Assembly: GCA_003963145.1 (NCBI GenBank)
Contig: RXJJ01000001.1
Coordinates: forward strand, 1 to 53,872
Direction of reading: 5' to 3'
DNA length: 53,872 nucleotides
Source of the DNA: Bradyrhizobiaceae bacterium
GTDB lineage: Bacteria > Pseudomonadota > Alphaproteobacteria > Rhizobiales > Xanthobacteraceae
The position numbers were made by a program, and so were the translations under genes. Positions 1 through 53,872 of the stretch are shown piece by piece. How positions within the stretch are numbered: the stretch's first letter is position 1; every line of letters starts with the position of its first letter. The notes under the pieces are model-generated. The model had not been told where the DNA came from, searched no databases, and saw only the letters and a program-made list of their open reading frames with translations.

Positions 1-727
1 CGCCCTTCACCTCGTTCCACAGATTGACCGGCACGCTTTCGGGATGCGCAGGCAGGTTCGCCAGCAGCACCAGCATGCCGAGCCGGTCTTCCACCGCTTC
101 GCCCATGCCGACAATACCACCGCAGCACACTTTCAGTCCGGCCTCGCGCGCCTGCGCCAGCGTGTTGATGCGGTCCTGCATGGTGCGCGTGGTGATGATG
201 TGGCCGTAGAATTCCGGCGAGGTGTCGACATTGTGGTTGTAGAAATCAAGCCCCGCCTCGCGCAGCCGTGCCGCCTGATCGCGCGTCAGCATGCCGAGCG
301 TGGCGCAGGTTTCCATGCCGAGCTCCTTCACCGCGCTGACCATGTCGCACACCCGGTCGAGATCCTTGTCCTTCGGGTTGCGCCAGGCCGCCGCCATGCA
401 GAAGCGGCTGGCGCCGGCTTCCTTCGCTCGCTGTGCGGTCGCGACCACCGCTTCCCGGTCCATCAGCTTGGTCGCCTTCACGTCGGTCTGGTAATGGGCA
501 CTTTGCGAGCAATAGCCGCAATCTTCCGGACAGCCGCCGGTCTTGATGCTGAGCAGGCTCGCGGTCTCGACATGATTGGGATCGAAGTTCGCGCGGTGAA
601 CGCCCTGCGCGCGAAACACCACATCCATGAACGGCAGATCGTACAGCGCCTGCGCCTCGTCCCGCGTCCAGTCGTGGCGCAGGTGTGTTGCGTGTTTCCG
701 ACTCGTTATAAAAACCGGTTTATCCAT
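1..727 (-). CDS. bioB: Biotin synthase BioB (3' end outside window)
   Basis: Radical SAM enzyme that inserts sulfur into dethiobiotin, the last step of biotin synthesis, in the cytoplasm. Translating the minus strand from 727 gives a BioB N-terminus with the radical-SAM cluster motif CPEDCGYC (Cys66, Cys70, Cys73) inside [18 protein letters not shown], followed by the family segments [19 protein letters not shown] and [10 protein letters not shown]. About 242 of the usual 320-350 residues are present; the C-terminus runs off base 1. I chose the ATG at 727, 41 bases after the upstream ATPase stop. An in-frame ATGATG at 790/787 inside the ATPase gene is an alternative. It is the last visible gene of a leftward operon with an ABC importer and a biotin carrier protein, which suggests biotin supply for the nearby biotin-dependent carboxylase. 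Confidence 0.95.
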
Positions 728-767
728 ATCCGTTCCGAATTTCCTGAGTACATCCGCTGGCGACGCA

Positions 768-1532
768 TCAGCGCTCGCCAACTTCATCATGAATAAGATC
801 GCGAAGCTTGCGTTTCAGCGCCAGATACCTGTTGTCGTCCTCGTCGCGCGGCCTTGGCAGGTCTACCTCGATGAATTCCTTGACCCGGCCGGGCCGCTTC
901 GTCATCACAGCAATGCAATCCGACAGCTTGATCGCCTCATCGATGCTGTGCGTCACGAGCATTACCGTCTTCGGCTCTTTTTGCCAGATCCTCACAAGCT
1001 CTTCCTGCATGAAGGTCCGGTTCTGCTCGTCGAGCGCCGCGAACGGTTCATCCATCAGCAGGAGATTCGGCCGTACGGCCAGAGCACGCGCAATCGCCAC
1101 GCGCTGACGCATGCCGCCCGAAAGCTGATGAGGATATTTATTCTCGAAACCTTCCAGACCCACAAGCTTGATGAAGTGGCTGGTCGTGGCGGAACGGTCG
1201 CCGCTACCGACTCCCTTCATTTCCAAACCAAAAACAATGTTCTGGAACACGCTCATCCACGGAAACAACGCGTATTCCTGAAAGATCATCGTGTTTCGCC
1301 AGCCGGGCGCCGATATCTGCTCACCGTCGACCATGATCTGCCCGCCGGTCGGCTGTTCAAAGCCGGCGGCAATATTCAACAACGAGGTTTTGCCACAGCC
1401 GCTATGGCCAAGGATTGAGCAAAACTGATTGTCCGGCACTTCAAATGAAACATCGCGAAGGGCAACAACCCCGCCTACCCCCGCCGTCTGGCCGTAAACT
1501 TTTGAAAGTCCCTTGACCGTCAATTGACCCAT
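768..1532 (-). CDS. NitT/TauT-type ABC importer ATPase
   Basis: Nucleotide-binding subunit of an importer of the nitrate/taurine/sulfonate class, on the cytoplasmic face of the membrane. Walker [11 protein letters not shown]-loop FQEY, signature LSGGMRQR, Walker B LLLMDEP and the switch histidine in VTHSIDEA are all canonical. I start at the ATG at 1532 ([10 protein letters not shown]), which fits the family N-terminus and follows the permease stop by 10 bases; the frame is open to 1604 but that would overlap the permease. Its partners are the permease and binding protein immediately upstream. The substrate cannot be read from this subunit. Confidence 0.93.
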
Positions 1533-1542
1533 TGCACCAATC

Positions 1543-2427
1543 CTATTTGCCAAGAGCCAACGACCACGGCATGAGCTGCCTCCCAAGAATCCGGATTGCA
1601 ACATCGATCAGCAATCCCACGATTCCGATTGTCAGCATGCCCACGATAATAACATCAGTCCGCAGCATGCTGCGGGCGTCGTTGATCAGGAATCCCAATC
1701 CGGAATTAGCGCCGACGAGTTCGGCCGCGACCAGCGCCATCCAGCCGACGCCAAGACCGATTCTTATGCCGGTAATGATCTGCGGCATCGCTCCTAGAAG
1801 CACGACGCGCCCGAGCACCTTGTATTCCGGCGCGCCGAGACTGCGGGCAGCTCGGATCAGGCTGGGATCGATATTTTTCACGCCAACGATCGTATTGACG
1901 AGGATTGGAAAGAAAATTCCAAGAAAGATGATGAACTCGTTCTGTGCATCACCTAGGCCGAACCACAGGATACTGAGTGGGATCCACGCCAGCGGCGGTA
2001 TCGGGCGCAATATTTCCATAACTGGCGACACCTGGTTGTAAACAACCTTCCACCAGCCCATCGCGATACCGAGCGGAATGGCCGTGGCCGCAAAGACAAA
2101 TGCAACTGCTTCGCGCCTTAAACTGTCCAGCAGATTGGACAAAAGCTCGCCAGATCTGATCATGCTGATGGCCGCCGATGCGATCACCGTCGGCGCAGGC
2201 ATGAGCACCGCCATATGTGGATCGATGCTCGGTATCCAGACCGTGGATGCGAATTGCCAGGCAAGGATAAGCAGGCCCAGCAGCGTGAAATTGGGGATCG
2301 CGGCAATAAAACGAAACAGCCACACTTTCAGGGCGATCCCTAAACCGGTCTTGGCCTCGGGTCCGGCTGTGGTGGAATCGCTTAGTGGCACGATGCGGTC
2401 ACTCGACATAATTCTGAATCCAGTCAT
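1543..2427 (-). CDS. NitT/TauT-type ABC importer permease
   Basis: Inner-membrane permease of the SsuC/TauC family (BPD_transp_1). It has an N-terminal membrane segment after a polar lead of about 30 residues, several hydrophobic segments, and the coupling region EILRPIPPLAWIPLSILWFG followed by RAARSLGAPEYKV, the EAA-type loop that contacts the ATPase. The length of 294 residues is normal. The ATG at 2427 has GAGG seven bases upstream. It is translated between the binding protein and ATPase genes and works with both. Confidence 0.92.
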   Translation of the reverse strand: MTGFRIMSSDRIVPLSDSTTAGPEAKTGLGIALKVWLFRFIAAIPNFTLLGLLILAWQFASTVWIPSIDPHMAVLMPAPTVIASAAISMIRSGELLSNLLDSLRREAVAFVFAATAIPLGIAMGWWKVVYNQVSPVMEILRPIPPLAWIPLSILWFGLGDAQNEFIIFLGIFFPILVNTIVGVKNIDPSLIRAARSLGAPEYKVLGRVVLLGAMPQIITGIRIGLGVGWMALVAAELVGANSGLGFLINDARSMLRTDVIIVGMLTIGIVGLLIDVAIRILGRQLMPWSLALGK

Positions 2428-2482
2428 GCTTGAACCTCATGTGAGGACCGCAACGCGGCCCTCGCCGTTCCGCTGCAACGCG

Positions 2483-3754
2483 CTACGGCTGATAGGTCTT
2501 GCCGTTGAAGGTCCACGCCCTGGTCAAGTCGCCGGGCTCCGGCCAAGGCTGCGGCGCCTTGAGCGTCGTGACGTTGTAGAAAGGCGGATAAGGCAGCTCG
2601 CCTATCTTTCCTTTCCAGTCGGCGGGAATGAACGGCGGACGATCAGGCACCTTCCAGCCGAGCTTTTCGTACGTCTTTTCCATGAACTGCGGAGCGAAAG
2701 CCGCCTCATAATCCTTCGCCGTCAGCGCCCTTGTGATGCGATTGCGCTCTTTCAGCCACTTGGCAATCCGCGAGTTTTCCTCGCTCCATAGCTTGGCATA
2801 CGGAAAGCCCGCAGTCGGCTTGTACAGATTGTTGTAGTATTCGATCTGTTTCAGCAGCAAATCCTTGCCAAAGACCTTCAGCGAGGGTTCGGCCGCGAGA
2901 TAGTCGGCGGCCTTGTCAGGATGCAGCCTGATCCACAATGTCGCTTCCATGAAAGAGTCGCTGATCGCCTGTACGACATCCGGAACATTGTCGATCAATT
3001 CCTGCCGGACATAAAACATGCCCGCAAACATGTTGTACGGGAAGATGGTATCGACCTCACGCCCGGTCTTGCGGATATCCGTCAAAATCGTGACCGAAGG
3101 CTCCCAGGGAACGACGCCGCCGATTCCCTTGGGCATCAGCATCTGTTCGGCGGGCGGCATGTTTTTCAGGATGACGTCCTTGCCGATCTGAAGACCGACG
3201 ACTTCAGCCGCCTGCGTAAAATAAAATTCGGACGACGAGCCGGTGACGATCCCGATGGTCACCGCCGGGTTGCTGCCCTTGAAGTCAGCGAGTTTCTGGA
3301 CCGGAGAGTCCAGCGGTACAACCGTCGAATGCTTCAGATTGGGCGCAACGGTCGCAAGAGCACGGACCGGCACGCCGCGATCGAGCAAGGAGGTAAAAGG
3401 AAAATTTCCGCCGTTGCCGACCTGAACGCGTGTCGAGGCAATGGCTTCGTTCACATCGGGGCCGGCGACGAATACGTTAAATTTGACGTCCAGCCCGCGT
3501 TTTTCGAGAAAACCCTCTTTCTCCATCACGGCGTTGATCGTGTTTTCCCCGGAGAACGGAGCCTGCCAGCCGATGCCAAGCGGCCACCATCCCTTTTCTT
3601 TTAGCCACGCGATCGATTTGTCGGAAATCTTTTCATAGGGCTGAGGCCAGCCCCATTCGGTCGCATTTTGCGCTGTCGCCGGGCTGGCACCGTACAGCAC
3701 CGCAACGAGAGCAATTACGCTCAGCCCAGCGGCTGCCTTCAATCGCATTCGCAT
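2483..3754 (-). CDS. NitT/TauT-type periplasmic binding protein
   Basis: Extracytoplasmic solute receptor of the NMT1/THI5-like family for the adjacent permease and ATPase. A Sec signal peptide is visible (MRMRLKAAAGLSVIALVAVL, then ASPATAQ), followed by a mature protein with EKEGFLEKRGLDVKF, VQVGNGGNFPF and VPWEPSVTIL, typical of this fold. At 423 residues it is clearly longer than the usual 320-350, with extra sequence at both ends of the mature chain. I place the start at the ATG at 3754, preceded by GGGAGGA at good spacing; the open frame begins five codons earlier. The gene lies between the biotin carrier gene and the permease, so import may be tied to the carboxylase substrate. That link is inference. 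Confidence 0.9.
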   Translation of the reverse strand: MRMRLKAAAGLSVIALVAVLYGASPATAQNATEWGWPQPYEKISDKSIAWLKEKGWWPLGIGWQAPFSGENTINAVMEKEGFLEKRGLDVKFNVFVAGPDVNEAIASTRVQVGNGGNFPFTSLLDRGVPVRALATVAPNLKHSTVVPLDSPVQKLADFKGSNPAVTIGIVTGSSSEFYFTQAAEVVGLQIGKDVILKNMPPAEQMLMPKGIGGVVPWEPSVTILTDIRKTGREVDTIFPYNMFAGMFYVRQELIDNVPDVVQAISDSFMEATLWIRLHPDKAADYLAAEPSLKVFGKDLLLKQIEYYNNLYKPTAGFPYAKLWSEENSRIAKWLKERNRITRALTAKDYEAAFAPQFMEKTYEKLGWKVPDRPPFIPADWKGKIGELPYPPFYNVTTLKAPQPWPEPGDLTRAWTFNGKTYQP

Positions 3755-3851
3755 TTTCCATCCTCCCATTTTAATTTTGGCTGTCGCTTTATGCGATCTT
3801 GGCCCGTTTTTTTCAGGTCACCTCCATTGTCAGTTCATTCCACCTTCGCGA

Positions 3852-4334
3852 TCAAACCGGTTCGATCACGAAGATGACGCGGCCATATTCAACAAGCTCC
3901 GCGTTCTCCGCGGCGATCTGAACGATGCGGCCGTCAAATTCGGCATTGATTGTCGTGAAAAGTTTCATGACTTCGATGACACACAACGGATCGCCGGCGC
4001 GAACCATGGTGCCGACCTCGACAAAGGCTGGCTTATCGGGGCTGGGCGCGCGGTAGAACGTGCCGGTCATTGGCGCGATGACTTCCTTGCCACCCGGAAC
4101 CGTTTCCGTTTTCACGGGCGCGGCTGGTGTAGCAGCGCGACTGACGCTCTGGGCAGGCGGCGCGGCGTTATTGACCGGGCGGGAGGGCGCCGACGAAGAT
4201 ACCGGATCGTGGACTGTAGAACCGCCGCGCCGGACGACCAGTTTTATGTCGCCGGTCTCGACGATGACCTCATCGCACGAGCTGCCGTCGATTATTTTCA
4301 TAATCTCCGCTATTTCTTCGTATCGCAAACTCAC
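3852..4334 (-). CDS. Biotin carboxyl carrier protein (AccB-like)
   Basis: Carrier subunit of a biotin-dependent carboxylase: it shuttles carboxybiotin between the biotin carboxylase and a carboxyltransferase. The 160 residues have the AccB layout: an N-terminal region (EIMKIIDGSSCDEVIVE), a Pro/Ala-rich linker (about residues 45-80) and a C-terminal biotinyl domain with the biotin site EVMKL, Lys124. The start is GTG at 4334 with AAGGAA upstream. The cognate carboxylase and transferase lie in the divergent operon from 5302. Because it is linked to a PycB-like transferase rather than accA/accD, it is probably not the housekeeping acetyl-CoA carboxylase carrier. Confidence 0.9.
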   Translation of the reverse strand: MSLRYEEIAEIMKIIDGSSCDEVIVETGDIKLVVRRGGSTVHDPVSSSAPSRPVNNAAPPAQSVSRAATPAAPVKTETVPGGKEVIAPMTGTFYRAPSPDKPAFVEVGTMVRAGDPLCVIEVMKLFTTINAEFDGRIVQIAAENAELVEYGRVIFVIEPV

Positions 4335-4349
4335 AGGCGTCTTCCTTCC

Positions 4350-5195
4350 CTATTTTATTTCTTCTTGGTCAAACGTCTCGGTCAGCCGGCTTGCCGACAC
4401 CCGCAACAGCGGTACGTGGCTTAAGCCATTCTCTACCGACATGCGCGCCAGCGGAGCGGAGATCGCGATGGCAGCCACCGGCTCGCCGCTTGAATCAAAA
4501 ACGGGTACCGCGACGCAGATCACGCCGGCGAGAAATTCCTGATTATCGATGGATATTTTAGAACTGCGGATTTTCTCGAGTTCTTTTTCCAGGTTTTCAG
4601 GATCGACGATGGTGTTTTCGGTGTAACGATGCAGCGGCATCGAGCCCAGCAAGGCCGCGCGCCGCGCCTTAGGCAACCAACTCAGAAACAGCTTGCCCAT
4701 CGCCGTGCAGTACATCGGCACGCGCGAACCCGGCTCGAAACGCAATCCGAGCGGCCACTCCGATTCAACGCGGTCGAGATAAACGACATGCCGCCCATTC
4801 ATGACGCCGAAATTGCAGGTCTCGCCGACGTTCTGGGAAAGCGCTTCCAGAATTGAATGGCGCGGCGCGCTCAGCATGGCCGCGCCCACGATATCCAAAC
4901 CAAATTTGACCAGCCGCGCACCGGGCACGAACCGGCGCGTGCCCGGCTCATGCTGCAGCAATCCCTCGCTTTCCAGCATCCGCACGATGCGATGCGCGGT
5001 CGGCTTCGGCAGACCGAGAAGAACGCCGATTTCGGACACACCAAGCGGGCGCCTCGCGCTCGCGATCGCTTCCAAAATCCCGACGGCTTTAACCGTGGGA
5101 AACGCCTTGCCGGATGCGTCGGCGGTTTCGGAACCGAAACCGCGGGACGACACAACCTTTTTGCCCCGACGGGGGGAATCCTGGGGTATCTGCAT
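4350..5195 (-). CDS. IclR-family transcriptional regulator
   Basis: DNA-binding regulator with an N-terminal winged helix (about residues 35-95, including GVSEIGVLLGLPKPTAHRIV) and a C-terminal IclR effector domain (GETCNFGVMNGRHVVYLDRVES, MYCTAMGKLFL, AVPVFDSSGEPVAAIAIS). The 281-residue length is normal once the roughly 30-residue N-terminal extension is counted. It is the first gene of the leftward operon and is divergent from the carboxylase operon, the usual place for a local regulator of both units. The effector is likely a small carboxylic acid or its derivative, by family precedent only. Confidence 0.92.
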   Translation of the reverse strand: MQIPQDSPRRGKKVVSSRGFGSETADASGKAFPTVKAVGILEAIASARRPLGVSEIGVLLGLPKPTAHRIVRMLESEGLLQHEPGTRRFVPGARLVKFGLDIVGAAMLSAPRHSILEALSQNVGETCNFGVMNGRHVVYLDRVESEWPLGLRFEPGSRVPMYCTAMGKLFLSWLPKARRAALLGSMPLHRYTENTIVDPENLEKELEKIRSSKISIDNQEFLAGVICVAVPVFDSSGEPVAAIAISAPLARMSVENGLSHVPLLRVSASRLTETFDQEEIK

Positions 5196-5301
5196 TCCAG
5201 TATCAAAAACCGAAACAAAAAGTCTTGCAATATGATTTTATTCGATGCGACACTTGAACCAACAGCTCCCGGCAGAGGAGCGAAAGTCATGGGAGGTCGT
5301 T
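5196..5301. promoter_or_regulatory. Divergent promoter region, iclR / biotin carboxylase
   Basis: This 106-base AT-richer gap separates two divergent operons and should hold both promoters and the IclR site. I see no convincing -35/-10 pair or clean inverted repeat. A strong GGGAGG (5291-5296) sits just before the TTG start of the carboxylase gene. Confidence 0.5.
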
Positions 5302-6651
5302 TTGAAGCGGGTTCTGATCGCAAACCGCGGGGAAATAGCGCTACGGGCTATCAGGGCCTGCCGGCAGCTCTCCCTTGAAAGTGTTGCGGTTTTTTCGTCT
5401 GCCGACGCCAATTCGGCGCACCGCTTTGCCGCCGATCATGCGGTTTGCATCGGGCCTCCCGCGCCCAAGGCCAGCTATCTGAGCGCCGGAACGCTGATCG
5501 AAACGGCTCAATCGCTCAAATGCGATGCCATCTATCCGGGATACGGATTTCTCGCGGAGAACAGTGCGTTTGCGCAAAAATGCCTGGACGAAAACCTGAT
5601 CTTTATTGGCCCTGATGCCGAAAGCATCGTGCAGATGGGCGATAAGGTCGCGGCCCGGCAGGCCGCCGCCAAAGCCGGCATTCCCGTCGTGCCCGGCTCC
5701 GAGCACGGTTACACCTCCGTCGAGGCCGCAGAGCCGATCTCACGCGAGATCGGATATCCCCAGCTTTTGAAAGCGAGCGGCGGCGGCGGCGGGCGCGGAA
5801 TGCGCGTTGTCAACCGGCAGGAGGAGTTCGTCAGCCAGTTTGAGCAGGCAACCGCCGAAGCGCAGGCCGCTTTCAATAATGGCGAGATCTATCTCGAAAG
5901 ATTCTTTCCGAAGGTTCGCCATATCGAAATTCAGGTCTTCGGCGACAAGCACGGCAACTACGTTCACCTCGGCGAGCGCGATTGCAGCGTGCAGCGGCGT
6001 CATCAAAAGCTGATCGAGGAATCTCCCTCGCCGGTCATTAGCCAGACAACGCGACGGCAGATGGCGGAAGCCGCCGTCGCACTCATTCGCGCCCTGAAAT
6101 ACGTCAACGCCGGCACCATCGAGTTCATCTACGACGTCGCGAGCCAGAAGTTCTTCTTCATCGAGATGAATACAAGGATACAGGTTGAGCATCCTGTCAC
6201 TGAGATCGTGACCGGCACCGATCTTATTATTGAACAATTCCGGGTGGCCGCCGGCGAAAAGCTGTCATTCGGCTCGATTTTTTCCCAGGGACGGACGGCG
6301 ATCGAGTTTCGCGTCAATGCCGAAGACGCCTCGCAGAACTTCCGTCCCTCTCCCGGTGCGGTCAAGCGATGGCATCCGCCAACCGGAAAAGGCGTGCGTG
6401 TCGATAGCCACGTCTATGAGAATTACGTCGTGCCCCCTTATTACGACTCGATGCTGGCAAAGTTGATCGTGTCCGGCGAGGACCGCGCGGCGGCGCTCGG
6501 TGCAGCCAGAGCCGCGCTCGCACAGTTCAAGGTGTCTGGCATCACCACCACCATTCCCTTCCACGCACAATTGGTGGAGCGGCCGGAATTTCAGCGTGCG
6601 GAAATCCACACGCGCTGGATCGAAGAACAACTTCTAACAACGGCGCACTGA
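5302..6651 (+). CDS. Biotin carboxylase subunit (AccC/PycA-like), TTG start
   Basis: ATP-grasp enzyme that carboxylates the biotin of the carrier protein using bicarbonate and ATP. Seen: N-terminal KRVLIANRGEIALRAIRA, the glycine-rich ATP loop KASGGGGGRGM, ERDCSVQRRHQKLIEE and EMNTRIQVEHPVTE, all characteristic of biotin carboxylases, and 449 residues, the usual size. I choose TTG at 5302 as the start: it gives the family N-terminus and has GGGAGG five bases before it, whereas the in-frame ATG at 5245 would add 19 atypical residues. Its stop overlaps the next start (TGATG at 6649-6653), so the two genes are translationally coupled. Confidence 0.93.
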   Translation: MKRVLIANRGEIALRAIRACRQLSLESVAVFSSADANSAHRFAADHAVCIGPPAPKASYLSAGTLIETAQSLKCDAIYPGYGFLAENSAFAQKCLDENLIFIGPDAESIVQMGDKVAARQAAAKAGIPVVPGSEHGYTSVEAAEPISREIGYPQLLKASGGGGGRGMRVVNRQEEFVSQFEQATAEAQAAFNNGEIYLERFFPKVRHIEIQVFGDKHGNYVHLGERDCSVQRRHQKLIEESPSPVISQTTRRQMAEAAVALIRALKYVNAGTIEFIYDVASQKFFFIEMNTRIQVEHPVTEIVTGTDLIIEQFRVAAGEKLSFGSIFSQGRTAIEFRVNAEDASQNFRPSPGAVKRWHPPTGKGVRVDSHVYENYVVPPYYDSMLAKLIVSGEDRAAALGAARAALAQFKVSGITTTIPFHAQLVERPEFQRAEIHTRWIEEQLLTTAH

Positions 6652-8102
6652 TGAGTAAAAAAACCGTCCGGCTTGTCGACGTCACCCTGCGCGACGCGCC
6701 TCAATGCCTGTGGGCCACCCGCATGACCACGGCGATGATGGCGGATATCGCACCGCGGCTTGATCGCGCCGGATTCGAGGCAATCGATCTCGTCGGCGGA
6801 GCGGTGTTCGACGTTTGTGTCCGCTATTTGCGTGAAGATCCTTGGGAAAGGATGCGCATCCTCAGCAGTTGGGTGACGCAAACGCCGCTTATCGTCATGA
6901 CGCGGAGCCAGAGTCTTTTCACCTTTGAATTCTTTCCGGACGACATCGTCGCGCTGACCGCCGAACGGATTTTCGCGAACGGCATTCGCTATCATACGCC
7001 TTATGACGCGCTGAACGACATGCGCAACATGGAAGTGCCTGTCCGGGCCGCGAAAGCCGTCGGCCTCTATACGGCAGGTGGCGTGGTCTATACACTCAGT
7101 CCGGTTCACACCGATGAATATTACAAGCGCAAGACGCGCGAACTCGTCGCGCTCGGCGTCGATGCGATTTATTTGAAGGATGCCAGCGGGCTGCTGACAC
7201 CCGAACGGGTCAAGACCCTGGTACCCGCGATCAAGGAAGCTTGCGGGAAACTGCCGCTGCATCTGCATTCGCACTGTCTGACAGGGCTTGCCCCCTATAC
7301 CGCATGCGGCGCCGTGGAACTGGGCGTGGACGTGGTTCACACCGCGACCTCGACCCTCGCCAACGGTGCTTCCCATCCCTCAACGGAATGGTTCACCCAC
7401 AACATTCGCCGTGCGGGATTCGACGTCCCGATCGATCTGGCGCCCGTCGAGGAAGTCGCTGAACGACTCCGTTACATCGCCAAACGCGAAGACAAGCCGC
7501 TTGGCGATATCGTCGAATACGACAGGTTTCATTACGACCACCAGATGCCAGGCGGCATGATCTCCAACCTGAAATCACAGCTTGCTCCGCTCGGTCTGTC
7601 CGATCGTCTGCCGCAGGTTCTTGAAGAGGCCGCACGGGTGCGGTGCGACCTTGGCTACCCGATCATTGTCAGTCCCTTCGCTCAGTTCGTCATGACCCAG
7701 GCGGTTCTCAACGTGGTCGGCAAGGAGCGCTATGCCACGGTCCCCGACGAGGTCAGGAAGTATGTTCTCGGCCATTACGGCGAGATTGCCGGACCGATCG
7801 ATCCCAATATTTTCGACCGGATCACGAAAGGAGCCGAGCCGACAACGGCCCGCCCCGGCGACTTGCTCGAACCCGCGATAGCAAGGCTGCGCCGCGAGCG
7901 CGGTCCCTTTGCATCAGACGATGATCTTCTGCTCGCTGCGTTCTATGCGGACAAGGAATACAAGGCGCTGAAGGCGGCTGGCCCAATCGATACAAAATAT
8001 CCTCTGGCGTCGACGCCTCTCGCGACCCTGCTCAAGGAGGTCGCGCTTCGCCCTCAACTCAAGTCCTTTCACTTCGTTCAGCGTTCCGGGGGTTCGAAAT
8101 GA
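6651..8102 (+). CDS. Carboxyltransferase subunit, PycB/OadA-like
   Basis: Cytoplasmic HMGL-like TIM-barrel carboxyltransferase of the pyruvate carboxylase / oxaloacetate decarboxylase type. Visible active-site motifs: DVTLRDAPQ (Asp10, Gln18), the carboxylatable lysine in YLKDASG (Lys176), the metal pair in HLHSHCLTG (His206, His208) and MPGGMISNL. Several positions differ from true pyruvate carboxylase (DAHQ to DAPQ, HTHDTSG to HSHCLTG, MPGGQ to MPGGM), so the substrate is probably not pyruvate. It has no fused biotinyl domain; the carrier is supplied by the separate gene at 3852-4334. No membrane decarboxylase subunit is nearby, which argues for a carboxylase rather than a sodium pump. The 483-residue length fits the TIM barrel plus the C-terminal PYC_OADA region. 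Confidence 0.85.
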   Translation: MSKKTVRLVDVTLRDAPQCLWATRMTTAMMADIAPRLDRAGFEAIDLVGGAVFDVCVRYLREDPWERMRILSSWVTQTPLIVMTRSQSLFTFEFFPDDIVALTAERIFANGIRYHTPYDALNDMRNMEVPVRAAKAVGLYTAGGVVYTLSPVHTDEYYKRKTRELVALGVDAIYLKDASGLLTPERVKTLVPAIKEACGKLPLHLHSHCLTGLAPYTACGAVELGVDVVHTATSTLANGASHPSTEWFTHNIRRAGFDVPIDLAPVEEVAERLRYIAKREDKPLGDIVEYDRFHYDHQMPGGMISNLKSQLAPLGLSDRLPQVLEEAARVRCDLGYPIIVSPFAQFVMTQAVLNVVGKERYATVPDEVRKYVLGHYGEIAGPIDPNIFDRITKGAEPTTARPGDLLEPAIARLRRERGPFASDDDLLLAAFYADKEYKALKAAGPIDTKYPLASTPLATLLKEVALRPQLKSFHFVQRSGGSK

Positions 8103-8929
8103 CGACGCCTGCCATCATTACGGTTGCCATTACAGGTGCGATCCCGCGCAAGGCCGACAATCCAGGTCTTCCGGTCACGCCGTCAGAACAAATCGAATCG
8201 ATTCACGAATCTTTCGAGGCTGGTGCCAGCGTCGCACACATTCACGTTCGCGATCCCGATGAAAGCCCAAGCGCAGACCCCGCTCTTTTCGCCGAAGTGC
8301 AGGAAGGCGTCATCAAACACTGCCCCGGCATGATCGTGCAATTCTCGACAGGCGCGCGGGGGCGCGATCACGCATCACGCGGCAGCATGTTGTATCTACG
8401 GCCCGAGATGGCGTCGCTGGCGACAGGGTCGACCAATTTCGCCAAGCTGATTTACGAGAATACGCCGCAACTCATCGAGACGCTCGCAAAGTCGATGCTC
8501 GAATACGACGTCAAACCTGAGATCGAAGCCTTCGACGCAGCCATGATGTACAACGCCAAAACTCTGGCCGACAGAGGATTTCTGAAGCGTCCCTGTCAGG
8601 TTCAGTTTGTGCTGGGAATTCCCAATGCGTTGCCGGCACGCCGAGGACTGCTGGAATTTCTTGTTTCCGAACTGAAGGACATCATGCCTGACGCGACATG
8701 GTCGGCGGCGGGAATCGGTCGCTCGCAGCTGGACGTTAATCACTGGTGCCTCGAGCTCGGAGGACACGTCCGCACAGGCCTGGAGGACAACCTGAAATTC
8801 GACCAGCACCGACTCGCCAAGAGCAACGCGGAGCTTGTTGCCCGCGTCGCCGACCTTTGCGGAAAATACGGGCGCCATCCCGCAACCGCCGCCGAAGCCA
8901 GACAGTTACTGCAGCTGCCCGCTGCATAA
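8099..8929 (+). CDS. Beta-keto acid cleavage enzyme (BKACE, DUF849)
   Basis: Member of the BKACE family, zinc enzymes that condense a beta-keto acid with acetyl-CoA to give acetoacetate and a new CoA ester (Kce of lysine fermentation is the founder). The zinc motif HIHVRD (His47, His49), FSTGARGRD and KPEIEAFD are visible, and the length of 276 residues is typical. It starts within the stop of the carboxyltransferase gene (ATGA overlap), so it is coupled to it. Which beta-keto acid is used cannot be told; the dehydrogenase at 10321 could make it from a hydroxy acid. Confidence 0.9.
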   Translation: MTTPAIITVAITGAIPRKADNPGLPVTPSEQIESIHESFEAGASVAHIHVRDPDESPSADPALFAEVQEGVIKHCPGMIVQFSTGARGRDHASRGSMLYLRPEMASLATGSTNFAKLIYENTPQLIETLAKSMLEYDVKPEIEAFDAAMMYNAKTLADRGFLKRPCQVQFVLGIPNALPARRGLLEFLVSELKDIMPDATWSAAGIGRSQLDVNHWCLELGGHVRTGLEDNLKFDQHRLAKSNAELVARVADLCGKYGRHPATAAEARQLLQLPAA

Positions 8930-8952
8930 AAAGAATATCAAGGGAGGATGAC

Positions 8953-10278
8953 ATGCGAAGCTCATCGACTGGGGACGATGCTGCAATTTCCCCCGCAACC
9001 GTTGCCTTTGCCAGCGCGATCGGTACCACGATCGAGTGGTATGACTTCTTTCTCTATGGTGTGGTCACGCCTCTCGTCCTGAACAAGATATTCTTTCCGA
9101 ATTTTGATCCGGTCGCGGGCACCCTGCTCGCCTATACGACCTTTTTCGTCGGTTTTATTTCCCGTCCCATCGGCGGCATTATCTTCGGCCACTACGGCGA
9201 TCGCATCGGCCGCAAGACCGTGCTCATCCTCACCCTTCTGATCATGGGCATCGCGACATTTCTGATCGGCACGCTCCCAACCTACGCCTCGGTCGGCATC
9301 TGGGCCCCGATTTTACTGCTCTTGCTACGCGTCTTCCAGGGCATCGGGATCGGCGGAGAATGGGGTGGTGCGGTACTGATGGCGGTGGAACATTCGCCGA
9401 CCGGACAGCGCGGTTTCTACGGAAGCTGGCCCCAGATCGGCGTGCCGGCGGGATTGCTGCTCAGCGCGGGCGTCGTCTATCTGCTGTCGTTTCTGCCTGA
9501 AGCGGATTTCTTCGCGTGGGGATGGCGTATCGCGTTCCTGCTCAGTGCGCTTTTGGTGGCGCTCGGTCTTTATATAAGGCTGAAAATCCTGGAAACGCCT
9601 GCTTTCATGCAGGCGAAAAAGGAAGAAAAAGTGGTCGCCGTTCCAGTTGTCGATCTCTTCAAAACCCACGGAAAGAACACACTGCTGGGACTTGGCGCCC
9701 GCTACATCGAGGGCGTGACATTCAACATTTTCGGCGTGTTCATCGTCGGATACATTACCGGCACGTTGCATCTACCGCGCCAGACAGCACTCGCCGGCGT
9801 GATGATCTCATCGGCAATGATGATTCTCATGCTGCCAATCTACGGCTATATCTCCGACAGGATCGGACGGCGCAAAGTCTTCGCAATCGGCAGTCTATTG
9901 ATCGGCGTTCTGACCTTCCCGTCGTTTTGGCTGATGCAATCGGTGTCTCCCATCCTGATCTGGATCGCGATCGCAATACCCTTTGCGTTCGTCTATCCGG
10001 CGGTTTACGGGCCGCAGGCTGCGCTGTTCTCCGAACTGTTCGATACCCGCGTGCGCTACACCGGCATATCGTTCGTCTATCAATTCTCGGGAATCTTCGC
10101 CAGCGGGCTGACTCCGATCATTGCCACGATGCTGCTGGCAACTGGAGACAATCAGCCGTGGTTGATCTGCCTTTATGTTCTGGCTGTCAGTGTCATCAGC
10201 GCGATCTCTGTCTTCCTGATGAGAGAAAGCAATCAGCGTGACATGACGGTCGACAGCAAGGCAACGAGCCCGGTCTAG
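8953..10278 (+). CDS. MHS-family MFS symporter
   Basis: Inner-membrane metabolite:H+ symporter of the KgtP/ShiA/ProP type. Typical sequence: IGTTIEWYDFFLYG in the first helix, GDRIGRKTVLI in the loop between helices 2 and 3, RVFQGIGIGGEWGGAVLMAVE, and SDRIGRRKV in the second half, with about 12 hydrophobic segments in 441 residues. The ATG at 8953 is preceded by GGGAGG. It follows the BKACE gene by 23 bases, so it is likely the proton-driven uptake route for the acid handled by this operon. A paralogue lies at 52094. Confidence 0.93.
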   Translation: MRSSSTGDDAAISPATVAFASAIGTTIEWYDFFLYGVVTPLVLNKIFFPNFDPVAGTLLAYTTFFVGFISRPIGGIIFGHYGDRIGRKTVLILTLLIMGIATFLIGTLPTYASVGIWAPILLLLLRVFQGIGIGGEWGGAVLMAVEHSPTGQRGFYGSWPQIGVPAGLLLSAGVVYLLSFLPEADFFAWGWRIAFLLSALLVALGLYIRLKILETPAFMQAKKEEKVVAVPVVDLFKTHGKNTLLGLGARYIEGVTFNIFGVFIVGYITGTLHLPRQTALAGVMISSAMMILMLPIYGYISDRIGRRKVFAIGSLLIGVLTFPSFWLMQSVSPILIWIAIAIPFAFVYPAVYGPQAALFSELFDTRVRYTGISFVYQFSGIFASGLTPIIATMLLATGDNQPWLICLYVLAVSVISAISVFLMRESNQRDMTVDSKATSPV

Positions 10279-10320
10279 TTCACGCAATATCCTTGTTACG
10301 AAAGAATTCCGGGGCAACAC

Positions 10321-11067
10321 ATGGACCTCAACCTGAAAGACCGTGTCGCGCTCGTCACCGGCGGAGGCGCCGGTCTCGGCGAGGCCATTGCACGCAGCCT
10401 TGCAGCCGAAAACTGCAAACTCTGGATACTCGACCGCAATGCGGGTGCGGCCGCAGGTGTTGCAGCTTCTATTGGAAACGGGACAAAATCGTACGCAATC
10501 GACATCGGTGATGCCGCCGCTGTCACCGATGCTTTCGCAGCCATTGCAGCCCAGGGCCGGATCGACATTTTGGTGAATGCCGCCGGCGTTCTCTCAACCG
10601 GCTTTGTCGCGGACCTGCCGGTGAATGAATGGCAGCGCGTGTCTCAGGTCAATCTTGCGGGAATGCTTCACTGCATTAAGGCCGCATTGCCGACGATGAA
10701 GCAGCAGCATTACGGGCGCATTATCAACATCGCCTCAATATCGGCCGCTCGTGGAGGCGGATCGGTCGGCAACACGATCTACGGCGCAACCAAGGCGGCC
10801 GTGGTGGCAATGACCATGGGGTTGGCACGCGAACTGGGCCCCGAGGGGATAACTGTCAACGCAATCTCGCCGGCCATTGTGGATACGGCGATGACTCATG
10901 AGTTGCTGTCGGAGGATGCACGACTGAAAATTCTCACCCGTATTCCTCTTGGCCGCATGGCAATTCCGTCCGACATTTCAAATCTTGCTGTCTTTATGGC
11001 GTCGGATCGTGCAAGTTTTATCACCGGCATTGCAGTTCCCGTCGACGGCGGCATTCTGACTACATAG
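10321..11067 (+). CDS. Short-chain dehydrogenase/reductase (SDR)
   Basis: Classical SDR oxidoreductase using NAD(P). It has the Rossmann motif TGGGAGLG, the structural motif NAAG, a catalytic Ser139, and YGATK with Tyr154 and Lys158; the C-terminus FITGIAVPVDGG closes the fold. Asp38 (WILDRN) after the second strand suggests NAD rather than NADP. The length of 248 residues is standard. It is the last gene of the rightward operon and could oxidise a beta-hydroxy acid to the keto acid used by the BKACE enzyme, which is inference from position. Confidence 0.9.
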   Translation: MDLNLKDRVALVTGGGAGLGEAIARSLAAENCKLWILDRNAGAAAGVAASIGNGTKSYAIDIGDAAAVTDAFAAIAAQGRIDILVNAAGVLSTGFVADLPVNEWQRVSQVNLAGMLHCIKAALPTMKQQHYGRIINIASISAARGGGSVGNTIYGATKAAVVAMTMGLARELGPEGITVNAISPAIVDTAMTHELLSEDARLKILTRIPLGRMAIPSDISNLAVFMASDRASFITGIAVPVDGGILTT

Positions 11068-11084
11068 CTGAAAGAAAGCAAAAT

Positions 11085-11978
11085 TCAATCGATGTTCGTA
11101 TCGCGCGTTTGCCGCGAATAGGCCTGCACGAAATCGCTGTCGGCTTTCTTGTGATTCCGGAACGATTTTAACGCCTCCTGATACAGAATTTCCAGCGCCT
11201 CGCGCTTGAGATCGTTGGCGACATCCAATTCGAAAAGAGTGGATGCGGTCCGCGGCTTCGGGATATCGACCTCAATGCACCGCCGTAACGACGCCGGACT
11301 GTTGGACAGGATGATGAGCCGGTCCGCCAGCAGGATGGCCTCATCGATGTCGGTTGTGACAAATACCGCAGTTCTTGGATTTTCAGCGTAAAGCTGCAGG
11401 AAATACTCCTGCATCAGTCCCTTGGTCATTGCATCCAGACCGCGAAAGGGCTCATCCAGCAACATTACCGCAGGATCGTTGATGATCGCGCGCGCAAGTT
11501 CGATACGCCTCTGCATCCCCCCGGACAGTTGCGGCGGATATTTATCCCGGAAAGAACCGAGACCAACTCGTTCAAGAACCTTCTGCGCCTTTGACTTCAA
11601 CGGCCCAGGCTTGTCTCCCCTGGCGCGAGGACCGAACGCGATGTTGTCATATGTCGTCATCCAGTCGAAAAGTGCACTTTCCTGAAAAACGAGAAGCCTG
11701 TCTGCGCCCGGACCGCTGACCTCCTTGCCGTTGCAAGTTATCGTCCCGGCATCGACCCTATCGAACCCCGCAATCAGATTCAGCAGCGTCGATTTCCCGC
11801 AACCGGACGGACCGATGATGACATTGAGTTTGCCGGGCTCGATCGTAAAGCTGCAGTCCTCAACGACCGCTTTCTCCGATTTCGCGTCTCCGAAATATTT
11901 GGTAACCCGATGCAGGACGATCCGGCCGCGGCCAGCCTCGTCAGGATGGATGCTGCTGTCGGGCGTCACGGCTCTCAT
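11085..11978 (-). CDS. ABC importer ATPase 2, switch histidine replaced
   Basis: Second ATPase of a NitT/TauT-type importer with two permease/ATPase pairs. Walker A GPSGCGKST, Q-loop FQES, signature LSGGMQRR and Walker B VMLLDEP are intact, but the switch-loop histidine is a threonine: VTTDIDEA, Thr209, where relatives have VTHDIDEA (the codon is ACC). The start at ATG 11978 overlaps the permease stop (ATGA). The partner ATPase at 12803 has an altered signature (ISSGM), so one of the two shared nucleotide sites would be changed on both faces. A C-terminal tail of about 65 residues follows the ATPase core, as in related proteins. Confidence 0.92.
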   Translation of the reverse strand: MRAVTPDSSIHPDEAGRGRIVLHRVTKYFGDAKSEKAVVEDCSFTIEPGKLNVIIGPSGCGKSTLLNLIAGFDRVDAGTITCNGKEVSGPGADRLLVFQESALFDWMTTYDNIAFGPRARGDKPGPLKSKAQKVLERVGLGSFRDKYPPQLSGGMQRRIELARAIINDPAVMLLDEPFRGLDAMTKGLMQEYFLQLYAENPRTAVFVTTDIDEAILLADRLIILSNSPASLRRCIEVDIPKPRTASTLFELDVANDLKREALEILYQEALKSFRNHKKADSDFVQAYSRQTRDTNID

Positions 11979-12802
11979 TGCTTGCGGGACCATGGCGCCA
12001 TGTACTCCCCGATTTTTCTCACCACAGCGCTGCAACAATATCCGGCAATGCCAATGCTGATCATGCCGACAATGATGTTGTCATAATTGCCGCCGAGGTA
12101 AGAGCTCCAGATGAAATGACCAAGCCCTCCACCCGCAGAGCCGAGCGCTGAAGAGCCGGATATGATTTCCGCCGCCACAACGACTTCCCACGTCAATCCG
12201 ATGGCGACGGACGCTCCAACCATGATCGATGGTATCGTTGCCGGCAGAATGATCTTGCGAAACACGTAGGACCTGGAAGCACCGAGCGATGTGGCCGCCT
12301 GCAGATATCTCAAATTGATGCTTCGCGCGCCGGCGAACACATTCAGGACGATTGTGAAAAACCCGCCGAGAAAAGTGATGAAAATAATCGCCAGTTCCTG
12401 AGTCGGCCAGAATATGATCGCGGCCGGCACCCAAGCGAGTGGCGGGATGGGCCGGATGATTTCGAAGACCGGAAAAGCGATATCGCGGAATGTCTTGTTG
12501 GTCCCCAACACCAACCCGATCGGAACGCCGCACGCAAGCGCGATCAGAAACCCGCCCAGCACGCGCATGAAACTCAAACCCCAGCTCACCCAATAGCCAG
12601 GATCCCTGACGATCTGCATCCATGCAGAAAGGACCATGAACGGTGAAGGCAATTTTCCGATGCCAGGCACCTTAATTCCCGTCCAGTGGTGCAATTGTGT
12701 ACCGACTTCCCACAACAACAGACAGAAAACGAGAGCCGTAACGGCACGCCGCGCGGCGAACGGACTTCTGGGTACGGAGATGCCCAATCCACCAGCGGCC
12801 AT
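11975..12802 (-). CDS. NitT/TauT-type ABC permease 2
   Basis: Inner-membrane permease of the SsuC/TauC type, 275 residues, with the coupling region EIIRPIPPLAWVPAAIIFWP and the loop QAATSLGASRSYVFRK. It begins right after the stop of ATPase 1 and its stop overlaps ATPase 2. It presumably pairs with permease 1 (13654-14544) as a heterodimer, since one binding protein serves both. The start at ATG 12802 gives the usual short polar N-terminus before the first membrane segment. Confidence 0.92.
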   Translation of the reverse strand: MAAGGLGISVPRSPFAARRAVTALVFCLLLWEVGTQLHHWTGIKVPGIGKLPSPFMVLSAWMQIVRDPGYWVSWGLSFMRVLGGFLIALACGVPIGLVLGTNKTFRDIAFPVFEIIRPIPPLAWVPAAIIFWPTQELAIIFITFLGGFFTIVLNVFAGARSINLRYLQAATSLGASRSYVFRKIILPATIPSIMVGASVAIGLTWEVVVAAEIISGSSALGSAGGGLGHFIWSSYLGGNYDNIIVGMISIGIAGYCCSAVVRKIGEYMAPWSRKQ

Positions 12803-13657
12803 TTAGCCCTCCTTGTCTCCGGCGCGGAACGCGGCCATGGCCTCTTCCCTTACCAGGACGTTCGTCTCCTCCATGATTTCGCGGAAACGCCGACTTGTCA
12901 CAACGGTGTGGTCACGGGGATGAGGAATGTCGACCGGGATGATCTTTTTGGGTCGGCACGGCCGCGAGGTCGAAATCACGACACGGTGCCCCAGAAACAC
13001 CGCCTCTTCCAGATCATGCGTGATGAAGAAAATCGTCACGCGATTGCGATAATAGACATTCAGAAGGGCTTCATGCATCACCGACTTTGTCAGCGCATCG
13101 AGGGCCCGATAAGGCTCATCGAGCAGCAAAACCTTCGGATCGTTGATAAGCGCGCGCGCGATCTCGACGCGGCGACGCATACCCGATGAAATTTCGCCGG
13201 GGTAATTGTCCTCAATGCCCGACAGGCCGACATCCGCCAAAAGTGCGCGGCCCTTTTCCTTCGCCTCGGATTTGGTAACGACGCCCTGCCGGACCGGACC
13301 GTAAATGACGTTGTCGAGTATCGTTTTCCAGGGAAACAGCGCGCCGTTCTGAAAAACAACGACACGATCTGGTCCTGGACGCGCCTTGAGTTTGCCGGGA
13401 CCGCATATTTCCTCGCCGTCGAGCAATATCCGTCCGGAGGTGATGTCGTGGAAACCCGCAATCGCATTGAGCAATGTCGTTTTCCCGCATCCCGACGGGC
13501 CGACGATCATGCAAATCTCGCCGCCAGGAATATCGAGCGAACAATGATCAACCGCGAGAACCTGCGACTCGCCCTTGCCGTAGCTCTTGACGACATTATC
13601 GATCTGAATGGCGCCGCGGACGGGGTTCGGTTCAGGTTTGCGCAACGGAGCCGTCAT
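12803..13657 (-). CDS. ABC importer ATPase 1, altered signature motif
   Basis: First ATPase of the two-permease NitT/TauT-type importer. Walker A GPSGCGKTT, Q-loop FQNG, Walker B LLLDEPYRALD and the switch histidine in ITHDLEEA are intact. The signature reads ISSGM (residues 156-160) instead of LSGGM; the DNA clearly encodes Ser-Ser-Gly. I start at ATG 13657, overlapping the permease 1 stop as ATGA; the frame is open about 100 codons further, inside the permease gene, and this is ignored. See the degenerate-site finding with ATPase 2. Confidence 0.92.
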   Translation of the reverse strand: MTAPLRKPEPNPVRGAIQIDNVVKSYGKGESQVLAVDHCSLDIPGGEICMIVGPSGCGKTTLLNAIAGFHDITSGRILLDGEEICGPGKLKARPGPDRVVVFQNGALFPWKTILDNVIYGPVRQGVVTKSEAKEKGRALLADVGLSGIEDNYPGEISSGMRRRVEIARALINDPKVLLLDEPYRALDALTKSVMHEALLNVYYRNRVTIFFITHDLEEAVFLGHRVVISTSRPCRPKKIIPVDIPHPRDHTVVTSRRFREIMEETNVLVREEAMAAFRAGDKEG

Positions 13658-14544
13658 GACGAAGCTCCGATCTCGCGCATGCGCCACTTCATCAGCCGGT
13701 TGCCAAGCAGCCGCACGAGGCTGCTTGACAGATATCCCACGATGCCGAGCGTGAACATACCGATCGCGATCGTGGGATACTGGATTTTCGTGTAGGAAGT
13801 GTTGATCAGATATCCGAGCCCGTATTCGCCGGAAACCATCTCGGCGGCGACGAGAGAAAACCACGCGACACCGATCGAGATTTGCAATCCAGTGAAAATG
13901 CTCGGTAATGCTCCGGGAATAACGACATCCATGAATATCTGATTGGGCGTTGCGCCAAGGCAAGCGGCGGCTCGAATATAGGTCTCGTCGATCGAGCGAA
14001 CGCCCTGCATCGTATTCAGCGTTGTGACAAAGAAGGCCGCGATGAATGTGAGAAAAACGACAGATACTTCACTGCCGTTGAACAGAATGATCGAGATCGG
14101 AACCCATGCCAGAATCGGAATCGGACGCAGCGTCTCAAAAACGGGAAAGACGTATTCACGAAACCGCTCGGACCAGCCGAGCATCAGCCCGAGCGGCACT
14201 CCTAAAATCGTCGCCGCGACGAAGGCCGTGCCTATGCGTACCAGACTTACGAATATGTGCTGATAATACTCTGGCGTGAATATCGAAATCCCGTAGACGG
14301 GATTGGGGCTCAACCACTCAGTGATGACATCCCGCAAACCAGGCAGTTTTGAAAACCGGGGAAGTTTGAAGATATCGACAGCCAGATACCAGGCGCTTAA
14401 AAAAAGGACGAAGCCCAGCAACATCAGCAAAATCTGCTTTTGACGGGCGCTTCGGCGCGCCCGCGCTCGAACGCTCACTATTGTAGGACTCGCGTATGTT
14501 GCCTCTTGGCTAAGCTCAACCATGATTTGGACGCTTGTCTTCAC
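13654..14544 (-). CDS. NitT/TauT-type ABC permease 1
   Basis: Inner-membrane permease, up to 296 residues, with a basic N-terminus (RARARRSARQKQ), several membrane segments, and the coupling stretch ETLRPIPILAWVPISIILFNG plus RAAACLGATPNQIF. Start choice is uncertain: GTG at 14544 gives the longest form and ATG at 14523 is in frame; neither has a clear ribosome-binding site. It follows the binding protein gene across a perfect hairpin (14556-14590). Confidence 0.9.
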   Translation of the reverse strand: MKTSVQIMVELSQEATYASPTIVSVRARARRSARQKQILLMLLGFVLFLSAWYLAVDIFKLPRFSKLPGLRDVITEWLSPNPVYGISIFTPEYYQHIFVSLVRIGTAFVAATILGVPLGLMLGWSERFREYVFPVFETLRPIPILAWVPISIILFNGSEVSVVFLTFIAAFFVTTLNTMQGVRSIDETYIRAAACLGATPNQIFMDVVIPGALPSIFTGLQISIGVAWFSLVAAEMVSGEYGLGYLINTSYTKIQYPTIAIGMFTLGIVGYLSSSLVRLLGNRLMKWRMREIGASS

Positions 14545-14555
14545 TCACTATATTT

Positions 14556-14590
14556 TGCCGGCACACCGCCAAATAGACGCTGTGCCGGCA
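14556..14590. other. Perfect 10-bp hairpin between binding protein and permease genes
   Basis: TGCCGGCACA and TGTGCCGGCA pair without mismatch around a 15-base loop. It lies in the 57-base gap after the binding-protein stop, in the direction of transcription (leftward). No T-run follows it on that strand, so an mRNA-stabilising or attenuating hairpin that favours the upstream gene is more likely than a full terminator. Confidence 0.7.
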
Positions 14591-14601
14591 TAGCAAGAGC
14601 G

Positions 14602-15711
14602 TCAATTTGACGCCTGTGCCTTCACGAGCCCGACGGGCGATTTCAAACCCCGTTCCTTCAGGATTTCCTGAGTGAACGACGGCTCAATCGCGTCGTCACG
14701 CAACTTGTCGACGTTAATCACCTTGTTGGCTTTCAGGAAGTCGACTCCCCGGCCCACGAGGTCCATCACTTCGGGAGTGAAAGTGTATGGAAGGTAGAGC
14801 CGAACGTCATTTCCCCCATCCTTGGCCGGATACAGGCCGTAAATCGCATTGAAGAGGCCCTTGTCCGTGAACCCGGTAACTTTGGCCTTTACGATGTCGA
14901 TCATTTCCTTCGCGTTTGCCGGATTGGCCATCCACAGCTGCGCGTCGAGTTCAGCCTGCAGCCAGGCCTTAACCACATCGGGTCGCTGCTTGATGAGATC
15001 GGCCTGCATGACGACAAAGCCGCCGCCCTGCTCGCCAATCGTCTTTCCTGAGGCAACGCGGCGTGCAAGGCCCTCTTCGACGAGATTGCTGGCATTCGGC
15101 TCCCAGACCGCCGCCGCATCGAGACGACCCGACTTGAACCCGGAGGAGATGACTTCAATATTCTGGTTCAGATAGGATTCAGGCGTCGTGTTCGTGCGCT
15201 TGAAGAGCTTCTGCACGAAGTCATCGGTACAGCTTCCTTTCGGCGTTGAAACCGTCTTTCCGTTGACCCACTTCAGGGCCTCATCGCTGTCTTTGAATTC
15301 GGGCGCATCCTTTCGGACAATGAACACGTAGCACTGATCATACGACATCGCGGTCGAGGCGACGATGCGAACGTCCGATGCCTGCGTCTTCGTGGTCGCC
15401 GTAAAGGCAGGAAGGTCTCCCATGTATCCGATATCCGCCTTACCAGCGAGCATCTGATTCACGACCACTGCGCCCTGAAGACCGATGAGATAATCGACGG
15501 TCGATCCCGGCGGGAGATATTTCTTCCACAATTCCTTGCCGGAGTTGGCGAAGACTGACCAGACTTCGGCGTAACAGCATGGATGAGCCACCGTCAGATG
15601 AATTGGCTCGCCAGGCTTGCCGTAATCAGCTGCTTTTGCAGTGTGCGGAACCGCCACCGCGAATGTGAAAAATAGGCAAGCGATCCATTTGGCCCATAAT
15701 TTCAGGTTCAT
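14602..15711 (-). CDS. NitT/TauT-type periplasmic binding protein (nitrilase operon)
   Basis: Solute receptor of the NMT1/SsuA type for the two-permease importer. A Sec signal peptide (MNLKLWAKWIACLFFTFAVA, then AKAAD) precedes HLTVAHPCCYAEVWSVF, VVVNQMLAGKADIGYMGDLP, RLDAAAVWEPNASNLV and GFVVMQADLI, typical of sulfonate/nitrate receptors. The start at ATG 15711 has AAGGAG upstream; the frame is open further up into the nitrilase gene. Position directly after a nitrilase suggests that the ligand is a nitrile or its product, but nothing in the sequence proves it. Confidence 0.9.
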   Translation of the reverse strand: MNLKLWAKWIACLFFTFAVAVPHTAKAADYGKPGEPIHLTVAHPCCYAEVWSVFANSGKELWKKYLPPGSTVDYLIGLQGAVVVNQMLAGKADIGYMGDLPAFTATTKTQASDVRIVASTAMSYDQCYVFIVRKDAPEFKDSDEALKWVNGKTVSTPKGSCTDDFVQKLFKRTNTTPESYLNQNIEVISSGFKSGRLDAAAVWEPNASNLVEEGLARRVASGKTIGEQGGGFVVMQADLIKQRPDVVKAWLQAELDAQLWMANPANAKEMIDIVKAKVTGFTDKGLFNAIYGLYPAKDGGNDVRLYLPYTFTPEVMDLVGRGVDFLKANKVINVDKLRDDAIEPSFTQEILKERGLKSPVGLVKAQASN

Positions 15712-15754
15712 CACGTAGCTCCTTTGCACTGGGTGTAACCGATCTGCGGCACTT

Positions 15755-16816
15755 TCACGACTTTCGCAGCGAATAAATGCGGCCGCTTTCCTGAGAGTCT
15801 TCCCTTGCAGCAAGGGACGCGGCAGCATCGCGTGTGTTTTCATCTCCCTCGAAAATCGCCGGCTGATTGGCAGACCGGTCGATCGTCAGCTTGAAAACAT
15901 CAAAGCGATTGTAATAACCGGACAGATCGTGAAGCTGCTTGGGCTCGACGCATTCGGCCGTATCGATGTCTCCGTAGACAATGGCTTCTTCGTTTTGTGC
16001 CGGACCCGCAATAACAGCCCCGGTCGGCGAAACGATCATCGATATGCCGCGGGGACTGTCTTCCAGAATGCGCCGGGATTCAGCGTTGCCCGCGCTCAAT
16101 TGCTCTAGCATGGGGCCGTCCATGAACGACGCCGCGACCAGATTGAAAACCTTAGCCTCAAGCGCGTGCGCGTTTGCACGAATTCGGATGCCCTCCGCCA
16201 CGCTGTAAGACGACTCTTTGGGATCGTGAGCCGGCCACACGGGCGGATAGGATGACAGATGAATCTGTTCGCCCTGCGCAATCATGGCGAAGCGAGCCAG
16301 CGGGTTGAAATTTTCGCCACAAATCAGCATTCCGATCTTGCCGATATCCGTCTCAACGACTTTCAGCCCTGCTCCGTCGCCGTTCGCCCAAGCCATCTTT
16401 TCCCAGAAAGTCGGCACCAGTTTGCGGTGGTGATTGAGGATTGTTCCGTCGCTGCCGATCAGGATATTGGAATTCCAGATGCAGCCCACGCTGGCCTGCG
16501 AGCCCTCATTGATTCCGATCGAGACAATTGCGCCGACCTTGCGGGCGGTTGCGGCGATTTTATCGATCTCCGGACCCGGCACCATGATCGCCGACGCCGC
16601 GAGCTTGCGGAACCAGCCATGATTATGGATCGGTGCATTGAGCGCACTCCAAATCGGAAATGCCGAGATGAAGGTCTCCGAAAACACCATCAGTTCGGCG
16701 CCGTTTCCTGCAGCCTCCTCGATGAGTGCACAAACCTTGTCCACGGTCCGGGCTGTGTCGAGAAACACGGGCGCGACGTGCATCACAGCCGCCTTGAACT
16801 TCGGATATTTCTGCAT
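15755..16816 (-). CDS. Nitrilase (carbon-nitrogen hydrolase), CGEN subgroup
   Basis: Cytoplasmic nitrilase-superfamily hydrolase converting a nitrile to the acid and ammonia. The catalytic triad is readable: Glu47 (FSETF), Lys132 (HHRKLVPT) and Cys166 (LICGENFNPL). The family signature of true nitrilases is usually C-W-E after the strand; here it is C-G-E-N, shared with the paralogue at 18603, so both belong to a distinct subgroup. The length of 353 residues matches nitrilases rather than shorter amidases. It is the first gene of the operon carrying the two-permease importer and is divergent from a lysR gene. Confidence 0.88.
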   Translation of the reverse strand: MQKYPKFKAAVMHVAPVFLDTARTVDKVCALIEEAAGNGAELMVFSETFISAFPIWSALNAPIHNHGWFRKLAASAIMVPGPEIDKIAATARKVGAIVSIGINEGSQASVGCIWNSNILIGSDGTILNHHRKLVPTFWEKMAWANGDGAGLKVVETDIGKIGMLICGENFNPLARFAMIAQGEQIHLSSYPPVWPAHDPKESSYSVAEGIRIRANAHALEAKVFNLVAASFMDGPMLEQLSAGNAESRRILEDSPRGISMIVSPTGAVIAGPAQNEEAIVYGDIDTAECVEPKQLHDLSGYYNRFDVFKLTIDRSANQPAIFEGDENTRDAAASLAAREDSQESGRIYSLRKS

Positions 16817-16888
16817 GGGCTGACCTTCTGCTCTTTTCTCAAGCTTGAGTGAGGCAGCTCCACATGTAAAATATTAAAACCGTGGATT

Positions 16889-16911
16889 ATTCATAGGCCT
16901 ATCCTATGAAT
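16889..16911. promoter_or_regulatory. Inverted repeat, probable LysR operator
   Basis: ATTCATAGG and CCTATGAAT form a perfect 9-bp inverted repeat around CCTAT; the 10-base palindrome ATAGGCCTAT lies inside it. It sits in the gap between the divergent nitrilase and lysR genes, as expected for an autoregulatory LysR-type site. It overlaps an upstream ATG (16910), which supports the lysR start at 16928. Confidence 0.65.
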
Positions 16912-16927
16912 GGAGGGAGTTGGTGAA

Positions 16928-17836
16928 ATGACACTCAATTACACACTTCGTCACCTCAAATACTTCCTTGTTGCCGCCGACACCGGTTCGATTTCTCAAG
17001 CGGCACGCGATCTGAACATCTCGCAGCCGTCGATCTCGGCGGCGATCAATCATCTCGAACGCGAAATCGGCGTCGAGTTATTTCTGAGAAAACGGCCTCA
17101 GGGCGTGGCGCTTACGGCAGCAGGAAGAGACCTGATCCGAGCCACGCGGCAACTTCTCAATCACGCCAAGGAGTTCGAAGTTTCAGCCGGAAGCCTGGTG
17201 GACGCCTTGGCCGGGGAAATTCACATCGCGTGTTTCGTCAACATCGCCTCGACCTATCTGGCAGCGATCCTGCGGTCGTTTTATGCTGCCCATCCCAACG
17301 TGACGGTGCGCTGTCACATCGAGGACCAGAGCGAAATCCTGTCCGGAATTTCGAGCGGACGCTACGAATCTGCGATCACGTTCGATCTCGATCTGACGAA
17401 CGATTTCAATGTCGAAGTGGTGCGCGAGTTGATGCCACGCCTGGTGATTTCAAAACATCATCCGCTGGCGAAGCGTTCGCGCGCATCGCTGGAACAGGTC
17501 ATAGCGGAGCCGTTCATCGTTCTCGATCTGCCGCACAGCCGGAACTATTTTCTTTCGCTGTTTCACAATCAGGGACTGCGCCCCAACCGGATCATCCCCG
17601 TCTCATCGTTCGAAACCATTCGAAGCCTGGTCGGGAATGAACTCGGATATTCCCTGCTGAACATCGAGACGCGCACCGCAATGAACTACGATGGAACGGA
17701 GGTGAGGTACGTCAACCTGAGAGAAAAGCTGCGGCCTTTGAAAATCTGCATGGTGACTCTGAAAGGCTCTTCACCCCGGCGGGCGGTGACAGCCTTCAAC
17801 AAGCACGTGCAGACCTTTTTCAAGAAAATGAATTGA
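16928..17836 (+). CDS. LysR-family transcriptional regulator
   Basis: N-terminal winged helix-turn-helix (LKYFLVAADTGSISQAARDLNISQPSISAAI, about residues 7-60) followed by the LysR substrate-binding domain (GEIHIACFVNIASTYLAAIL). The start at ATG 16928 has GGGAG eight bases upstream; an earlier in-frame ATG at 16910 falls inside the inverted repeat. It is divergent from the nitrilase/importer operon and convergent with the isonitrile-hydratase-like gene, and most likely controls the nitrilase operon. Confidence 0.93.
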   Translation: MTLNYTLRHLKYFLVAADTGSISQAARDLNISQPSISAAINHLEREIGVELFLRKRPQGVALTAAGRDLIRATRQLLNHAKEFEVSAGSLVDALAGEIHIACFVNIASTYLAAILRSFYAAHPNVTVRCHIEDQSEILSGISSGRYESAITFDLDLTNDFNVEVVRELMPRLVISKHHPLAKRSRASLEQVIAEPFIVLDLPHSRNYFLSLFHNQGLRPNRIIPVSSFETIRSLVGNELGYSLLNIETRTAMNYDGTEVRYVNLREKLRPLKICMVTLKGSSPRRAVTAFNKHVQTFFKKMN

Positions 17837-17846
17837 ACACCTAATC

Positions 17847-18578
17847 TCAGGACACCGGGGCTCCTGGCAGCGGCACCGGAATGTTGTGTTTGCTGGCCCA
17901 TTCCATGGCGGTTTTCGTCCGCTTTTCAGTGATGTCATGGGCCGTCTGCTTGGCCGCCTGATACACCGCTGGCGGCGCGGACGCAGGCGTCCCACTATCG
18001 AACGGCGGTTCAGGCGCATACTCCATATAGAGCTGGATCGTCTTGGCCGCGTCTTCGCCCCGAAGAGCCGCAGCGACACGCAAAGCACCATCGATGCCGG
18101 CGGTAACACCGGCAGCCGACACCAGATTTCCGTCCATCACAACGCGTTCGTTCACGGGGATCGCACCGAAATAGGAAAGCAAATGAATGGCCGACCAGTG
18201 TGTCGTGGCGCGCTTTCCCTGTAAAAGACCGGCCGCGCCGCAGATCAGCGCGCCCGTGCAAACAGAAAAAATGAAACCGGCGCTCTGCGCCTGCGCGCGG
18301 ACCCACTGAAGGGTTTCCTCGTCGTTCATCACGACTTCCTGGCCGTAACCGCCGGGAATGTGCAGCACGTCGAGCGCAGGCGCTTCAGCCAGCGTGGCAT
18401 CCGCGCAAAGCTTGAGATTGCGGACGTCCCGGACGGGCTTCGTCGTCTTGCCGTAAATCTGATATGTCGCGTTCGGAAGGCGGGACAGAACCTCGAAGGG
18501 ACCCGTAAGATCGATCTGATCAAGTCCGGCGAACAACAGCGACCCAACCTGCAAGTGCTTGTCCGTGGGCACGATCAT
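17847..18578 (-). CDS. inhA: DJ-1/PfpI protein, isonitrile-hydratase-like
   Basis: DJ-1/PfpI-superfamily protein that resembles isonitrile hydratase (isonitrile to N-substituted formamide). The nucleophile elbow FSVCTGALI has Cys107, and the acidic partner Asp23 lies in IDLTGPFEVL; GGYGQE, KRATTHWSAI, AGVTAGIDGAL and YAPEPPFDSG match the layout of that enzyme as I know it. The 243 residues include a C-terminal tail of about 40. It follows the second nitrilase by 24 bases with a GGAGGAA ribosome-binding site, so the two are co-transcribed. A different small-molecule hydratase or a regulator-type DJ-1 cannot be excluded. Confidence 0.78.
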   Translation of the reverse strand: MIVPTDKHLQVGSLLFAGLDQIDLTGPFEVLSRLPNATYQIYGKTTKPVRDVRNLKLCADATLAEAPALDVLHIPGGYGQEVVMNDEETLQWVRAQAQSAGFIFSVCTGALICGAAGLLQGKRATTHWSAIHLLSYFGAIPVNERVVMDGNLVSAAGVTAGIDGALRVAAALRGEDAAKTIQLYMEYAPEPPFDSGTPASAPPAVYQAAKQTAHDITEKRTKTAMEWASKHNIPVPLPGAPVS

Positions 18579-18602
18579 GTCTTAATTCCTCCGCCTGCCG
18601 TG

Positions 18603-19685
18603 CTACTCGGCAGGAAATCCGATATCGGACAAATCCTCAACCTCGCGCAAATCTCCATGACCGTTGAGCGGACGCGAGGAACGATCTGCCGATTCACCCG
18701 CAATATGTTCCACAAAGTGAGCGGGTTCAAGCGCCGTACGGTTGACCGTGACGTCAAAAATATCAAATCTGTTGTAGTAGCCGACAACATCGTGAAATTG
18801 CTTCGGCTCGACGCCCTTGGCCGTATCGATGTCGGCGTAGAGAATACCCTCGTGTTCCGACAGCACGTCGCCGATGACATTGCAGGACGGATCCAGCACC
18901 AGCGAAATGCCGCGCGGCGAATTGTCGATGATATCGAGGCTCGCGCGGTTGGCGCTTCCAAGCGCCTCGCGCATCGCGGCATCGACGAATCCCGATGCAA
19001 CGATGTTGAAAACCTTCGCTTCGAAGGCATGCGCGCCGGCGCGGATTTCGATAGCGCGACGAAGGTCGTACGCGCCCTCTTCGGACGGTGGCCGCGTCGG
19101 CCAGATCGGCGGATAGGACGACACATGCACCTGCTCGCCCTGCGCCATAAGCGCATAGCGCGACAGCGGGTTGGTGTTCTCGCCGCAGATCAGCATGCCG
19201 AGCTTGCCGAGCCGGGTCGGCGTTACACGCAGGCCGCGCGCATCGCCATTGGCCCAGATCAGTTTTTCATAGAAAGTCGGAACCAGCTTCCGGTGGTGAT
19301 TGAGGATCGAGCCGTCATCGCCGATCAGGATGTTCGAATTCCAGATGCATCCCACGCTGGCATCTGTGCCCTCGGTGAATCCGAGCGAAACGAACACACC
19401 CTGCCGGCGCGCCGCCATGCGGATGGAGCGGATGGCGGGATCGGATATTTTCTGTGCCTCGGACACCAGCGTACGGAAAAAGGCGTGGTTGTAGATCGGA
19501 GCCTGCAACGCCGCCCAGATCGGGAAACCTGGCAGAAAGGACTCGGGAAACACCACGAGTTCGGCACCGCCGCGAGCCGCCTCGGCTATCAGGTCGCATG
19601 CTTTTTCCGCTGTCTTCTCGGCATCAAGAAAGACCGAAGAGGTGTGGCACGCAGCCGCTTTAAAGGCAGGATACTGGATCGTCAT
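18603..19685 (-). CDS. Nitrilase (carbon-nitrogen hydrolase), second paralogue
   Basis: Second nitrilase of the same CGEN subgroup: Glu48 (FPESF), Lys133 (HHRKLVPT) and Cys167 (LICGENTNPLSR). It shares long runs with the enzyme at 15755 (CIWNSNILIG, LVPTF.EK, YYNRFD) yet differs throughout, so these are diverged paralogues, not a recent copy. The length is 360 residues. It heads a two-gene unit with the isonitrile-hydratase-like protein and is divergent from Liv system 1. Confidence 0.88.
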   Translation of the reverse strand: MTIQYPAFKAAACHTSSVFLDAEKTAEKACDLIAEAARGGAELVVFPESFLPGFPIWAALQAPIYNHAFFRTLVSEAQKISDPAIRSIRMAARRQGVFVSLGFTEGTDASVGCIWNSNILIGDDGSILNHHRKLVPTFYEKLIWANGDARGLRVTPTRLGKLGMLICGENTNPLSRYALMAQGEQVHVSSYPPIWPTRPPSEEGAYDLRRAIEIRAGAHAFEAKVFNIVASGFVDAAMREALGSANRASLDIIDNSPRGISLVLDPSCNVIGDVLSEHEGILYADIDTAKGVEPKQFHDVVGYYNRFDIFDVTVNRTALEPAHFVEHIAGESADRSSRPLNGHGDLREVEDLSDIGFPAE

Positions 19686-19821
19686 GGAATGACCCCGGGT
19701 TGCAAAAAAGGCGGTAGCGCCCAGCGATTGGGCTAACCATCCATCACACTAGGTTTTTCGAGAAGCGCAGAATTACGCAAGGGCGTCTGCATCTGTGCCT
19801 TACTTTCGCTGACGCCAGAAT

Positions 19822-19839
19822 AGACAATATGCCTTGTCT
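19822..19839. promoter_or_regulatory. Inverted repeat in nitrilase/Liv divergent region
   Basis: AGACAA and TTGTCT pair perfectly around a 6-base spacer in the 249-base gap between the divergent nitrilase and livH genes. It could bind a regulator. I see no clear -35/-10 promoter elsewhere in the gap. Confidence 0.35.
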
Positions 19840-19934
19840 TGAAGCATGCCTTTTACGCAAAGCCTCTTGCATGTTTTCTTGCTGGAAATGCCGGCCAAGT
19901 GTTGCAAGCCTGCTCCCGACAGGGACGGAGGCAG

Positions 19935-20789
19935 ATGGATCTTTTTATCGCGTTGACGGTCAACGGCCTGGTGTGGGGGCTCATTGTTGCGCTGATCGCT
20001 CTGGGTTTATCGATCATCTTCGGATTGCTCGACATCATTAACGTCGCGCACGGCGATTTCTTCATGCTTGGAACAGTTCTCGCGCTGGTCATCACTGGCG
20101 TGACGGGCTTCTGGATCGCCATTGTCCTTGTTCCGCTGCTGGGGCTGGCGATCGGCCTCGTCATCGAACGCCTTGTCATCCGCCCGACCATCAATATGGC
20201 ATCGCTGACCATCGTGACCACGTTTGGCCTTTCGATGATCCTGCAGGAAACGGTGCGTGCCACCTATGGAGCGCAAGCGCACCGGATGGCGGCGCCGATC
20301 CAGGGTACGATCCCGCTTTTCGGAATCGAATACGACGTCTATCGGCTTTTTGCCGCTGCTTTTGCCGCTCTGTGCATCGTGGCATTTTTTCTGTTTCTCT
20401 CCCGTACCCGGCTCGGCACCTGGATACGAGCGGTCCGACAGGACCGTGAAACTGCCACGGCTCTCGGCATTCCGGTCACCCGTGTCTGCGCGTTCACATT
20501 CGGGCTCGGCACGGCCATGGCGCTATTAGGAGGCGCGATCGCTGCGCCGATCACTACGGTCGAATTCAGAACCGGCATCGACATTCTGCCCGTCAGTTTC
20601 ATGGCCGTTATCATCGGCGGACTTGGCAATCTCAAAGGCACGGTTGCAGCTGCGGTGCTTCTCGCCGTGCTGGAGGGCATGATCTCCAGCGTCGCCGATC
20701 CCACGCTGGCGCGCATCACATCCCTCGCCGTGATGTGCGCGGTTCTGCTGGTCAAGCCGAACGGCTTGTTCGCCGGAGCGATGCGATGA
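19935..20789 (+). CDS. livH: Liv system 1 permease LivH
   Basis: Inner-membrane permease of a branched-chain-amino-acid/amide-type (HAAT) importer. It shows the family segments LIVALIALGLSIIFGLLDIINVAHGDFF near the N-terminus, the RAVRQDRETATALGI loop that couples to the ATPase, and VIIGGLGNLKGTV. The length from ATG 19935 is 284 residues; GGAGG lies just upstream, and the frame is open 32 codons earlier without family similarity. It opens the rightward livHMGF-receptor operon. Confidence 0.93.
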   Translation: MDLFIALTVNGLVWGLIVALIALGLSIIFGLLDIINVAHGDFFMLGTVLALVITGVTGFWIAIVLVPLLGLAIGLVIERLVIRPTINMASLTIVTTFGLSMILQETVRATYGAQAHRMAAPIQGTIPLFGIEYDVYRLFAAAFAALCIVAFFLFLSRTRLGTWIRAVRQDRETATALGIPVTRVCAFTFGLGTAMALLGGAIAAPITTVEFRTGIDILPVSFMAVIIGGLGNLKGTVAAAVLLAVLEGMISSVADPTLARITSLAVMCAVLLVKPNGLFAGAMR

Positions 20790-21802
20790 CGGCCGGAGCC
20801 TGGAAATGGGCAGGAGTAGCCATCTTCGCCATAGCTATCGGCCTTGCGCCGTTCTGGATGAAATTTGTCGGAAGCCCGTTCTGGATCGACATCATCAGTG
20901 AAATTCTGATCTGGTCCCTGCTCGCGGCAAGCGTCAATCTTCTGCTCGGCTATGTCGGTCTGCTGTCCTTCGGACAGGCGCTTTATTTCGGCTTCGGCAT
21001 GTATGGCGTGGCCATCGGGATTAGCCACTTCGGTCTTGGGCTCTGGCCATCGCTTCTTCTTGGAATTGCCGCATCCGGGCTAATGGCGGCCTTTGCCGGC
21101 GCATTCGCCGTCCGGCTCTCGTGGCATTACTTTGCCATCATCACCGTGGTCTTCTCGCTGATTTTCTATTTCGCAGCCATGTCGGCCAAAGGCATCACCG
21201 GCGGCGATGACGGGCTTTCGTTCAGCACACCCGTGCTCTGGAAAGCCGCCGGTCTCACCCTCTCCAACAAGACGACACAGTTTTATTTTATCTATACCAT
21301 CTGCTTCGCCTGTTACGCGGCTGTCGCCCTGCTGGTAGCAAGTCCGCTCGGCATGCGGTTCAGAGCCGTCCGCGACAACGAAAAGCGCGCGGCACTGATC
21401 GGCATCAACGTCTATCTCACACGCTGGATCGCCTTCGTGATCGCCGGTCTGCTGGCCGGAGTTGGCGGCGCGCTATTTGCCCTGTTCGGACGATACGCAT
21501 CTGCATCCTACATGTTCTATCACGTCTCGGGGGAGGCCGTGGTGTGGGCGATCGTCGGCGGCCTCGGCACGTTGATGGGACCTCTGGTCGGCACCGCCCT
21601 GCTCATCATGTTCCGCGAAATCGTCTCGGGCTACTGGGAAAACTATCTGATCGCCGTCGGTGTTCTTGTCATCCTTGTAATCATGCTTGCGCCGCGCGGC
21701 ATTGTCGGCAGTTTGGATGAATTTCTGAACTGGACAAAGCCGGACCCGGACGCTCCGGAAGACGCCATTGAGGCTCTCGCTGAAATGGAGAAATCGCAAT
21801 GA
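20786..21802 (+). CDS. livM: Liv system 1 permease LivM
   Basis: Second membrane subunit of Liv system 1, 338 residues, with SVNLLLGYVGLLSFGQALYFG (LivM family), FRAVRDNEKRAALIGINV as the coupling loop, and VVWAIVGGLGTLMGPLVGT. The start overlaps the livH stop (ATGA at 20786). The C-terminal tail is acidic (DPDAPEDAIEALAEMEKS). Confidence 0.93.
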   Translation: MTAGAWKWAGVAIFAIAIGLAPFWMKFVGSPFWIDIISEILIWSLLAASVNLLLGYVGLLSFGQALYFGFGMYGVAIGISHFGLGLWPSLLLGIAASGLMAAFAGAFAVRLSWHYFAIITVVFSLIFYFAAMSAKGITGGDDGLSFSTPVLWKAAGLTLSNKTTQFYFIYTICFACYAAVALLVASPLGMRFRAVRDNEKRAALIGINVYLTRWIAFVIAGLLAGVGGALFALFGRYASASYMFYHVSGEAVVWAIVGGLGTLMGPLVGTALLIMFREIVSGYWENYLIAVGVLVILVIMLAPRGIVGSLDEFLNWTKPDPDAPEDAIEALAEMEKSQ

Positions 21803-22551
21803 CCGCGATCCTGTCAGTGCAGAATCTGACGAAACGCTTCGGCGGACTGACCGCGGTTGACAACATCAGCGTCGATTTTCCGCAAGGCATCCTCAATGCT
21901 GTAATCGGCCCAAATGGCGCGGGAAAAACGACTCTCTTCAATCTGATCACGGGAATGACCCCCGCAACCTCGGGGCGTGTCCTGTTCGACGGAGACGACA
22001 TCGTCGGCAAACCGACGCACGAGATCGTGTCGCGGGGATTGTCCCGCACGCTTCAGATCAAGAGCGTGTTCGGCGGCATGAGCGTAATGGACAATATCCG
22101 CATCGCCGTGTTCGCGCATCAGGGCATCTCGAATCCCCTGCGTTCGAGCCAGCGTTATCCATCCGTCACCCAACGTGTGCAGGAAATTCTCGAAGACACG
22201 GGGCTGCATCGTCTCGCTCACGCGAACGCCGGTGCGCTGTCATATGGCGACGTGGCGCTGCTCGAGATTGCGCTGGCGCTTGCAAACAAGCCCCGCCTAC
22301 TTTTGCTCGACGAACCGATCTGCGGCATGAGCCCGAGCGAAACCGAACGTACGGTGGAACATATCGTCCGGCTCGCCAAGACCACCAATATCATTCTGAT
22401 CGAGCACGATATGGAAGTCGTGTTTGCGATCTCCGGATTGATAACCGTGATGGCTCAGGGGCAGCTCTTGATGCAGGGCGCGCCGGACGACGTTTCAAAA
22501 GATGGCCGTGTTCAGGAAGTCTATCTTGGCGTTCCGGAGGATGCAGAATGA
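21799..22551 (+). CDS. livG: Liv system 1 ATPase LivG
   Basis: ATPase subunit: KRFGGLTAVDNISV, Walker A GPNGAGKTT, signature LSYGDVALLEIA, Walker B LLLLDEP, and the switch histidine in IEHDME. The length of 250 residues and the LSYG signature are typical of LivG. It overlaps livM and livF by four bases each. Confidence 0.93.
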   Translation: MTAILSVQNLTKRFGGLTAVDNISVDFPQGILNAVIGPNGAGKTTLFNLITGMTPATSGRVLFDGDDIVGKPTHEIVSRGLSRTLQIKSVFGGMSVMDNIRIAVFAHQGISNPLRSSQRYPSVTQRVQEILEDTGLHRLAHANAGALSYGDVALLEIALALANKPRLLLLDEPICGMSPSETERTVEHIVRLAKTTNIILIEHDMEVVFAISGLITVMAQGQLLMQGAPDDVSKDGRVQEVYLGVPEDAE

Positions 22552-23255
22552 CCGCGATGCTGGAGGTCTCCGGCCTGCGGGCGAGCATCGGGCGCGTCCC
22601 GATCCTGCGCGGAGTCAACCTTCGCGTTCAGCCGGGCGAAACGGTCGCGCTTCTCGGCCGTAACGGCGTCGGGAAAACCTCGACCTTACGTGCGATCCTG
22701 GGTCTTTTGCCTCGCTCGGACGGCTTTGTCCGCTTCGACGATACGGAGCTGGCGACAGTCCCCGCCTATCACGTCTCGCAACTTGGCATCGGATATGTCC
22801 CGCAGGGACGAGGCATCTTCGCTAATCTGACGGTGGAGGAAAATCTTTTCCTCGGTTTGCGGCGGGCGCCGGACAGCAGTCTCATCGATTATATCTACAC
22901 GCGGTTTCCGCGCCTGCACGAGCGGCGCGGCCAGAGCGCGGGCACATTATCCGGCGGCGAACAGCAGATTCTGGCCCTGGGACGCTGCCTGCTGCGCTCA
23001 CCGAAACTCATTCTGCTCGACGAGCCGACCGAAGGCATCATGCCGAAGCTCGTCAACGAAATTCGCCGCGAGATCGCAAACTTCGCTCAGAGCGGCGTCG
23101 CTGTTTTGCTTATCGAACAGAATTTCCGCACCGCGCTCAAGCTGGCGACGCGGATCTACCTCATGGAAAAAGGCGCCATCGTTCACGAAGCGACGCCCGA
23201 AAGTCTTTCCGCCGATCCATCCACCGTCCACCGCTATCTCGGCGTATCGCTGTGA
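22548..23255 (+). CDS. livF: Liv system 1 ATPase LivF
   Basis: Partner ATPase, 235 residues: Walker A GRNGVGKTS, IGYVPQGRGIFANLTVEENL (a LivF hallmark), signature LSGGEQQ and Walker B LILLDEPTEG, ending IEQNFRTALKLATR in the glutamine-containing switch typical of LivF. Coupled to livG by ATGA. Confidence 0.93.
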   Translation: MTAMLEVSGLRASIGRVPILRGVNLRVQPGETVALLGRNGVGKTSTLRAILGLLPRSDGFVRFDDTELATVPAYHVSQLGIGYVPQGRGIFANLTVEENLFLGLRRAPDSSLIDYIYTRFPRLHERRGQSAGTLSGGEQQILALGRCLLRSPKLILLDEPTEGIMPKLVNEIRREIANFAQSGVAVLLIEQNFRTALKLATRIYLMEKGAIVHEATPESLSADPSTVHRYLGVSL

Positions 23256-23277
23256 TGGCAAAGCAATGGAGTTTGAC

Positions 23278-24573
23278 ATGAAGACGAAGTTTCACATGAG
23301 GACACATGGCTTGAATCGCAGAAGTTTTCTTTCTCACGCCCTTGCGGGCGGTGTCGCCGCAGGAACGTCCTATCTCGGCCTTTCGGTGCGAGCCCATGCT
23401 GAAAGCGGTCCGATCATTCTCGGCAGCCATGTCGAATTGACCGGCGGCTTCTCATCCTGGGGCTACTGGCACGACAAGGCCGCGCAGACCGCCGTTAAGA
23501 TCGTCAACGAACAGGGTGGCATCGCAGGCCGTAAAGTTGAACTTGTAACAGAAGACACCGAATCCAACCCTGCCACTGGCACACGCAAACTGCGTTCGCT
23601 GATCGAGCGCAGCGGTGCGAATTTCGTTCTCGGCTCGGTCCACTCCGGCGTGATGCTTGCATCGATTCCGGTCGCGACCGAACTGAAAACTGTCTATTTC
23701 TCCTGCGGCGAAGCAACCGAGGCAACGGGCTCGAAAGGCACGCGCTATTCCTTTCGCACGGGCACGGACACTTACGGTCTCGCGGCCGCAGGCGCGCCGT
23801 GGGCTTTCGCAAACCTCGGCAAGAACTGGACGATGATCTCGCCGGACTATGCCTGGGGGCACAGCCATTACCAGGAACACAAGGCGATGATCGAAAAGCT
23901 CGGCGGCAAGGTCAACGACCCGATCTTTGTGCCGCTCGACGCCAAGGACATGGTGCCGTATCTCGCCAAGGTCCCGCAAGATACCGAGGTTCTATTCTCG
24001 GTGTTCTTCGGCGCGCAGTCGATCGCGTTCTACACCCAGGCCAAGTCGATGGGTCTGGAAAAGACGATGAAGATGTACTCGATCTGCGGCACCATGGAAG
24101 CCATCGCTCCGGTGGACCTGCAAGGCGCGGGTGAAGGGGTTTACATCGTTGAAAATTTCCCGCGCGTCCTCGAATACAAGGACGACGAATTCCACCGCGA
24201 GCACAACAAACGGATCGGGATTGACAATGTGGACGCCCGTGAGGTCGATTCCAAGCGCGTGATGGCCAAGAGCCACGCGTGGCAGTCATGGGAAAATGTG
24301 TTCGCTCTGAAGCAGGCGATCGAAACCTCTGGCTGGAAATCAAAGGACGACGACAAGGGGGTCATTGAGGCCCTTGAGGGCATGAGCCTGGCCAATTCGC
24401 TCGGCCATCCACAGGGCAACAAGATTCTACGCAAGGAAGACCATTCCGGCATCATCGACTGCTACATCTCGCATGTCGAAAACGGAAAATTCGTCGTGAA
24501 GAAAAAAGTCACGAAGGAAGAGCTGGTCAAATCGCTCCCGCCCCGCGTTGATTTCTCGACACAGGCGATCTGA
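23278..24573 (+). CDS. Liv system 1 substrate-binding protein, Tat-type signal
   Basis: Periplasmic binding protein of the LivJ/AmiC-like type 1 fold, serving Liv system 1. The N-terminus has a twin-arginine-like signal (NRRSFLSHALAGGVAAGTSY) with a likely cleavage at AHA. The mature chain begins PIILGSHVELTGGFSSWG and contains VLGSVHSGVMLA, TMISPDYAWGHS and VLFSVFFGAQSIAFY. I start at ATG 23278, with GGAG upstream; an ATG four codons earlier is possible. Liv-type receptors bind amides, urea and aromatic acids as well as amino acids; proximity to nitrilase and isonitrile hydratase suggests such a ligand. Confidence 0.9.
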   Translation: MKTKFHMRTHGLNRRSFLSHALAGGVAAGTSYLGLSVRAHAESGPIILGSHVELTGGFSSWGYWHDKAAQTAVKIVNEQGGIAGRKVELVTEDTESNPATGTRKLRSLIERSGANFVLGSVHSGVMLASIPVATELKTVYFSCGEATEATGSKGTRYSFRTGTDTYGLAAAGAPWAFANLGKNWTMISPDYAWGHSHYQEHKAMIEKLGGKVNDPIFVPLDAKDMVPYLAKVPQDTEVLFSVFFGAQSIAFYTQAKSMGLEKTMKMYSICGTMEAIAPVDLQGAGEGVYIVENFPRVLEYKDDEFHREHNKRIGIDNVDAREVDSKRVMAKSHAWQSWENVFALKQAIETSGWKSKDDDKGVIEALEGMSLANSLGHPQGNKILRKEDHSGIIDCYISHVENGKFVVKKKVTKEELVKSLPPRVDFSTQAI

Positions 24574-24585
24574 CCTTTCGGAAGA

Positions 24586-24611
24586 TGACGCGGCGCGCCT
24601 GCGCCGCGTCA
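24586..24611. terminator. Bidirectional hairpin between convergent genes
   Basis: TGACGCGGCGC and GCGCCGCGTCA pair perfectly (11 bp) around GCCT. It lies 13 bases after the receptor stop and includes the lysR stop codon on the other strand. A T-run is lacking, so it may act as a barrier or 3'-end hairpin in both directions. Confidence 0.7.
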
Positions 24612-25502
24612 CAGAACGTTAAGATAGTCGCGGTCCCGCACGAAGATATCGGTGAGATGGCGCGTGACATGACGCACGCGCGCCAGAAATTCGAGGTCCT
24701 CGTGAACGGACAGATAGATGTCCCGATAGACCGGTATTTCGTCGGCGAGAACAGGAATCAGTTTCGGATTCCGCTTGGCTGAGAACAGCGGCAGCAGACC
24801 AAGGCCCGTTCCGGCCGCTATCGCATTTTGCTGCGCGTGCATGCTGGACGAGCGAAACGCCACATTCACCGGATCGAGAATATCCAGAAGCCAGCGCACC
24901 GGCTGAATCGCGATAAGATCCTCGACATAATCAACGAACGTATGGGCAGCAAGCTCCGAACGGTCTTTCGGCAATCCGTGACGCGCGACATATTCGGGAC
25001 TGGCATAAAGCGCCAGCCGGAACGATCCGGCTTTCTTTATCATAAGGCGCTGTCCTGAGGGTGGAACGAAGCTGATGAAAATATCCGCTTCGCGTTTTGT
25101 CAGGCTGACAAGATGCCGCTCGGTGACCAGTTCGACCTGAATGCCCGGCTCCCGCGCGGAAAGCTCCGCAAAACGCTCGGCGAGAAAGAATGCGCCAATT
25201 CCTTCCATGGTGACGACGCGCACGCGTCCGGCCGCTGCCATTCCTTCCGCGCCCAGCGCCTGCGGGATATTGCCAACTTCCTGTTCGATGCGCTCGGCGA
25301 TTCCGAACAGACGATGCCCCTGTTCGGTGAGAACAAAGCCATCCGGCTTTCTGTCGAAAAGCTTGATCGATAGATCCTTCTCGAGCTCCGCGATCCGGCG
25401 GCTGACCGTGGTGTGATCGACGCGAAGGCGGCGCGCGGCCGGGGCAAGCCGCGTTTGCCGCGCCAGTTCGAGAAAAAAGGTCAAATCGTTCCAGTTGAAC
25501 AT
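24609..25502 (-). CDS. LysR-family transcriptional regulator
   Basis: Winged helix at the N-terminus (LTFFLELARQTRLAPAARRLRVDHTTVSRRI) and a LysR effector domain (GRVRVVTMEGIGAFFLAERF). The DHTTVSRRI recognition helix is typical of a large alphaproteobacterial LysR subgroup. The start at ATG 25502 matches the family. It follows the aldoxime dehydratase gene in the same direction across a 148-base gap, and so may regulate that operon. Confidence 0.92.
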   Translation of the reverse strand: MFNWNDLTFFLELARQTRLAPAARRLRVDHTTVSRRIAELEKDLSIKLFDRKPDGFVLTEQGHRLFGIAERIEQEVGNIPQALGAEGMAAAGRVRVVTMEGIGAFFLAERFAELSAREPGIQVELVTERHLVSLTKREADIFISFVPPSGQRLMIKKAGSFRLALYASPEYVARHGLPKDRSELAAHTFVDYVEDLIAIQPVRWLLDILDPVNVAFRSSSMHAQQNAIAAGTGLGLLPLFSAKRNPKLIPVLADEIPVYRDIYLSVHEDLEFLARVRHVTRHLTDIFVRDRDYLNVL

Positions 25503-25611
25503 CGATCTCCCAAAGTCTTCGGAGTGGGATCGCGTCAACCGGTATGCAAAACCCGCACTCAAAACCTGAATATGGTTTTAGATGACACCGGGCGGCTTCC
25601 GCAACATGAAG

Positions 25612-25632
25612 ACGGCGTCCGGCAGGCGCCGT
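25612..25632. terminator. Weak hairpin after the aldoxime dehydratase gene
   Basis: ACGGCG and CGCCGT pair around 9 bases, 19 bases past the dehydratase stop. Leftward it is followed by only a short CTTC, so termination is possible but weakly supported. The rest of the 148-base gap before lysR shows nothing clear. Confidence 0.35.
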
Positions 25633-25650
25633 TGGCCCCCTGACAGTCGG

Positions 25651-26700
25651 CTAATTCAGCCTTTCACCGTCAAAATACAGGGAAAGTCCCGTTCCCGGCG
25701 CGCAATTGACATACTCCGCATTTTGCCCCTTCGGCAGCACGAAAACCTCGTGCCAGGTCCGAAGCTGATTGGACTTGCCATATCTCTTGTAACGCGAGAT
25801 CGCGGCCTTGAAGATGGCGTCGTGAGACGCGTGGTTTTCCGCCCAGTTTTCGAGATGGCCCAGCGACAGGAAATATCCCAGCGCGTGAGTTTCCATGCGC
25901 GGCGCACCCGTGATGTCGCAGGTCTGCTGGAAGCGCAGGGACGCGCAACCGGTGACAGCGGCATTTTGGCGCAGGAAATCCATGCCGCGATCCAGAGGCG
26001 CGCGAAGCTGCTGCATATAATCGTCGGTCTGCTCCGTGTCGCATCGCTCCCAGGACGCTGCTGAGCGAATGACGGCGACATTCGAAGGCATGGTGATTTT
26101 CCAGCGCGCCCCTTTTGTGTCACGCACAGCCGGAGCGGGAAGTTCGGGATAGTCCGGAACAAGATCATCGACGCCGGCGATGGGAAGACGGTCGCGCATC
26201 GCGCCATAATAACCGCAGTACGGCGTCGGATAAACCGAGACATCCGGCGAGAGCATCATGGCAGCGGGATAATCCTGCCAGTAAATGGTCTCCTGCCGTT
26301 CGACCGGAACCATCATCGTTTCGCGGAAATATCCGGTGGCTTCAGATAGGCGGGCCTTGTCGTTCCACCACTCCGTCACCATCGGGTCATTATCCCACGC
26401 GGCGCGCTTTTGCAGATCGATCCAGTACATCGCGACGATGTGCGTATAAAGGCCGTTCTGATCCACAAGGGCTGCGTGATCGTGGACGGACGGCCCGTTC
26501 GGCAGACCAAGTACCTTTTCAATCCAGCCGAAGAACGCCGATCCGTAAACGGCAGCAGCGTCGCTTCCCTGCACGCCGTAAAACGTCACGCCGAATGCGG
26601 CGCAGTTGTTTGGAAAGCCGACCGACCAGCGCTGAACGATCGGCTCGAATCCCTTCGGCTTCCGCAGCGGATTTTTTCGTACATATTCGTAGGCCGGCAT
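25651..26700 (-). CDS. oxd: Aldoxime dehydratase (haem-containing)
   Basis: Haem enzyme of the phenylacetaldoxime dehydratase family (Oxd), which removes water from aldoximes to give nitriles. The 349 residues match known Oxd enzymes (about 350). Family segments seen: FGVTFYGVQG, HIVAMYWIDL, GYFRETMMVPVERQET, GYYGAMRDRLP (Arg169, Arg171), VAVIRSAASW (Ser213), and the C-terminal THALGYFLSLGHLENWAENH...WHEVFVLP. The haem-ligating and catalytic histidines should be among His290, His293 and His317; exact matching needs an alignment. The start at ATG 26700 has GTGAGGA upstream. It is the last enzyme gene of the Liv system 2 operon, and two nitrilases 6-11 kb away could take its product onward. Confidence 0.88.
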   Translation of the reverse strand: MPAYEYVRKNPLRKPKGFEPIVQRWSVGFPNNCAAFGVTFYGVQGSDAAAVYGSAFFGWIEKVLGLPNGPSVHDHAALVDQNGLYTHIVAMYWIDLQKRAAWDNDPMVTEWWNDKARLSEATGYFRETMMVPVERQETIYWQDYPAAMMLSPDVSVYPTPYCGYYGAMRDRLPIAGVDDLVPDYPELPAPAVRDTKGARWKITMPSNVAVIRSAASWERCDTEQTDDYMQQLRAPLDRGMDFLRQNAAVTGCASLRFQQTCDITGAPRMETHALGYFLSLGHLENWAENHASHDAIFKAAISRYKRYGKSNQLRTWHEVFVLPKGQNAEYVNCAPGTGLSLYFDGERLN

Positions 26701-26717
26701 TCCTCACCCCGATTTTT

Positions 26718-27455
26718 TTAATGGACGCCGAAATAGGCTTCGTGCAGCTCGGCGTTCTGTTTCAATTCAACCGATGTCCCTTCGGCAACAACCTCGCCCT
26801 GAACGAGGACGTAGCCATAATCCGAAATGTTCAGGGTCTGGCGCACATTCTGCTCGACCAGCAGAACGGTGACGCCGGCCTCTTTCAACTTTCCGACGAT
26901 GTTGAAGACCTCGGAAACAAAAAGAGGCGACAGTCCCAAAGAGGGCTCGTCGAAAATGACGAAACCGGGATCCGTCATCAAACCACGCGCGATCGAAAGC
27001 ATCGAACGCTCTCCGCCCGACAGCGTGCCCGCAAGCTGGTTCTGGCGCTCCTTCAATCGCGGGAAGGTTTGGAACATCTTGTCCATCTGCTGGAGGACCT
27101 TGCGTTCGTCGCGCACAAGAAGACCGCCGACCCGCAGATTTTCGAGAACGGTCATTTTGGGGAAAACCTTGTTTCCCTCCGGGATCGTCGCGATACCGAG
27201 CGTGGCGATTTGATGGGTCGGAATATTCGCAATCGACTCGCCGCCGAAAAAGATCGAACCGGACCGCACACGGTTGAGACCCACAATGGCCCGGATCAGC
27301 GTGCTCTTTCCCGCGCCGTTGGCGCCGAGAATGCACGTCACCGTCCCGGGCTTGACCTCGATCGACACGGATTTGAGAACATCGGCGCGATCGTAGCCCG
27401 ACGTTATACCGATCACGGAAAGCTTTCGCGGGGCCTCGGCGCTCAAGACGCTCAT
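26718..27455 (-). CDS. livF: Liv system 2 ATPase LivF
   Basis: ATPase of the HAAT importer, 245 residues: Walker A GANGAGKST, IATIPEGNKVFPKMTVLENL, signature LSGGERS, Walker B FVIFDEPSLGLSP, and VEQNVRQTL in the switch region. The start overlaps the livG stop (ATGA). The aldoxime dehydratase gene follows after 17 bases. Confidence 0.93.
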   Translation of the reverse strand: MSVLSAEAPRKLSVIGITSGYDRADVLKSVSIEVKPGTVTCILGANGAGKSTLIRAIVGLNRVRSGSIFFGGESIANIPTHQIATLGIATIPEGNKVFPKMTVLENLRVGGLLVRDERKVLQQMDKMFQTFPRLKERQNQLAGTLSGGERSMLSIARGLMTDPGFVIFDEPSLGLSPLFVSEVFNIVGKLKEAGVTVLLVEQNVRQTLNISDYGYVLVQGEVVAEGTSVELKQNAELHEAYFGVH

Positions 27456-28234
27456 ACGCTTTCCCCCAGATAAGCCGTTTGCACGGTCGGGTCGGCGATC
27501 AGGTCATCGAACGTGCCCTCGAAGATTTTCCGGCCGAAATTCAGCACCACGCAAATTTCGGATACGCGTCGTACGACATCCATTTCGTGCTCGACAAGGA
27601 TGATGGCGAGATCCGGCATTTCGTCGCGGAACATCAGGATTTCGTCCATCAGACGCCGTGTTTCCTCATGGGTCATGCCGGCCGACGGCTCGTCGAGCAG
27701 AAGGAGCTTCGGCTCCCCGATCAGGGCACGGCATATTTCCACCCGCCGGCGGTCGATCATCGATAATGCGCCCACCGGTTCGAAAATCCGGCCCGCAAGC
27801 TGCGGGTTAAAGCGGTGGATCAGATCGCCGACACGGTCCTTGAGATCGGCATATTCGTTCCAGAATGTTTTTCTGAAAAGAAGATTATCGGTCAGCCCGA
27901 GATGCAGCTTGGAAAGAAGCCCAACCGCAACATTGTCGAACAGCGTCTGGTCGAGCATCAATCGCGCTCTCTGGAATGTGCGCGAGATGCCGGCCAGGCT
28001 GATACGCTGCGGCGATGCGGAGAAGACATCTTCGCCCTCGAACGTCACCACGCCCGCGCTTGGTTTGTAGAGACCCGTGACGACGTTGAAGAACGTGGTC
28101 TTGCCCGAACCGTTGGGTCCGACGAGACCTACGGTGCGCCCCTTCCCGATGCTGAAATCGACGCCGTCGAGGGCGGTCAATCCGCCGAAACGCATCGTCA
28201 GATTTTGGCAGGACAACAGTTCATGCGCCATGGC
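27452..28234 (-). CDS. livG: Liv system 2 ATPase LivG, unusual signature
   Basis: ATPase with Walker A GPNGSGKTT, FGGLTALDGVDF, Walker B LLLLDEPSAGM and switch VEHEMDVV. The signature reads LSMIDRRRVE where LivG proteins normally have LSYG(D/Q)QR. The start at ATG 28234 overlaps the livM stop by 14 bases and gives the family N-terminus MAHELLSCQNLTMRF; the open frame beyond it is inside livM. About 260 residues. Confidence 0.9.
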   Translation of the reverse strand, partial: AMAHELLSCQNLTMRFGGLTALDGVDFSIGKGRTVGLVGPNGSGKTTFFNVVTGLYKPSAGVVTFEGEDVFSASPQRISLAGISRTFQRARLMLDQTLFDNVAVGLLSKLHLGLTDNLLFRKTFWNEYADLKDRVGDLIHRFNPQLAGRIFEPVGALSMIDRRRVEICRALIGEPKLLLLDEPSAGMTHEETRRLMDEILMFRDEMPDLAIILVEHEMDVVRRVSEICVVLNFGRKIFEGTFDDLIADPTVQTAYLGESV

Positions 28235-29423
28235 GCTCTCCGCCCGGCATGGCCTCGTTCCGGAAAAGGCGAATTTGACGTCCCAGAAGACCCGAGGGAC
28301 GGAAGCGCAGGATCGCAATAACCAGCACTGCGAAGATCAGAAGACGGTATTCCTGAATAGCCTGAAGCTTCTCGGGGATGACGAGGATGATGATGGACGC
28401 AAGCACCGCGCCCCAGATGTTTCCCATTCCGCCCAGAATGATGATCGACAGCAAGATCAGGGAATCGCCCAAGCCTGCTCCGTTCGGATTCACAAATCCG
28501 TTCATCATTCCATAGAGCGCGCCGGCCAGCCCGATAATTGCATTGCCAAGGCAGAAGGCTGTGATTTTCCAGCGCGCGGGAGAAATGCCAAACACGGATG
28601 CCGAGGTTTCGTCGCAGCGCACAGCATCGAGCGCAACGCCGATCCACGATTTTTCAAGCCGCCGGCAAAGCGCAAACAGCAGCGCGAACAGAAAAATCGC
28701 CAGAAGAACGTAGGGCACATAAAATGAAACGGGCGTTCCCATGATGGATTTCACACGGCTGAAATCCACGCCGAAAATCCTGAAGCTCATGATCTTCATG
28801 CCTTGCGGACCGCCGAGGACGTCATTCACCTCAAGAAAAGTCCGCAGCAGAATGCCGAAGGAAATGGTGACAAGCGCCGCGTAATGACCCTTGGTCCGCA
28901 GCACTGGCAAAAGCAGCAGGCCGCCAAGGATCGCGGCGGCCGCGCCACCGGCCAGCAGCGCAACGACGGACGGCACTGACGCCGCTGAACAGATCGCTGC
29001 GGTGTAGGAGCCGACGACGAAAAACGCGGCCCCGGCAAAATTCGGCACTCCGGCAAACGCCATCTGGATGGTCAATCCGATCGCAGCCATTCCGTAGATC
29101 GCCACCGTGGCCGTCATCAGCAACGTGTAATGCTCGCGCCTGAAATACCAGACCAGAAGCAGACAACAGACCAGAGCGACGCAGTTCGCTAAAGATCCGT
29201 GGCGCTGCACCAGCTTAAAAATATCGCGCCCGATGGTGGTGTGCTCCGACGCGACGAAAGCCATGGTGAACAGGGCCAGGATGCCCGCGATCTGCCACTG
29301 GGATTCCGCATGCATCAGATAGCCGCCGCCGAGAAACAGCACGGCCACCAGCGGTATGACGAGGAAGCGTGACGGGCCCGCCACGACCCCTTCGACGCGC
29401 GTACTGACAGGCACGCTGGTCAT
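28221..29423 (-). CDS. livM: Liv system 2 permease LivM
   Basis: Membrane subunit of about 400 residues, long for LivM because about 90 residues with extra hydrophobic segments precede the usual start of the family (IYGMAAIGLTIQMAFAGVPNFAGAAFF). The coupling loop DAVRCDETSASVFGI and SIIILGGMGNIWGAVLAS are clear. The ATG at 29423 follows the livH stop by one base. Confidence 0.9.
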   Translation of the reverse strand: MTSVPVSTRVEGVVAGPSRFLVIPLVAVLFLGGGYLMHAESQWQIAGILALFTMAFVASEHTTIGRDIFKLVQRHGSLANCVALVCCLLLVWYFRREHYTLLMTATVAIYGMAAIGLTIQMAFAGVPNFAGAAFFVVGSYTAAICSAASVPSVVALLAGGAAAAILGGLLLLPVLRTKGHYAALVTISFGILLRTFLEVNDVLGGPQGMKIMSFRIFGVDFSRVKSIMGTPVSFYVPYVLLAIFLFALLFALCRRLEKSWIGVALDAVRCDETSASVFGISPARWKITAFCLGNAIIGLAGALYGMMNGFVNPNGAGLGDSLILLSIIILGGMGNIWGAVLASIIILVIPEKLQAIQEYRLLIFAVLVIAILRFRPSGLLGRQIRLFRNEAMPGGERHGA

Positions 29424-29424
29424 G

Positions 29425-30342
29425 TCAGACCCTCTCGCTGCGGCGTTCCGCCAGCAGTCCGGTTGGGAAAATACCGAGAAGGACGATGATGACCGCAAAC
29501 ACGATCACATCCTTGTATTCGCTCGAAAACGGCATCAGCACCACGACGAGCGTCTGAACGCCTGCGAACAAAAACCCCCCGATGATGGGGCCGACGAGGC
29601 TGCCGAGACCGCCGACAACGGCGGCCGCGAAACCGATCACGCCGAGCAGCACGCCCATGTTGAAATTGATTTCGCGATAGTAAAATCCCAGCATGCATCC
29701 CGCGAGCGTCGCAAGAACCGAGCCGATCGCGAATGTTCCGAGCACCGTTTTCTGGAAATTGATTCCCGACAGGCGCGCGGTCTCGCTGTCCTGCGCGACA
29801 GCGCGGATGGCCAGTCCGAGCTTTGTCTTGCTGATGACGAGATGCGTTCCGAACACCAGCACGAGACCGAACAGAAGGATGACAACACTATCAGCGCCGA
29901 CGCTGAACGATCCGAGACGATAAGTGACGTTCGAAAACAAGGAAGGAAACGGCTTCGGATTGCCGCCATTCGGCACGAAAAGACGAATGACCTCGTGCAT
30001 CACGGTGCCGGCCATCAGCGTGCCGAGCAAGACATTGACTGGCGGCGCAAAACGCAGCGGAAGAATGAGCGAGCGTGCCATTCCTACGCCGACAAGACAG
30101 CCCGCGGCAATCGTTGCGATCAGCCCCAGCAGCAAACCCAGGGCCGCCGGCACATGCAGCCACTCCGCGCCAACGAGAGCGCCCAGCATGGCGAAAGCGC
30201 CGACCGTCACCACATCGCCGTGAGAGAAATTGATGACGTCCAGCACGCCAAAGAACAGCGAGAAGCCGACAGCCACCATCGCATAGATGACGCCGAGCAT
30301 CAGGCCGTTGAACAGGTGCTGGGCGAGAATGCCGAAATCCAT
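29425..30342 (-). CDS. livH: Liv system 2 permease LivH
   Basis: Membrane subunit, 305 residues: MVAVGFSLFFGVLDVINFSHGDVVTVG at the N-terminus, AIRAVAQDSETARLSGI as the ATPase-contact loop, and VVGGLGSLVGPIIGG. It starts 159 bases after the binding-protein stop, with a strong hairpin between them. Confidence 0.93.
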   Translation of the reverse strand: MDFGILAQHLFNGLMLGVIYAMVAVGFSLFFGVLDVINFSHGDVVTVGAFAMLGALVGAEWLHVPAALGLLLGLIATIAAGCLVGVGMARSLILPLRFAPPVNVLLGTLMAGTVMHEVIRLFVPNGGNPKPFPSLFSNVTYRLGSFSVGADSVVILLFGLVLVFGTHLVISKTKLGLAIRAVAQDSETARLSGINFQKTVLGTFAIGSVLATLAGCMLGFYYREINFNMGVLLGVIGFAAAVVGGLGSLVGPIIGGFLFAGVQTLVVVLMPFSSEYKDVIVFAVIIVLLGIFPTGLLAERRSERV

Positions 30343-30457
30343 CTATCGACCGTCAGATGTTCCGATTGATCTGTGCGCCAAGCCGATACTCTGGCACCGC
30401 TCCTCGGGGTATCATGCACCCAGATATTAAAGAGAAGCGGCAGCCGGATCGGCGAGA

Positions 30458-30489
30458 CGGTGCCTGCGACACTATGTGTACAGGCACCG
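30458..30489. other. Perfect 9-bp hairpin between receptor and livH
   Basis: CGGTGCCTG and CAGGCACCG pair perfectly; inside the 14-base loop ACAC and GTGT pair again. It is 12 bases after the receptor stop in the direction of transcription, with no T-run, so it probably protects or separates the receptor mRNA rather than ending all transcription. Confidence 0.65.
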
Positions 30490-30501
30490 CGCCTCAACGT
30501 C

Positions 30502-31662
30502 CTATGGCTTCTTCAGTTTCTTTTTGCCAGCTGCATACTGGCTGTCCGGCCAATAAACCCATTTTCCATCCTGAACCACGTAGACATTGGCGTTCATGAT
30601 GTTCTGCCGGTGATCGTCGAAATTGATTTCGCCGACGAGGGATAGATAACCCTTCGTCACATTGAGAGCCGCCTTGACCTTCTCGCGATCTGGGCCAACC
30701 TTCTCGATCGTGTCCATGATCAGGTTTGCAGCCGAATAGGCGAATGGGCCATAGGCATCAGGATCTTCCTTGAAGCCCGCCGCCTTGTAATCGGCGAGAA
30801 ATTTGGCACCCTGGGCATATTTCTCGATCGGCGCACCATTGTGGAACGAGATGGTCCCCTCCGCGCCTGCACCAGCGCCGTCGATAAATCCCGTGTTCAT
30901 GATGCCGGACACAGCGGCAAGCTGAACGTCAAGCCCGACGCGATCCATCTGATTGCGCAAACGAACACCAAGCGGCGTCAGACCTCCCAAAAACACGATA
31001 TCAGGTTTGAGTTCCTTGATCTTCGTGAGCTCGGCGGAAAGGTCCTGCTGATCAGGGCTGACAGGAAAGGTTCCCAAAATTTTTGCATCGGTTTTTGCCA
31101 GAGCATCGGAGAAAAACTTGTTCTGGCCTTTGCCGTAATCCGTCGTGTCATGGACGACGACAAAGGACTTGTACCCCTGGCTTGTCAGGAATTTCGCGGC
31201 GAGGTTGGCTTCATTGATCATCGTGCCGTTGACACGATGAATTTCGTGATAGTCGTTTCCGTAGGTGATGGCGGGCAGGACCGCGCCCCATACGACGACA
31301 GGAAGTCCGAACTTGGCATAAACGTCAACAGTCGCTATCGCCACAGCCGAGCAATAATGGGTAATGCCGGCAATAATCGATTCATCGGACGCGATCTTGG
31401 TTGCAACCTGAATACCGACATTCGGCTTGCACTCGTCGTCGAAAGCGTCCAGATCGAACTGATATTTCGAAGCCGGGTTGGCGTTGTGAAGCTGCACGGC
31501 GAGCTGCGCAGAGTTTCGGCCCCCCAACCCTGTTGCGGAATTTCCGCCCGTAAGCGGCCCCACGAAAGCGATTTTCACGACGTCCTTTGAAGACGCCGGT
31601 GAAGCAAGCGCCACGATCAGCGCACCTGCCAACAGAAATGCTAGGCTCTTCTTTCTACGCAT
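30502..31662 (-). CDS. Liv system 2 substrate-binding protein
   Basis: Periplasmic receptor of the type 1 Liv fold for the importer whose operon ends in aldoxime dehydratase. The signal peptide is MRRKKSLAFLLAGALIVALA with likely cleavage after SPASS. The mature chain starts KIAFVGPLTGGNSATG and contains DDECKPNVGIQVATKI, VVVHDTTDYGKGQ and PDIVFLGGLTPLG. I start at ATG 31662, nine bases after GGAGGA; an ATG seven codons earlier exists. It resembles the true LivJ/LivK group more than the other two receptors here, so the ligand may be an amino-acid-like molecule. Confidence 0.9.
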   Translation of the reverse strand: MRRKKSLAFLLAGALIVALASPASSKDVVKIAFVGPLTGGNSATGLGGRNSAQLAVQLHNANPASKYQFDLDAFDDECKPNVGIQVATKIASDESIIAGITHYCSAVAIATVDVYAKFGLPVVVWGAVLPAITYGNDYHEIHRVNGTMINEANLAAKFLTSQGYKSFVVVHDTTDYGKGQNKFFSDALAKTDAKILGTFPVSPDQQDLSAELTKIKELKPDIVFLGGLTPLGVRLRNQMDRVGLDVQLAAVSGIMNTGFIDGAGAGAEGTISFHNGAPIEKYAQGAKFLADYKAAGFKEDPDAYGPFAYSAANLIMDTIEKVGPDREKVKAALNVTKGYLSLVGEINFDDHRQNIMNANVYVVQDGKWVYWPDSQYAAGKKKLKKP

Positions 31663-31815
31663 GAGTAAGTCCTCCATGCGCAAACGTTAGCTCCGCATCG
31701 GCGCGTGGTGGATTGCAAATCTGCGCAAGAGAGCGTGCGAGAAAATACACAAGAGCAAGGAAACTGCACTCCAGTTAAGCTGAGAGTGTAACAAAATTAG
31801 GCAGACACCAAACGA

Positions 31816-32337
31816 TCATGCCGGCCGGTGTCTTTCCAGTTTGACGAAGGCACCATCGGTATGAAGCAAGGGCGATCCATCATCCTTGTCTGTGTTCACC
31901 ACGCGACCCACGAAGATCGAATGCGTTCCGGATCTTGTTTGCGATTCCACCACACATTCGAGACTGGCCACACACCCCGGCAGAAGAGGAACTCCGGTCA
32001 TTCCATATCGGTACTCCACCTCCGCGAACGGATCGTCGGACTTCAGCGCAAAATGTTGCGCCAGATATTCCTGATCGTCGGACAGCACGTTGACCACGAA
32101 CGTGCCGGTACGCTCGATCAGGGCATGGGACCGGTTGGTCTGGTTGATAACGACCAGGATGCAGGGAGGCTCCGCCGACACGCTGCACACCGCTGTCGCC
32201 GTCATTCCATTCATGGCGACACCGGACCGGCTCGTAATGACCGTGACCGTATTGGCGATCCGCCGCATCGCCGCCTTGAACTGCGTCGGCCCGATCGAGG
32301 GTAGCGATATGATTTCACGTGCCGGGCACATCGCCAT
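31816..32337 (-). CDS. Flavin reductase (HpaC-like)
   Basis: Small FMN-binding split-barrel reductase that supplies reduced flavin to a partner monooxygenase. Typical segments: FKAAMRRIANTVTVITS, NGMTATAVCSVSAEPPCILVVIN, FVVNVLSDDQ and HSIFVGRVV. The length of 173 residues is normal. The ATG at 32337 shares a base with the monooxygenase stop (TGATG), showing direct coupling. Confidence 0.92.
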   Translation of the reverse strand: MAMCPAREIISLPSIGPTQFKAAMRRIANTVTVITSRSGVAMNGMTATAVCSVSAEPPCILVVINQTNRSHALIERTGTFVVNVLSDDQEYLAQHFALKSDDPFAEVEYRYGMTGVPLLPGCVASLECVVESQTRSGTHSIFVGRVVNTDKDDGSPLLHTDGAFVKLERHRPA

Positions 32338-33668
32338 CAATCCCGCGTCCCGGACATGCCAAGATGATCTCGCAGCGAATGCCCTTCATACTCGCTGCGG
32401 AACAGTCCCTTTTCCTGCAGGATCGGCACGACCTTGCCGACGAAATCCTCGAAAGTATCCGGCAGAAATGCCGGCGAAATGACAAAGCCGTCCGTCACCC
32501 CCGAAACGACGATCTCTGCCATTTCCTCGGCGACGTCCTTCGCTGTGCCGACAAGCCGGGGGCACATGACGCCGCGGCCGTAAATACGTCCCGCGTCGGC
32601 GATCGTCATGGATTGTCCGGCAGCAATGCTTTTGAGGGCTGCAAGATTTCCCTGGCTACCCGACGATTGAATCGACTCGACCGTCTCATCGAGCGAGAAA
32701 TGGGAGAAATCTGCATTGGCATGAGCCGCCAGCGTTGAAAGACCAACCAGCGGATTGATCAGCGAATCGTGCAGATCCCTTTTTTCCTCCGCTTCGGCGC
32801 GGCTCTCCCCGATGAAGGGCATGATCGCCATCATGACCTTGCTTGCATCCGCTGGCCGGCCGCTATCCGTCAATGCACGGCTGACATCTTCCTTGAATAC
32901 ACGCATGCGCTCGAGATTTGGCTGAAGCGCGAAAATAACATCGGACCAGCGCGCAGCGAACGCCTTGCCGCGGCCGGATGAGCCGGCCTGTATGATGACG
33001 GGGCGGCCCTGAGGGCTTTGCGGAATGTTGAGTGGACCGCGCGACTGAAACCAGCGACCCTTGTGATTCAGGTAGTGCACCTTGTCGGGATCGGCATAGA
33101 CACCCCCTTCCCGGTCCAGCACGAGCGCGTCTTTGTCCCACGTATTCCAGAGACCGAAGGCGACCTCCATGAATTCATCCGCGCGGTCATATCGCTCGTC
33201 GTGCCCCAGATGCGGAACGCTGCCGAAATTCAGCGCCTCTCCATCGTTCATCGAAGTGACGACGTTCCACGCGGCACGTCCCGCTGAAATGTGGTCGAGC
33301 GTGGCGAATTCGCGCGCTATGTTGTAGGGTGCGTCGTAAGTTGTCGAACGCGTGGCCCCGAGGCCGAGCCGGGTTGTGACCGCGGCAATCGCGCCGAGGA
33401 TCGGGATCGGGTCCATGCGCGTGGCGTCCTGATCCGCGTACCGGATGCCGGTGCGGTGGCTGTCGCCGTAACGATCCGCGATCGCCAGCCGGTCCGCGAA
33501 AAACATGAAATCGAATTTTCCGCGTTCCAGCAGCCGTGCGATCTCGACATAATGTTTGATGCTAAGGAAGTCGGTACGGTGTTTTGGATTTCGCCAGACC
33601 GCATGGCTATGGGCCACGGGACCCGCGATCATGAACCCGCAAAGATGCATCTTGGCTGATTTTGACAT
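32337..33668 (-). CDS. FMNH2-dependent monooxygenase (NtaA/SnaA/DszA family)
   Basis: Luciferase-like two-component monooxygenase, about 443 residues, as in nitrilotriacetate or dibenzothiophene-sulfone monooxygenases. Visible: FDFMFFADRLAI, TTRLGLGATRSTTYDAPYNIAREFATLDHISAGRAAWNVVTS, RPVIIQAGSSGRGKAFAARWSDVIF, all hallmarks of the group. The start at ATG 33668 has GGGAG upstream; an earlier start at 33689 is possible. Its flavin partner follows directly. The substrate is unknown: N-, S- or C-oxidation all occur in the family. Confidence 0.9.
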   Translation of the reverse strand: MSKSAKMHLCGFMIAGPVAHSHAVWRNPKHRTDFLSIKHYVEIARLLERGKFDFMFFADRLAIADRYGDSHRTGIRYADQDATRMDPIPILGAIAAVTTRLGLGATRSTTYDAPYNIAREFATLDHISAGRAAWNVVTSMNDGEALNFGSVPHLGHDERYDRADEFMEVAFGLWNTWDKDALVLDREGGVYADPDKVHYLNHKGRWFQSRGPLNIPQSPQGRPVIIQAGSSGRGKAFAARWSDVIFALQPNLERMRVFKEDVSRALTDSGRPADASKVMMAIMPFIGESRAEAEEKRDLHDSLINPLVGLSTLAAHANADFSHFSLDETVESIQSSGSQGNLAALKSIAAGQSMTIADAGRIYGRGVMCPRLVGTAKDVAEEMAEIVVSGVTDGFVISPAFLPDTFEDFVGKVVPILQEKGLFRSEYEGHSLRDHLGMSGTRD

Positions 33669-33681
33669 GCGTCTCTCCCTT

Positions 33682-33705
33682 GGGCGCAACCAGCCGGCTG
33701 CGCCC
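33682..33705. other. Hairpin between receptor and monooxygenase genes
   Basis: GGGCGCA and TGCGCCC pair perfectly (7 bp) around 10 bases. It lies 41 bases past the receptor stop and just ahead of the monooxygenase ribosome-binding site in the leftward direction. It may tune expression between the transport and enzyme genes. Confidence 0.5.
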
Positions 33706-33746
33706 CTGTTTTAACGGCTTGCTTGAATGCGACCCGAAACGTCAGG

Positions 33747-34976
33747 TCATGATATAATGTCGACGATCTGGTTCTTGCCGTCGTGAATCACCTGATGAAC
33801 GAACGACCGGTTGAGCTGATCGCCACGATCGTTGAAGTCCACGGTCGCGCCGGCACCCACAAAGTTGATCTTCTTGCCCGCGCGCACCATCGCGAGCGCC
33901 TTGACGATGTCATCGACCTCCTCGCCGGGTGGATTGCAGACCTCCCGGACGGATTTCGACCAGACAGCGGAATCTTGCGACTTGGCGTGCTCCATCGCCA
34001 GCGCGGTGACGCACACCTGATCGTGTGTGTTACCGGCGAACAGGAACACCGTGCCTTCCGGCGCGCCCATTTCCTTGACGAACTTCTTGTAGGATTCCGA
34101 CTGTAGCGGCGGGCCCGGCTGGATATGGTGGATGCCCTCGGAGACTTCGTTCGGCACGCTCTTGATGAACGCCCCGTCCGCGTCCGCGCCCGTGCCAAGT
34201 GCGACAATTTTGGATTTGTAGCCGCCGCGGAACGCTTCCTTGGCGATTGCGACAAAGTCGGTGAGCAGCGAAGCACAGAACACGCCGTCCGGCTCCGAGC
34301 CGAAAGCCTTCTCGACCTCGGCGCGATAGGATGGCTGGTTGGGATTATAGATCACGACGTCGACGATGGTGCCATTGAGTTTTGCCAATGCATCCTTGAA
34401 CGGCTCGATCATTGAAATGACGAATGGGTTCTGCTGCGCCAGCACCGAAACTTTCTTCAGCTTCAATTCGGTGACGAGTTTGGCGACCGCCGGCCCCCAC
34501 TGCGAACTGCGGGCCTGAAAACGATAGACCAGGCCCTTGCTGTCATCGGTGATACTGTCAGCGGACGCCGACACCATCTGCACCTTGTTGGCGGCAAGGA
34601 TCAGCGGTTTGGAAGCGAGCGCCTCCGGGCTGCCCCAGAAACCGCCGACCACTTCGACTTTGTTGACATCGAGCAGTTTGCGCGTGGCTGTCACGCTGGT
34701 CGTCGCGCTTGTTTCGGAATCTTCGATAAAGAGCTGGATCTTGCGGCCGCCGAGAATTCCACCCGCATCGTTGATGGTTTTCACCACGAGATCGGCCGAC
34801 TTCTTCATGTCGGGTCCATAAGGGCCGGTCGCCCCGGTGAACGGCAGCACCATTCCAATCGGGATATCGCCTGCCGTCTGGGCGAATGTGGGTCGAACAC
34901 CCAATCCTGCCAGTGACACGCCTCCGAGCAGTCCAACAACCTGACGCCGGTCAAGCATTCCATTCGATTTGGTCAT
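33747..34976 (-). CDS. Liv system 3 substrate-binding protein
   Basis: Type 1 periplasmic receptor, about 409 residues. The N-terminus carries a twin-arginine-like signal (LDRRQVVGLLGGVSLAGLG, then TFAQ). The mature chain IPIGMVLPFTGATGPYGPDMKKSADL, GGILGGRKIQLFIEDSE and VEVVGGFWGSPEAL are typical of receptors for amides or aromatic compounds. It starts three bases after the AhpD-like gene and ends the transport part of the operon. Confidence 0.9.
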   Translation of the reverse strand: MTKSNGMLDRRQVVGLLGGVSLAGLGVRPTFAQTAGDIPIGMVLPFTGATGPYGPDMKKSADLVVKTINDAGGILGGRKIQLFIEDSETSATTSVTATRKLLDVNKVEVVGGFWGSPEALASKPLILAANKVQMVSASADSITDDSKGLVYRFQARSSQWGPAVAKLVTELKLKKVSVLAQQNPFVISMIEPFKDALAKLNGTIVDVVIYNPNQPSYRAEVEKAFGSEPDGVFCASLLTDFVAIAKEAFRGGYKSKIVALGTGADADGAFIKSVPNEVSEGIHHIQPGPPLQSESYKKFVKEMGAPEGTVFLFAGNTHDQVCVTALAMEHAKSQDSAVWSKSVREVCNPPGEEVDDIVKALAMVRAGKKINFVGAGATVDFNDRGDQLNRSFVHQVIHDGKNQIVDIIS

Positions 34977-34979
34977 GAA

Positions 34980-35546
34980 TTACGCCTCCTGTGCACGAGA
35001 TTCAAAGTCCGCCTGGGCCGCCGCGGCGCGGCCGTCGTCAATCTGCAACGCGTCATTGAAACGGTTGAAGAACCCTGCGAGGGCGATGCGCAGCGTCAGC
35101 TCCACGATCTGGCTGTCGCTGAAGCGCGCATGAAGCCTCTCAAATACATTGTCGCGAATCTGGCCGGCCTTCTGGGTCACCAGCGTCGCGTATTCGATCA
35201 CAAGACGATCCGTCTCGTCGAAGTCAGGATGGCTGCCGGCCGGCAACGTCGCGATTGCCTCATCCGAGACACCCTCCACCTTCAAAACCGGGGAATGGCT
35301 GCCGATACAGAAGGCGCACTCGTTCAGCTTCGAGGTGACGACGATGCCGAGTTCAATATACCGCCAGGGCACCCCACCCCGCCCCTTCAGCTCCATCAGC
35401 ATCCGGTAGAGATGATCGAGCGCGGGTGGGACCTGCGCGAGAACCGCTGCCTGATCCTTAAAAGGACCGAACTTGACGAAGCGCTCGTAAACATCCGCGA
35501 TCTGCGGCGGCAACGCATCGGGCGAAAGTGACTGGACGCGGGGCAT
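34980..35546 (-). CDS. AhpD-like carboxymuconolactone-decarboxylase-family protein
   Basis: Small all-helical protein of the CMD/AhpD family with the redox motif CAFCIGSH (Cys77, Cys80, His84), 188 residues. Members act as alkyl-hydroperoxide reductases or as gamma-carboxymuconolactone decarboxylases; the CxxC...H motif favours a redox role. It overlaps the livM stop (TGATG) and sits in a monooxygenase operon, so detoxifying peroxides made by the flavin system is one reading. This is inference. Confidence 0.85.
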   Translation of the reverse strand: MPRVQSLSPDALPPQIADVYERFVKFGPFKDQAAVLAQVPPALDHLYRMLMELKGRGGVPWRYIELGIVVTSKLNECAFCIGSHSPVLKVEGVSDEAIATLPAGSHPDFDETDRLVIEYATLVTQKAGQIRDNVFERLHARFSDSQIVELTLRIALAGFFNRFNDALQIDDGRAAAAQADFESRAQEA

Positions 35547-36466
35547 CAGGTCGGCTCCTTACTGTCCGGAAAAAAATCACTGACGCGCTTGTGGGGTTCA
35601 GCGAACAGTCCCTGCGGCCGGAACAGCAGAAGAAGAATGATGCCGATGCCGACCAGACCCAGCCGCAGCGCAAAGAGCTGCACGCCGTCGATCGCGTAAA
35701 GCGCGTCCTTCAGGAATCGTGTGGCTTCGATCAGGCTAATAATCGTGCAGGCGCCGACCAGCAGTCCGAAGTTCGATCCCCGGCCACCGAGAATAACGGC
35801 CATGAACGCATAGGCCGTAATAATGGACGTGAACTGGCTGGGATCGATATAGGTAAGATAGAAAGCGTGAAGCGAGCCAGCGATGCCCATTACTGCGCCG
35901 CCGATCGCAAAGGCTTTGATCCGCAAGATCAGCACCGGCTTGCCAAGAGCACTTGCGGCTGTCGGGTCGTCGCGAACCGCACGCAAGGCGCGCCCGAGAG
36001 GCGAGCGAACCAGCGCTTCAAGAACCAGGAAAGTTACAGCGACGAGGCCCATCGCAAACAGAGGCAGAAAGTTGTCGTATTGAGCAGCCGGAATGATCGT
36101 TGCGAACGGACGCGGGATATTGGCGATGCCGAGCGCGCCACCCGTCAGCCAATCTTCATTCAACAGAAGGATGTTGATGACCTCGCCAAACCCGATGGTG
36201 ACGATCGCGAGGTAATCCTCTTCAAGCCGCACGGACAGAAACGCAAGGATCGTGCTTGCCGCCGCGCTGATCGCGGCGGCAAGCGCCATTGCCAAGACCC
36301 AGCCGAGATGAGGAACGGTAAGGGCCGTAGCGTAGGCGCCGAGCGCGACAAAGCCGACGACGCCAAAATTGACGAGTCCCGCGACGCCCCATTGAAAATT
36401 CAGCCCGAGGCCAATCAAGGCCGCGACCGAAACCAGAATGGCGAGCGTGGACAGATAGACCATCAT
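35546..36466 (-). CDS. livM: Liv system 3 permease LivM
   Basis: Membrane subunit, about 306 residues: LIGLGLNFQWGVAGLVNFGVVGFVALGAYATAL at the N-terminus, ALRAVRDDPTAASALGK as the ATPase-contact loop, and FMAVILGGRGSNFGLLVGA. The start is the ATGATG at 36466/36463 overlapping the livH stop; the open frame beyond is inside livH. Confidence 0.92.
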   Translation of the reverse strand: MMVYLSTLAILVSVAALIGLGLNFQWGVAGLVNFGVVGFVALGAYATALTVPHLGWVLAMALAAAISAAASTILAFLSVRLEEDYLAIVTIGFGEVINILLLNEDWLTGGALGIANIPRPFATIIPAAQYDNFLPLFAMGLVAVTFLVLEALVRSPLGRALRAVRDDPTAASALGKPVLILRIKAFAIGGAVMGIAGSLHAFYLTYIDPSQFTSIITAYAFMAVILGGRGSNFGLLVGACTIISLIEATRFLKDALYAIDGVQLFALRLGLVGIGIILLLLFRPQGLFAEPHKRVSDFFPDSKEPT

Positions 36467-37332
36467 TTGCGCACCGCCCTCGCTCCAAACAGTCCCTGGT
36501 TCCTCACCAGCAGCAGGAAGAGAATGACGACAAAACTGACGATCTGGCGGTCGTTGGTCGGCAGAACGAGCGTCGATAGTTCCTCGGCAAGACCGATCAC
36601 GAGCGCGCCGACAACGGCGCCAACAGGACTGCCGAGACCGCCGAGAATAGCTGCCGCAAACACGGGGATTTGATAGCTCCATCCCAGCAGCGGATCGATG
36701 GCGCGGTCCATGCCGGCCAGTACGCCCGAGATCGTGAGTAACACCGCTGACAGCGCCCAGGTGATATACGAAATCGTGTTTCGTTCGATACCGCGCACCG
36801 CGGCGAGCGAAGGGTTGTCCGCCGTCGCGCGCATCGCCCGTCCGAGCGGCGAGGCATGGAGCAACAGCTGCAACACGATGACGCAGGCTATCACCGTGAT
36901 CGCCGTCGTCAGCTGTTCGTGGTTGATTCTGATCCCGTGCCAGCGCATCGGCCGGGCGATCTCGATATCGAAGTTGCGAGTCGAGTTACCGAACGAAAAC
37001 CGGCAGATGTTTTCCAGAACCAGCGATAATCCAAGCGATGCGACCAGAAGTGTAATCGAGCCGGCATCGCGCAGTTTTTCAAAGATGAGTTTGTCACAGA
37101 TGACCATAACACCGGCCACAACCAGCGACGCGATCGCAGTGGCAGCAACCAGCGGCAGTCCGAGAAGATGATTGACAACCCAGGCTGCGTAAGCTCCGAA
37201 CGTCAGGGTCGCGCCCACCGCGAAATTGGGGAATTTAAGCACGCCGAACACGATGGTGAGTGCTAGCGAGGGCAGCGCAAGCAGCAGTCCGGTTACCAGT
37301 CCGTTGAGTATCAACTGGCCGAGCATCGTCAC
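36463..37332 (-). CDS. livH: Liv system 3 permease LivH
   Basis: Membrane subunit, about 289 residues: LLLALPSLALTIVFGVLKFPNFAVGATLTFG, AMRATADNPSLAAVRGI and FAAAILGGLGSPVGAVVGA. The start is either GTG 37332, overlapping the livF stop as GTGA, or ATG 37326 two codons on. Both keep the family N-terminus. Confidence 0.92.
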   Translation of the reverse strand: MTMLGQLILNGLVTGLLLALPSLALTIVFGVLKFPNFAVGATLTFGAYAAWVVNHLLGLPLVAATAIASLVVAGVMVICDKLIFEKLRDAGSITLLVASLGLSLVLENICRFSFGNSTRNFDIEIARPMRWHGIRINHEQLTTAITVIACVIVLQLLLHASPLGRAMRATADNPSLAAVRGIERNTISYITWALSAVLLTISGVLAGMDRAIDPLLGWSYQIPVFAAAILGGLGSPVGAVVGALVIGLAEELSTLVLPTNDRQIVSFVVILFLLLVRNQGLFGARAVRK

Positions 37333-38066
37333 TGCGCCTTTCCAAAAAACAAATCGGCCAGATCGGCACTCGAAATCGCAGAAGGACGCGTCATCAGACG
37401 CTTCATCCCCGCAACCAGCACCATGACCTCATCGGCAATGCGGGTGGCAGCGGCGACATTCTGCTCGACCAGAAGCACGGTGACTCCGGATTCGCGCACG
37501 CGGACCACCGCCTCCATGGTCTCGCCGACAAACTTCGGAGACAAACCTGCGGTTGGCTCGTCGAGCAGCAACACTTCGGGATTGGCCAGCAGCGCGCAGG
37601 CGAAGGCCAGCATCTGTCGCTGCCCGCCAGATAAATTTCCCGCCAGTGTCTTGGGGCGTTGGCCAAGTTCGGGAAACAGCGCCATCACCTGTGCTTCCTG
37701 CGCGAGGCCAACTCCGGTTCGCCCGCGCAGAAACTCGGTCGCCAGTTTCAAATTTTCCCGGATCGTCAGGCTACGAAAGACGTTCGCTTCCTGCGGGACG
37801 TAGGCCAGACCCGACATCACGCGTTTGGCCGGCGACAGGTCCGAGACTTTCTTGCCCGTCACCTCGATCGTGCCCTCGCGGGTGCGCAGAAGACCCGCAA
37901 GTGTTTTGACGAAGGAGGATTTGCCCGAACCATTCGGACCGATCACCGCCAGAATGGTTTCCGGCGCCTGATCGAGCGTGATGCCGCGCACGATATCGCC
38001 GCCACCCGGATAACCGGCGCGCAAATCCTTCATCGACAACGCTGGTATCGGGGCGCCGATGGTCAT
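37329..38066 (-). CDS. livF: Liv system 3 ATPase LivF
   Basis: ATPase, about 245 residues: Walker A GPNGSGKSS, LAYVPQEANVFRSLTIRENL, signature LSGGQRQ, Walker B LLLDEPTAGLSP and VEQNVAAATR. The start at ATG 38066 overlaps the livG stop (ATGA); the frame is open 36 codons earlier inside livG. Confidence 0.92.
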   Translation of the reverse strand: MTIGAPIPALSMKDLRAGYPGGGDIVRGITLDQAPETILAVIGPNGSGKSSFVKTLAGLLRTREGTIEVTGKKVSDLSPAKRVMSGLAYVPQEANVFRSLTIRENLKLATEFLRGRTGVGLAQEAQVMALFPELGQRPKTLAGNLSGGQRQMLAFACALLANPEVLLLDEPTAGLSPKFVGETMEAVVRVRESGVTVLLVEQNVAAATRIADEVMVLVAGMKRLMTRPSAISSADLADLFFGKAQ

Positions 38067-38827
38067 ATCGCCATTCCAAGATACGCGTCGATGACGCGCT
38101 GGTCGGCTGTCACGTCGGAGAATGAGCCTGAGACAAGCGCCGTGCCCTCCGCGAGGACATGAACGTCGTCGCAAACCTCATTGATCAAATGCATGTCATG
38201 CTCGACGATGCCGAATGAAATGCCTTCGCCATTCAGTTCCTTGACGATCCTGATGATATCCTTCAGCAGCGGCGGCGACACGCCGGCCGCCGGTTCATCG
38301 AGAAGAATGAATTTCGGATCAAGCAGAAGCACGCGCGCGAGTTCGAGCAGCTTCTTTTGTCCACCCGACAAGGCCGCAGCGGATTGATCCGCAACGCGCC
38401 ACAGCCCGAGACGCTCGAGTATTTTTCTGGCTTTCGTCGCGTTCGCCGTATCCTGCCTGTTCACGAGAGAGCGCGCGAACAAGGCTCCTCCCACCTTTTC
38501 ACCGATCTGATGTGGCGGACATAGAAGCAGGCTCTCAAGCACCGTGAGGCCGCGCAACTCCCGCACGATCTGAAATGTGCGAACGAGCCCTTGCGCCGCA
38601 ATGCGATGCATCGGCAATCCGGTAATATCCTGCCCGTCGAATTCGATCGAACCGGCATCGGGCTTCACGAGCCCGGTCATCGCGTTCAGCAAAGTGGTCT
38701 TGCCAGCGCCATTGGGACCGATGATACCCGTGACATGCCCCCGCTCGAAGAACAGCGAGCATTCGTTGAGCGCAGCAATGCCACCGAAATGCTTCGTCAC
38801 GTCCTTAACAGTCAGCACCTTACTCAC
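38063..38827 (-). CDS. livG: Liv system 3 ATPase LivG
   Basis: First gene of the Liv system 3 operon. ATPase, 254 residues, with KHFGGIAALNECSL, Walker A GPNGAGKTT, signature LSGGQKK, Walker B ILLDEPAAGVSP and the switch VEHDMHLI. The start is GTG 38827 with AAGGA upstream. It is divergent from a lysR gene. Confidence 0.92.
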   Translation of the reverse strand: MSKVLTVKDVTKHFGGIAALNECSLFFERGHVTGIIGPNGAGKTTLLNAMTGLVKPDAGSIEFDGQDITGLPMHRIAAQGLVRTFQIVRELRGLTVLESLLLCPPHQIGEKVGGALFARSLVNRQDTANATKARKILERLGLWRVADQSAAALSGGQKKLLELARVLLLDPKFILLDEPAAGVSPPLLKDIIRIVKELNGEGISFGIVEHDMHLINEVCDDVHVLAEGTALVSGSFSDVTADQRVIDAYLGMAI

Positions 38828-38977
38828 TCGGTGGTCCTTACAGCTCCTGCGGCCGGAGAGTGTCTTGCCGCGTGCGCCGCGCCGGCTCCATTTGATTATG
38901 GATTGAACAGGGTCGCCGCTATTCTAAGCACGCGCTTCGTCTAGCACTGGAGCGACGTTAGTTTGCAGGTTTTTCAT

Positions 38978-38996
38978 AAGCAAATTTATTGTGCTT
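38978..38996. promoter_or_regulatory. Possible LysR site in the livG/lysR divergent region
   Basis: AAGCA and TGCTT form an inverted repeat around 9 AT-rich bases, 34 bases before the lysR start; ATAA-N6-TTAT overlaps it (38976-38989). LysR sites usually have this form. The remaining 200-base gap shows no clear promoter. Confidence 0.35.
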
Positions 38997-39029
38997 CGCG
39001 AGAAGCTAAATTCTATTTATGTTTTCTCC

Positions 39030-39908
39030 ATGGGTCGCCCGTTCGAGATAAATCTTCTCCGTACATTCGTCATGCTGGTCGAAGAGCAGAGCGTGACGCG
39101 TGTGGCGCGTCGACTCAACCGGACACAACCCGCCATCAGTCTGCAGCTTGGTCGCCTGAGTGACGCTGCTGGACGCCCTCTTTTCGAACGCGATCTTCGC
39201 CATCCGCGTCTCACCCGGCACGGAGAGATGCTACTTCCCTATGCGCGGCAGATGCTGAAGATGCATGACGACGCCTATTCTCGACTGTCGAGTGAAGACA
39301 TTGCCGGCCGCGTGACACTTGGCTGTCCGGATCTCTATGCGGCGTTCCTGTTGCCGCAAACGCTTGCGAGTTTTCGCGCGGCCTATCCCGGAATCGAAGT
39401 GACGGTGCGCTGCGCGTTGAGTGCGCAATTGTCCGAGGATGTTTCAGCGGGCCGCGTCGATGTTGCGCTGGCAACGCGAATGTCGCATGTGCGGCCCCAG
39501 GGAGCGAGCATCACCGTTCTGCGCAAGGAGCCTCTGGTCTGGCTCGGCGCGAATTCAGGAACGGTGTTCAATGAAGAGACCCTGCCCCTCGCCCTGCTCC
39601 CGGAGGGAAACCTTTATCGGGATTACGCCCTGCAGTCTCTCAATAATATCGGGCGTTCGTGGCGCATAGCCTGCGTGTCCGAAAGCATCGCTGGCATGGA
39701 AGCAATGGCGCTCGCCGACGCAGCCGTCATCGTGCTCGCCGAATCGGTCAAGGTCTCGGGACTGCGACGTCTGAATGAACAGGACGGCCTGCCGCCCTTG
39801 CCCCCGGTCGAACTCGTCCTGTGGGTCCGCGAATCCGGTGCTTCACCGGCGGCGGATCATCTGGCGGCTCACATTAAGCGAGACGTCGGAAAAACCATCA
39901 ACGGTTAG
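39030..39908 (+). CDS. LysR-family transcriptional regulator
   Basis: Winged helix (INLLRTFVMLVEEQSVTRVARRLNRTQPAISLQLGRL) and LysR effector domain (GRVTLGCPDLYAAFLLPQTLASF), about 292 residues. The start at ATG 39030 gives the family N-terminus; a GTG 13 codons earlier is the longest form. It is divergent from the Liv system 3/monooxygenase operon, its likely target. The guanidine locus begins just downstream but has its own promoter. Confidence 0.92.
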   Translation: MGRPFEINLLRTFVMLVEEQSVTRVARRLNRTQPAISLQLGRLSDAAGRPLFERDLRHPRLTRHGEMLLPYARQMLKMHDDAYSRLSSEDIAGRVTLGCPDLYAAFLLPQTLASFRAAYPGIEVTVRCALSAQLSEDVSAGRVDVALATRMSHVRPQGASITVLRKEPLVWLGANSGTVFNEETLPLALLPEGNLYRDYALQSLNNIGRSWRIACVSESIAGMEAMALADAAVIVLAESVKVSGLRRLNEQDGLPPLPPVELVLWVRESGASPAADHLAAHIKRDVGKTING

Positions 39909-39945
39909 GTCTCTGCCACAGCGGGCCCATTCCAGGCTTTCCGCA

Positions 39946-39961
39946 TGGCACATTTTGTGCT
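39946..39961 (+). promoter_or_regulatory. Sigma-54-like -24/-12 promoter ahead of the guanidine riboswitch
   Basis: TGGCACATTTTGTGCT matches the RpoN consensus (TGGCACG-N4-TTGCW) with GG and GC exactly 10 bases apart and one mismatch in the -12 box. A start site about 12 bases on would fall at roughly 39972, right at the 5' edge of the riboswitch. Nitrogen-limitation control of guanidine use would make sense. Confidence 0.7.
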
Positions 39962-39974
39962 TTAGAAAAGCTTG

Positions 39975-40094
39975 AGTTGGTTGCTAGGGTTCCGGTCTTG
40001 CCCATCAAGACGCTGGTCCGAGAGCAGCCGCCTGCGGCGGAAAAATCCCGCAGGTGCACGGCGGGACAAAAGCCCGGGAGACCTCGTGAAGCCA
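39975..40094 (+). ncRNA. Guanidine-I riboswitch (ykkC-yxkD)
   Basis: Cis-acting RNA that binds guanidinium and turns on guanidine genes. All conserved blocks of the ykkC-yxkD class are present in order: CTAGGGTTCCGG (39984-39995), CTGGTCCGAGAG (40013-40024), a variable GC-rich arm, and ACGGCGGGACAAAAGCCCGG followed by GAGA (40058-40081). TTGG (39977-39980) can pair with CCAA (40092-40095) to close the outer stem, overlapping the base of the terminator-like hairpin that follows. The genes downstream are those known from guanidine-I operons. Confidence 0.95.
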
Positions 40095-40134
40095 AGGGAT
40101 TGGCAGCGATGGTCGTTAGCCGATCCCTGTTTGT
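40095..40134 (+). terminator. Riboswitch expression platform, terminator-like hairpin
   Basis: AGGGATTGGC pairs with GCCGATCCCT (one G-U), and AGCGA with TCGTT inside it, giving about 15 bp with a TGG loop and one bulged A, followed by GTTTGT. It begins where the riboswitch outer stem ends, so ligand binding could prevent its formation. The T-tract is short. Confidence 0.65.
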
Positions 40135-40158
40135 AATGCGGCAAGAGGGATCGATGAC

Positions 40159-40278
40159 ATGACATCTCACAGCAAATCCGAATGCAATTTCCTTAGGGCC
40201 TTGCGGGCGAACCCGTTGATACGCGGTCTTTGGGATGCACCTCGCCTGTCGCGACAATCGGCATCTCAGGCCCTCTAG
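40159..40278 (+). CDS. Small leader ORF, 39 codons, uncertain
   Basis: An ATG with AGAGGG about ten bases upstream opens a 39-codon frame (begins MTSHSKSECNF, ends SASQAL) ending at TAG 40276. It lies between the riboswitch hairpin and the first enzyme gene. I recognise no family. It may be a leader peptide, or chance in a leader of about 230 bases. Confidence 0.25.
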   Translation: MTSHSKSECNFLRALRANPLIRGLWDAPRLSRQSASQAL

Positions 40279-40288
40279 CCGTTTGCGC

Positions 40289-40338
40289 CGGTGGGGACGA
40301 CCTCACCGCCACAGCAGTATGAGCCGGGACGGCCCGGC
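40289..40338 (+). other. Two tandem GC-rich hairpins before the first guanidine gene
   Basis: CGGTGGGG/CCTCACCG (8 bp, one G-U, loop ACGA, 40289-40308) and GCCGGG/CCCGGC (6 bp, loop ACGG, 40323-40338) lie just ahead of the ribosome-binding site (AAGGG) of the next gene. They may affect mRNA stability or translation. Confidence 0.45.
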
Positions 40339-40361
40339 ACATTTGTCTGAAAGGGCAGACC

Positions 40362-41207
40362 ATGATCCTCACAGAGGACGAAAAGGCCGAAATCGCGGCT
40401 CACACCAAGAGATATAATGAGTTGAAAGCGGCGGGACAGGACAATGCGCCTCGCGCTTTGCCGCCGCCCACACCCCTTAAAGGGGCTCCGATCGCGGACA
40501 ACTCCATCATTCGCCGCGAGGTTATCCCGGGCGGCTGGTATTGGACCACACGCCTGGATCGCGGCGACACGCTGCGCATCGTCAATACAAGCGGCAAATC
40601 TGCCGTCAGTATTCTGGCATGGAACAGCGATGATCCAAGCGAGCGGCTCAACCACGCCGACACCATCAAAGTGCAATGGGCCGCGCGCCTGCAGAAAGGC
40701 CGCGTTCTCTTATCGGATATGGGACGCGTTCTGCTCAGTATCACTGAAGATACCAGCTTCGCGCATGATGCCGTGGTCGGCGGCTCGACCGCAGCTACCA
40801 ACGAGGCCAAATACGGCAAGGGAAGTTTCCGCAATACGCGCGACAACTTCATACTCGCGGCGGGAAAGCTGGGGCTCGATCGCCGCGATGTTAACCCGTG
40901 CATCAGCTTGTTTGCGCCCGTCTCGATCGATGCGGACGGCAAGTTCTTCTGGCGCGCGGAAAAGAAACAGAAAGGCGACTTCGTCGACCTGCGGGCGGAG
41001 ATGGATCTGCTCGTGGCCCTGTCGAATTGCCCTCATCCGCTCGACCCCGCAACCAGCTACCCGCAGACCAGCGTCGAAGTAATCCGTTATCGGGGGCCAT
41101 CCCCCACCGATGACGATTTGTGCCATACCGCCAGCGCTGAATCCATCCGCGCGTTCGAGAATAACGCCGCCTATTACGGCAATGCCCGGATGGGAGCCGC
41201 GAAGTGA
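40362..41207 (+). CDS. Carboxyguanidine deiminase subunit-type protein (DUF1989, longer)
   Basis: DUF1989 protein formerly named urea-carboxylase-associated protein; the pair of such proteins is now known to form carboxyguanidine deiminase, turning carboxyguanidine into allophanate and ammonia. Seen: RREVIPGGWYWTTRLDRGDTLRIVNTSGKSAVSIL, RVLLSDMGRVLLSITED, NPCISLFAPVSIDADGKFFW and ALSNCPHPLDP (Cys and His likely metal or catalytic residues). The length of 281 is the longer of the pair. It is the first structural gene under the guanidine-I riboswitch and overlaps the next gene (GTGA). Which subunit letter applies I cannot tell. Confidence 0.88.
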   Translation: MILTEDEKAEIAAHTKRYNELKAAGQDNAPRALPPPTPLKGAPIADNSIIRREVIPGGWYWTTRLDRGDTLRIVNTSGKSAVSILAWNSDDPSERLNHADTIKVQWAARLQKGRVLLSDMGRVLLSITEDTSFAHDAVVGGSTAATNEAKYGKGSFRNTRDNFILAAGKLGLDRRDVNPCISLFAPVSIDADGKFFWRAEKKQKGDFVDLRAEMDLLVALSNCPHPLDPATSYPQTSVEVIRYRGPSPTDDDLCHTASAESIRAFENNAAYYGNARMGAAK

Positions 41208-41845
41208 CCGCTCATCCCATTCCTGCCGGCTCCCGCATCGTCATCGACGCCGAAATTCAAGCGCGCAAACCATGGTCCGCGATTGTCCGAAAGGGCCAGA
41301 CGCTTCGGATTATTGACAGCCACGGTCAGCAGGCCGTCGACACATTATTCTATAATGCCGACGACTATCAGGAGCGCTACAGCGGACAGGATACCCTGCG
41401 TGCCCAAGGCTCGGCCTATGTCGGCAAGGGGACGAAGATCATGTCCAATGAAGGCCGGGTGATGCTGTGCGTCACCGCCGACAGCTGCGGACTGCACGAT
41501 ACGTCCGCAGGCGCCTGCTCGTGCGAAAGCAACACGGTGCGGTTCGGACACGAAACGAGATACCAGCACGCCTGCCGCGAGAATTTTCTGATCGAAGCGG
41601 CAAAATACGGCATGTCGAAACGCGACATCGTGCCGAACCTCAACTTTTTCATGAATGTGCCGATCGACCCGTCCGGCAATTTCACGGTGGTCGACGGCGT
41701 CTCCAAGCCAGGCGACTATATCGAACTTGTCGCCGAGATGGATGTGCTCTGCCTGATCTCGAATTGTCCGCAGATCAACAATCCCTGCAACGGGTTTTTC
41801 CCGACACCGATTCAGGTAACGATCTACGAGCCGCATAAGGACTGA
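41204..41845 (+). CDS. Carboxyguanidine deiminase subunit-type protein (DUF1989, shorter)
   Basis: Shorter DUF1989 partner, 213 residues, starting at GTG 41204 inside the stop of its homologue. It has GQQAVDTLFYNADDYQERYSGQDT, GRVMLCVTADSCGLHDTSAGACSCESNTVRFG (Cys-rich active-site segment), NFFMNVPIDPSGNFTVV and LISNCPQINNPCNGF. Homology and tandem position with the preceding gene and the carboxylase that follows by 3 bases support a heteromeric deiminase. Confidence 0.88.
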   Translation: MTAHPIPAGSRIVIDAEIQARKPWSAIVRKGQTLRIIDSHGQQAVDTLFYNADDYQERYSGQDTLRAQGSAYVGKGTKIMSNEGRVMLCVTADSCGLHDTSAGACSCESNTVRFGHETRYQHACRENFLIEAAKYGMSKRDIVPNLNFFMNVPIDPSGNFTVVDGVSKPGDYIELVAEMDVLCLISNCPQINNPCNGFFPTPIQVTIYEPHKD

Positions 41846-41848
41846 TGC

Positions 41849-44800
41849 ATGTTCAGCAAAGTCCTTATTGCCAATCGCGGCGAAATCGCCGGACGGATCG
41901 GCAGAACGCTCAGACGCATGGGCATCAAATCCGTCGCGGTTTATTCGGATGCGGATCGTTTCACCCGGTCGGTGCTCGATGCCGACGAAGCTGTCCGAGT
42001 CGGACCGGCTCCGGCGGCGGAAAGCTATCTCAATATCGATGCGATTATCGATGCGTGCCTGAAAACCGGGGCGCAAGCCGTACACCCGGGTTATGGCTTT
42101 CTGTCCGAGAACCGGGCCTTTGCCGAAAGGCTGGCAAAGCACGGCATTGCTTTTATCGGTCCGCGTCCCGAGCATCTCGACGCCTTCGGACTCAAGCACA
42201 AGGCGCGCGAATTGGCGCAGGCGAGCGGCGTTCCTTTGCTGCCGGGCTCCGGCCTGATCGATTCTATCGACGAAGCTATCGGCGAAGCCGAACACATCGG
42301 CTTTCCTGTGATGTTGAAAAGCACGGCAGGCGGCGGCGGCATTGGAATGCAGCTCTGTCATGACATGGCGACGCTGCGCGAACGGTTCGAGACCGTGCAG
42401 CGCACCGCGCGCGCCAGCTTTGGCGATGCGCGTGTCTATCTCGAGCGGTTCGTCGCCGAAGCACGCCATATCGAAGTGCAGATTTTCGGCAACGGCAAGG
42501 GTGAAGTCGTTGCGCTCGGTGAGCGTGATTGTTCGCTGCAGCGTCGCAATCAAAAGGTGTTCGAAGAAACCCCTGCCCCGGGTCTGGCAAACGATGTCAG
42601 AAAGCGCCTCCACGATGCGGCTGTCGCGCTTGGCCGCAGCGTATCCTATGAATCGGCCGGCACGGTCGAATTCATCTACGATGTTGCACGGCAGGAATTC
42701 TACTTTCTCGAGGTCAATACCCGCCTTCAGGTCGAGCATCCTGTCACCGAGGCGGTGTTCGGTGTCGATCTTGTGGAATGGATGATCCGGCAGGCAGCGG
42801 GCGAAGACGTCCTGACGCGGGCGAGACCACTGAAGCCAACCGGCGCCGCCATCGAAGTCCGCATCTACGCAGAAAATCCGAATGCAGGTTTTCGCCCGAG
42901 CGCCGGACGACTGACATCGGTCGTATTTCCGCCGAATGCGCGGATCGATGGCTGGATTGAAACCGGCGACGAAGTGACGCCATTTTACGATCCGATGCTG
43001 GCAAAGGTGATCGTGTCCGCGCCAACGCGCGAGGCAGCAATCGGCAAGCTCATCGATGCTCTTGATGCAACGACAATCGCCGGTATCGAGACCAATCTCG
43101 ATTATCTGCGCGCCATCGCCGCGTCAGACGTCTTTCATGATGGGCGCGTGGCGACCAATGTATTGGCCAATTTCACTTGCCAGCCACGCACCGTCGACGT
43201 CATCGCGCCGGGGGCGCAAAGCGCCGTTCAGGAGCTACCCGGGCGCCTGCATCTGTGGCATGTCGGTGTTCCACCGAGCGGGCCGATGGATGAGCTGTCA
43301 TTCCGGCTCGCCAACAAGATCGCCGGTAATCCGCCCGCGACAGCCGCGCTCGAACTGACTGTCAACGGACCGACACTTCGCTTCAACACCGACGCAACAA
43401 TCGGACTTGCCGGAGCGCGGATGAAGGCGACGCTGGATGGCGCCGAAATTTCCAACAACGCGCCGATCAACGTGCGAGCCGGCCAAACACTTGCGATAGG
43501 CCGCATTGAGGGTGCGGGCCAGCGCACCTATCTCGCGGTGCGCGGCGGTTTCGACGTGCCGCAGGTGCTCGGTTCGCGAGCGACTTTCACGCTCGGCATG
43601 TTTGGCGGTCATGCCACCGGCGCACTCAAGGCTGGAGACGTATTGCATATCGGACCGCAAAGGCCGGATCTGAGGCTACCGCAACCGCTTTCGAAGGAAG
43701 AAATGCCGGCGATGTCGCGCGAATGGCGACTCGGCGTCGTCTACGGTCCGCACGGCGCGCCGGATTTTTTCCTCGACAGCGATATCGAGACGCTCTTCGC
43801 CTCAGATTATGAGGTCCATTTCAACAGCGCCCGCACCGGAGTCCGGCTGATCGGCCCCAAACCTCAATGGGCGCGGCCCGATGGCGGTGAGGCCGGGCTT
43901 CATCCTTCGAACATCCACGACAACGCCTATGCCATCGGTGCCATCGATTTCACCGGTGACATGCCGATTATTCTCGGGCCGGACGGTCCAAGTCTTGGCG
44001 GCTTTGTCTGCCCCGCTGTCGTGGCACGCGACGAACTGTGGAAAGTCGGCCAGTTAAAGCCGGGCGACAAGGTCCGTTTCATTCCGGTGAAACGCAACGA
44101 TCCCATCGCCGGACCGATCGTGGCGAAGGCGCCCGACCTCGGCACGGCCATTGTCGGCCGCGACGACAACGGCCAGATCCCCGTCGTCTACCGGCGGGCC
44201 GGTGACGATAATCTGCTGATCGAATACGGGCCGATGGAGCTCGATATCGCGCTGCGTTTGCGCGTGCATGTACTCGCGCAGGCCGTCGAAAAGGCCGGGC
44301 TGCCCGGACTGATCGATCTGACGCCGGGTATCCGCTCGCTGCAGATTCACTATGACAGCACCGTTCTGCCGCGGCAGAAGCTGCTCGGCGCGCTGCGCGA
44401 TCTTGAACGTGGACTGCCGCCTGTCGATGCCATGAAAGTGCCGAGCCGTACCGTGCATCTGCCGCTATCGTGGAACGACCCGCAGGCCGTGCTGGCGATG
44501 CAAAAATATCAGGAGCTGGTGCGCCCTGATGCGCCGTGGTGCCCGTCGAACATCGAATTCATCCGCCGCATCAACGGCCTCGGCAGCGAGGACGACGTCC
44601 GGCGCATCGTGCTCGATGCAAGCTATCTCGTGCTTGGCCTCGGCGACGTTTATCTCGGCGCGCCGGTGGCAACACCGATTGACCCGCGCCACCGTCTTGT
44701 CACCACTAAATATAACCCCGCCCGCACATGGACGCCGGAAAACGCCGTCGGCATCGGCGGCGCCTATATGTGTATCTATGGCATGGAAGGCCCGGGCGGA

Positions 44801-45391
44801 TACCAGCTGTTCGGCCGCACAATCCAGGTATGGAATACGTGGCGCACCACGCCGGTTTTCAAGCCGGGGCACCCCTGGCTGCTGCGCTTTTTCGACAAGA
44901 TCCGTTTCTTCCCGGTCAGCGCGGAAGAACTGCTCGACGCGCGCGCGGCGTTTCCACATGGGCAATACGACATCCGGATCGAGGACGGTGATTTCTCCTA
45001 CGCCGATTATACACGGCAACTTCAACTCGACCGCGATTCCATTCATGCTTTCAAAACAAGGCAGCAGGCGGCTTTTGAGGCGGAGCGGCAGCGCTGGAAG
45101 GACATGAAACTCGACGAGGCGCCCGCGGATACGGGCGGCCCTGCCCCGGTCGAGGACATTCCGGATGGCCATGCCGGAGCCTTTTCGGAAGTCCCCGGAA
45201 ATGTCTGGAAGATCGTCGCCGGGGAAGGCGCGAAGGTCGCGCCGGGCGATGTTCTTGCCATCATCGAGTCGATGAAAATGGAGATCAGCGTGCTTGCGCC
45301 TCACCCAGGCCGGGTGACGTCCGTCCGCGTCAAGCCCGGCCAGACCCTGCGGGCGGGCGACGTGGTCGCCATTATCAAGCCGGACGCATAG
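41849..45391 (+). CDS. Guanidine carboxylase (annotated elsewhere as urea carboxylase)
   Basis: Single-chain biotin-dependent carboxylase, 1180 residues, that carboxylates guanidine (or urea) with ATP and bicarbonate. Domains in order: biotin carboxylase (1-450; FSKVLIANRGEIAGRI, ERDCSLQRRNQK, EVNTRLQVEHPVTE), a KipA/AHS2-like and AHS1-like carboxyltransferase region (about 460-980), a domain with GLGDVYLGAP, DPRHRLVTTKYNPARTWTPE and GGYQLFGRT, and a C-terminal biotinyl domain with ESMKM (Lys1143). No allophanate hydrolase domain is fused. The guanidine-I riboswitch and the two deiminase genes favour guanidine over urea; the sequence alone does not settle it. The stop lies inside a hairpin shared with the convergent glutamine synthetase gene. 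Confidence 0.92.
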   Translation: MFSKVLIANRGEIAGRIGRTLRRMGIKSVAVYSDADRFTRSVLDADEAVRVGPAPAAESYLNIDAIIDACLKTGAQAVHPGYGFLSENRAFAERLAKHGIAFIGPRPEHLDAFGLKHKARELAQASGVPLLPGSGLIDSIDEAIGEAEHIGFPVMLKSTAGGGGIGMQLCHDMATLRERFETVQRTARASFGDARVYLERFVAEARHIEVQIFGNGKGEVVALGERDCSLQRRNQKVFEETPAPGLANDVRKRLHDAAVALGRSVSYESAGTVEFIYDVARQEFYFLEVNTRLQVEHPVTEAVFGVDLVEWMIRQAAGEDVLTRARPLKPTGAAIEVRIYAENPNAGFRPSAGRLTSVVFPPNARIDGWIETGDEVTPFYDPMLAKVIVSAPTREAAIGKLIDALDATTIAGIETNLDYLRAIAASDVFHDGRVATNVLANFTCQPRTVDVIAPGAQSAVQELPGRLHLWHVGVPPSGPMDELSFRLANKIAGNPPATAALELTVNGPTLRFNTDATIGLAGARMKATLDGAEISNNAPINVRAGQTLAIGRIEGAGQRTYLAVRGGFDVPQVLGSRATFTLGMFGGHATGALKAGDVLHIGPQRPDLRLPQPLSKEEMPAMSREWRLGVVYGPHGAPDFFLDSDIETLFASDYEVHFNSARTGVRLIGPKPQWARPDGGEAGLHPSNIHDNAYAIGAIDFTGDMPIILGPDGPSLGGFVCPAVVARDELWKVGQLKPGDKVRFIPVKRNDPIAGPIVAKAPDLGTAIVGRDDNGQIPVVYRRAGDDNLLIEYGPMELDIALRLRVHVLAQAVEKAGLPGLIDLTPGIRSLQIHYDSTVLPRQKLLGALRDLERGLPPVDAMKVPSRTVHLPLSWNDPQAVLAMQKYQELVRPDAPWCPSNIEFIRRINGLGSEDDVRRIVLDASYLVLGLGDVYLGAPVATPIDPRHRLVTTKYNPARTWTPENAVGIGGAYMCIYGMEGPGGYQLFGRTIQVWNTWRTTPVFKPGHPWLLRFFDKIRFFPVSAEELLDARAAFPHGQYDIRIEDGDFSYADYTRQLQLDRDSIHAFKTRQQAAFEAERQRWKDMKLDEAPADTGGPAPVEDIPDGHAGAFSEVPGNVWKIVAGEGAKVAPGDVLAIIESMKMEISVLAPHPGRVTSVRVKPGQTLRAGDVVAIIKPDA

Positions 45392-45411
45392 CCATCAGAA
45401 CAGATGGCTAT
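45388..45411. terminator. Hairpin containing both convergent stop codons
   Basis: ATAGCCATC and GATGGCTAT pair perfectly (9 bp) around AGAACA. The carboxylase TAG (45389-45391) and the glutamine synthetase TGA (minus strand, 45395-45397) both lie in it; only 3 bases separate the two genes. It is a good candidate for a bidirectional 3' end. Confidence 0.7.
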
Positions 45412-46765
45412 AGCGCGCCGTTTCCCAGTCGCTGATGGTGAGGTGATACTCGTTCCATTCATCGGTCTTGTAACGAATGAACTCGTCTGTCAGCGCCTTG
45501 CCGAGAGTTTTCTCGACAAGAGGATCCCCGGCAAAGGCTTCGACCGCCTCATGCAGGTTTTGCGGCAGGAATTCGATTCCTCGCGCGCTGCGCTGTTCAT
45601 CGGTGAGATCGTAAAGATTGTCCTCATTCGGCTGGCCGGGGTCGATTTTCTCCCGAACCCCTTCAAGACCCGCCGCGAGTACCAGGGCAGCAGCGAGATA
45701 GGGATTCACCGAGCCGTCCGCGTTACGGCTCTCGCATCGCCCGCCACCCATCGGGACGCGGATCGAGTTGGTCCGGTTGTTCGAACCATAGGAGTTGAAC
45801 ACGGGCGCCCATGAAAAGCCGGCCATCGCACCCTGCCTGACGAGACGCTTATAGCTGTTCACGGTCGGCGCGAAGGCTGCGCACAAAGCGCGCCCGTGCC
45901 GCAGAACGCCGCCGATGAAATAGTACCCGGTCTGCGTCAGACCGAGGCCGCGCGGATCGTCTTTTGGATCGCAGGCAAAAGCGTTCCTGCCGGTCTTGAG
46001 ATCGGATAGCGACATGTTGAAGTGCGCGCCGTTGCCCGTCCGGTTGGCGAAAGGCTTCGGCATCATCGTCGCGAGCAGGTTCTCCTCGGCCGCGTAGTGC
46101 TTCGCCATGAACCGGAAGAAAGTCAGACGATCGCACATGGTCAGCGCGTCGCTGTATTGAAAATCGAATTCGAACTGCCCGTTGGCATCCTCGTGATCGA
46201 ACGAGTAAAGGTCCCAGCCCAAATCGTTGATGGTGGTGGCGACCTTGTCCAGCCATTTGAAATTGTCGACGAAGCCGCGCACGTCGTAACAGGGCTTCAG
46301 CAGCTTGTCGTCCTCGATCGGAACCTGCAACGAACCGTCAGCGGCTTTTTTCAGAAGGAAAATCTCGCACTCGATTCCGAGATTGAACCCGTAGCCCATG
46401 GCTGCGGCTTCCTTCAGGACGTTCTTGAGCGCGACGCGGGTTGAGAGCGGATAAGGCGCTCCCTTGAATGCAATGTCCGCAGGCGTCCAGGCCAGTTTCG
46501 ATTCCCATGGCAACTGGATGACGTGCGAGAGGTCCGGAATCGAGGCGAATTCATCCTCGTTGGGGGCCTGTCCCAGACCGTCGAGAGCATAGCCAGTGTA
46601 AAGCTCCGAGCCGCCCGCCATCTGCGGCAAATGATCGATCGGCACGACCTTGCCTTTCTGCGCACCATGGATGTCGACATAGGCACCGATGACGTATTTC
46701 ACGCCCTTCCCGCGCAGTTCGTCCTGAAGGGCCTGAATTTTCGGTTCAACACTGGCATGACTCAT
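45395..46765 (-). CDS. glnT: Type III (GlnT-type) glutamine synthetase
   Basis: Glutamate-ammonia ligase-fold enzyme of the GlnT group, 456 residues. Visible: [34 protein letters not shown] (metal-binding glutamates), [52 protein letters not shown]. GlnT-type enzymes use ammonia or, in related enzymes, methylamine (gamma-glutamylmethylamide synthetase). I start at ATG 46765, four bases after the creatininase-family stop; the frame is open about 30 codons further. It is the last gene of an importer operon, convergent with the guanidine operon, and would capture released ammonia. Confidence 0.9.
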
Positions 46766-46769
46766 CGGC

Positions 46770-47561
46770 TTACGTCCCCTTGGCGAAAACGGATTCAAAA
46801 TAGGAATGTTGAAGCGGTGGCTGCTCGGAAAGCCCCTTGCGGACAAGAGCGGCAAGGTCTTCGATCATCCACCGAAAAAGTTCCTCGCCCTCATCTCTTG
46901 TGGCTGCCGAGGGTCGGCCTGTGACACCGTTGCGACTCGTGCGATTGACCGGATGCGAAAAGACCAGTCCCGCGGTGCGGTCTTCATCATCGGCGTCAGC
47001 GATGCGCGCCTCACGCACGAGAGAAGGCGCCGTGGCGAGCATCAGAGCCGTTTCGGCGCGATTTGCGTGCCAGTCATCGCCGTCCTGAAAATGCGCGTTC
47101 CGGACGCGCTCGCTGATATGCGGCGTGTTGATAAGCGCAACCATCAGATCGTCATGCGTCGCACGCAGGATTTCCAGCGCACAGCGCAGCGGTGCGGCGT
47201 TGGTGACGTGACTGTTGACGATAAACAGACGCCGGACACCGGATACATAGGCCTGACTGCCGATCTGGCTGCACAGCGTCGTCAGCAGCACCGGATCGAT
47301 CGCGATCGTTCCGGGCCAGCGCCGGCTATGACCCAGCGAGCATCCGTAAGGAAGAGTCGGCAGAGCAAGAACGCCGGTCTGCCCCGAAACTTTGCGTGCC
47401 AGCAACTCGGCCAGAACAAAATCCATTCCGCAGCCGAGATGCGGACCGTGCTGCTCGGTCGCGCCAACGGGAAGGATAGCGGCGTGCGCGGCAGCGTCCA
47501 GATCTGACGGAATCTCCTCCCAGGTCCGTTCGGACCAGATGACTGCCGCCGGCCCGGTCAT
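46770..47561 (-). CDS. Creatininase-family amidohydrolase
   Basis: Metal-dependent amidohydrolase of the creatininase family (members open creatinine, hydrolyse formamides or act in cofactor synthesis), 263 residues. Metal motifs: [17 protein letters not shown] (Glu36, His38, Asp47) and [11 protein letters not shown]. The usual NGHGGN loop reads NSHVTN (His118), so it is outside the best-known subgroups. The ATG at 47561 overlaps the ATPase stop. Placement between an importer and glutamine synthetase suggests that it frees ammonia or an amine from an imported amide or guanidino compound. Confidence 0.82.
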
Positions 47562-48481
47562 TCGACATCGTCTCCGACCGTCGTCATGCGGGTGACGATG
47601 TCGTTGTCCGGAATCTCGGCGGCCTGTTCGGAATCGTTACCCGGCGGATGGATCAGCGCATCGAGCCGCGCCCGGGTCGCCTGAAAAACCGGATCGACCA
47701 TCTGCGAGGGCCGCCGCGGGCGAGGCACCGGGACCTCGATCAGTTCCTGCATTTCTCCCGGATGCGCCTTCAGTACCAGAATACGATCCGCCAGATAAAC
47801 CGCTTCGTCCAGATCGTGGGTGATGAACACGATCGTGATGTCGATCTTGCGCCATATGTCGATCAGATAGGCTTGCATGCGCGCGCGTGACTGAGCATCG
47901 AGCGCGGAAAATGGCTCATCCATCAAAAGAACGCGGGGCCGCATCGCCAGCGCGCGTGCAATCGCCACACGCTGCTTCATGCCGCCCGACAATTGATGCG
48001 GATAGGCGTCGCCGAATTTTTCCAGACCGACCAGCGAGAGCCACTGCTCTGCCTGGCGTTTAGCCTCATGGCGGGAGTGTCCGTTTTCCTCAAGGCCGAA
48101 GGCGATGTTTTTCACCACCGTGAGCCACGGAAACAGGGTGTAACCCTGAAATACCATTCCGCGGTCGGCACAGGGCCCCGAAACCGGAACGCCGCTCACG
48201 CTCACCTGTCCCGACGTTCTGGTTTCGAGGCCAGCGAGAATTCGCACGAATGTGGATTTGCCGCACCCCGAAGGGCCGACCACGCACAAAAATTCCCGAC
48301 GATGAGTCACGACATCGATATTGCGCAGCGCAACGGTTTCCGTGCCATCGGGGGACTTAAAGGTTTTTCCGAGCCCTTCAACACTAAGCGCGACTTCCCG
48401 CCGCTTCAATCGATCGAAGCGCGCACGCACCTCTTCCGACTGATCCAGATAGCTCGGCAATTCGACCACTGGCGTCGTCAT
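47558..48481 (-). CDS. NitT/TauT-type ABC importer ATPase (guanidine locus)
   Basis: ATPase with intact Walker A GPSGCGKST, signature LSGGMKQR, Walker B LLMDEPFSALD and switch THDLDEA; an N-terminal extension of about 30 residues (ELPSYLDQSEEVRARFDRL) precedes the core and a C-terminal tail follows it. The start at ATG 48481 overlaps the permease stop. Importers of this class recur with guanidine riboswitch genes, so a guanidino or related nitrogen compound is a plausible substrate (inference). Confidence 0.92.
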   Translation of the reverse strand: MTTPVVELPSYLDQSEEVRARFDRLKRREVALSVEGLGKTFKSPDGTETVALRNIDVVTHRREFLCVVGPSGCGKSTFVRILAGLETRTSGQVSVSGVPVSGPCADRGMVFQGYTLFPWLTVVKNIAFGLEENGHSRHEAKRQAEQWLSLVGLEKFGDAYPHQLSGGMKQRVAIARALAMRPRVLLMDEPFSALDAQSRARMQAYLIDIWRKIDITIVFITHDLDEAVYLADRILVLKAHPGEMQELIEVPVPRPRRPSQMVDPVFQATRARLDALIHPPGNDSEQAAEIPDNDIVTRMTTVGDDVE

Positions 48482-49530
48482 GTCTCTGCCTTCGCGTAGG
48501 GAAACAAACGGCGTCCGATCAGGGCAAGAAAAATATCGGTGGCGGAGCCGACGATGCCGATGATCAGAATGGCTGCGTAAACATTGTCGAAATGCTGATA
48601 GCGCGCCTGCTGCGTGATGAAGAACGTGATGCCGGACGAAGTCCCGATCAATTCGGCGACGATCAGATACGTCCATGCCCAACCGAGCAGAATGCGCTGA
48701 TCGCGGTAAAGCTGGGGCAGTACCGCGGGCACGATGACGCGCCGGACGAGCCGCAGATTGCGCGATCCCATCGTAAGCGCCGCATCCACCAGCAGCGGAT
48801 CGACGCGCCGGGTCGTGTTGGCAATGACAAGAACCTGCTGGAACAAGGTGCCGATGATAATGATTGCGATCTTCGGGCCGTCATAGATGCCCAGAATCGC
48901 GACCATCAGCGCACCGAATGCCGGTGCCGGCATGTATCTGACGAACTCAATGAACGGCTCGGTTAATCTCGCTAGCGTTGGCTGAGCGCCGCACAGCACG
49001 CCAAGCGGCACGCCTATCGCAGAGGAGATGAGAAAGCCCCAGAAGATGATCTGGATGGAGTGCCACAGGCTTGCAGGCAGCCTGATCGCGTCGCGCTCGG
49101 CCGACTTTGAAAACAGTCCCGTCCACAGCGCCTTCAAAACTTCGCCCGGCGAAGGAAGATAAACGGGATTGGCCGGCGTTCCCTGCGGGGGCGGCGCGCC
49201 TGCGGCACGGGCGTTAGCGACCTCATCGGCGAATATCGTCCGGTCGAGCCGCATTCCCTTTTGCAGATAGCTCACCTCTCCGGGATCGCTGATCAGCACA
49301 AGCGGGTGCCACACGAAAGGCAGATAGGACACCGCACACCATAACAACAGCGGCAAGAGAAAAGACAGAAACGCAAGGGTCAATCTTTTCCGCGCGGTAT
49401 AGGTGACCGGAGTCCCGAGCCAGATTCGCGGGGGCCGTGCTGGACCCGTGATCCCCGTACCCGCAATCGGAGGCTGCAATAGCGCAGCCTCCGATCCGTC
49501 GTCATCCTGCTGGTGATTGACCTGATCCAA
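48478..49530 (-). CDS. NitT/TauT-type ABC permease (guanidine locus)
   Basis: Permease of about 350 residues, longer than its relatives because of a 40-residue polar N-terminus and a periplasmic insert of about 70 residues after the first membrane segment. The coupling stretch EFVRYMPAPAFGALMVAILGI and VDAALTMGSRNLRLVRR are clear. No ATG is available near the N-terminus; TTG 49530 is the likely start, just after the binding-protein stop, without a good ribosome-binding site. Confidence 0.88.
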   Translation of the reverse strand: MDQVNHQQDDDGSEAALLQPPIAGTGITGPARPPRIWLGTPVTYTARKRLTLAFLSFLLPLLLWCAVSYLPFVWHPLVLISDPGEVSYLQKGMRLDRTIFADEVANARAAGAPPPQGTPANPVYLPSPGEVLKALWTGLFSKSAERDAIRLPASLWHSIQIIFWGFLISSAIGVPLGVLCGAQPTLARLTEPFIEFVRYMPAPAFGALMVAILGIYDGPKIAIIIIGTLFQQVLVIANTTRRVDPLLVDAALTMGSRNLRLVRRVIVPAVLPQLYRDQRILLGWAWTYLIVAELIGTSSGITFFITQQARYQHFDNVYAAILIIGIVGSATDIFLALIGRRLFPYAKAET

Positions 49531-49534
49531 CGGA

Positions 49535-50551
49535 CTACTTCACCAGACTGTTTGTAATCGTTGGATCGATGTAGGTCTTGACGTCCTGATGCTCCTTGTA
49601 GACGTCGAACTTGACGTTAAAGGCGTCGGCGTTACGGCTTGAACCGTAAAGCGACCCCAGTCCTTCGGCATCGACAAAGATCTTCTTGCCCTCGGCGAGG
49701 GTCAGCAGTTTCGTGCCCCCCAGAAGCTTCGCATAATCCTCCGGAGGCACGCCGACCTTGGCAGCCATGATCTTGACGGCGTCTGCCTGGGTCTTGGGAT
49801 CGTTGATATAGGCAACGACCTTGTCCCAGACGGCGACGAGCTTGGTCCAGTCAGCTTTGCGCGCAGCGAGGCTGGCCGGAGAAACCGTCACAACGTCGTA
49901 GATCAGACCGGGCGCCTTCGCGGACGTATACAGCGGATGCGCGCCCGGAGCCCCCTTCATGGCTTGTCCCGCGATCGGCTGCCACGCGCCGATTGCCGCG
50001 ACATCGCCGGATGCGAGAACCTGGGGTGTCTCGTTGGTTTTGGTGTTCACCAGCGAAACGGAATCTTCCTTGACACCTTCTTTTTGCAGACCGTTGATCA
50101 AGAGAAGATGTTCGACCAGACCAACCTCGATCCCGACTTTCTTGCCTTTGAGGTCCGCAAGACTCTTGATGCCGGGTTTGCCGACAATAATGTCGTTGCC
50201 GTTCGAATAATCGGTCAGCATGATCATGACGCTGCGGGCGCCGGTACCTCCCATGACCAGGGCGTCACCGTTCGTGACCGTCACGCCGTCCAGCTTGCCT
50301 GCCGAAAAGGCATCCATGGATGCGGAATAGTCAAACCATTCGAAATCGACATCCACGCCGGCTTCCTTGAACCAGCCCTTGTCGATGGCGACCTGCCATG
50401 CCACCCATCCTGGCCAATCGCTGTATCCGACCTTGAGAGGTTCGGCCGCCATTGCGGGATTTCCCAATATCAGGATCGAAGCGAAAGATGCAGCGGCTAG
50501 TCCCCGCAGCATCCCCCTCCGCGTCGCATTAAGAAGATCAGCCAGTCGCAT
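49535..50551 (-). CDS. NitT/TauT-type periplasmic binding protein (guanidine locus)
   Basis: Receptor of the SsuA/NMT1 type, 338 residues, first gene of the operon. The signal region TRRGMLRGLAAASFASILILGNPAMAAE has a twin-arginine-like start. The mature chain KVGYSDWPGWVAWQVAIDKGWFKEAGVDVDFEWFDYSASMDAF is rich in aromatic and acidic residues, which would suit a cationic ligand. The ATG at 50551 is preceded by GAGGAG. A sigma-54-like promoter lies upstream and a NikR-like gene is divergent. Confidence 0.9.
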   Translation of the reverse strand: MRLADLLNATRRGMLRGLAAASFASILILGNPAMAAEPLKVGYSDWPGWVAWQVAIDKGWFKEAGVDVDFEWFDYSASMDAFSAGKLDGVTVTNGDALVMGGTGARSVMIMLTDYSNGNDIIVGKPGIKSLADLKGKKVGIEVGLVEHLLLINGLQKEGVKEDSVSLVNTKTNETPQVLASGDVAAIGAWQPIAGQAMKGAPGAHPLYTSAKAPGLIYDVVTVSPASLAARKADWTKLVAVWDKVVAYINDPKTQADAVKIMAAKVGVPPEDYAKLLGGTKLLTLAEGKKIFVDAEGLGSLYGSSRNADAFNVKFDVYKEHQDVKTYIDPTITNSLVK

Positions 50552-50602
50552 CGCATTTCTCCTCGTTACTACTAAATAGCGAAATCGTAATACTGACTAT
50601 CA

Positions 50603-50618
50603 TACAAAAAATATGCCA
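50603..50618 (-). promoter_or_regulatory. Possible sigma-54 promoter of the importer operon
   Basis: On the minus strand TGGCATATTTTTTGTA resembles the RpoN consensus with GG and the -12 G at the right distance; the C of each conserved GCAC/TTGC core is T. Start would be near 50590, 40 bases before the receptor ATG. A single NikR-like half-site TCATAC (50600-50605) overlaps it. Confidence 0.45.
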
Positions 50619-50642
50619 ATTTAGCGGAACGGGGAGACTGCC

Positions 50643-51149
50643 ATGACGCGCAACATCAAATCGGCCGCCGGCGAAAGGCAAAAACGCGAGACGGTAAGCA
50701 GGGTTAGTCTGTCGCTTTCCGAGCAATTGCTGTCGGAACTCGATGTGATGGTCGGCGAGCGCGGTTTCGCCAGCCGGTCGCAAGCCGTCGCGACGATCCT
50801 GCATCGCTCACTTGTTGAGCATCAGCACAAGGTCGGTGACCGCGTGATGGTCGGCACCATTACGATTTTCTACGATCACACGGCCAACGGGCTCGGTGAA
50901 CGCCTTGCAAATCTTCAGCGCAAACACATCGATGAGGTGATTTCGTCGCTTCACATTCACCTGATGCATCACCTCACACTCGAGGTCGTGCTGGTTCAGG
51001 GGCCTGCCAACAAACTGGAAGCCATTGCCAATGCCATGATTACCGAACGCGGGGTTATTTCAGGCCGGCTTGAACTTGTCGCGGCACTGATTCCGCAACT
51101 GCATCCTTTCACAAAGGATGGCAAGCGTAGCCGAAAACCAAAACCATAA
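50643..51149 (+). CDS. NikR-like ribbon-helix-helix regulator with altered nickel site
   Basis: Ribbon-helix-helix DNA-binding domain (RVSLSLSEQLLSELDVMVGERGFASRSQAVATIL, about residues 20-55) plus an ACT-like NikR C-terminal domain (GTITIFYDH, LHIHLMHHLTLEVVLVQG, ITERGVISGRLEL). In E. coli NikR the high-affinity nickel ligands are His76, His87, His89 and Cys95. Here His104 and His106 match His87/His89, but the Cys95 position is Thr112 and the His76 position is Arg93. The length of 168 is above the usual 130-140. The start at ATG 50643 has GGGGAG upstream. It is divergent from the importer/creatininase/glutamine synthetase operon and is its probable regulator, perhaps sensing another metal or an organic ligand. 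Confidence 0.87.
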   Translation: MTRNIKSAAGERQKRETVSRVSLSLSEQLLSELDVMVGERGFASRSQAVATILHRSLVEHQHKVGDRVMVGTITIFYDHTANGLGERLANLQRKHIDEVISSLHIHLMHHLTLEVVLVQGPANKLEAIANAMITERGVISGRLELVAALIPQLHPFTKDGKRSRKPKP

Positions 51150-51212
51150 ACCCGGCAGGTAAACTACCCTGTCAATCAGACTTCGGGTTGGGTTCAACAC
51201 AAGCCGTCGGGC

Positions 51213-52034
51213 CTAGCCGATAATTTCCGGTTCACGCTCAAATATTCTCGCAAGACTTGCAGAGGCCTCGTTCAAGCGAGGAATGAATCCTCGCAAATTG
51301 CCGATATCGATCGCCGAACGCTGCGAATGAACCGCCAGAGTCCCCAACAAAATATCTGCCGAACTGAAAACAGGAACAGCAACGGCCACCATTCCCTCGA
51401 TGAACTCCTCTTCGTCCGTGCCGATTTGTTCCTGAGCAATGATCTTGAGGGCTTCTGACAATTGCGTCCTGTTCGTAATTGTACGCGGCGTCAGCCTCGT
51501 CAGGGAAATCCCATCCAGGATCGCGTGCCTCTCCTGCTCGCCAAGATTTGCGAGATATAGCTTCCCGCCTGCCGTGCAGTGCAACGGCACCTTGGACCCA
51601 AATTTCAGACGAAGACTTTCGGGCCAGTTTGCCTCGATCCGGTCGAAATATGTGCCGATGGATCCATCGTAAACGACGAAGTTGCAGGTCGCGCCGATAT
51701 CCTTGACCAGACTGTCCAGCACGGGATGCCACAGCGGCTTGATCGGCGAGCCCGCAAGCAACCGGCAAGCCAGGCGCGCAACTCGTGTTCCCACCATGAT
51801 ACGATTGGTCAGGGGATGACGGGTAAGCATCTCCTCCCGTTCCATCATCGCGACGACGCGATGAGCCTGGGAACGAGATATCTGCAGGGCTTGGCTGATC
51901 TCACCGACAGAGACCGAACGGCGCGACGCGGCAAGATATTCCAGCACGGCCAGCACCTTCCCTACCGCCGAGCCTTTGGAGGCTGGCGGCAAAGTAGTCG
52001 AACTCGGAAGGGTCGTGCCGCTCTTCAATTCCAT
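51213..52034 (-). CDS. IclR-family transcriptional regulator
   Basis: IclR regulator, 273 residues: winged helix (SVGEISQALQISRSQAHRVVAMMEREEML) and effector domain (GATCNFVVYDGSIGTYFDRIEANWP, LHCTAGGKLYLANL, VAVPVFSSADILLGTLAVHS). The start codon at 52034 falls in the arm of an 11-bp inverted repeat, and no clear ribosome-binding site is seen. It follows the MHS symporter gene in the same direction and may control the GMC oxidoreductase/symporter unit. Confidence 0.92.
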   Translation of the reverse strand: MELKSGTTLPSSTTLPPASKGSAVGKVLAVLEYLAASRRSVSVGEISQALQISRSQAHRVVAMMEREEMLTRHPLTNRIMVGTRVARLACRLLAGSPIKPLWHPVLDSLVKDIGATCNFVVYDGSIGTYFDRIEANWPESLRLKFGSKVPLHCTAGGKLYLANLGEQERHAILDGISLTRLTPRTITNRTQLSEALKIIAQEQIGTDEEEFIEGMVAVAVPVFSSADILLGTLAVHSQRSAIDIGNLRGFIPRLNEASASLARIFEREPEIIG

Positions 52035-52062
52035 GACGCCGGAGTGCTTGTTCCGGCGTCAT
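52033..52062. promoter_or_regulatory. Perfect 11-bp inverted repeat at the iclR start
   Basis: ATGACGCCGGA and TCCGGCGTCAT pair perfectly around an 8-base loop; the iclR ATG (52034) begins in one arm. As DNA it could be an autoregulatory operator. As RNA it would fold over the start codon. It also lies 31 bases past the symporter stop. Confidence 0.6.
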
Positions 52063-52093
52063 AATATTCGCGAACAGCAAGCGCGCAAAGACA

Positions 52094-53455
52094 TTATGGC
52101 GAGGTGACTTCGCGCACCACTCCGCTCGAATCCGGCTTTACCTGCCATTGCGGCGCAGCATTTTTGTTACCCGAATGTCGCGACTGCTTTCGAGCGATAA
52201 TCAGAGCGCAGACCGTCGACAGAATGCCGGACAAGACGACGTACAGGCAAACGAGCCAAGGCTGGCCGTCATTGAGCTTGACCAGAAACGTCGCGATCAA
52301 GGCGGTCATACCGGCAACCGCACTCGTCATCTGATAGACGAACGAAATTCCGGTATACCTCACGCGCGCGTCAAACAGGTCGCACAGAAATCCCGCCACG
52401 TTTCCGTACACCGCGGAATAAAAGACACCATACGGGATGATGATAGCGAGCCAGATCAGCAGCTGGTTTCCGCCGGACTGGCTCATCGTGTAGAACGCCG
52501 GGAATACACTCAGCGCACTGACAAGCGATGCGATGCCGTAGAGCTTTGCGCGGGACATCCTGTCGGATAGCGCTCCGGCGATCGGAATGCAGATGGACAG
52601 AACAAGAGCGCCCGCCATCAAGGCCATAAGCGCATCATTGCGGGATACGTGCACGTTTTGCGTGAGGTAGCTGATACTAAACACGCTGAAGATATTGAAA
52701 AACACACCATCGATATGGCGTGCGCCAAGGCCAAGAAACACATTTCCGGAAAATCGCTGGAACAGATCGGCAAGCGGCACCTTTGCTTCCAGCCTCTGCT
52801 CCTTCACATCCGCGAACGCCGGTGTTTCGAAGATGTTCAAGCGAATCCAGAGCCCTACGATTACCAGCAGGCACGAGATCAGAAATCCAAGCCGCCAGCC
52901 CCAGCTAAGAAACTGAGCATCGGTGAGAAGGTTGGAAAGAATCGCCACCGTTGCAGCCGACAACAGAATTCCGAAGGACAAGCCGAGTTGCGGAATGCTC
53001 GTGTAAAATCCACGCTTTTTTTCCGGCGCATACTCGTAAGCCATCAGCACGGCACCGCCCCATTCACCGCCCAGCCCGATGCCCTGAAAAACTCTCATTA
53101 GAAGAAGGAGAGCCGGCGCCCAGAAACCGATCTGCGCGTATGTGGGAATCAAGCCGATCAGGAAAGTCGATATGCCCATGATCATGAGCGTAAAGACCAG
53201 CATGCTCTTTCGGCCGATACGATCGCCAAAGTGGCCGAAGATGATTCCGCCAATCGGGCGCGTCAAAAAGCCGACCGCGAACGTGGCATAAGCCAGCATC
53301 GTGGAGGTCAGAACGTCGTCAGCCGGAAAGTACAGGCGGTTCAGCACAATACTTGCCATGACTCCGTAAAGAAAGAAGTCATACCACTCGATCGTCGCGC
53401 CAATGAGGCTTGACGCTACGACTCTATTGACTGTGCGCGTGTCGATGTCCTTCAT
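52094..53455 (-). CDS. MHS-family MFS symporter, second copy
   Basis: Metabolite:H+ symporter, about 453 residues, paralogous to the one at 8953 (shared IEWYDFFLYG, GGIIFGH.GDRIGRK, RVFQGIG.GGEWGGAVLMA, FDARVRYTGISFVYQ). The start at ATG 53455 has GGGAGGA upstream and overlaps the end of the GMC oxidoreductase gene by 32 bases. The C-terminal tail (residues 425-453) is polar. Likely uptake of an organic acid or alcohol handled by the neighbouring oxidoreductase. Confidence 0.92.
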   Translation of the reverse strand: MKDIDTRTVNRVVASSLIGATIEWYDFFLYGVMASIVLNRLYFPADDVLTSTMLAYATFAVGFLTRPIGGIIFGHFGDRIGRKSMLVFTLMIMGISTFLIGLIPTYAQIGFWAPALLLLMRVFQGIGLGGEWGGAVLMAYEYAPEKKRGFYTSIPQLGLSFGILLSAATVAILSNLLTDAQFLSWGWRLGFLISCLLVIVGLWIRLNIFETPAFADVKEQRLEAKVPLADLFQRFSGNVFLGLGARHIDGVFFNIFSVFSISYLTQNVHVSRNDALMALMAGALVLSICIPIAGALSDRMSRAKLYGIASLVSALSVFPAFYTMSQSGGNQLLIWLAIIIPYGVFYSAVYGNVAGFLCDLFDARVRYTGISFVYQMTSAVAGMTALIATFLVKLNDGQPWLVCLYVVLSGILSTVCALIIARKQSRHSGNKNAAPQWQVKPDSSGVVREVTSP

Positions 53456-53872
53456 GCTGTCCTCCCGATTGCGTGTCCTCGCGGATAGTCCTCGCTGATT
53501 TTCTCGCGATGGTTCTATCCGTCGATATTTCCAAGACCGGCTTCTGCTTGAGCGCATCGGCACGAATCATGTCAGCGGCCTTTTCGGCAATCATGATTGC
53601 CGGAATATTGGTATTCCCCGAAATGAGCGTCGGCATGATCGAGCAATCGATTACACGAAGCCGGTCAACGCCGTGAACTTTCAGACTTGCATCCACCACG
53701 GCCAGCCTGTCGTCCGCGCGGCCCATTTTCGCCGTTCCCACCGGATGGAAAATCGTGGTGGCCAACTGCCGGCAGGCATCCAGCAGTTCCTGGTCGGATC
53801 GAAATTCAGGTCCCGGGGTAACTTCACGCTTGATGAGATCCGAGAGCGGGCGGGTTTTCGACATCCGGCGCG
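53424..53872 (-). CDS. GMC-family oxidoreductase, C-terminal part (5' end outside window)
   Basis: C-terminal domain of an FAD-dependent glucose-methanol-choline oxidoreductase (choline dehydrogenase/alkyl-alcohol type). Seen: PEFRSDQELLDACRQLATTIFHPVGTAKMG with the active-site His, VVDASLKVHGVDRLRVIDCSIMPTLISGNTN with the active-site Asn, and AIMIAEKAADMI. The frame continues upstream beyond base 53872, so the FAD-binding N-terminus is missing from this window. An unusual 45-residue polar tail follows the normal end of the family and overlaps the symporter gene. Confidence 0.9.
   Translation of the reverse strand, partial: RRMSKTRPLSDLIKREVTPGPEFRSDQELLDACRQLATTIFHPVGTAKMGRADDRLAVVDASLKVHGVDRLRVIDCSIMPTLISGNTNIPAIMIAEKAADMIRADALKQKPVLEISTDRTIARKSARTIREDTQSGGQHEGHRHAHSQ

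Follow-up and report, generated by a model that had tools for sequence, protein, structure and literature searches.

Does the gathering of an aldoxime dehydratase (Oxd), two nitrilases (Nit1 and Nit2) and an isonitrile-hydratase-like (ICH-like) protein reflect one pathway, or separate units brought together? We addressed this question for a stretch of 53,872 nucleotides from a Bradyrhizobiaceae bacterium (the window). The ORF list and family assignments placed all four enzymes where a preliminary description had located them, within positions 15755–26700; the island itself is wider and spans 11085–31683. Each enzyme had also been described as having a dedicated importer and regulator, which is partly correct: the four enzymes are accompanied by three importers, as previously counted, and two LysR-type regulators. 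Two of the importers (11085–15711 and 26718–31683) fall beyond the span first described, and the ICH-like gene has neither an importer nor a regulator of its own.

Modular composition of the island

Comparison with relatives split the island into three modules, A, B and C, that are elsewhere found apart. Module A consists of oxd, LIV-type importer 2 and the regulator LysR2, together with a Nit2-type nitrilase, and occurs in Bradyrhizobium, Xanthobacter, Aquabacter, Azorhizobium and Methylobacterium. Module B combines Nit2 with LIV-type importer 1, to which some genomes add an isonitrile-hydratase-like gene. Module C comprises Nit1, a taurine-type importer, LysR1 and a conserved, probable operator, and was found in one other genome (L170).

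The neighborhood table contained 66 nitrilase rows, two from the window and 64 others, one of which came from the window's own genome. Flanks covered approximately 10 kb, shortened in places by the ends of contigs; L082 and L088, being copies of G145 and G082, were left out, as were rows with less than 42% identity or fewer than 280 residues. None of the 64 other nitrilase loci unites module A with module B or C, so the relatives give an island-wide single pathway no support. Since Oxd with a nitrilase and LIV-2, a nitrilase with LIV-1, and Nit1 with the taurine-type importer and LysR1 all recur elsewhere, the grouping is not due to chance. The locus is better described as three assembled modules than as one pathway, and we consider it probable that it constitutes an inducible aldoxime/nitrile uptake-and-hydrolysis island built from modules that are separate in relatives. 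The protein families, catalytic residues, gene order, module recurrence and nit1–lysR1 palindrome on which this reading draws are taken directly from the sequence.

Aldoxime dehydratase, nitrilases and their regulators

Oxd (25651–26700, minus strand, module A) matched PF13816 with 240.5 bits (cut-off 25) over profile positions 3–310 of 310, covering nearly the whole protein. Four catalytic residues of OxdA are retained, of which we take H299 to be the proximal histidine. Oxd residues R171, S213, H293 and H317 align with OxdA R178, S219, H299 and H320, and R178, S219 and H320 have been named as catalytic (PMC5391958). By family and active site, Oxd is a heme aldoxime dehydratase and is predicted to dehydrate aldoximes. 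Its subfamily differs from that of OxdB and OxdA, to which it is 34% and 33% identical, respectively, and against NF050090, the model for OxdA-type aliphatic aldoxime dehydratases, it scored 196.5 bits versus an equivalog cut-off of 600. Oxd was absent from the six other searched genomes of the same genus.

LIV-type importer 2 (26718–31683, minus strand) is encoded in the ORF order LivF_2, LivG_2, LivM_2, LivH_2 and LivK_2 (30502–31683), with a gap of 17 bp between livF_2 and oxd; the chains nearest to LivK_2 are amino-acid- and leucine-binding proteins. LIV-2 orthologues adjoin Oxd in 11 of the 18 named Oxd loci, a nitrilase is present in 16 of these 18, and of the 25 rows in the Oxd subfamily, 18 have LIV-2. 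As a dedicated ABC importer usually accompanies this subfamily, which is approximately one third identical to the two characterized enzymes compared, the natural substrates of these Oxds may be polar compounds rather than small membrane-permeant ones. LysR2 (24609–25562, minus strand), with HTH_1 and LysR_substrate domains, has orthologues of 69–81% that adjoin Oxd or a nitrilase in relatives.

Nit1 (15755–16816, minus strand, module C) and Nit2 (18603–19685, minus strand, common to modules A and B) are branch-1 nitrilases that match PF00795 and contain the Glu-Lys-Cys triad (E47/K132/C166 in Nit1, E48/K133/C167 in Nit2), with the cysteine in a CGEN motif present in all 66 collected nitrilases. 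The solved structures closest to them belong to nitrilases, NIT4 and cyanide dihydratases. Amidase-type CN hydrolases, against which the preliminary description had cautioned, were rejected at the sequence level on account of the far greater distance of the amidase chains. Nit6803 (sll0784) of the Nit1C type is the closest match among NCBIfam nitrilase models and, in the case of Nit1, also among solved chains; a Nit1C cluster was nevertheless rejected because Nit1 and Nit2 scored 225.6 and 195.7 bits against TIGR04048 (Nit6803), far under the cut-off of 502.6, and none of the usual Nit1C-type neighbors was among the window genes scanned. Nit2 relatives at 82–84% occur in Oxd-linked and LIV-1-linked loci alike, and the nitrilases switch partners along the nitrilase tree. 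At an E value of 1e-80, Nit2 relatives were found in 3 of 385 genomes in the class search and 9 of 398 in the phylum search, with the window's own genome counted.

In the available descriptions, the clusters of Bacillus sp. OxB-1 and Bradyrhizobium sp. LTSPM299 likewise contain oxd with a nitrilase, and the same two-step chemistry is expected (PMC8955678). The island shares this association, its oxd and both nitrilase genes falling within 11 kb, and the recurring Oxd–nitrilase–importer units make aldoxime to nitrile to acid plus ammonia the natural reading of its predicted chemistry. The accounts of Oxd–nitrilase clusters that we draw on include an AraC-family regulator, NitR, and leave transporters unmentioned. 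In contrast, both regulators of the island are LysR-type, each module has an ABC importer, and a second nitrilase, an ICH-like gene and another Oxd subfamily are present. Judged by its genes, the island is a variant of the known aldoxime–nitrile cluster, in a combination new to it.

The taurine-type importer of module C is encoded entirely on the minus strand. Its first part (11085–13657) consists of the ATPase TauB_1 (11085–12038), the permease TauC_1 (11975–12802) and the ATPase TauB_2 (12803 to approximately 13657), the starts in this stretch having been partly re-chosen by eye; TauB_2 matched SaoA, taurine and nitrate ATPase models under cut-off. The second part (13654–15711), with NMT1_2 and SsuA-family matches and an 80% orthologue in L170, consists of the permease TauC_2 (13654–14544) and an SsuA/NMT1-like binding protein (14602 to approximately 15711). 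Taurine-type importers without a nitrilase in opened stretches of three genomes (G015, G131 and G035) had pointed to a chance neighbor, a reading overturned by L170, where the complete importer set recurs beside a 75% orthologue of Nit1. LysR1 (16910–17836, plus strand; HTH_1 and LysR_substrate domains) is divergent from nit1 and has a 69% orthologue in L170. The palindrome CATAGG-N5-CCTATG at 16892–16908 is kept in L170 with the same spacing between nit1 and lysR1; no second exact copy occurs in the genome, and the palindrome is probably the LysR1 operator.

No convincing motif common to modules A and B was found. L137 carries an exact TTGCAA-N6-TTGCAA palindrome and L184 a version with two mismatches, but the nit2–livH_1 and livK_2 upstream regions of the window deviate from it at three positions or more. 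As this pattern is over-represented across the window (34 versus 21.5 expected), these two regions are not singled out, and the candidate LysR2 operator was dropped for its poor match and the general excess. The broader island envisaged in the preliminary description is backed as a gathering of three modules; its coordination gains no support, given the lack of a convincing A/B motif and the single exact genomic copy of the probable LysR1 operator.

The isonitrile-hydratase-like gene of module B

LIV-type importer 1 (19935–24573, plus strand) is encoded in the ORF order LivH_1 (probable start at 19935), LivM_1, LivG_1, LivF_1 and LivK_1 (23266–24573); LivK_1 is a Peripla_BP_6 protein with UrtA as its best NCBIfam match, far below cut-off. 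LIV-1 adjoins a nitrilase in 7 of the 13 relatives opened, while a full-length nitrilase is missing beside it in six, some of them on short contigs. Among the 64 other nitrilase rows, LIV-1 was found within 10.5 kb in 11.

The ICH-like protein (17847–18578, minus strand) belongs to the DJ-1/PfpI superfamily. Among solved chains, entries for the isonitrile/isocyanide hydratase InhA rank first (E 1.3e-62), followed by a ThiJ/PfpI chain without a named function (6.7e-41) and by DJ-1-named chains at 9e-14 or worse; the DJ-1 chaperone that the preliminary description had named as a counter-possibility was rejected at the sequence level by this nearest relative. Identity to Pseudomonas InhA is approximately 50% across about 220 residues, with D23, C107 and T108 corresponding to Asp17, Cys101 and Thr102 of PfICH; Cys101 is the nucleophile and Asp17 the general acid (PMC10971408). 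Unlike InhA, the protein has Ala156 and Val158 in place of Gly150 and Ile152, and it is encoded 24 bp behind a nitrilase gene, nit2. The G150A change is described as slowing the studied enzyme approximately sixfold without abolishing its activity (PMC10971408), so Ala156 lowers the claim to isonitrile hydratase activity without ending it.

Five of the 64 other rows, representing four families and at least two hydratase lineages, have a hydratase gene in the neighborhood of the nitrilase, when approximately 0.05 such neighbors were expected (0.052–0.055, based on 120–127 ICH matches and an assumed 5 Mb per genome). With four pairings treated as independent, the chance of this pairing is 3.5e-7. 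Because the neighborhood recurs, isonitrile hydration by the ICH-like enzyme is plausible.

A serious competing explanation, only somewhat short of even likelihood, is that the ICH-like gene is an incidental neighbor with another DJ-1-type role (a stress protein, or a stray of a DJ-1-AraC-paired family), leaving aldoxime/nitrile chemistry only. Its closest ICH relatives stand apart from nitrilases, none of the 29 further ICH loci opened within the family having one inside 1.5 kb, and a second DJ-1-like gene, a DJ-1-AraC protein in both of the two scanned, adjoins 10 of 13 non-nitrilase members of the ICH-like clade. The alanine at the Gly150 position points the same way, as does a count by lineages only, which reduces the pairings outside the window to two events (the L142/L163/L167 clade and the L164/L165 genus) with a chance of approximately 0.001. 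Against an incidental role stand the operon-like nit2–ich spacing, the excess of observed over expected neighbors, and L142 and L163, which share the ICH-Nit2/LivHMGFK_1 layout with a hydratase of a different lineage.

We tentatively propose, as a possibility of limited likelihood, that nitrilase and isonitrile hydratase are a recurrent functional pair with its own LIV-type importer, serving a polar natural product that enters in both its nitrile and its isonitrile forms, or as an aldoxime yielding both. A DJ-1-type hydratase would then have been recruited more than once, and the window would join the pair to the aldoxime module. If so, one locus would handle the aldoxime, nitrile and isonitrile of a single metabolite family, isonitrile hydratase would gain a physiological setting, and the pairing would suggest a type of plant- or microbe-derived metabolite taken up and used by these bacteria. 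The locus gives isonitrile hydratase a genomic context open to testing and adds four new candidate enzymes for forming or cleaving C–N triple bonds.

Proposed route and alternative substrates

For the uptake-and-hydrolysis island, we infer substrates, transport, induction, isonitrile hydration in vivo and the use of ammonia as a nitrogen source as follows. LIV importer 2 of module A would take up a polar aldoxime or its precursor, the heme-containing Oxd would dehydrate the aldoxime to a nitrile, and Nit2 would hydrolyze this nitrile to carboxylate and ammonia. LIV importer 1 of module B would import a second substrate, whose nitrile form would pass to Nit2 and whose isonitrile form may be converted by the ICH-like enzyme to an N-formamide. 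The taurine-type importer, Nit1 and LysR1 of module C would form a third nitrile module under separate regulation.

LIV-type importers normally transport amino acids, and the solved relatives of the nitrilases include cyanide dihydratases and NIT4. Both points would fit nitrilases acting on cyanide or on amino nitriles, beta-cyanoalanine for example, with Oxd as a side branch, as would the presence of Nit2 relatives on 109 plasmid records, many from legume rhizobia, three of the opened plasmid stretches carrying amino-acid or nitronate monooxygenase genes close to the nitrilase. We regard this explanation as unlikely in view of the low Nit6803 scores and missing Nit1C neighbors described above, and of Oxd within 10.5 kb of 20 of the 64 other nitrilase rows, though many loci had been picked via Oxd. 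Auxin synthesis, from indole-3-acetaldoxime through indole-3-acetonitrile to indole-3-acetic acid, is quite improbable: characterized Oxds use indole-3-acetaldoxime, and plant-associated bacteria have been discussed as users of this route (PMC8955678), but three importers, two LIV-type and one taurine-type, would better fit uptake of an external compound, and at 34% and 33% identity the specificity of the characterized enzymes is not transferable to Oxd.

Beside module A and on the same strand, positions 31816–38827 encode an NtaA/DmoA monooxygenase, a flavin reductase and a third LIV importer. No close orthologue of this set was seen beside Oxd; in G051 and Bradyrhizobium sp. 4, relatives of 33–34% are encoded in the vicinity of the Oxd locus.

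Gene content and proposed function of the island

The window spans positions 1 to 53,872 of a contig of 309,684 bases, which belongs to a genome of 3.86 Mb. Analysis of open reading frames, domains and residues confirmed the four enzymes at the positions assigned in the preliminary description: an aldoxime dehydratase (Oxd; 25651-26700), two nitrilases (Nit1, 15755-16816, and Nit2, 18603-19685, both on the reverse strand) and an isonitrile-hydratase-like DJ-1/PfpI protein (ICH; 17847-18578, reverse strand). The limits proposed there (15755-26700) were too short, as two importers fall beyond them; the island covers 11085-31683, approximately 20.6 kb. Its further components are an importer of the taurine/nitrate type, made up of two permease-ATPase pairs plus a binding protein resembling SsuA (11085 to ~15711), the regulators LysR1 (16910-17836) and LysR2 (24609-25562), and two LIV-type importers, LIV-1 (~19935-24573) and LIV-2 (26718-31683). 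Several gene starts were re-chosen by eye and then checked. ICH lies 24 bp downstream of Nit2, and Oxd 17 bp downstream of LivF_2.

Oxd scored 240.5 bits against the Pfam haem dehydratase, shares 34% and 33% identity over 323 residues with the characterized OxdB and OxdA, respectively, and has all four catalytic residues (one Arg, one Ser and two His). Among solved structures, the CN-hydrolases Nit1 and Nit2 most resemble nitrilases, NIT4 and cyanide dihydratases; amidases ranked far behind, which argues against the amidase-type activity considered initially. Both carry the Glu-Lys-Cys triad within a CGEN motif that is common to all 66 nitrilases collected. For ICH, the closest solved match was the Pseudomonas isonitrile hydratase InhA (E 1.3e-62), followed by a ThiJ/PfpI chain (6.7e-41), while chains named DJ-1 appeared at 9e-14 or worse, so that a DJ-1 chaperone appears less likely by nearest relative. 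ICH retains Asp17, Cys101 and Thr102 of InhA, but its residues at positions 150 and 152 are Ala and Val, respectively.

Based on protein families, residues and gene order, from which we infer substrates, transport and regulation, the island's importers would most likely first take up the substrates; Oxd would convert aldoxime to nitrile, Nit2 and Nit1 would hydrolyze nitrile to acid and ammonia, and ICH would convert isonitrile to formamide. Small aldoximes and nitriles cross membranes, and a dedicated importer therefore argues for polar substrates, which may be, for example, amino-acid-like, amide-like or glycosylated compounds. By sequence comparison, LivK_1 and LivK_2 are differing binding proteins. 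The top NCBIfam model for LivK_1 was the urea-binding UrtA, with a score far under the cut-off. Among solved structures, its strongest matches carry annotations for branched-chain amino-acid or extracellular ligand binding, and chains that bind urea or amides (AmiC) match less well; the solved chains closest to LivK_2 are amino-acid- and leucine-binding.

The aldoxime module and its combination with other modules

Oxd relatives (46-68% identity) occur in 18 named loci, of which 16 contain a nitrilase of the window's nitrilase family and 11 have LIV-2 orthologues adjoining Oxd (Bradyrhizobium, Xanthobacter, Aquabacter, Azorhizobium, Methylorubrum, Methylobacterium and two MAGs). Many loci entered the collection through a search for Oxd, a nitrilase or LIV-1, which inflates the shares in which these genes figure. 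The two loci without a nitrilase are L091 and L085, the latter with one flank ending at 1.8 kb. At E 1e-20, Oxd was detected in 23 of 149 genomes of the family sample, the window's genome counted, and was absent from all six other genomes searched in the window's genus; Xanthobacter, Aquabacter and Azorhizobium are among the family members in the sample. A supported branch of the Oxd tree sets 25 rows, including the window's, apart from OxdA, OxdB and other family Oxds, and LIV-2, labeled by hand, is present with 18 of them. Among plasmids, Oxd was found on 34 records, and all nine with more than 60% identity belong to Bradyrhizobium. Two of these nine loci were opened and both contain livKHMGF_2-oxd, with a nitrilase directly behind oxd in one and ~14 kb away in the other.

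The preliminary description had called for a search for the same set in relatives. The separate modules do recur; however, Oxd was found together with LIV-1, ICH or the taurine-type importer in none of the 64 other nitrilase loci (flanks of ~10 kb or less). Oxd-linked and LIV-1-linked members are intermixed on the nitrilase tree, with six changes needed for each label. Our reading is that nitrilases may have been swapped between aldoxime and nitrile modules, and that the window would be a site of module merging. The gene set is real, recurring and somewhat unusual.

The window's genome contains a second aldoxime locus (contig C26, 16000-54000), whose Oxd is 34% identical to the window's and adjoins another nitrilase (36361-37269); LIV-type transporter genes, a flavin reductase, a further CN-hydrolase and a nitrilase 54% identical to Nit1 (18882-19853) are also present. 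Nit2-type nitrilases occur on plasmids of the plant-associated Methylobacterium nodulans, Rhizobium johnstonii and Bradyrhizobium sp. 4, near nitronate monooxygenase genes in the first and third and homoserine genes in the second; these neighbors could be a hint that the substrates are metabolites of legumes.

The pairing of nitrilase and isonitrile-hydratase-like genes and the taurine-type module

LIV-1 lies within 10.5 kb of a nitrilase in 11 of the 64 other nitrilase loci, none of which also has Oxd. LIV-1 relatives were found in 14 genomes, and in the 13 opened a nitrilase adjoins LIV-1 in seven and does not in six, some of the latter on short contigs. ICH, which played no part in choosing these loci, is near a nitrilase in five of the 64, compared with ~0.05 expected from ICH gene density in the family. 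The distance is shortest in L142 and L163 (0.1 kb), followed by L167 (1.1 kb) and then by L164 and L165 (2.1 kb), the last two from a single genus. The window's layout, with ICH behind Nit2 and LivHMGFK_1 divergent, is repeated in L142 and L163.

On the ICH tree, L142, L163 and L167, from three families, form one supported clade with 58-61% identity to the Pseudomonas enzyme, in contrast to 50-53% for the window's protein and four others compared. The window's ICH and those of L164 and L165 fall in a separate supported clade of 16, in which a second DJ-1-like gene adjoins ICH in 10 of the 13 other members. Scans of this second gene in L045, L046 and L164 identified a DJ-1-AraC protein each time. 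The nitrilase-linked label requires three changes on this tree, and no fewer than two when judged by the starred branches. This implies more than one gain or loss of the pairing, with the window's ICH resembling an independent recruitment to the same position. Against such a pairing, no nitrilase was found within 1.5 kb of ICH in the 29 other family ICH loci opened (of ~119 matches); most ICH genes are without a nitrilase, and instead some nitrilases gained an ICH. The nitrilase-isonitrile hydratase link is suggestive. The association is less tight on Cupriavidus necator N-1 plasmid pBB1 (645000-680000), where three nitrilase-family (CN-hydrolase) genes, three ICH-like genes, one DJ-1-AraC gene and one PLP enzyme gene are spread over ~26 kb among insertion elements, with at least 7 kb between the closest nitrilase and ICH.

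In a locus from another family (L170), the two permease-ATPase pairs and the genes for the SsuA-like protein (80% identity), Nit1 (75%) and LysR1 (69%) follow the window's order, and four more of the window's neighboring genes are kept. The palindrome CATAGG-N5-CCTATG is present in the nit1-lysR1 gap of both L170 and the window. It has no second exact copy in the window's genome, where one-mismatch copies occur at 9 places, about as commonly as in a reversed control; given this sole exact copy, LysR1 probably acts at the nit1-lysR1 site only. This importer was also found with no nitrilase in the opened stretches of three other genomes, and the genome that carries the window has a further such copy.

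Published clusters and neighboring genes

Oxd clusters are described in passages of PMC8955678 as carrying a nitrilase and an AraC regulator, or a nitrile hydratase; in Pantoea vagans, according to PMC3137637, Oxd is clustered with an amidase and a nitrile hydratase. The word "transporter" does not occur in the main texts of PMC8955678 and PMC11568032. Searches of the open-licence literature returned no paper joining Oxd, nitrilase, gene cluster and ABC transporter, none on isocyanide hydratase together with nitrilase, and, in titles and abstract openings, nothing resembling the three modules. Oxd and ABC transporter co-occur in PMC3137637 and PMC9367139, and isonitrile hydratase and nitrilase in PMC6544191 and in PMC5391958, whose introduction mentions both. 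Relative to this literature, we regard the island as a new form of the aldoxime-nitrile cluster.

Directly upstream of the aldoxime module and on its strand, 31816-38827 (reverse) encodes an NtaA/DmoA-family FMN monooxygenase, a flavin reductase, an AhpD-like protein and a third LIV-type importer. Nitrogen-scavenging genes extend past the island. Tandem Guanidine-I and Guanidine-II (mini-ykkC) riboswitches (39973-40082 and 40289-40337, forward) are followed by UAAP1, UAAP2 and a urea-carboxylase-family gene (40362-45391), adjoined by a type III glutamate-ammonia ligase-like gene (45395-46855, reverse; TIGR03105 above cut-off). Within 1.5 kb flanks of the 20 family Guanidine-I loci scanned, Guanidine-II was found in the window only (0 of 19 others). 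At the other end, a biotin carboxylase, a carboxyltransferase, a 3-oxoadipate:acetyl-CoA acetyltransferase-type BKACE enzyme, an MFS carrier and an SDR are encoded in a row (5245-11067, forward) and probably constitute a separate organic-acid pathway.
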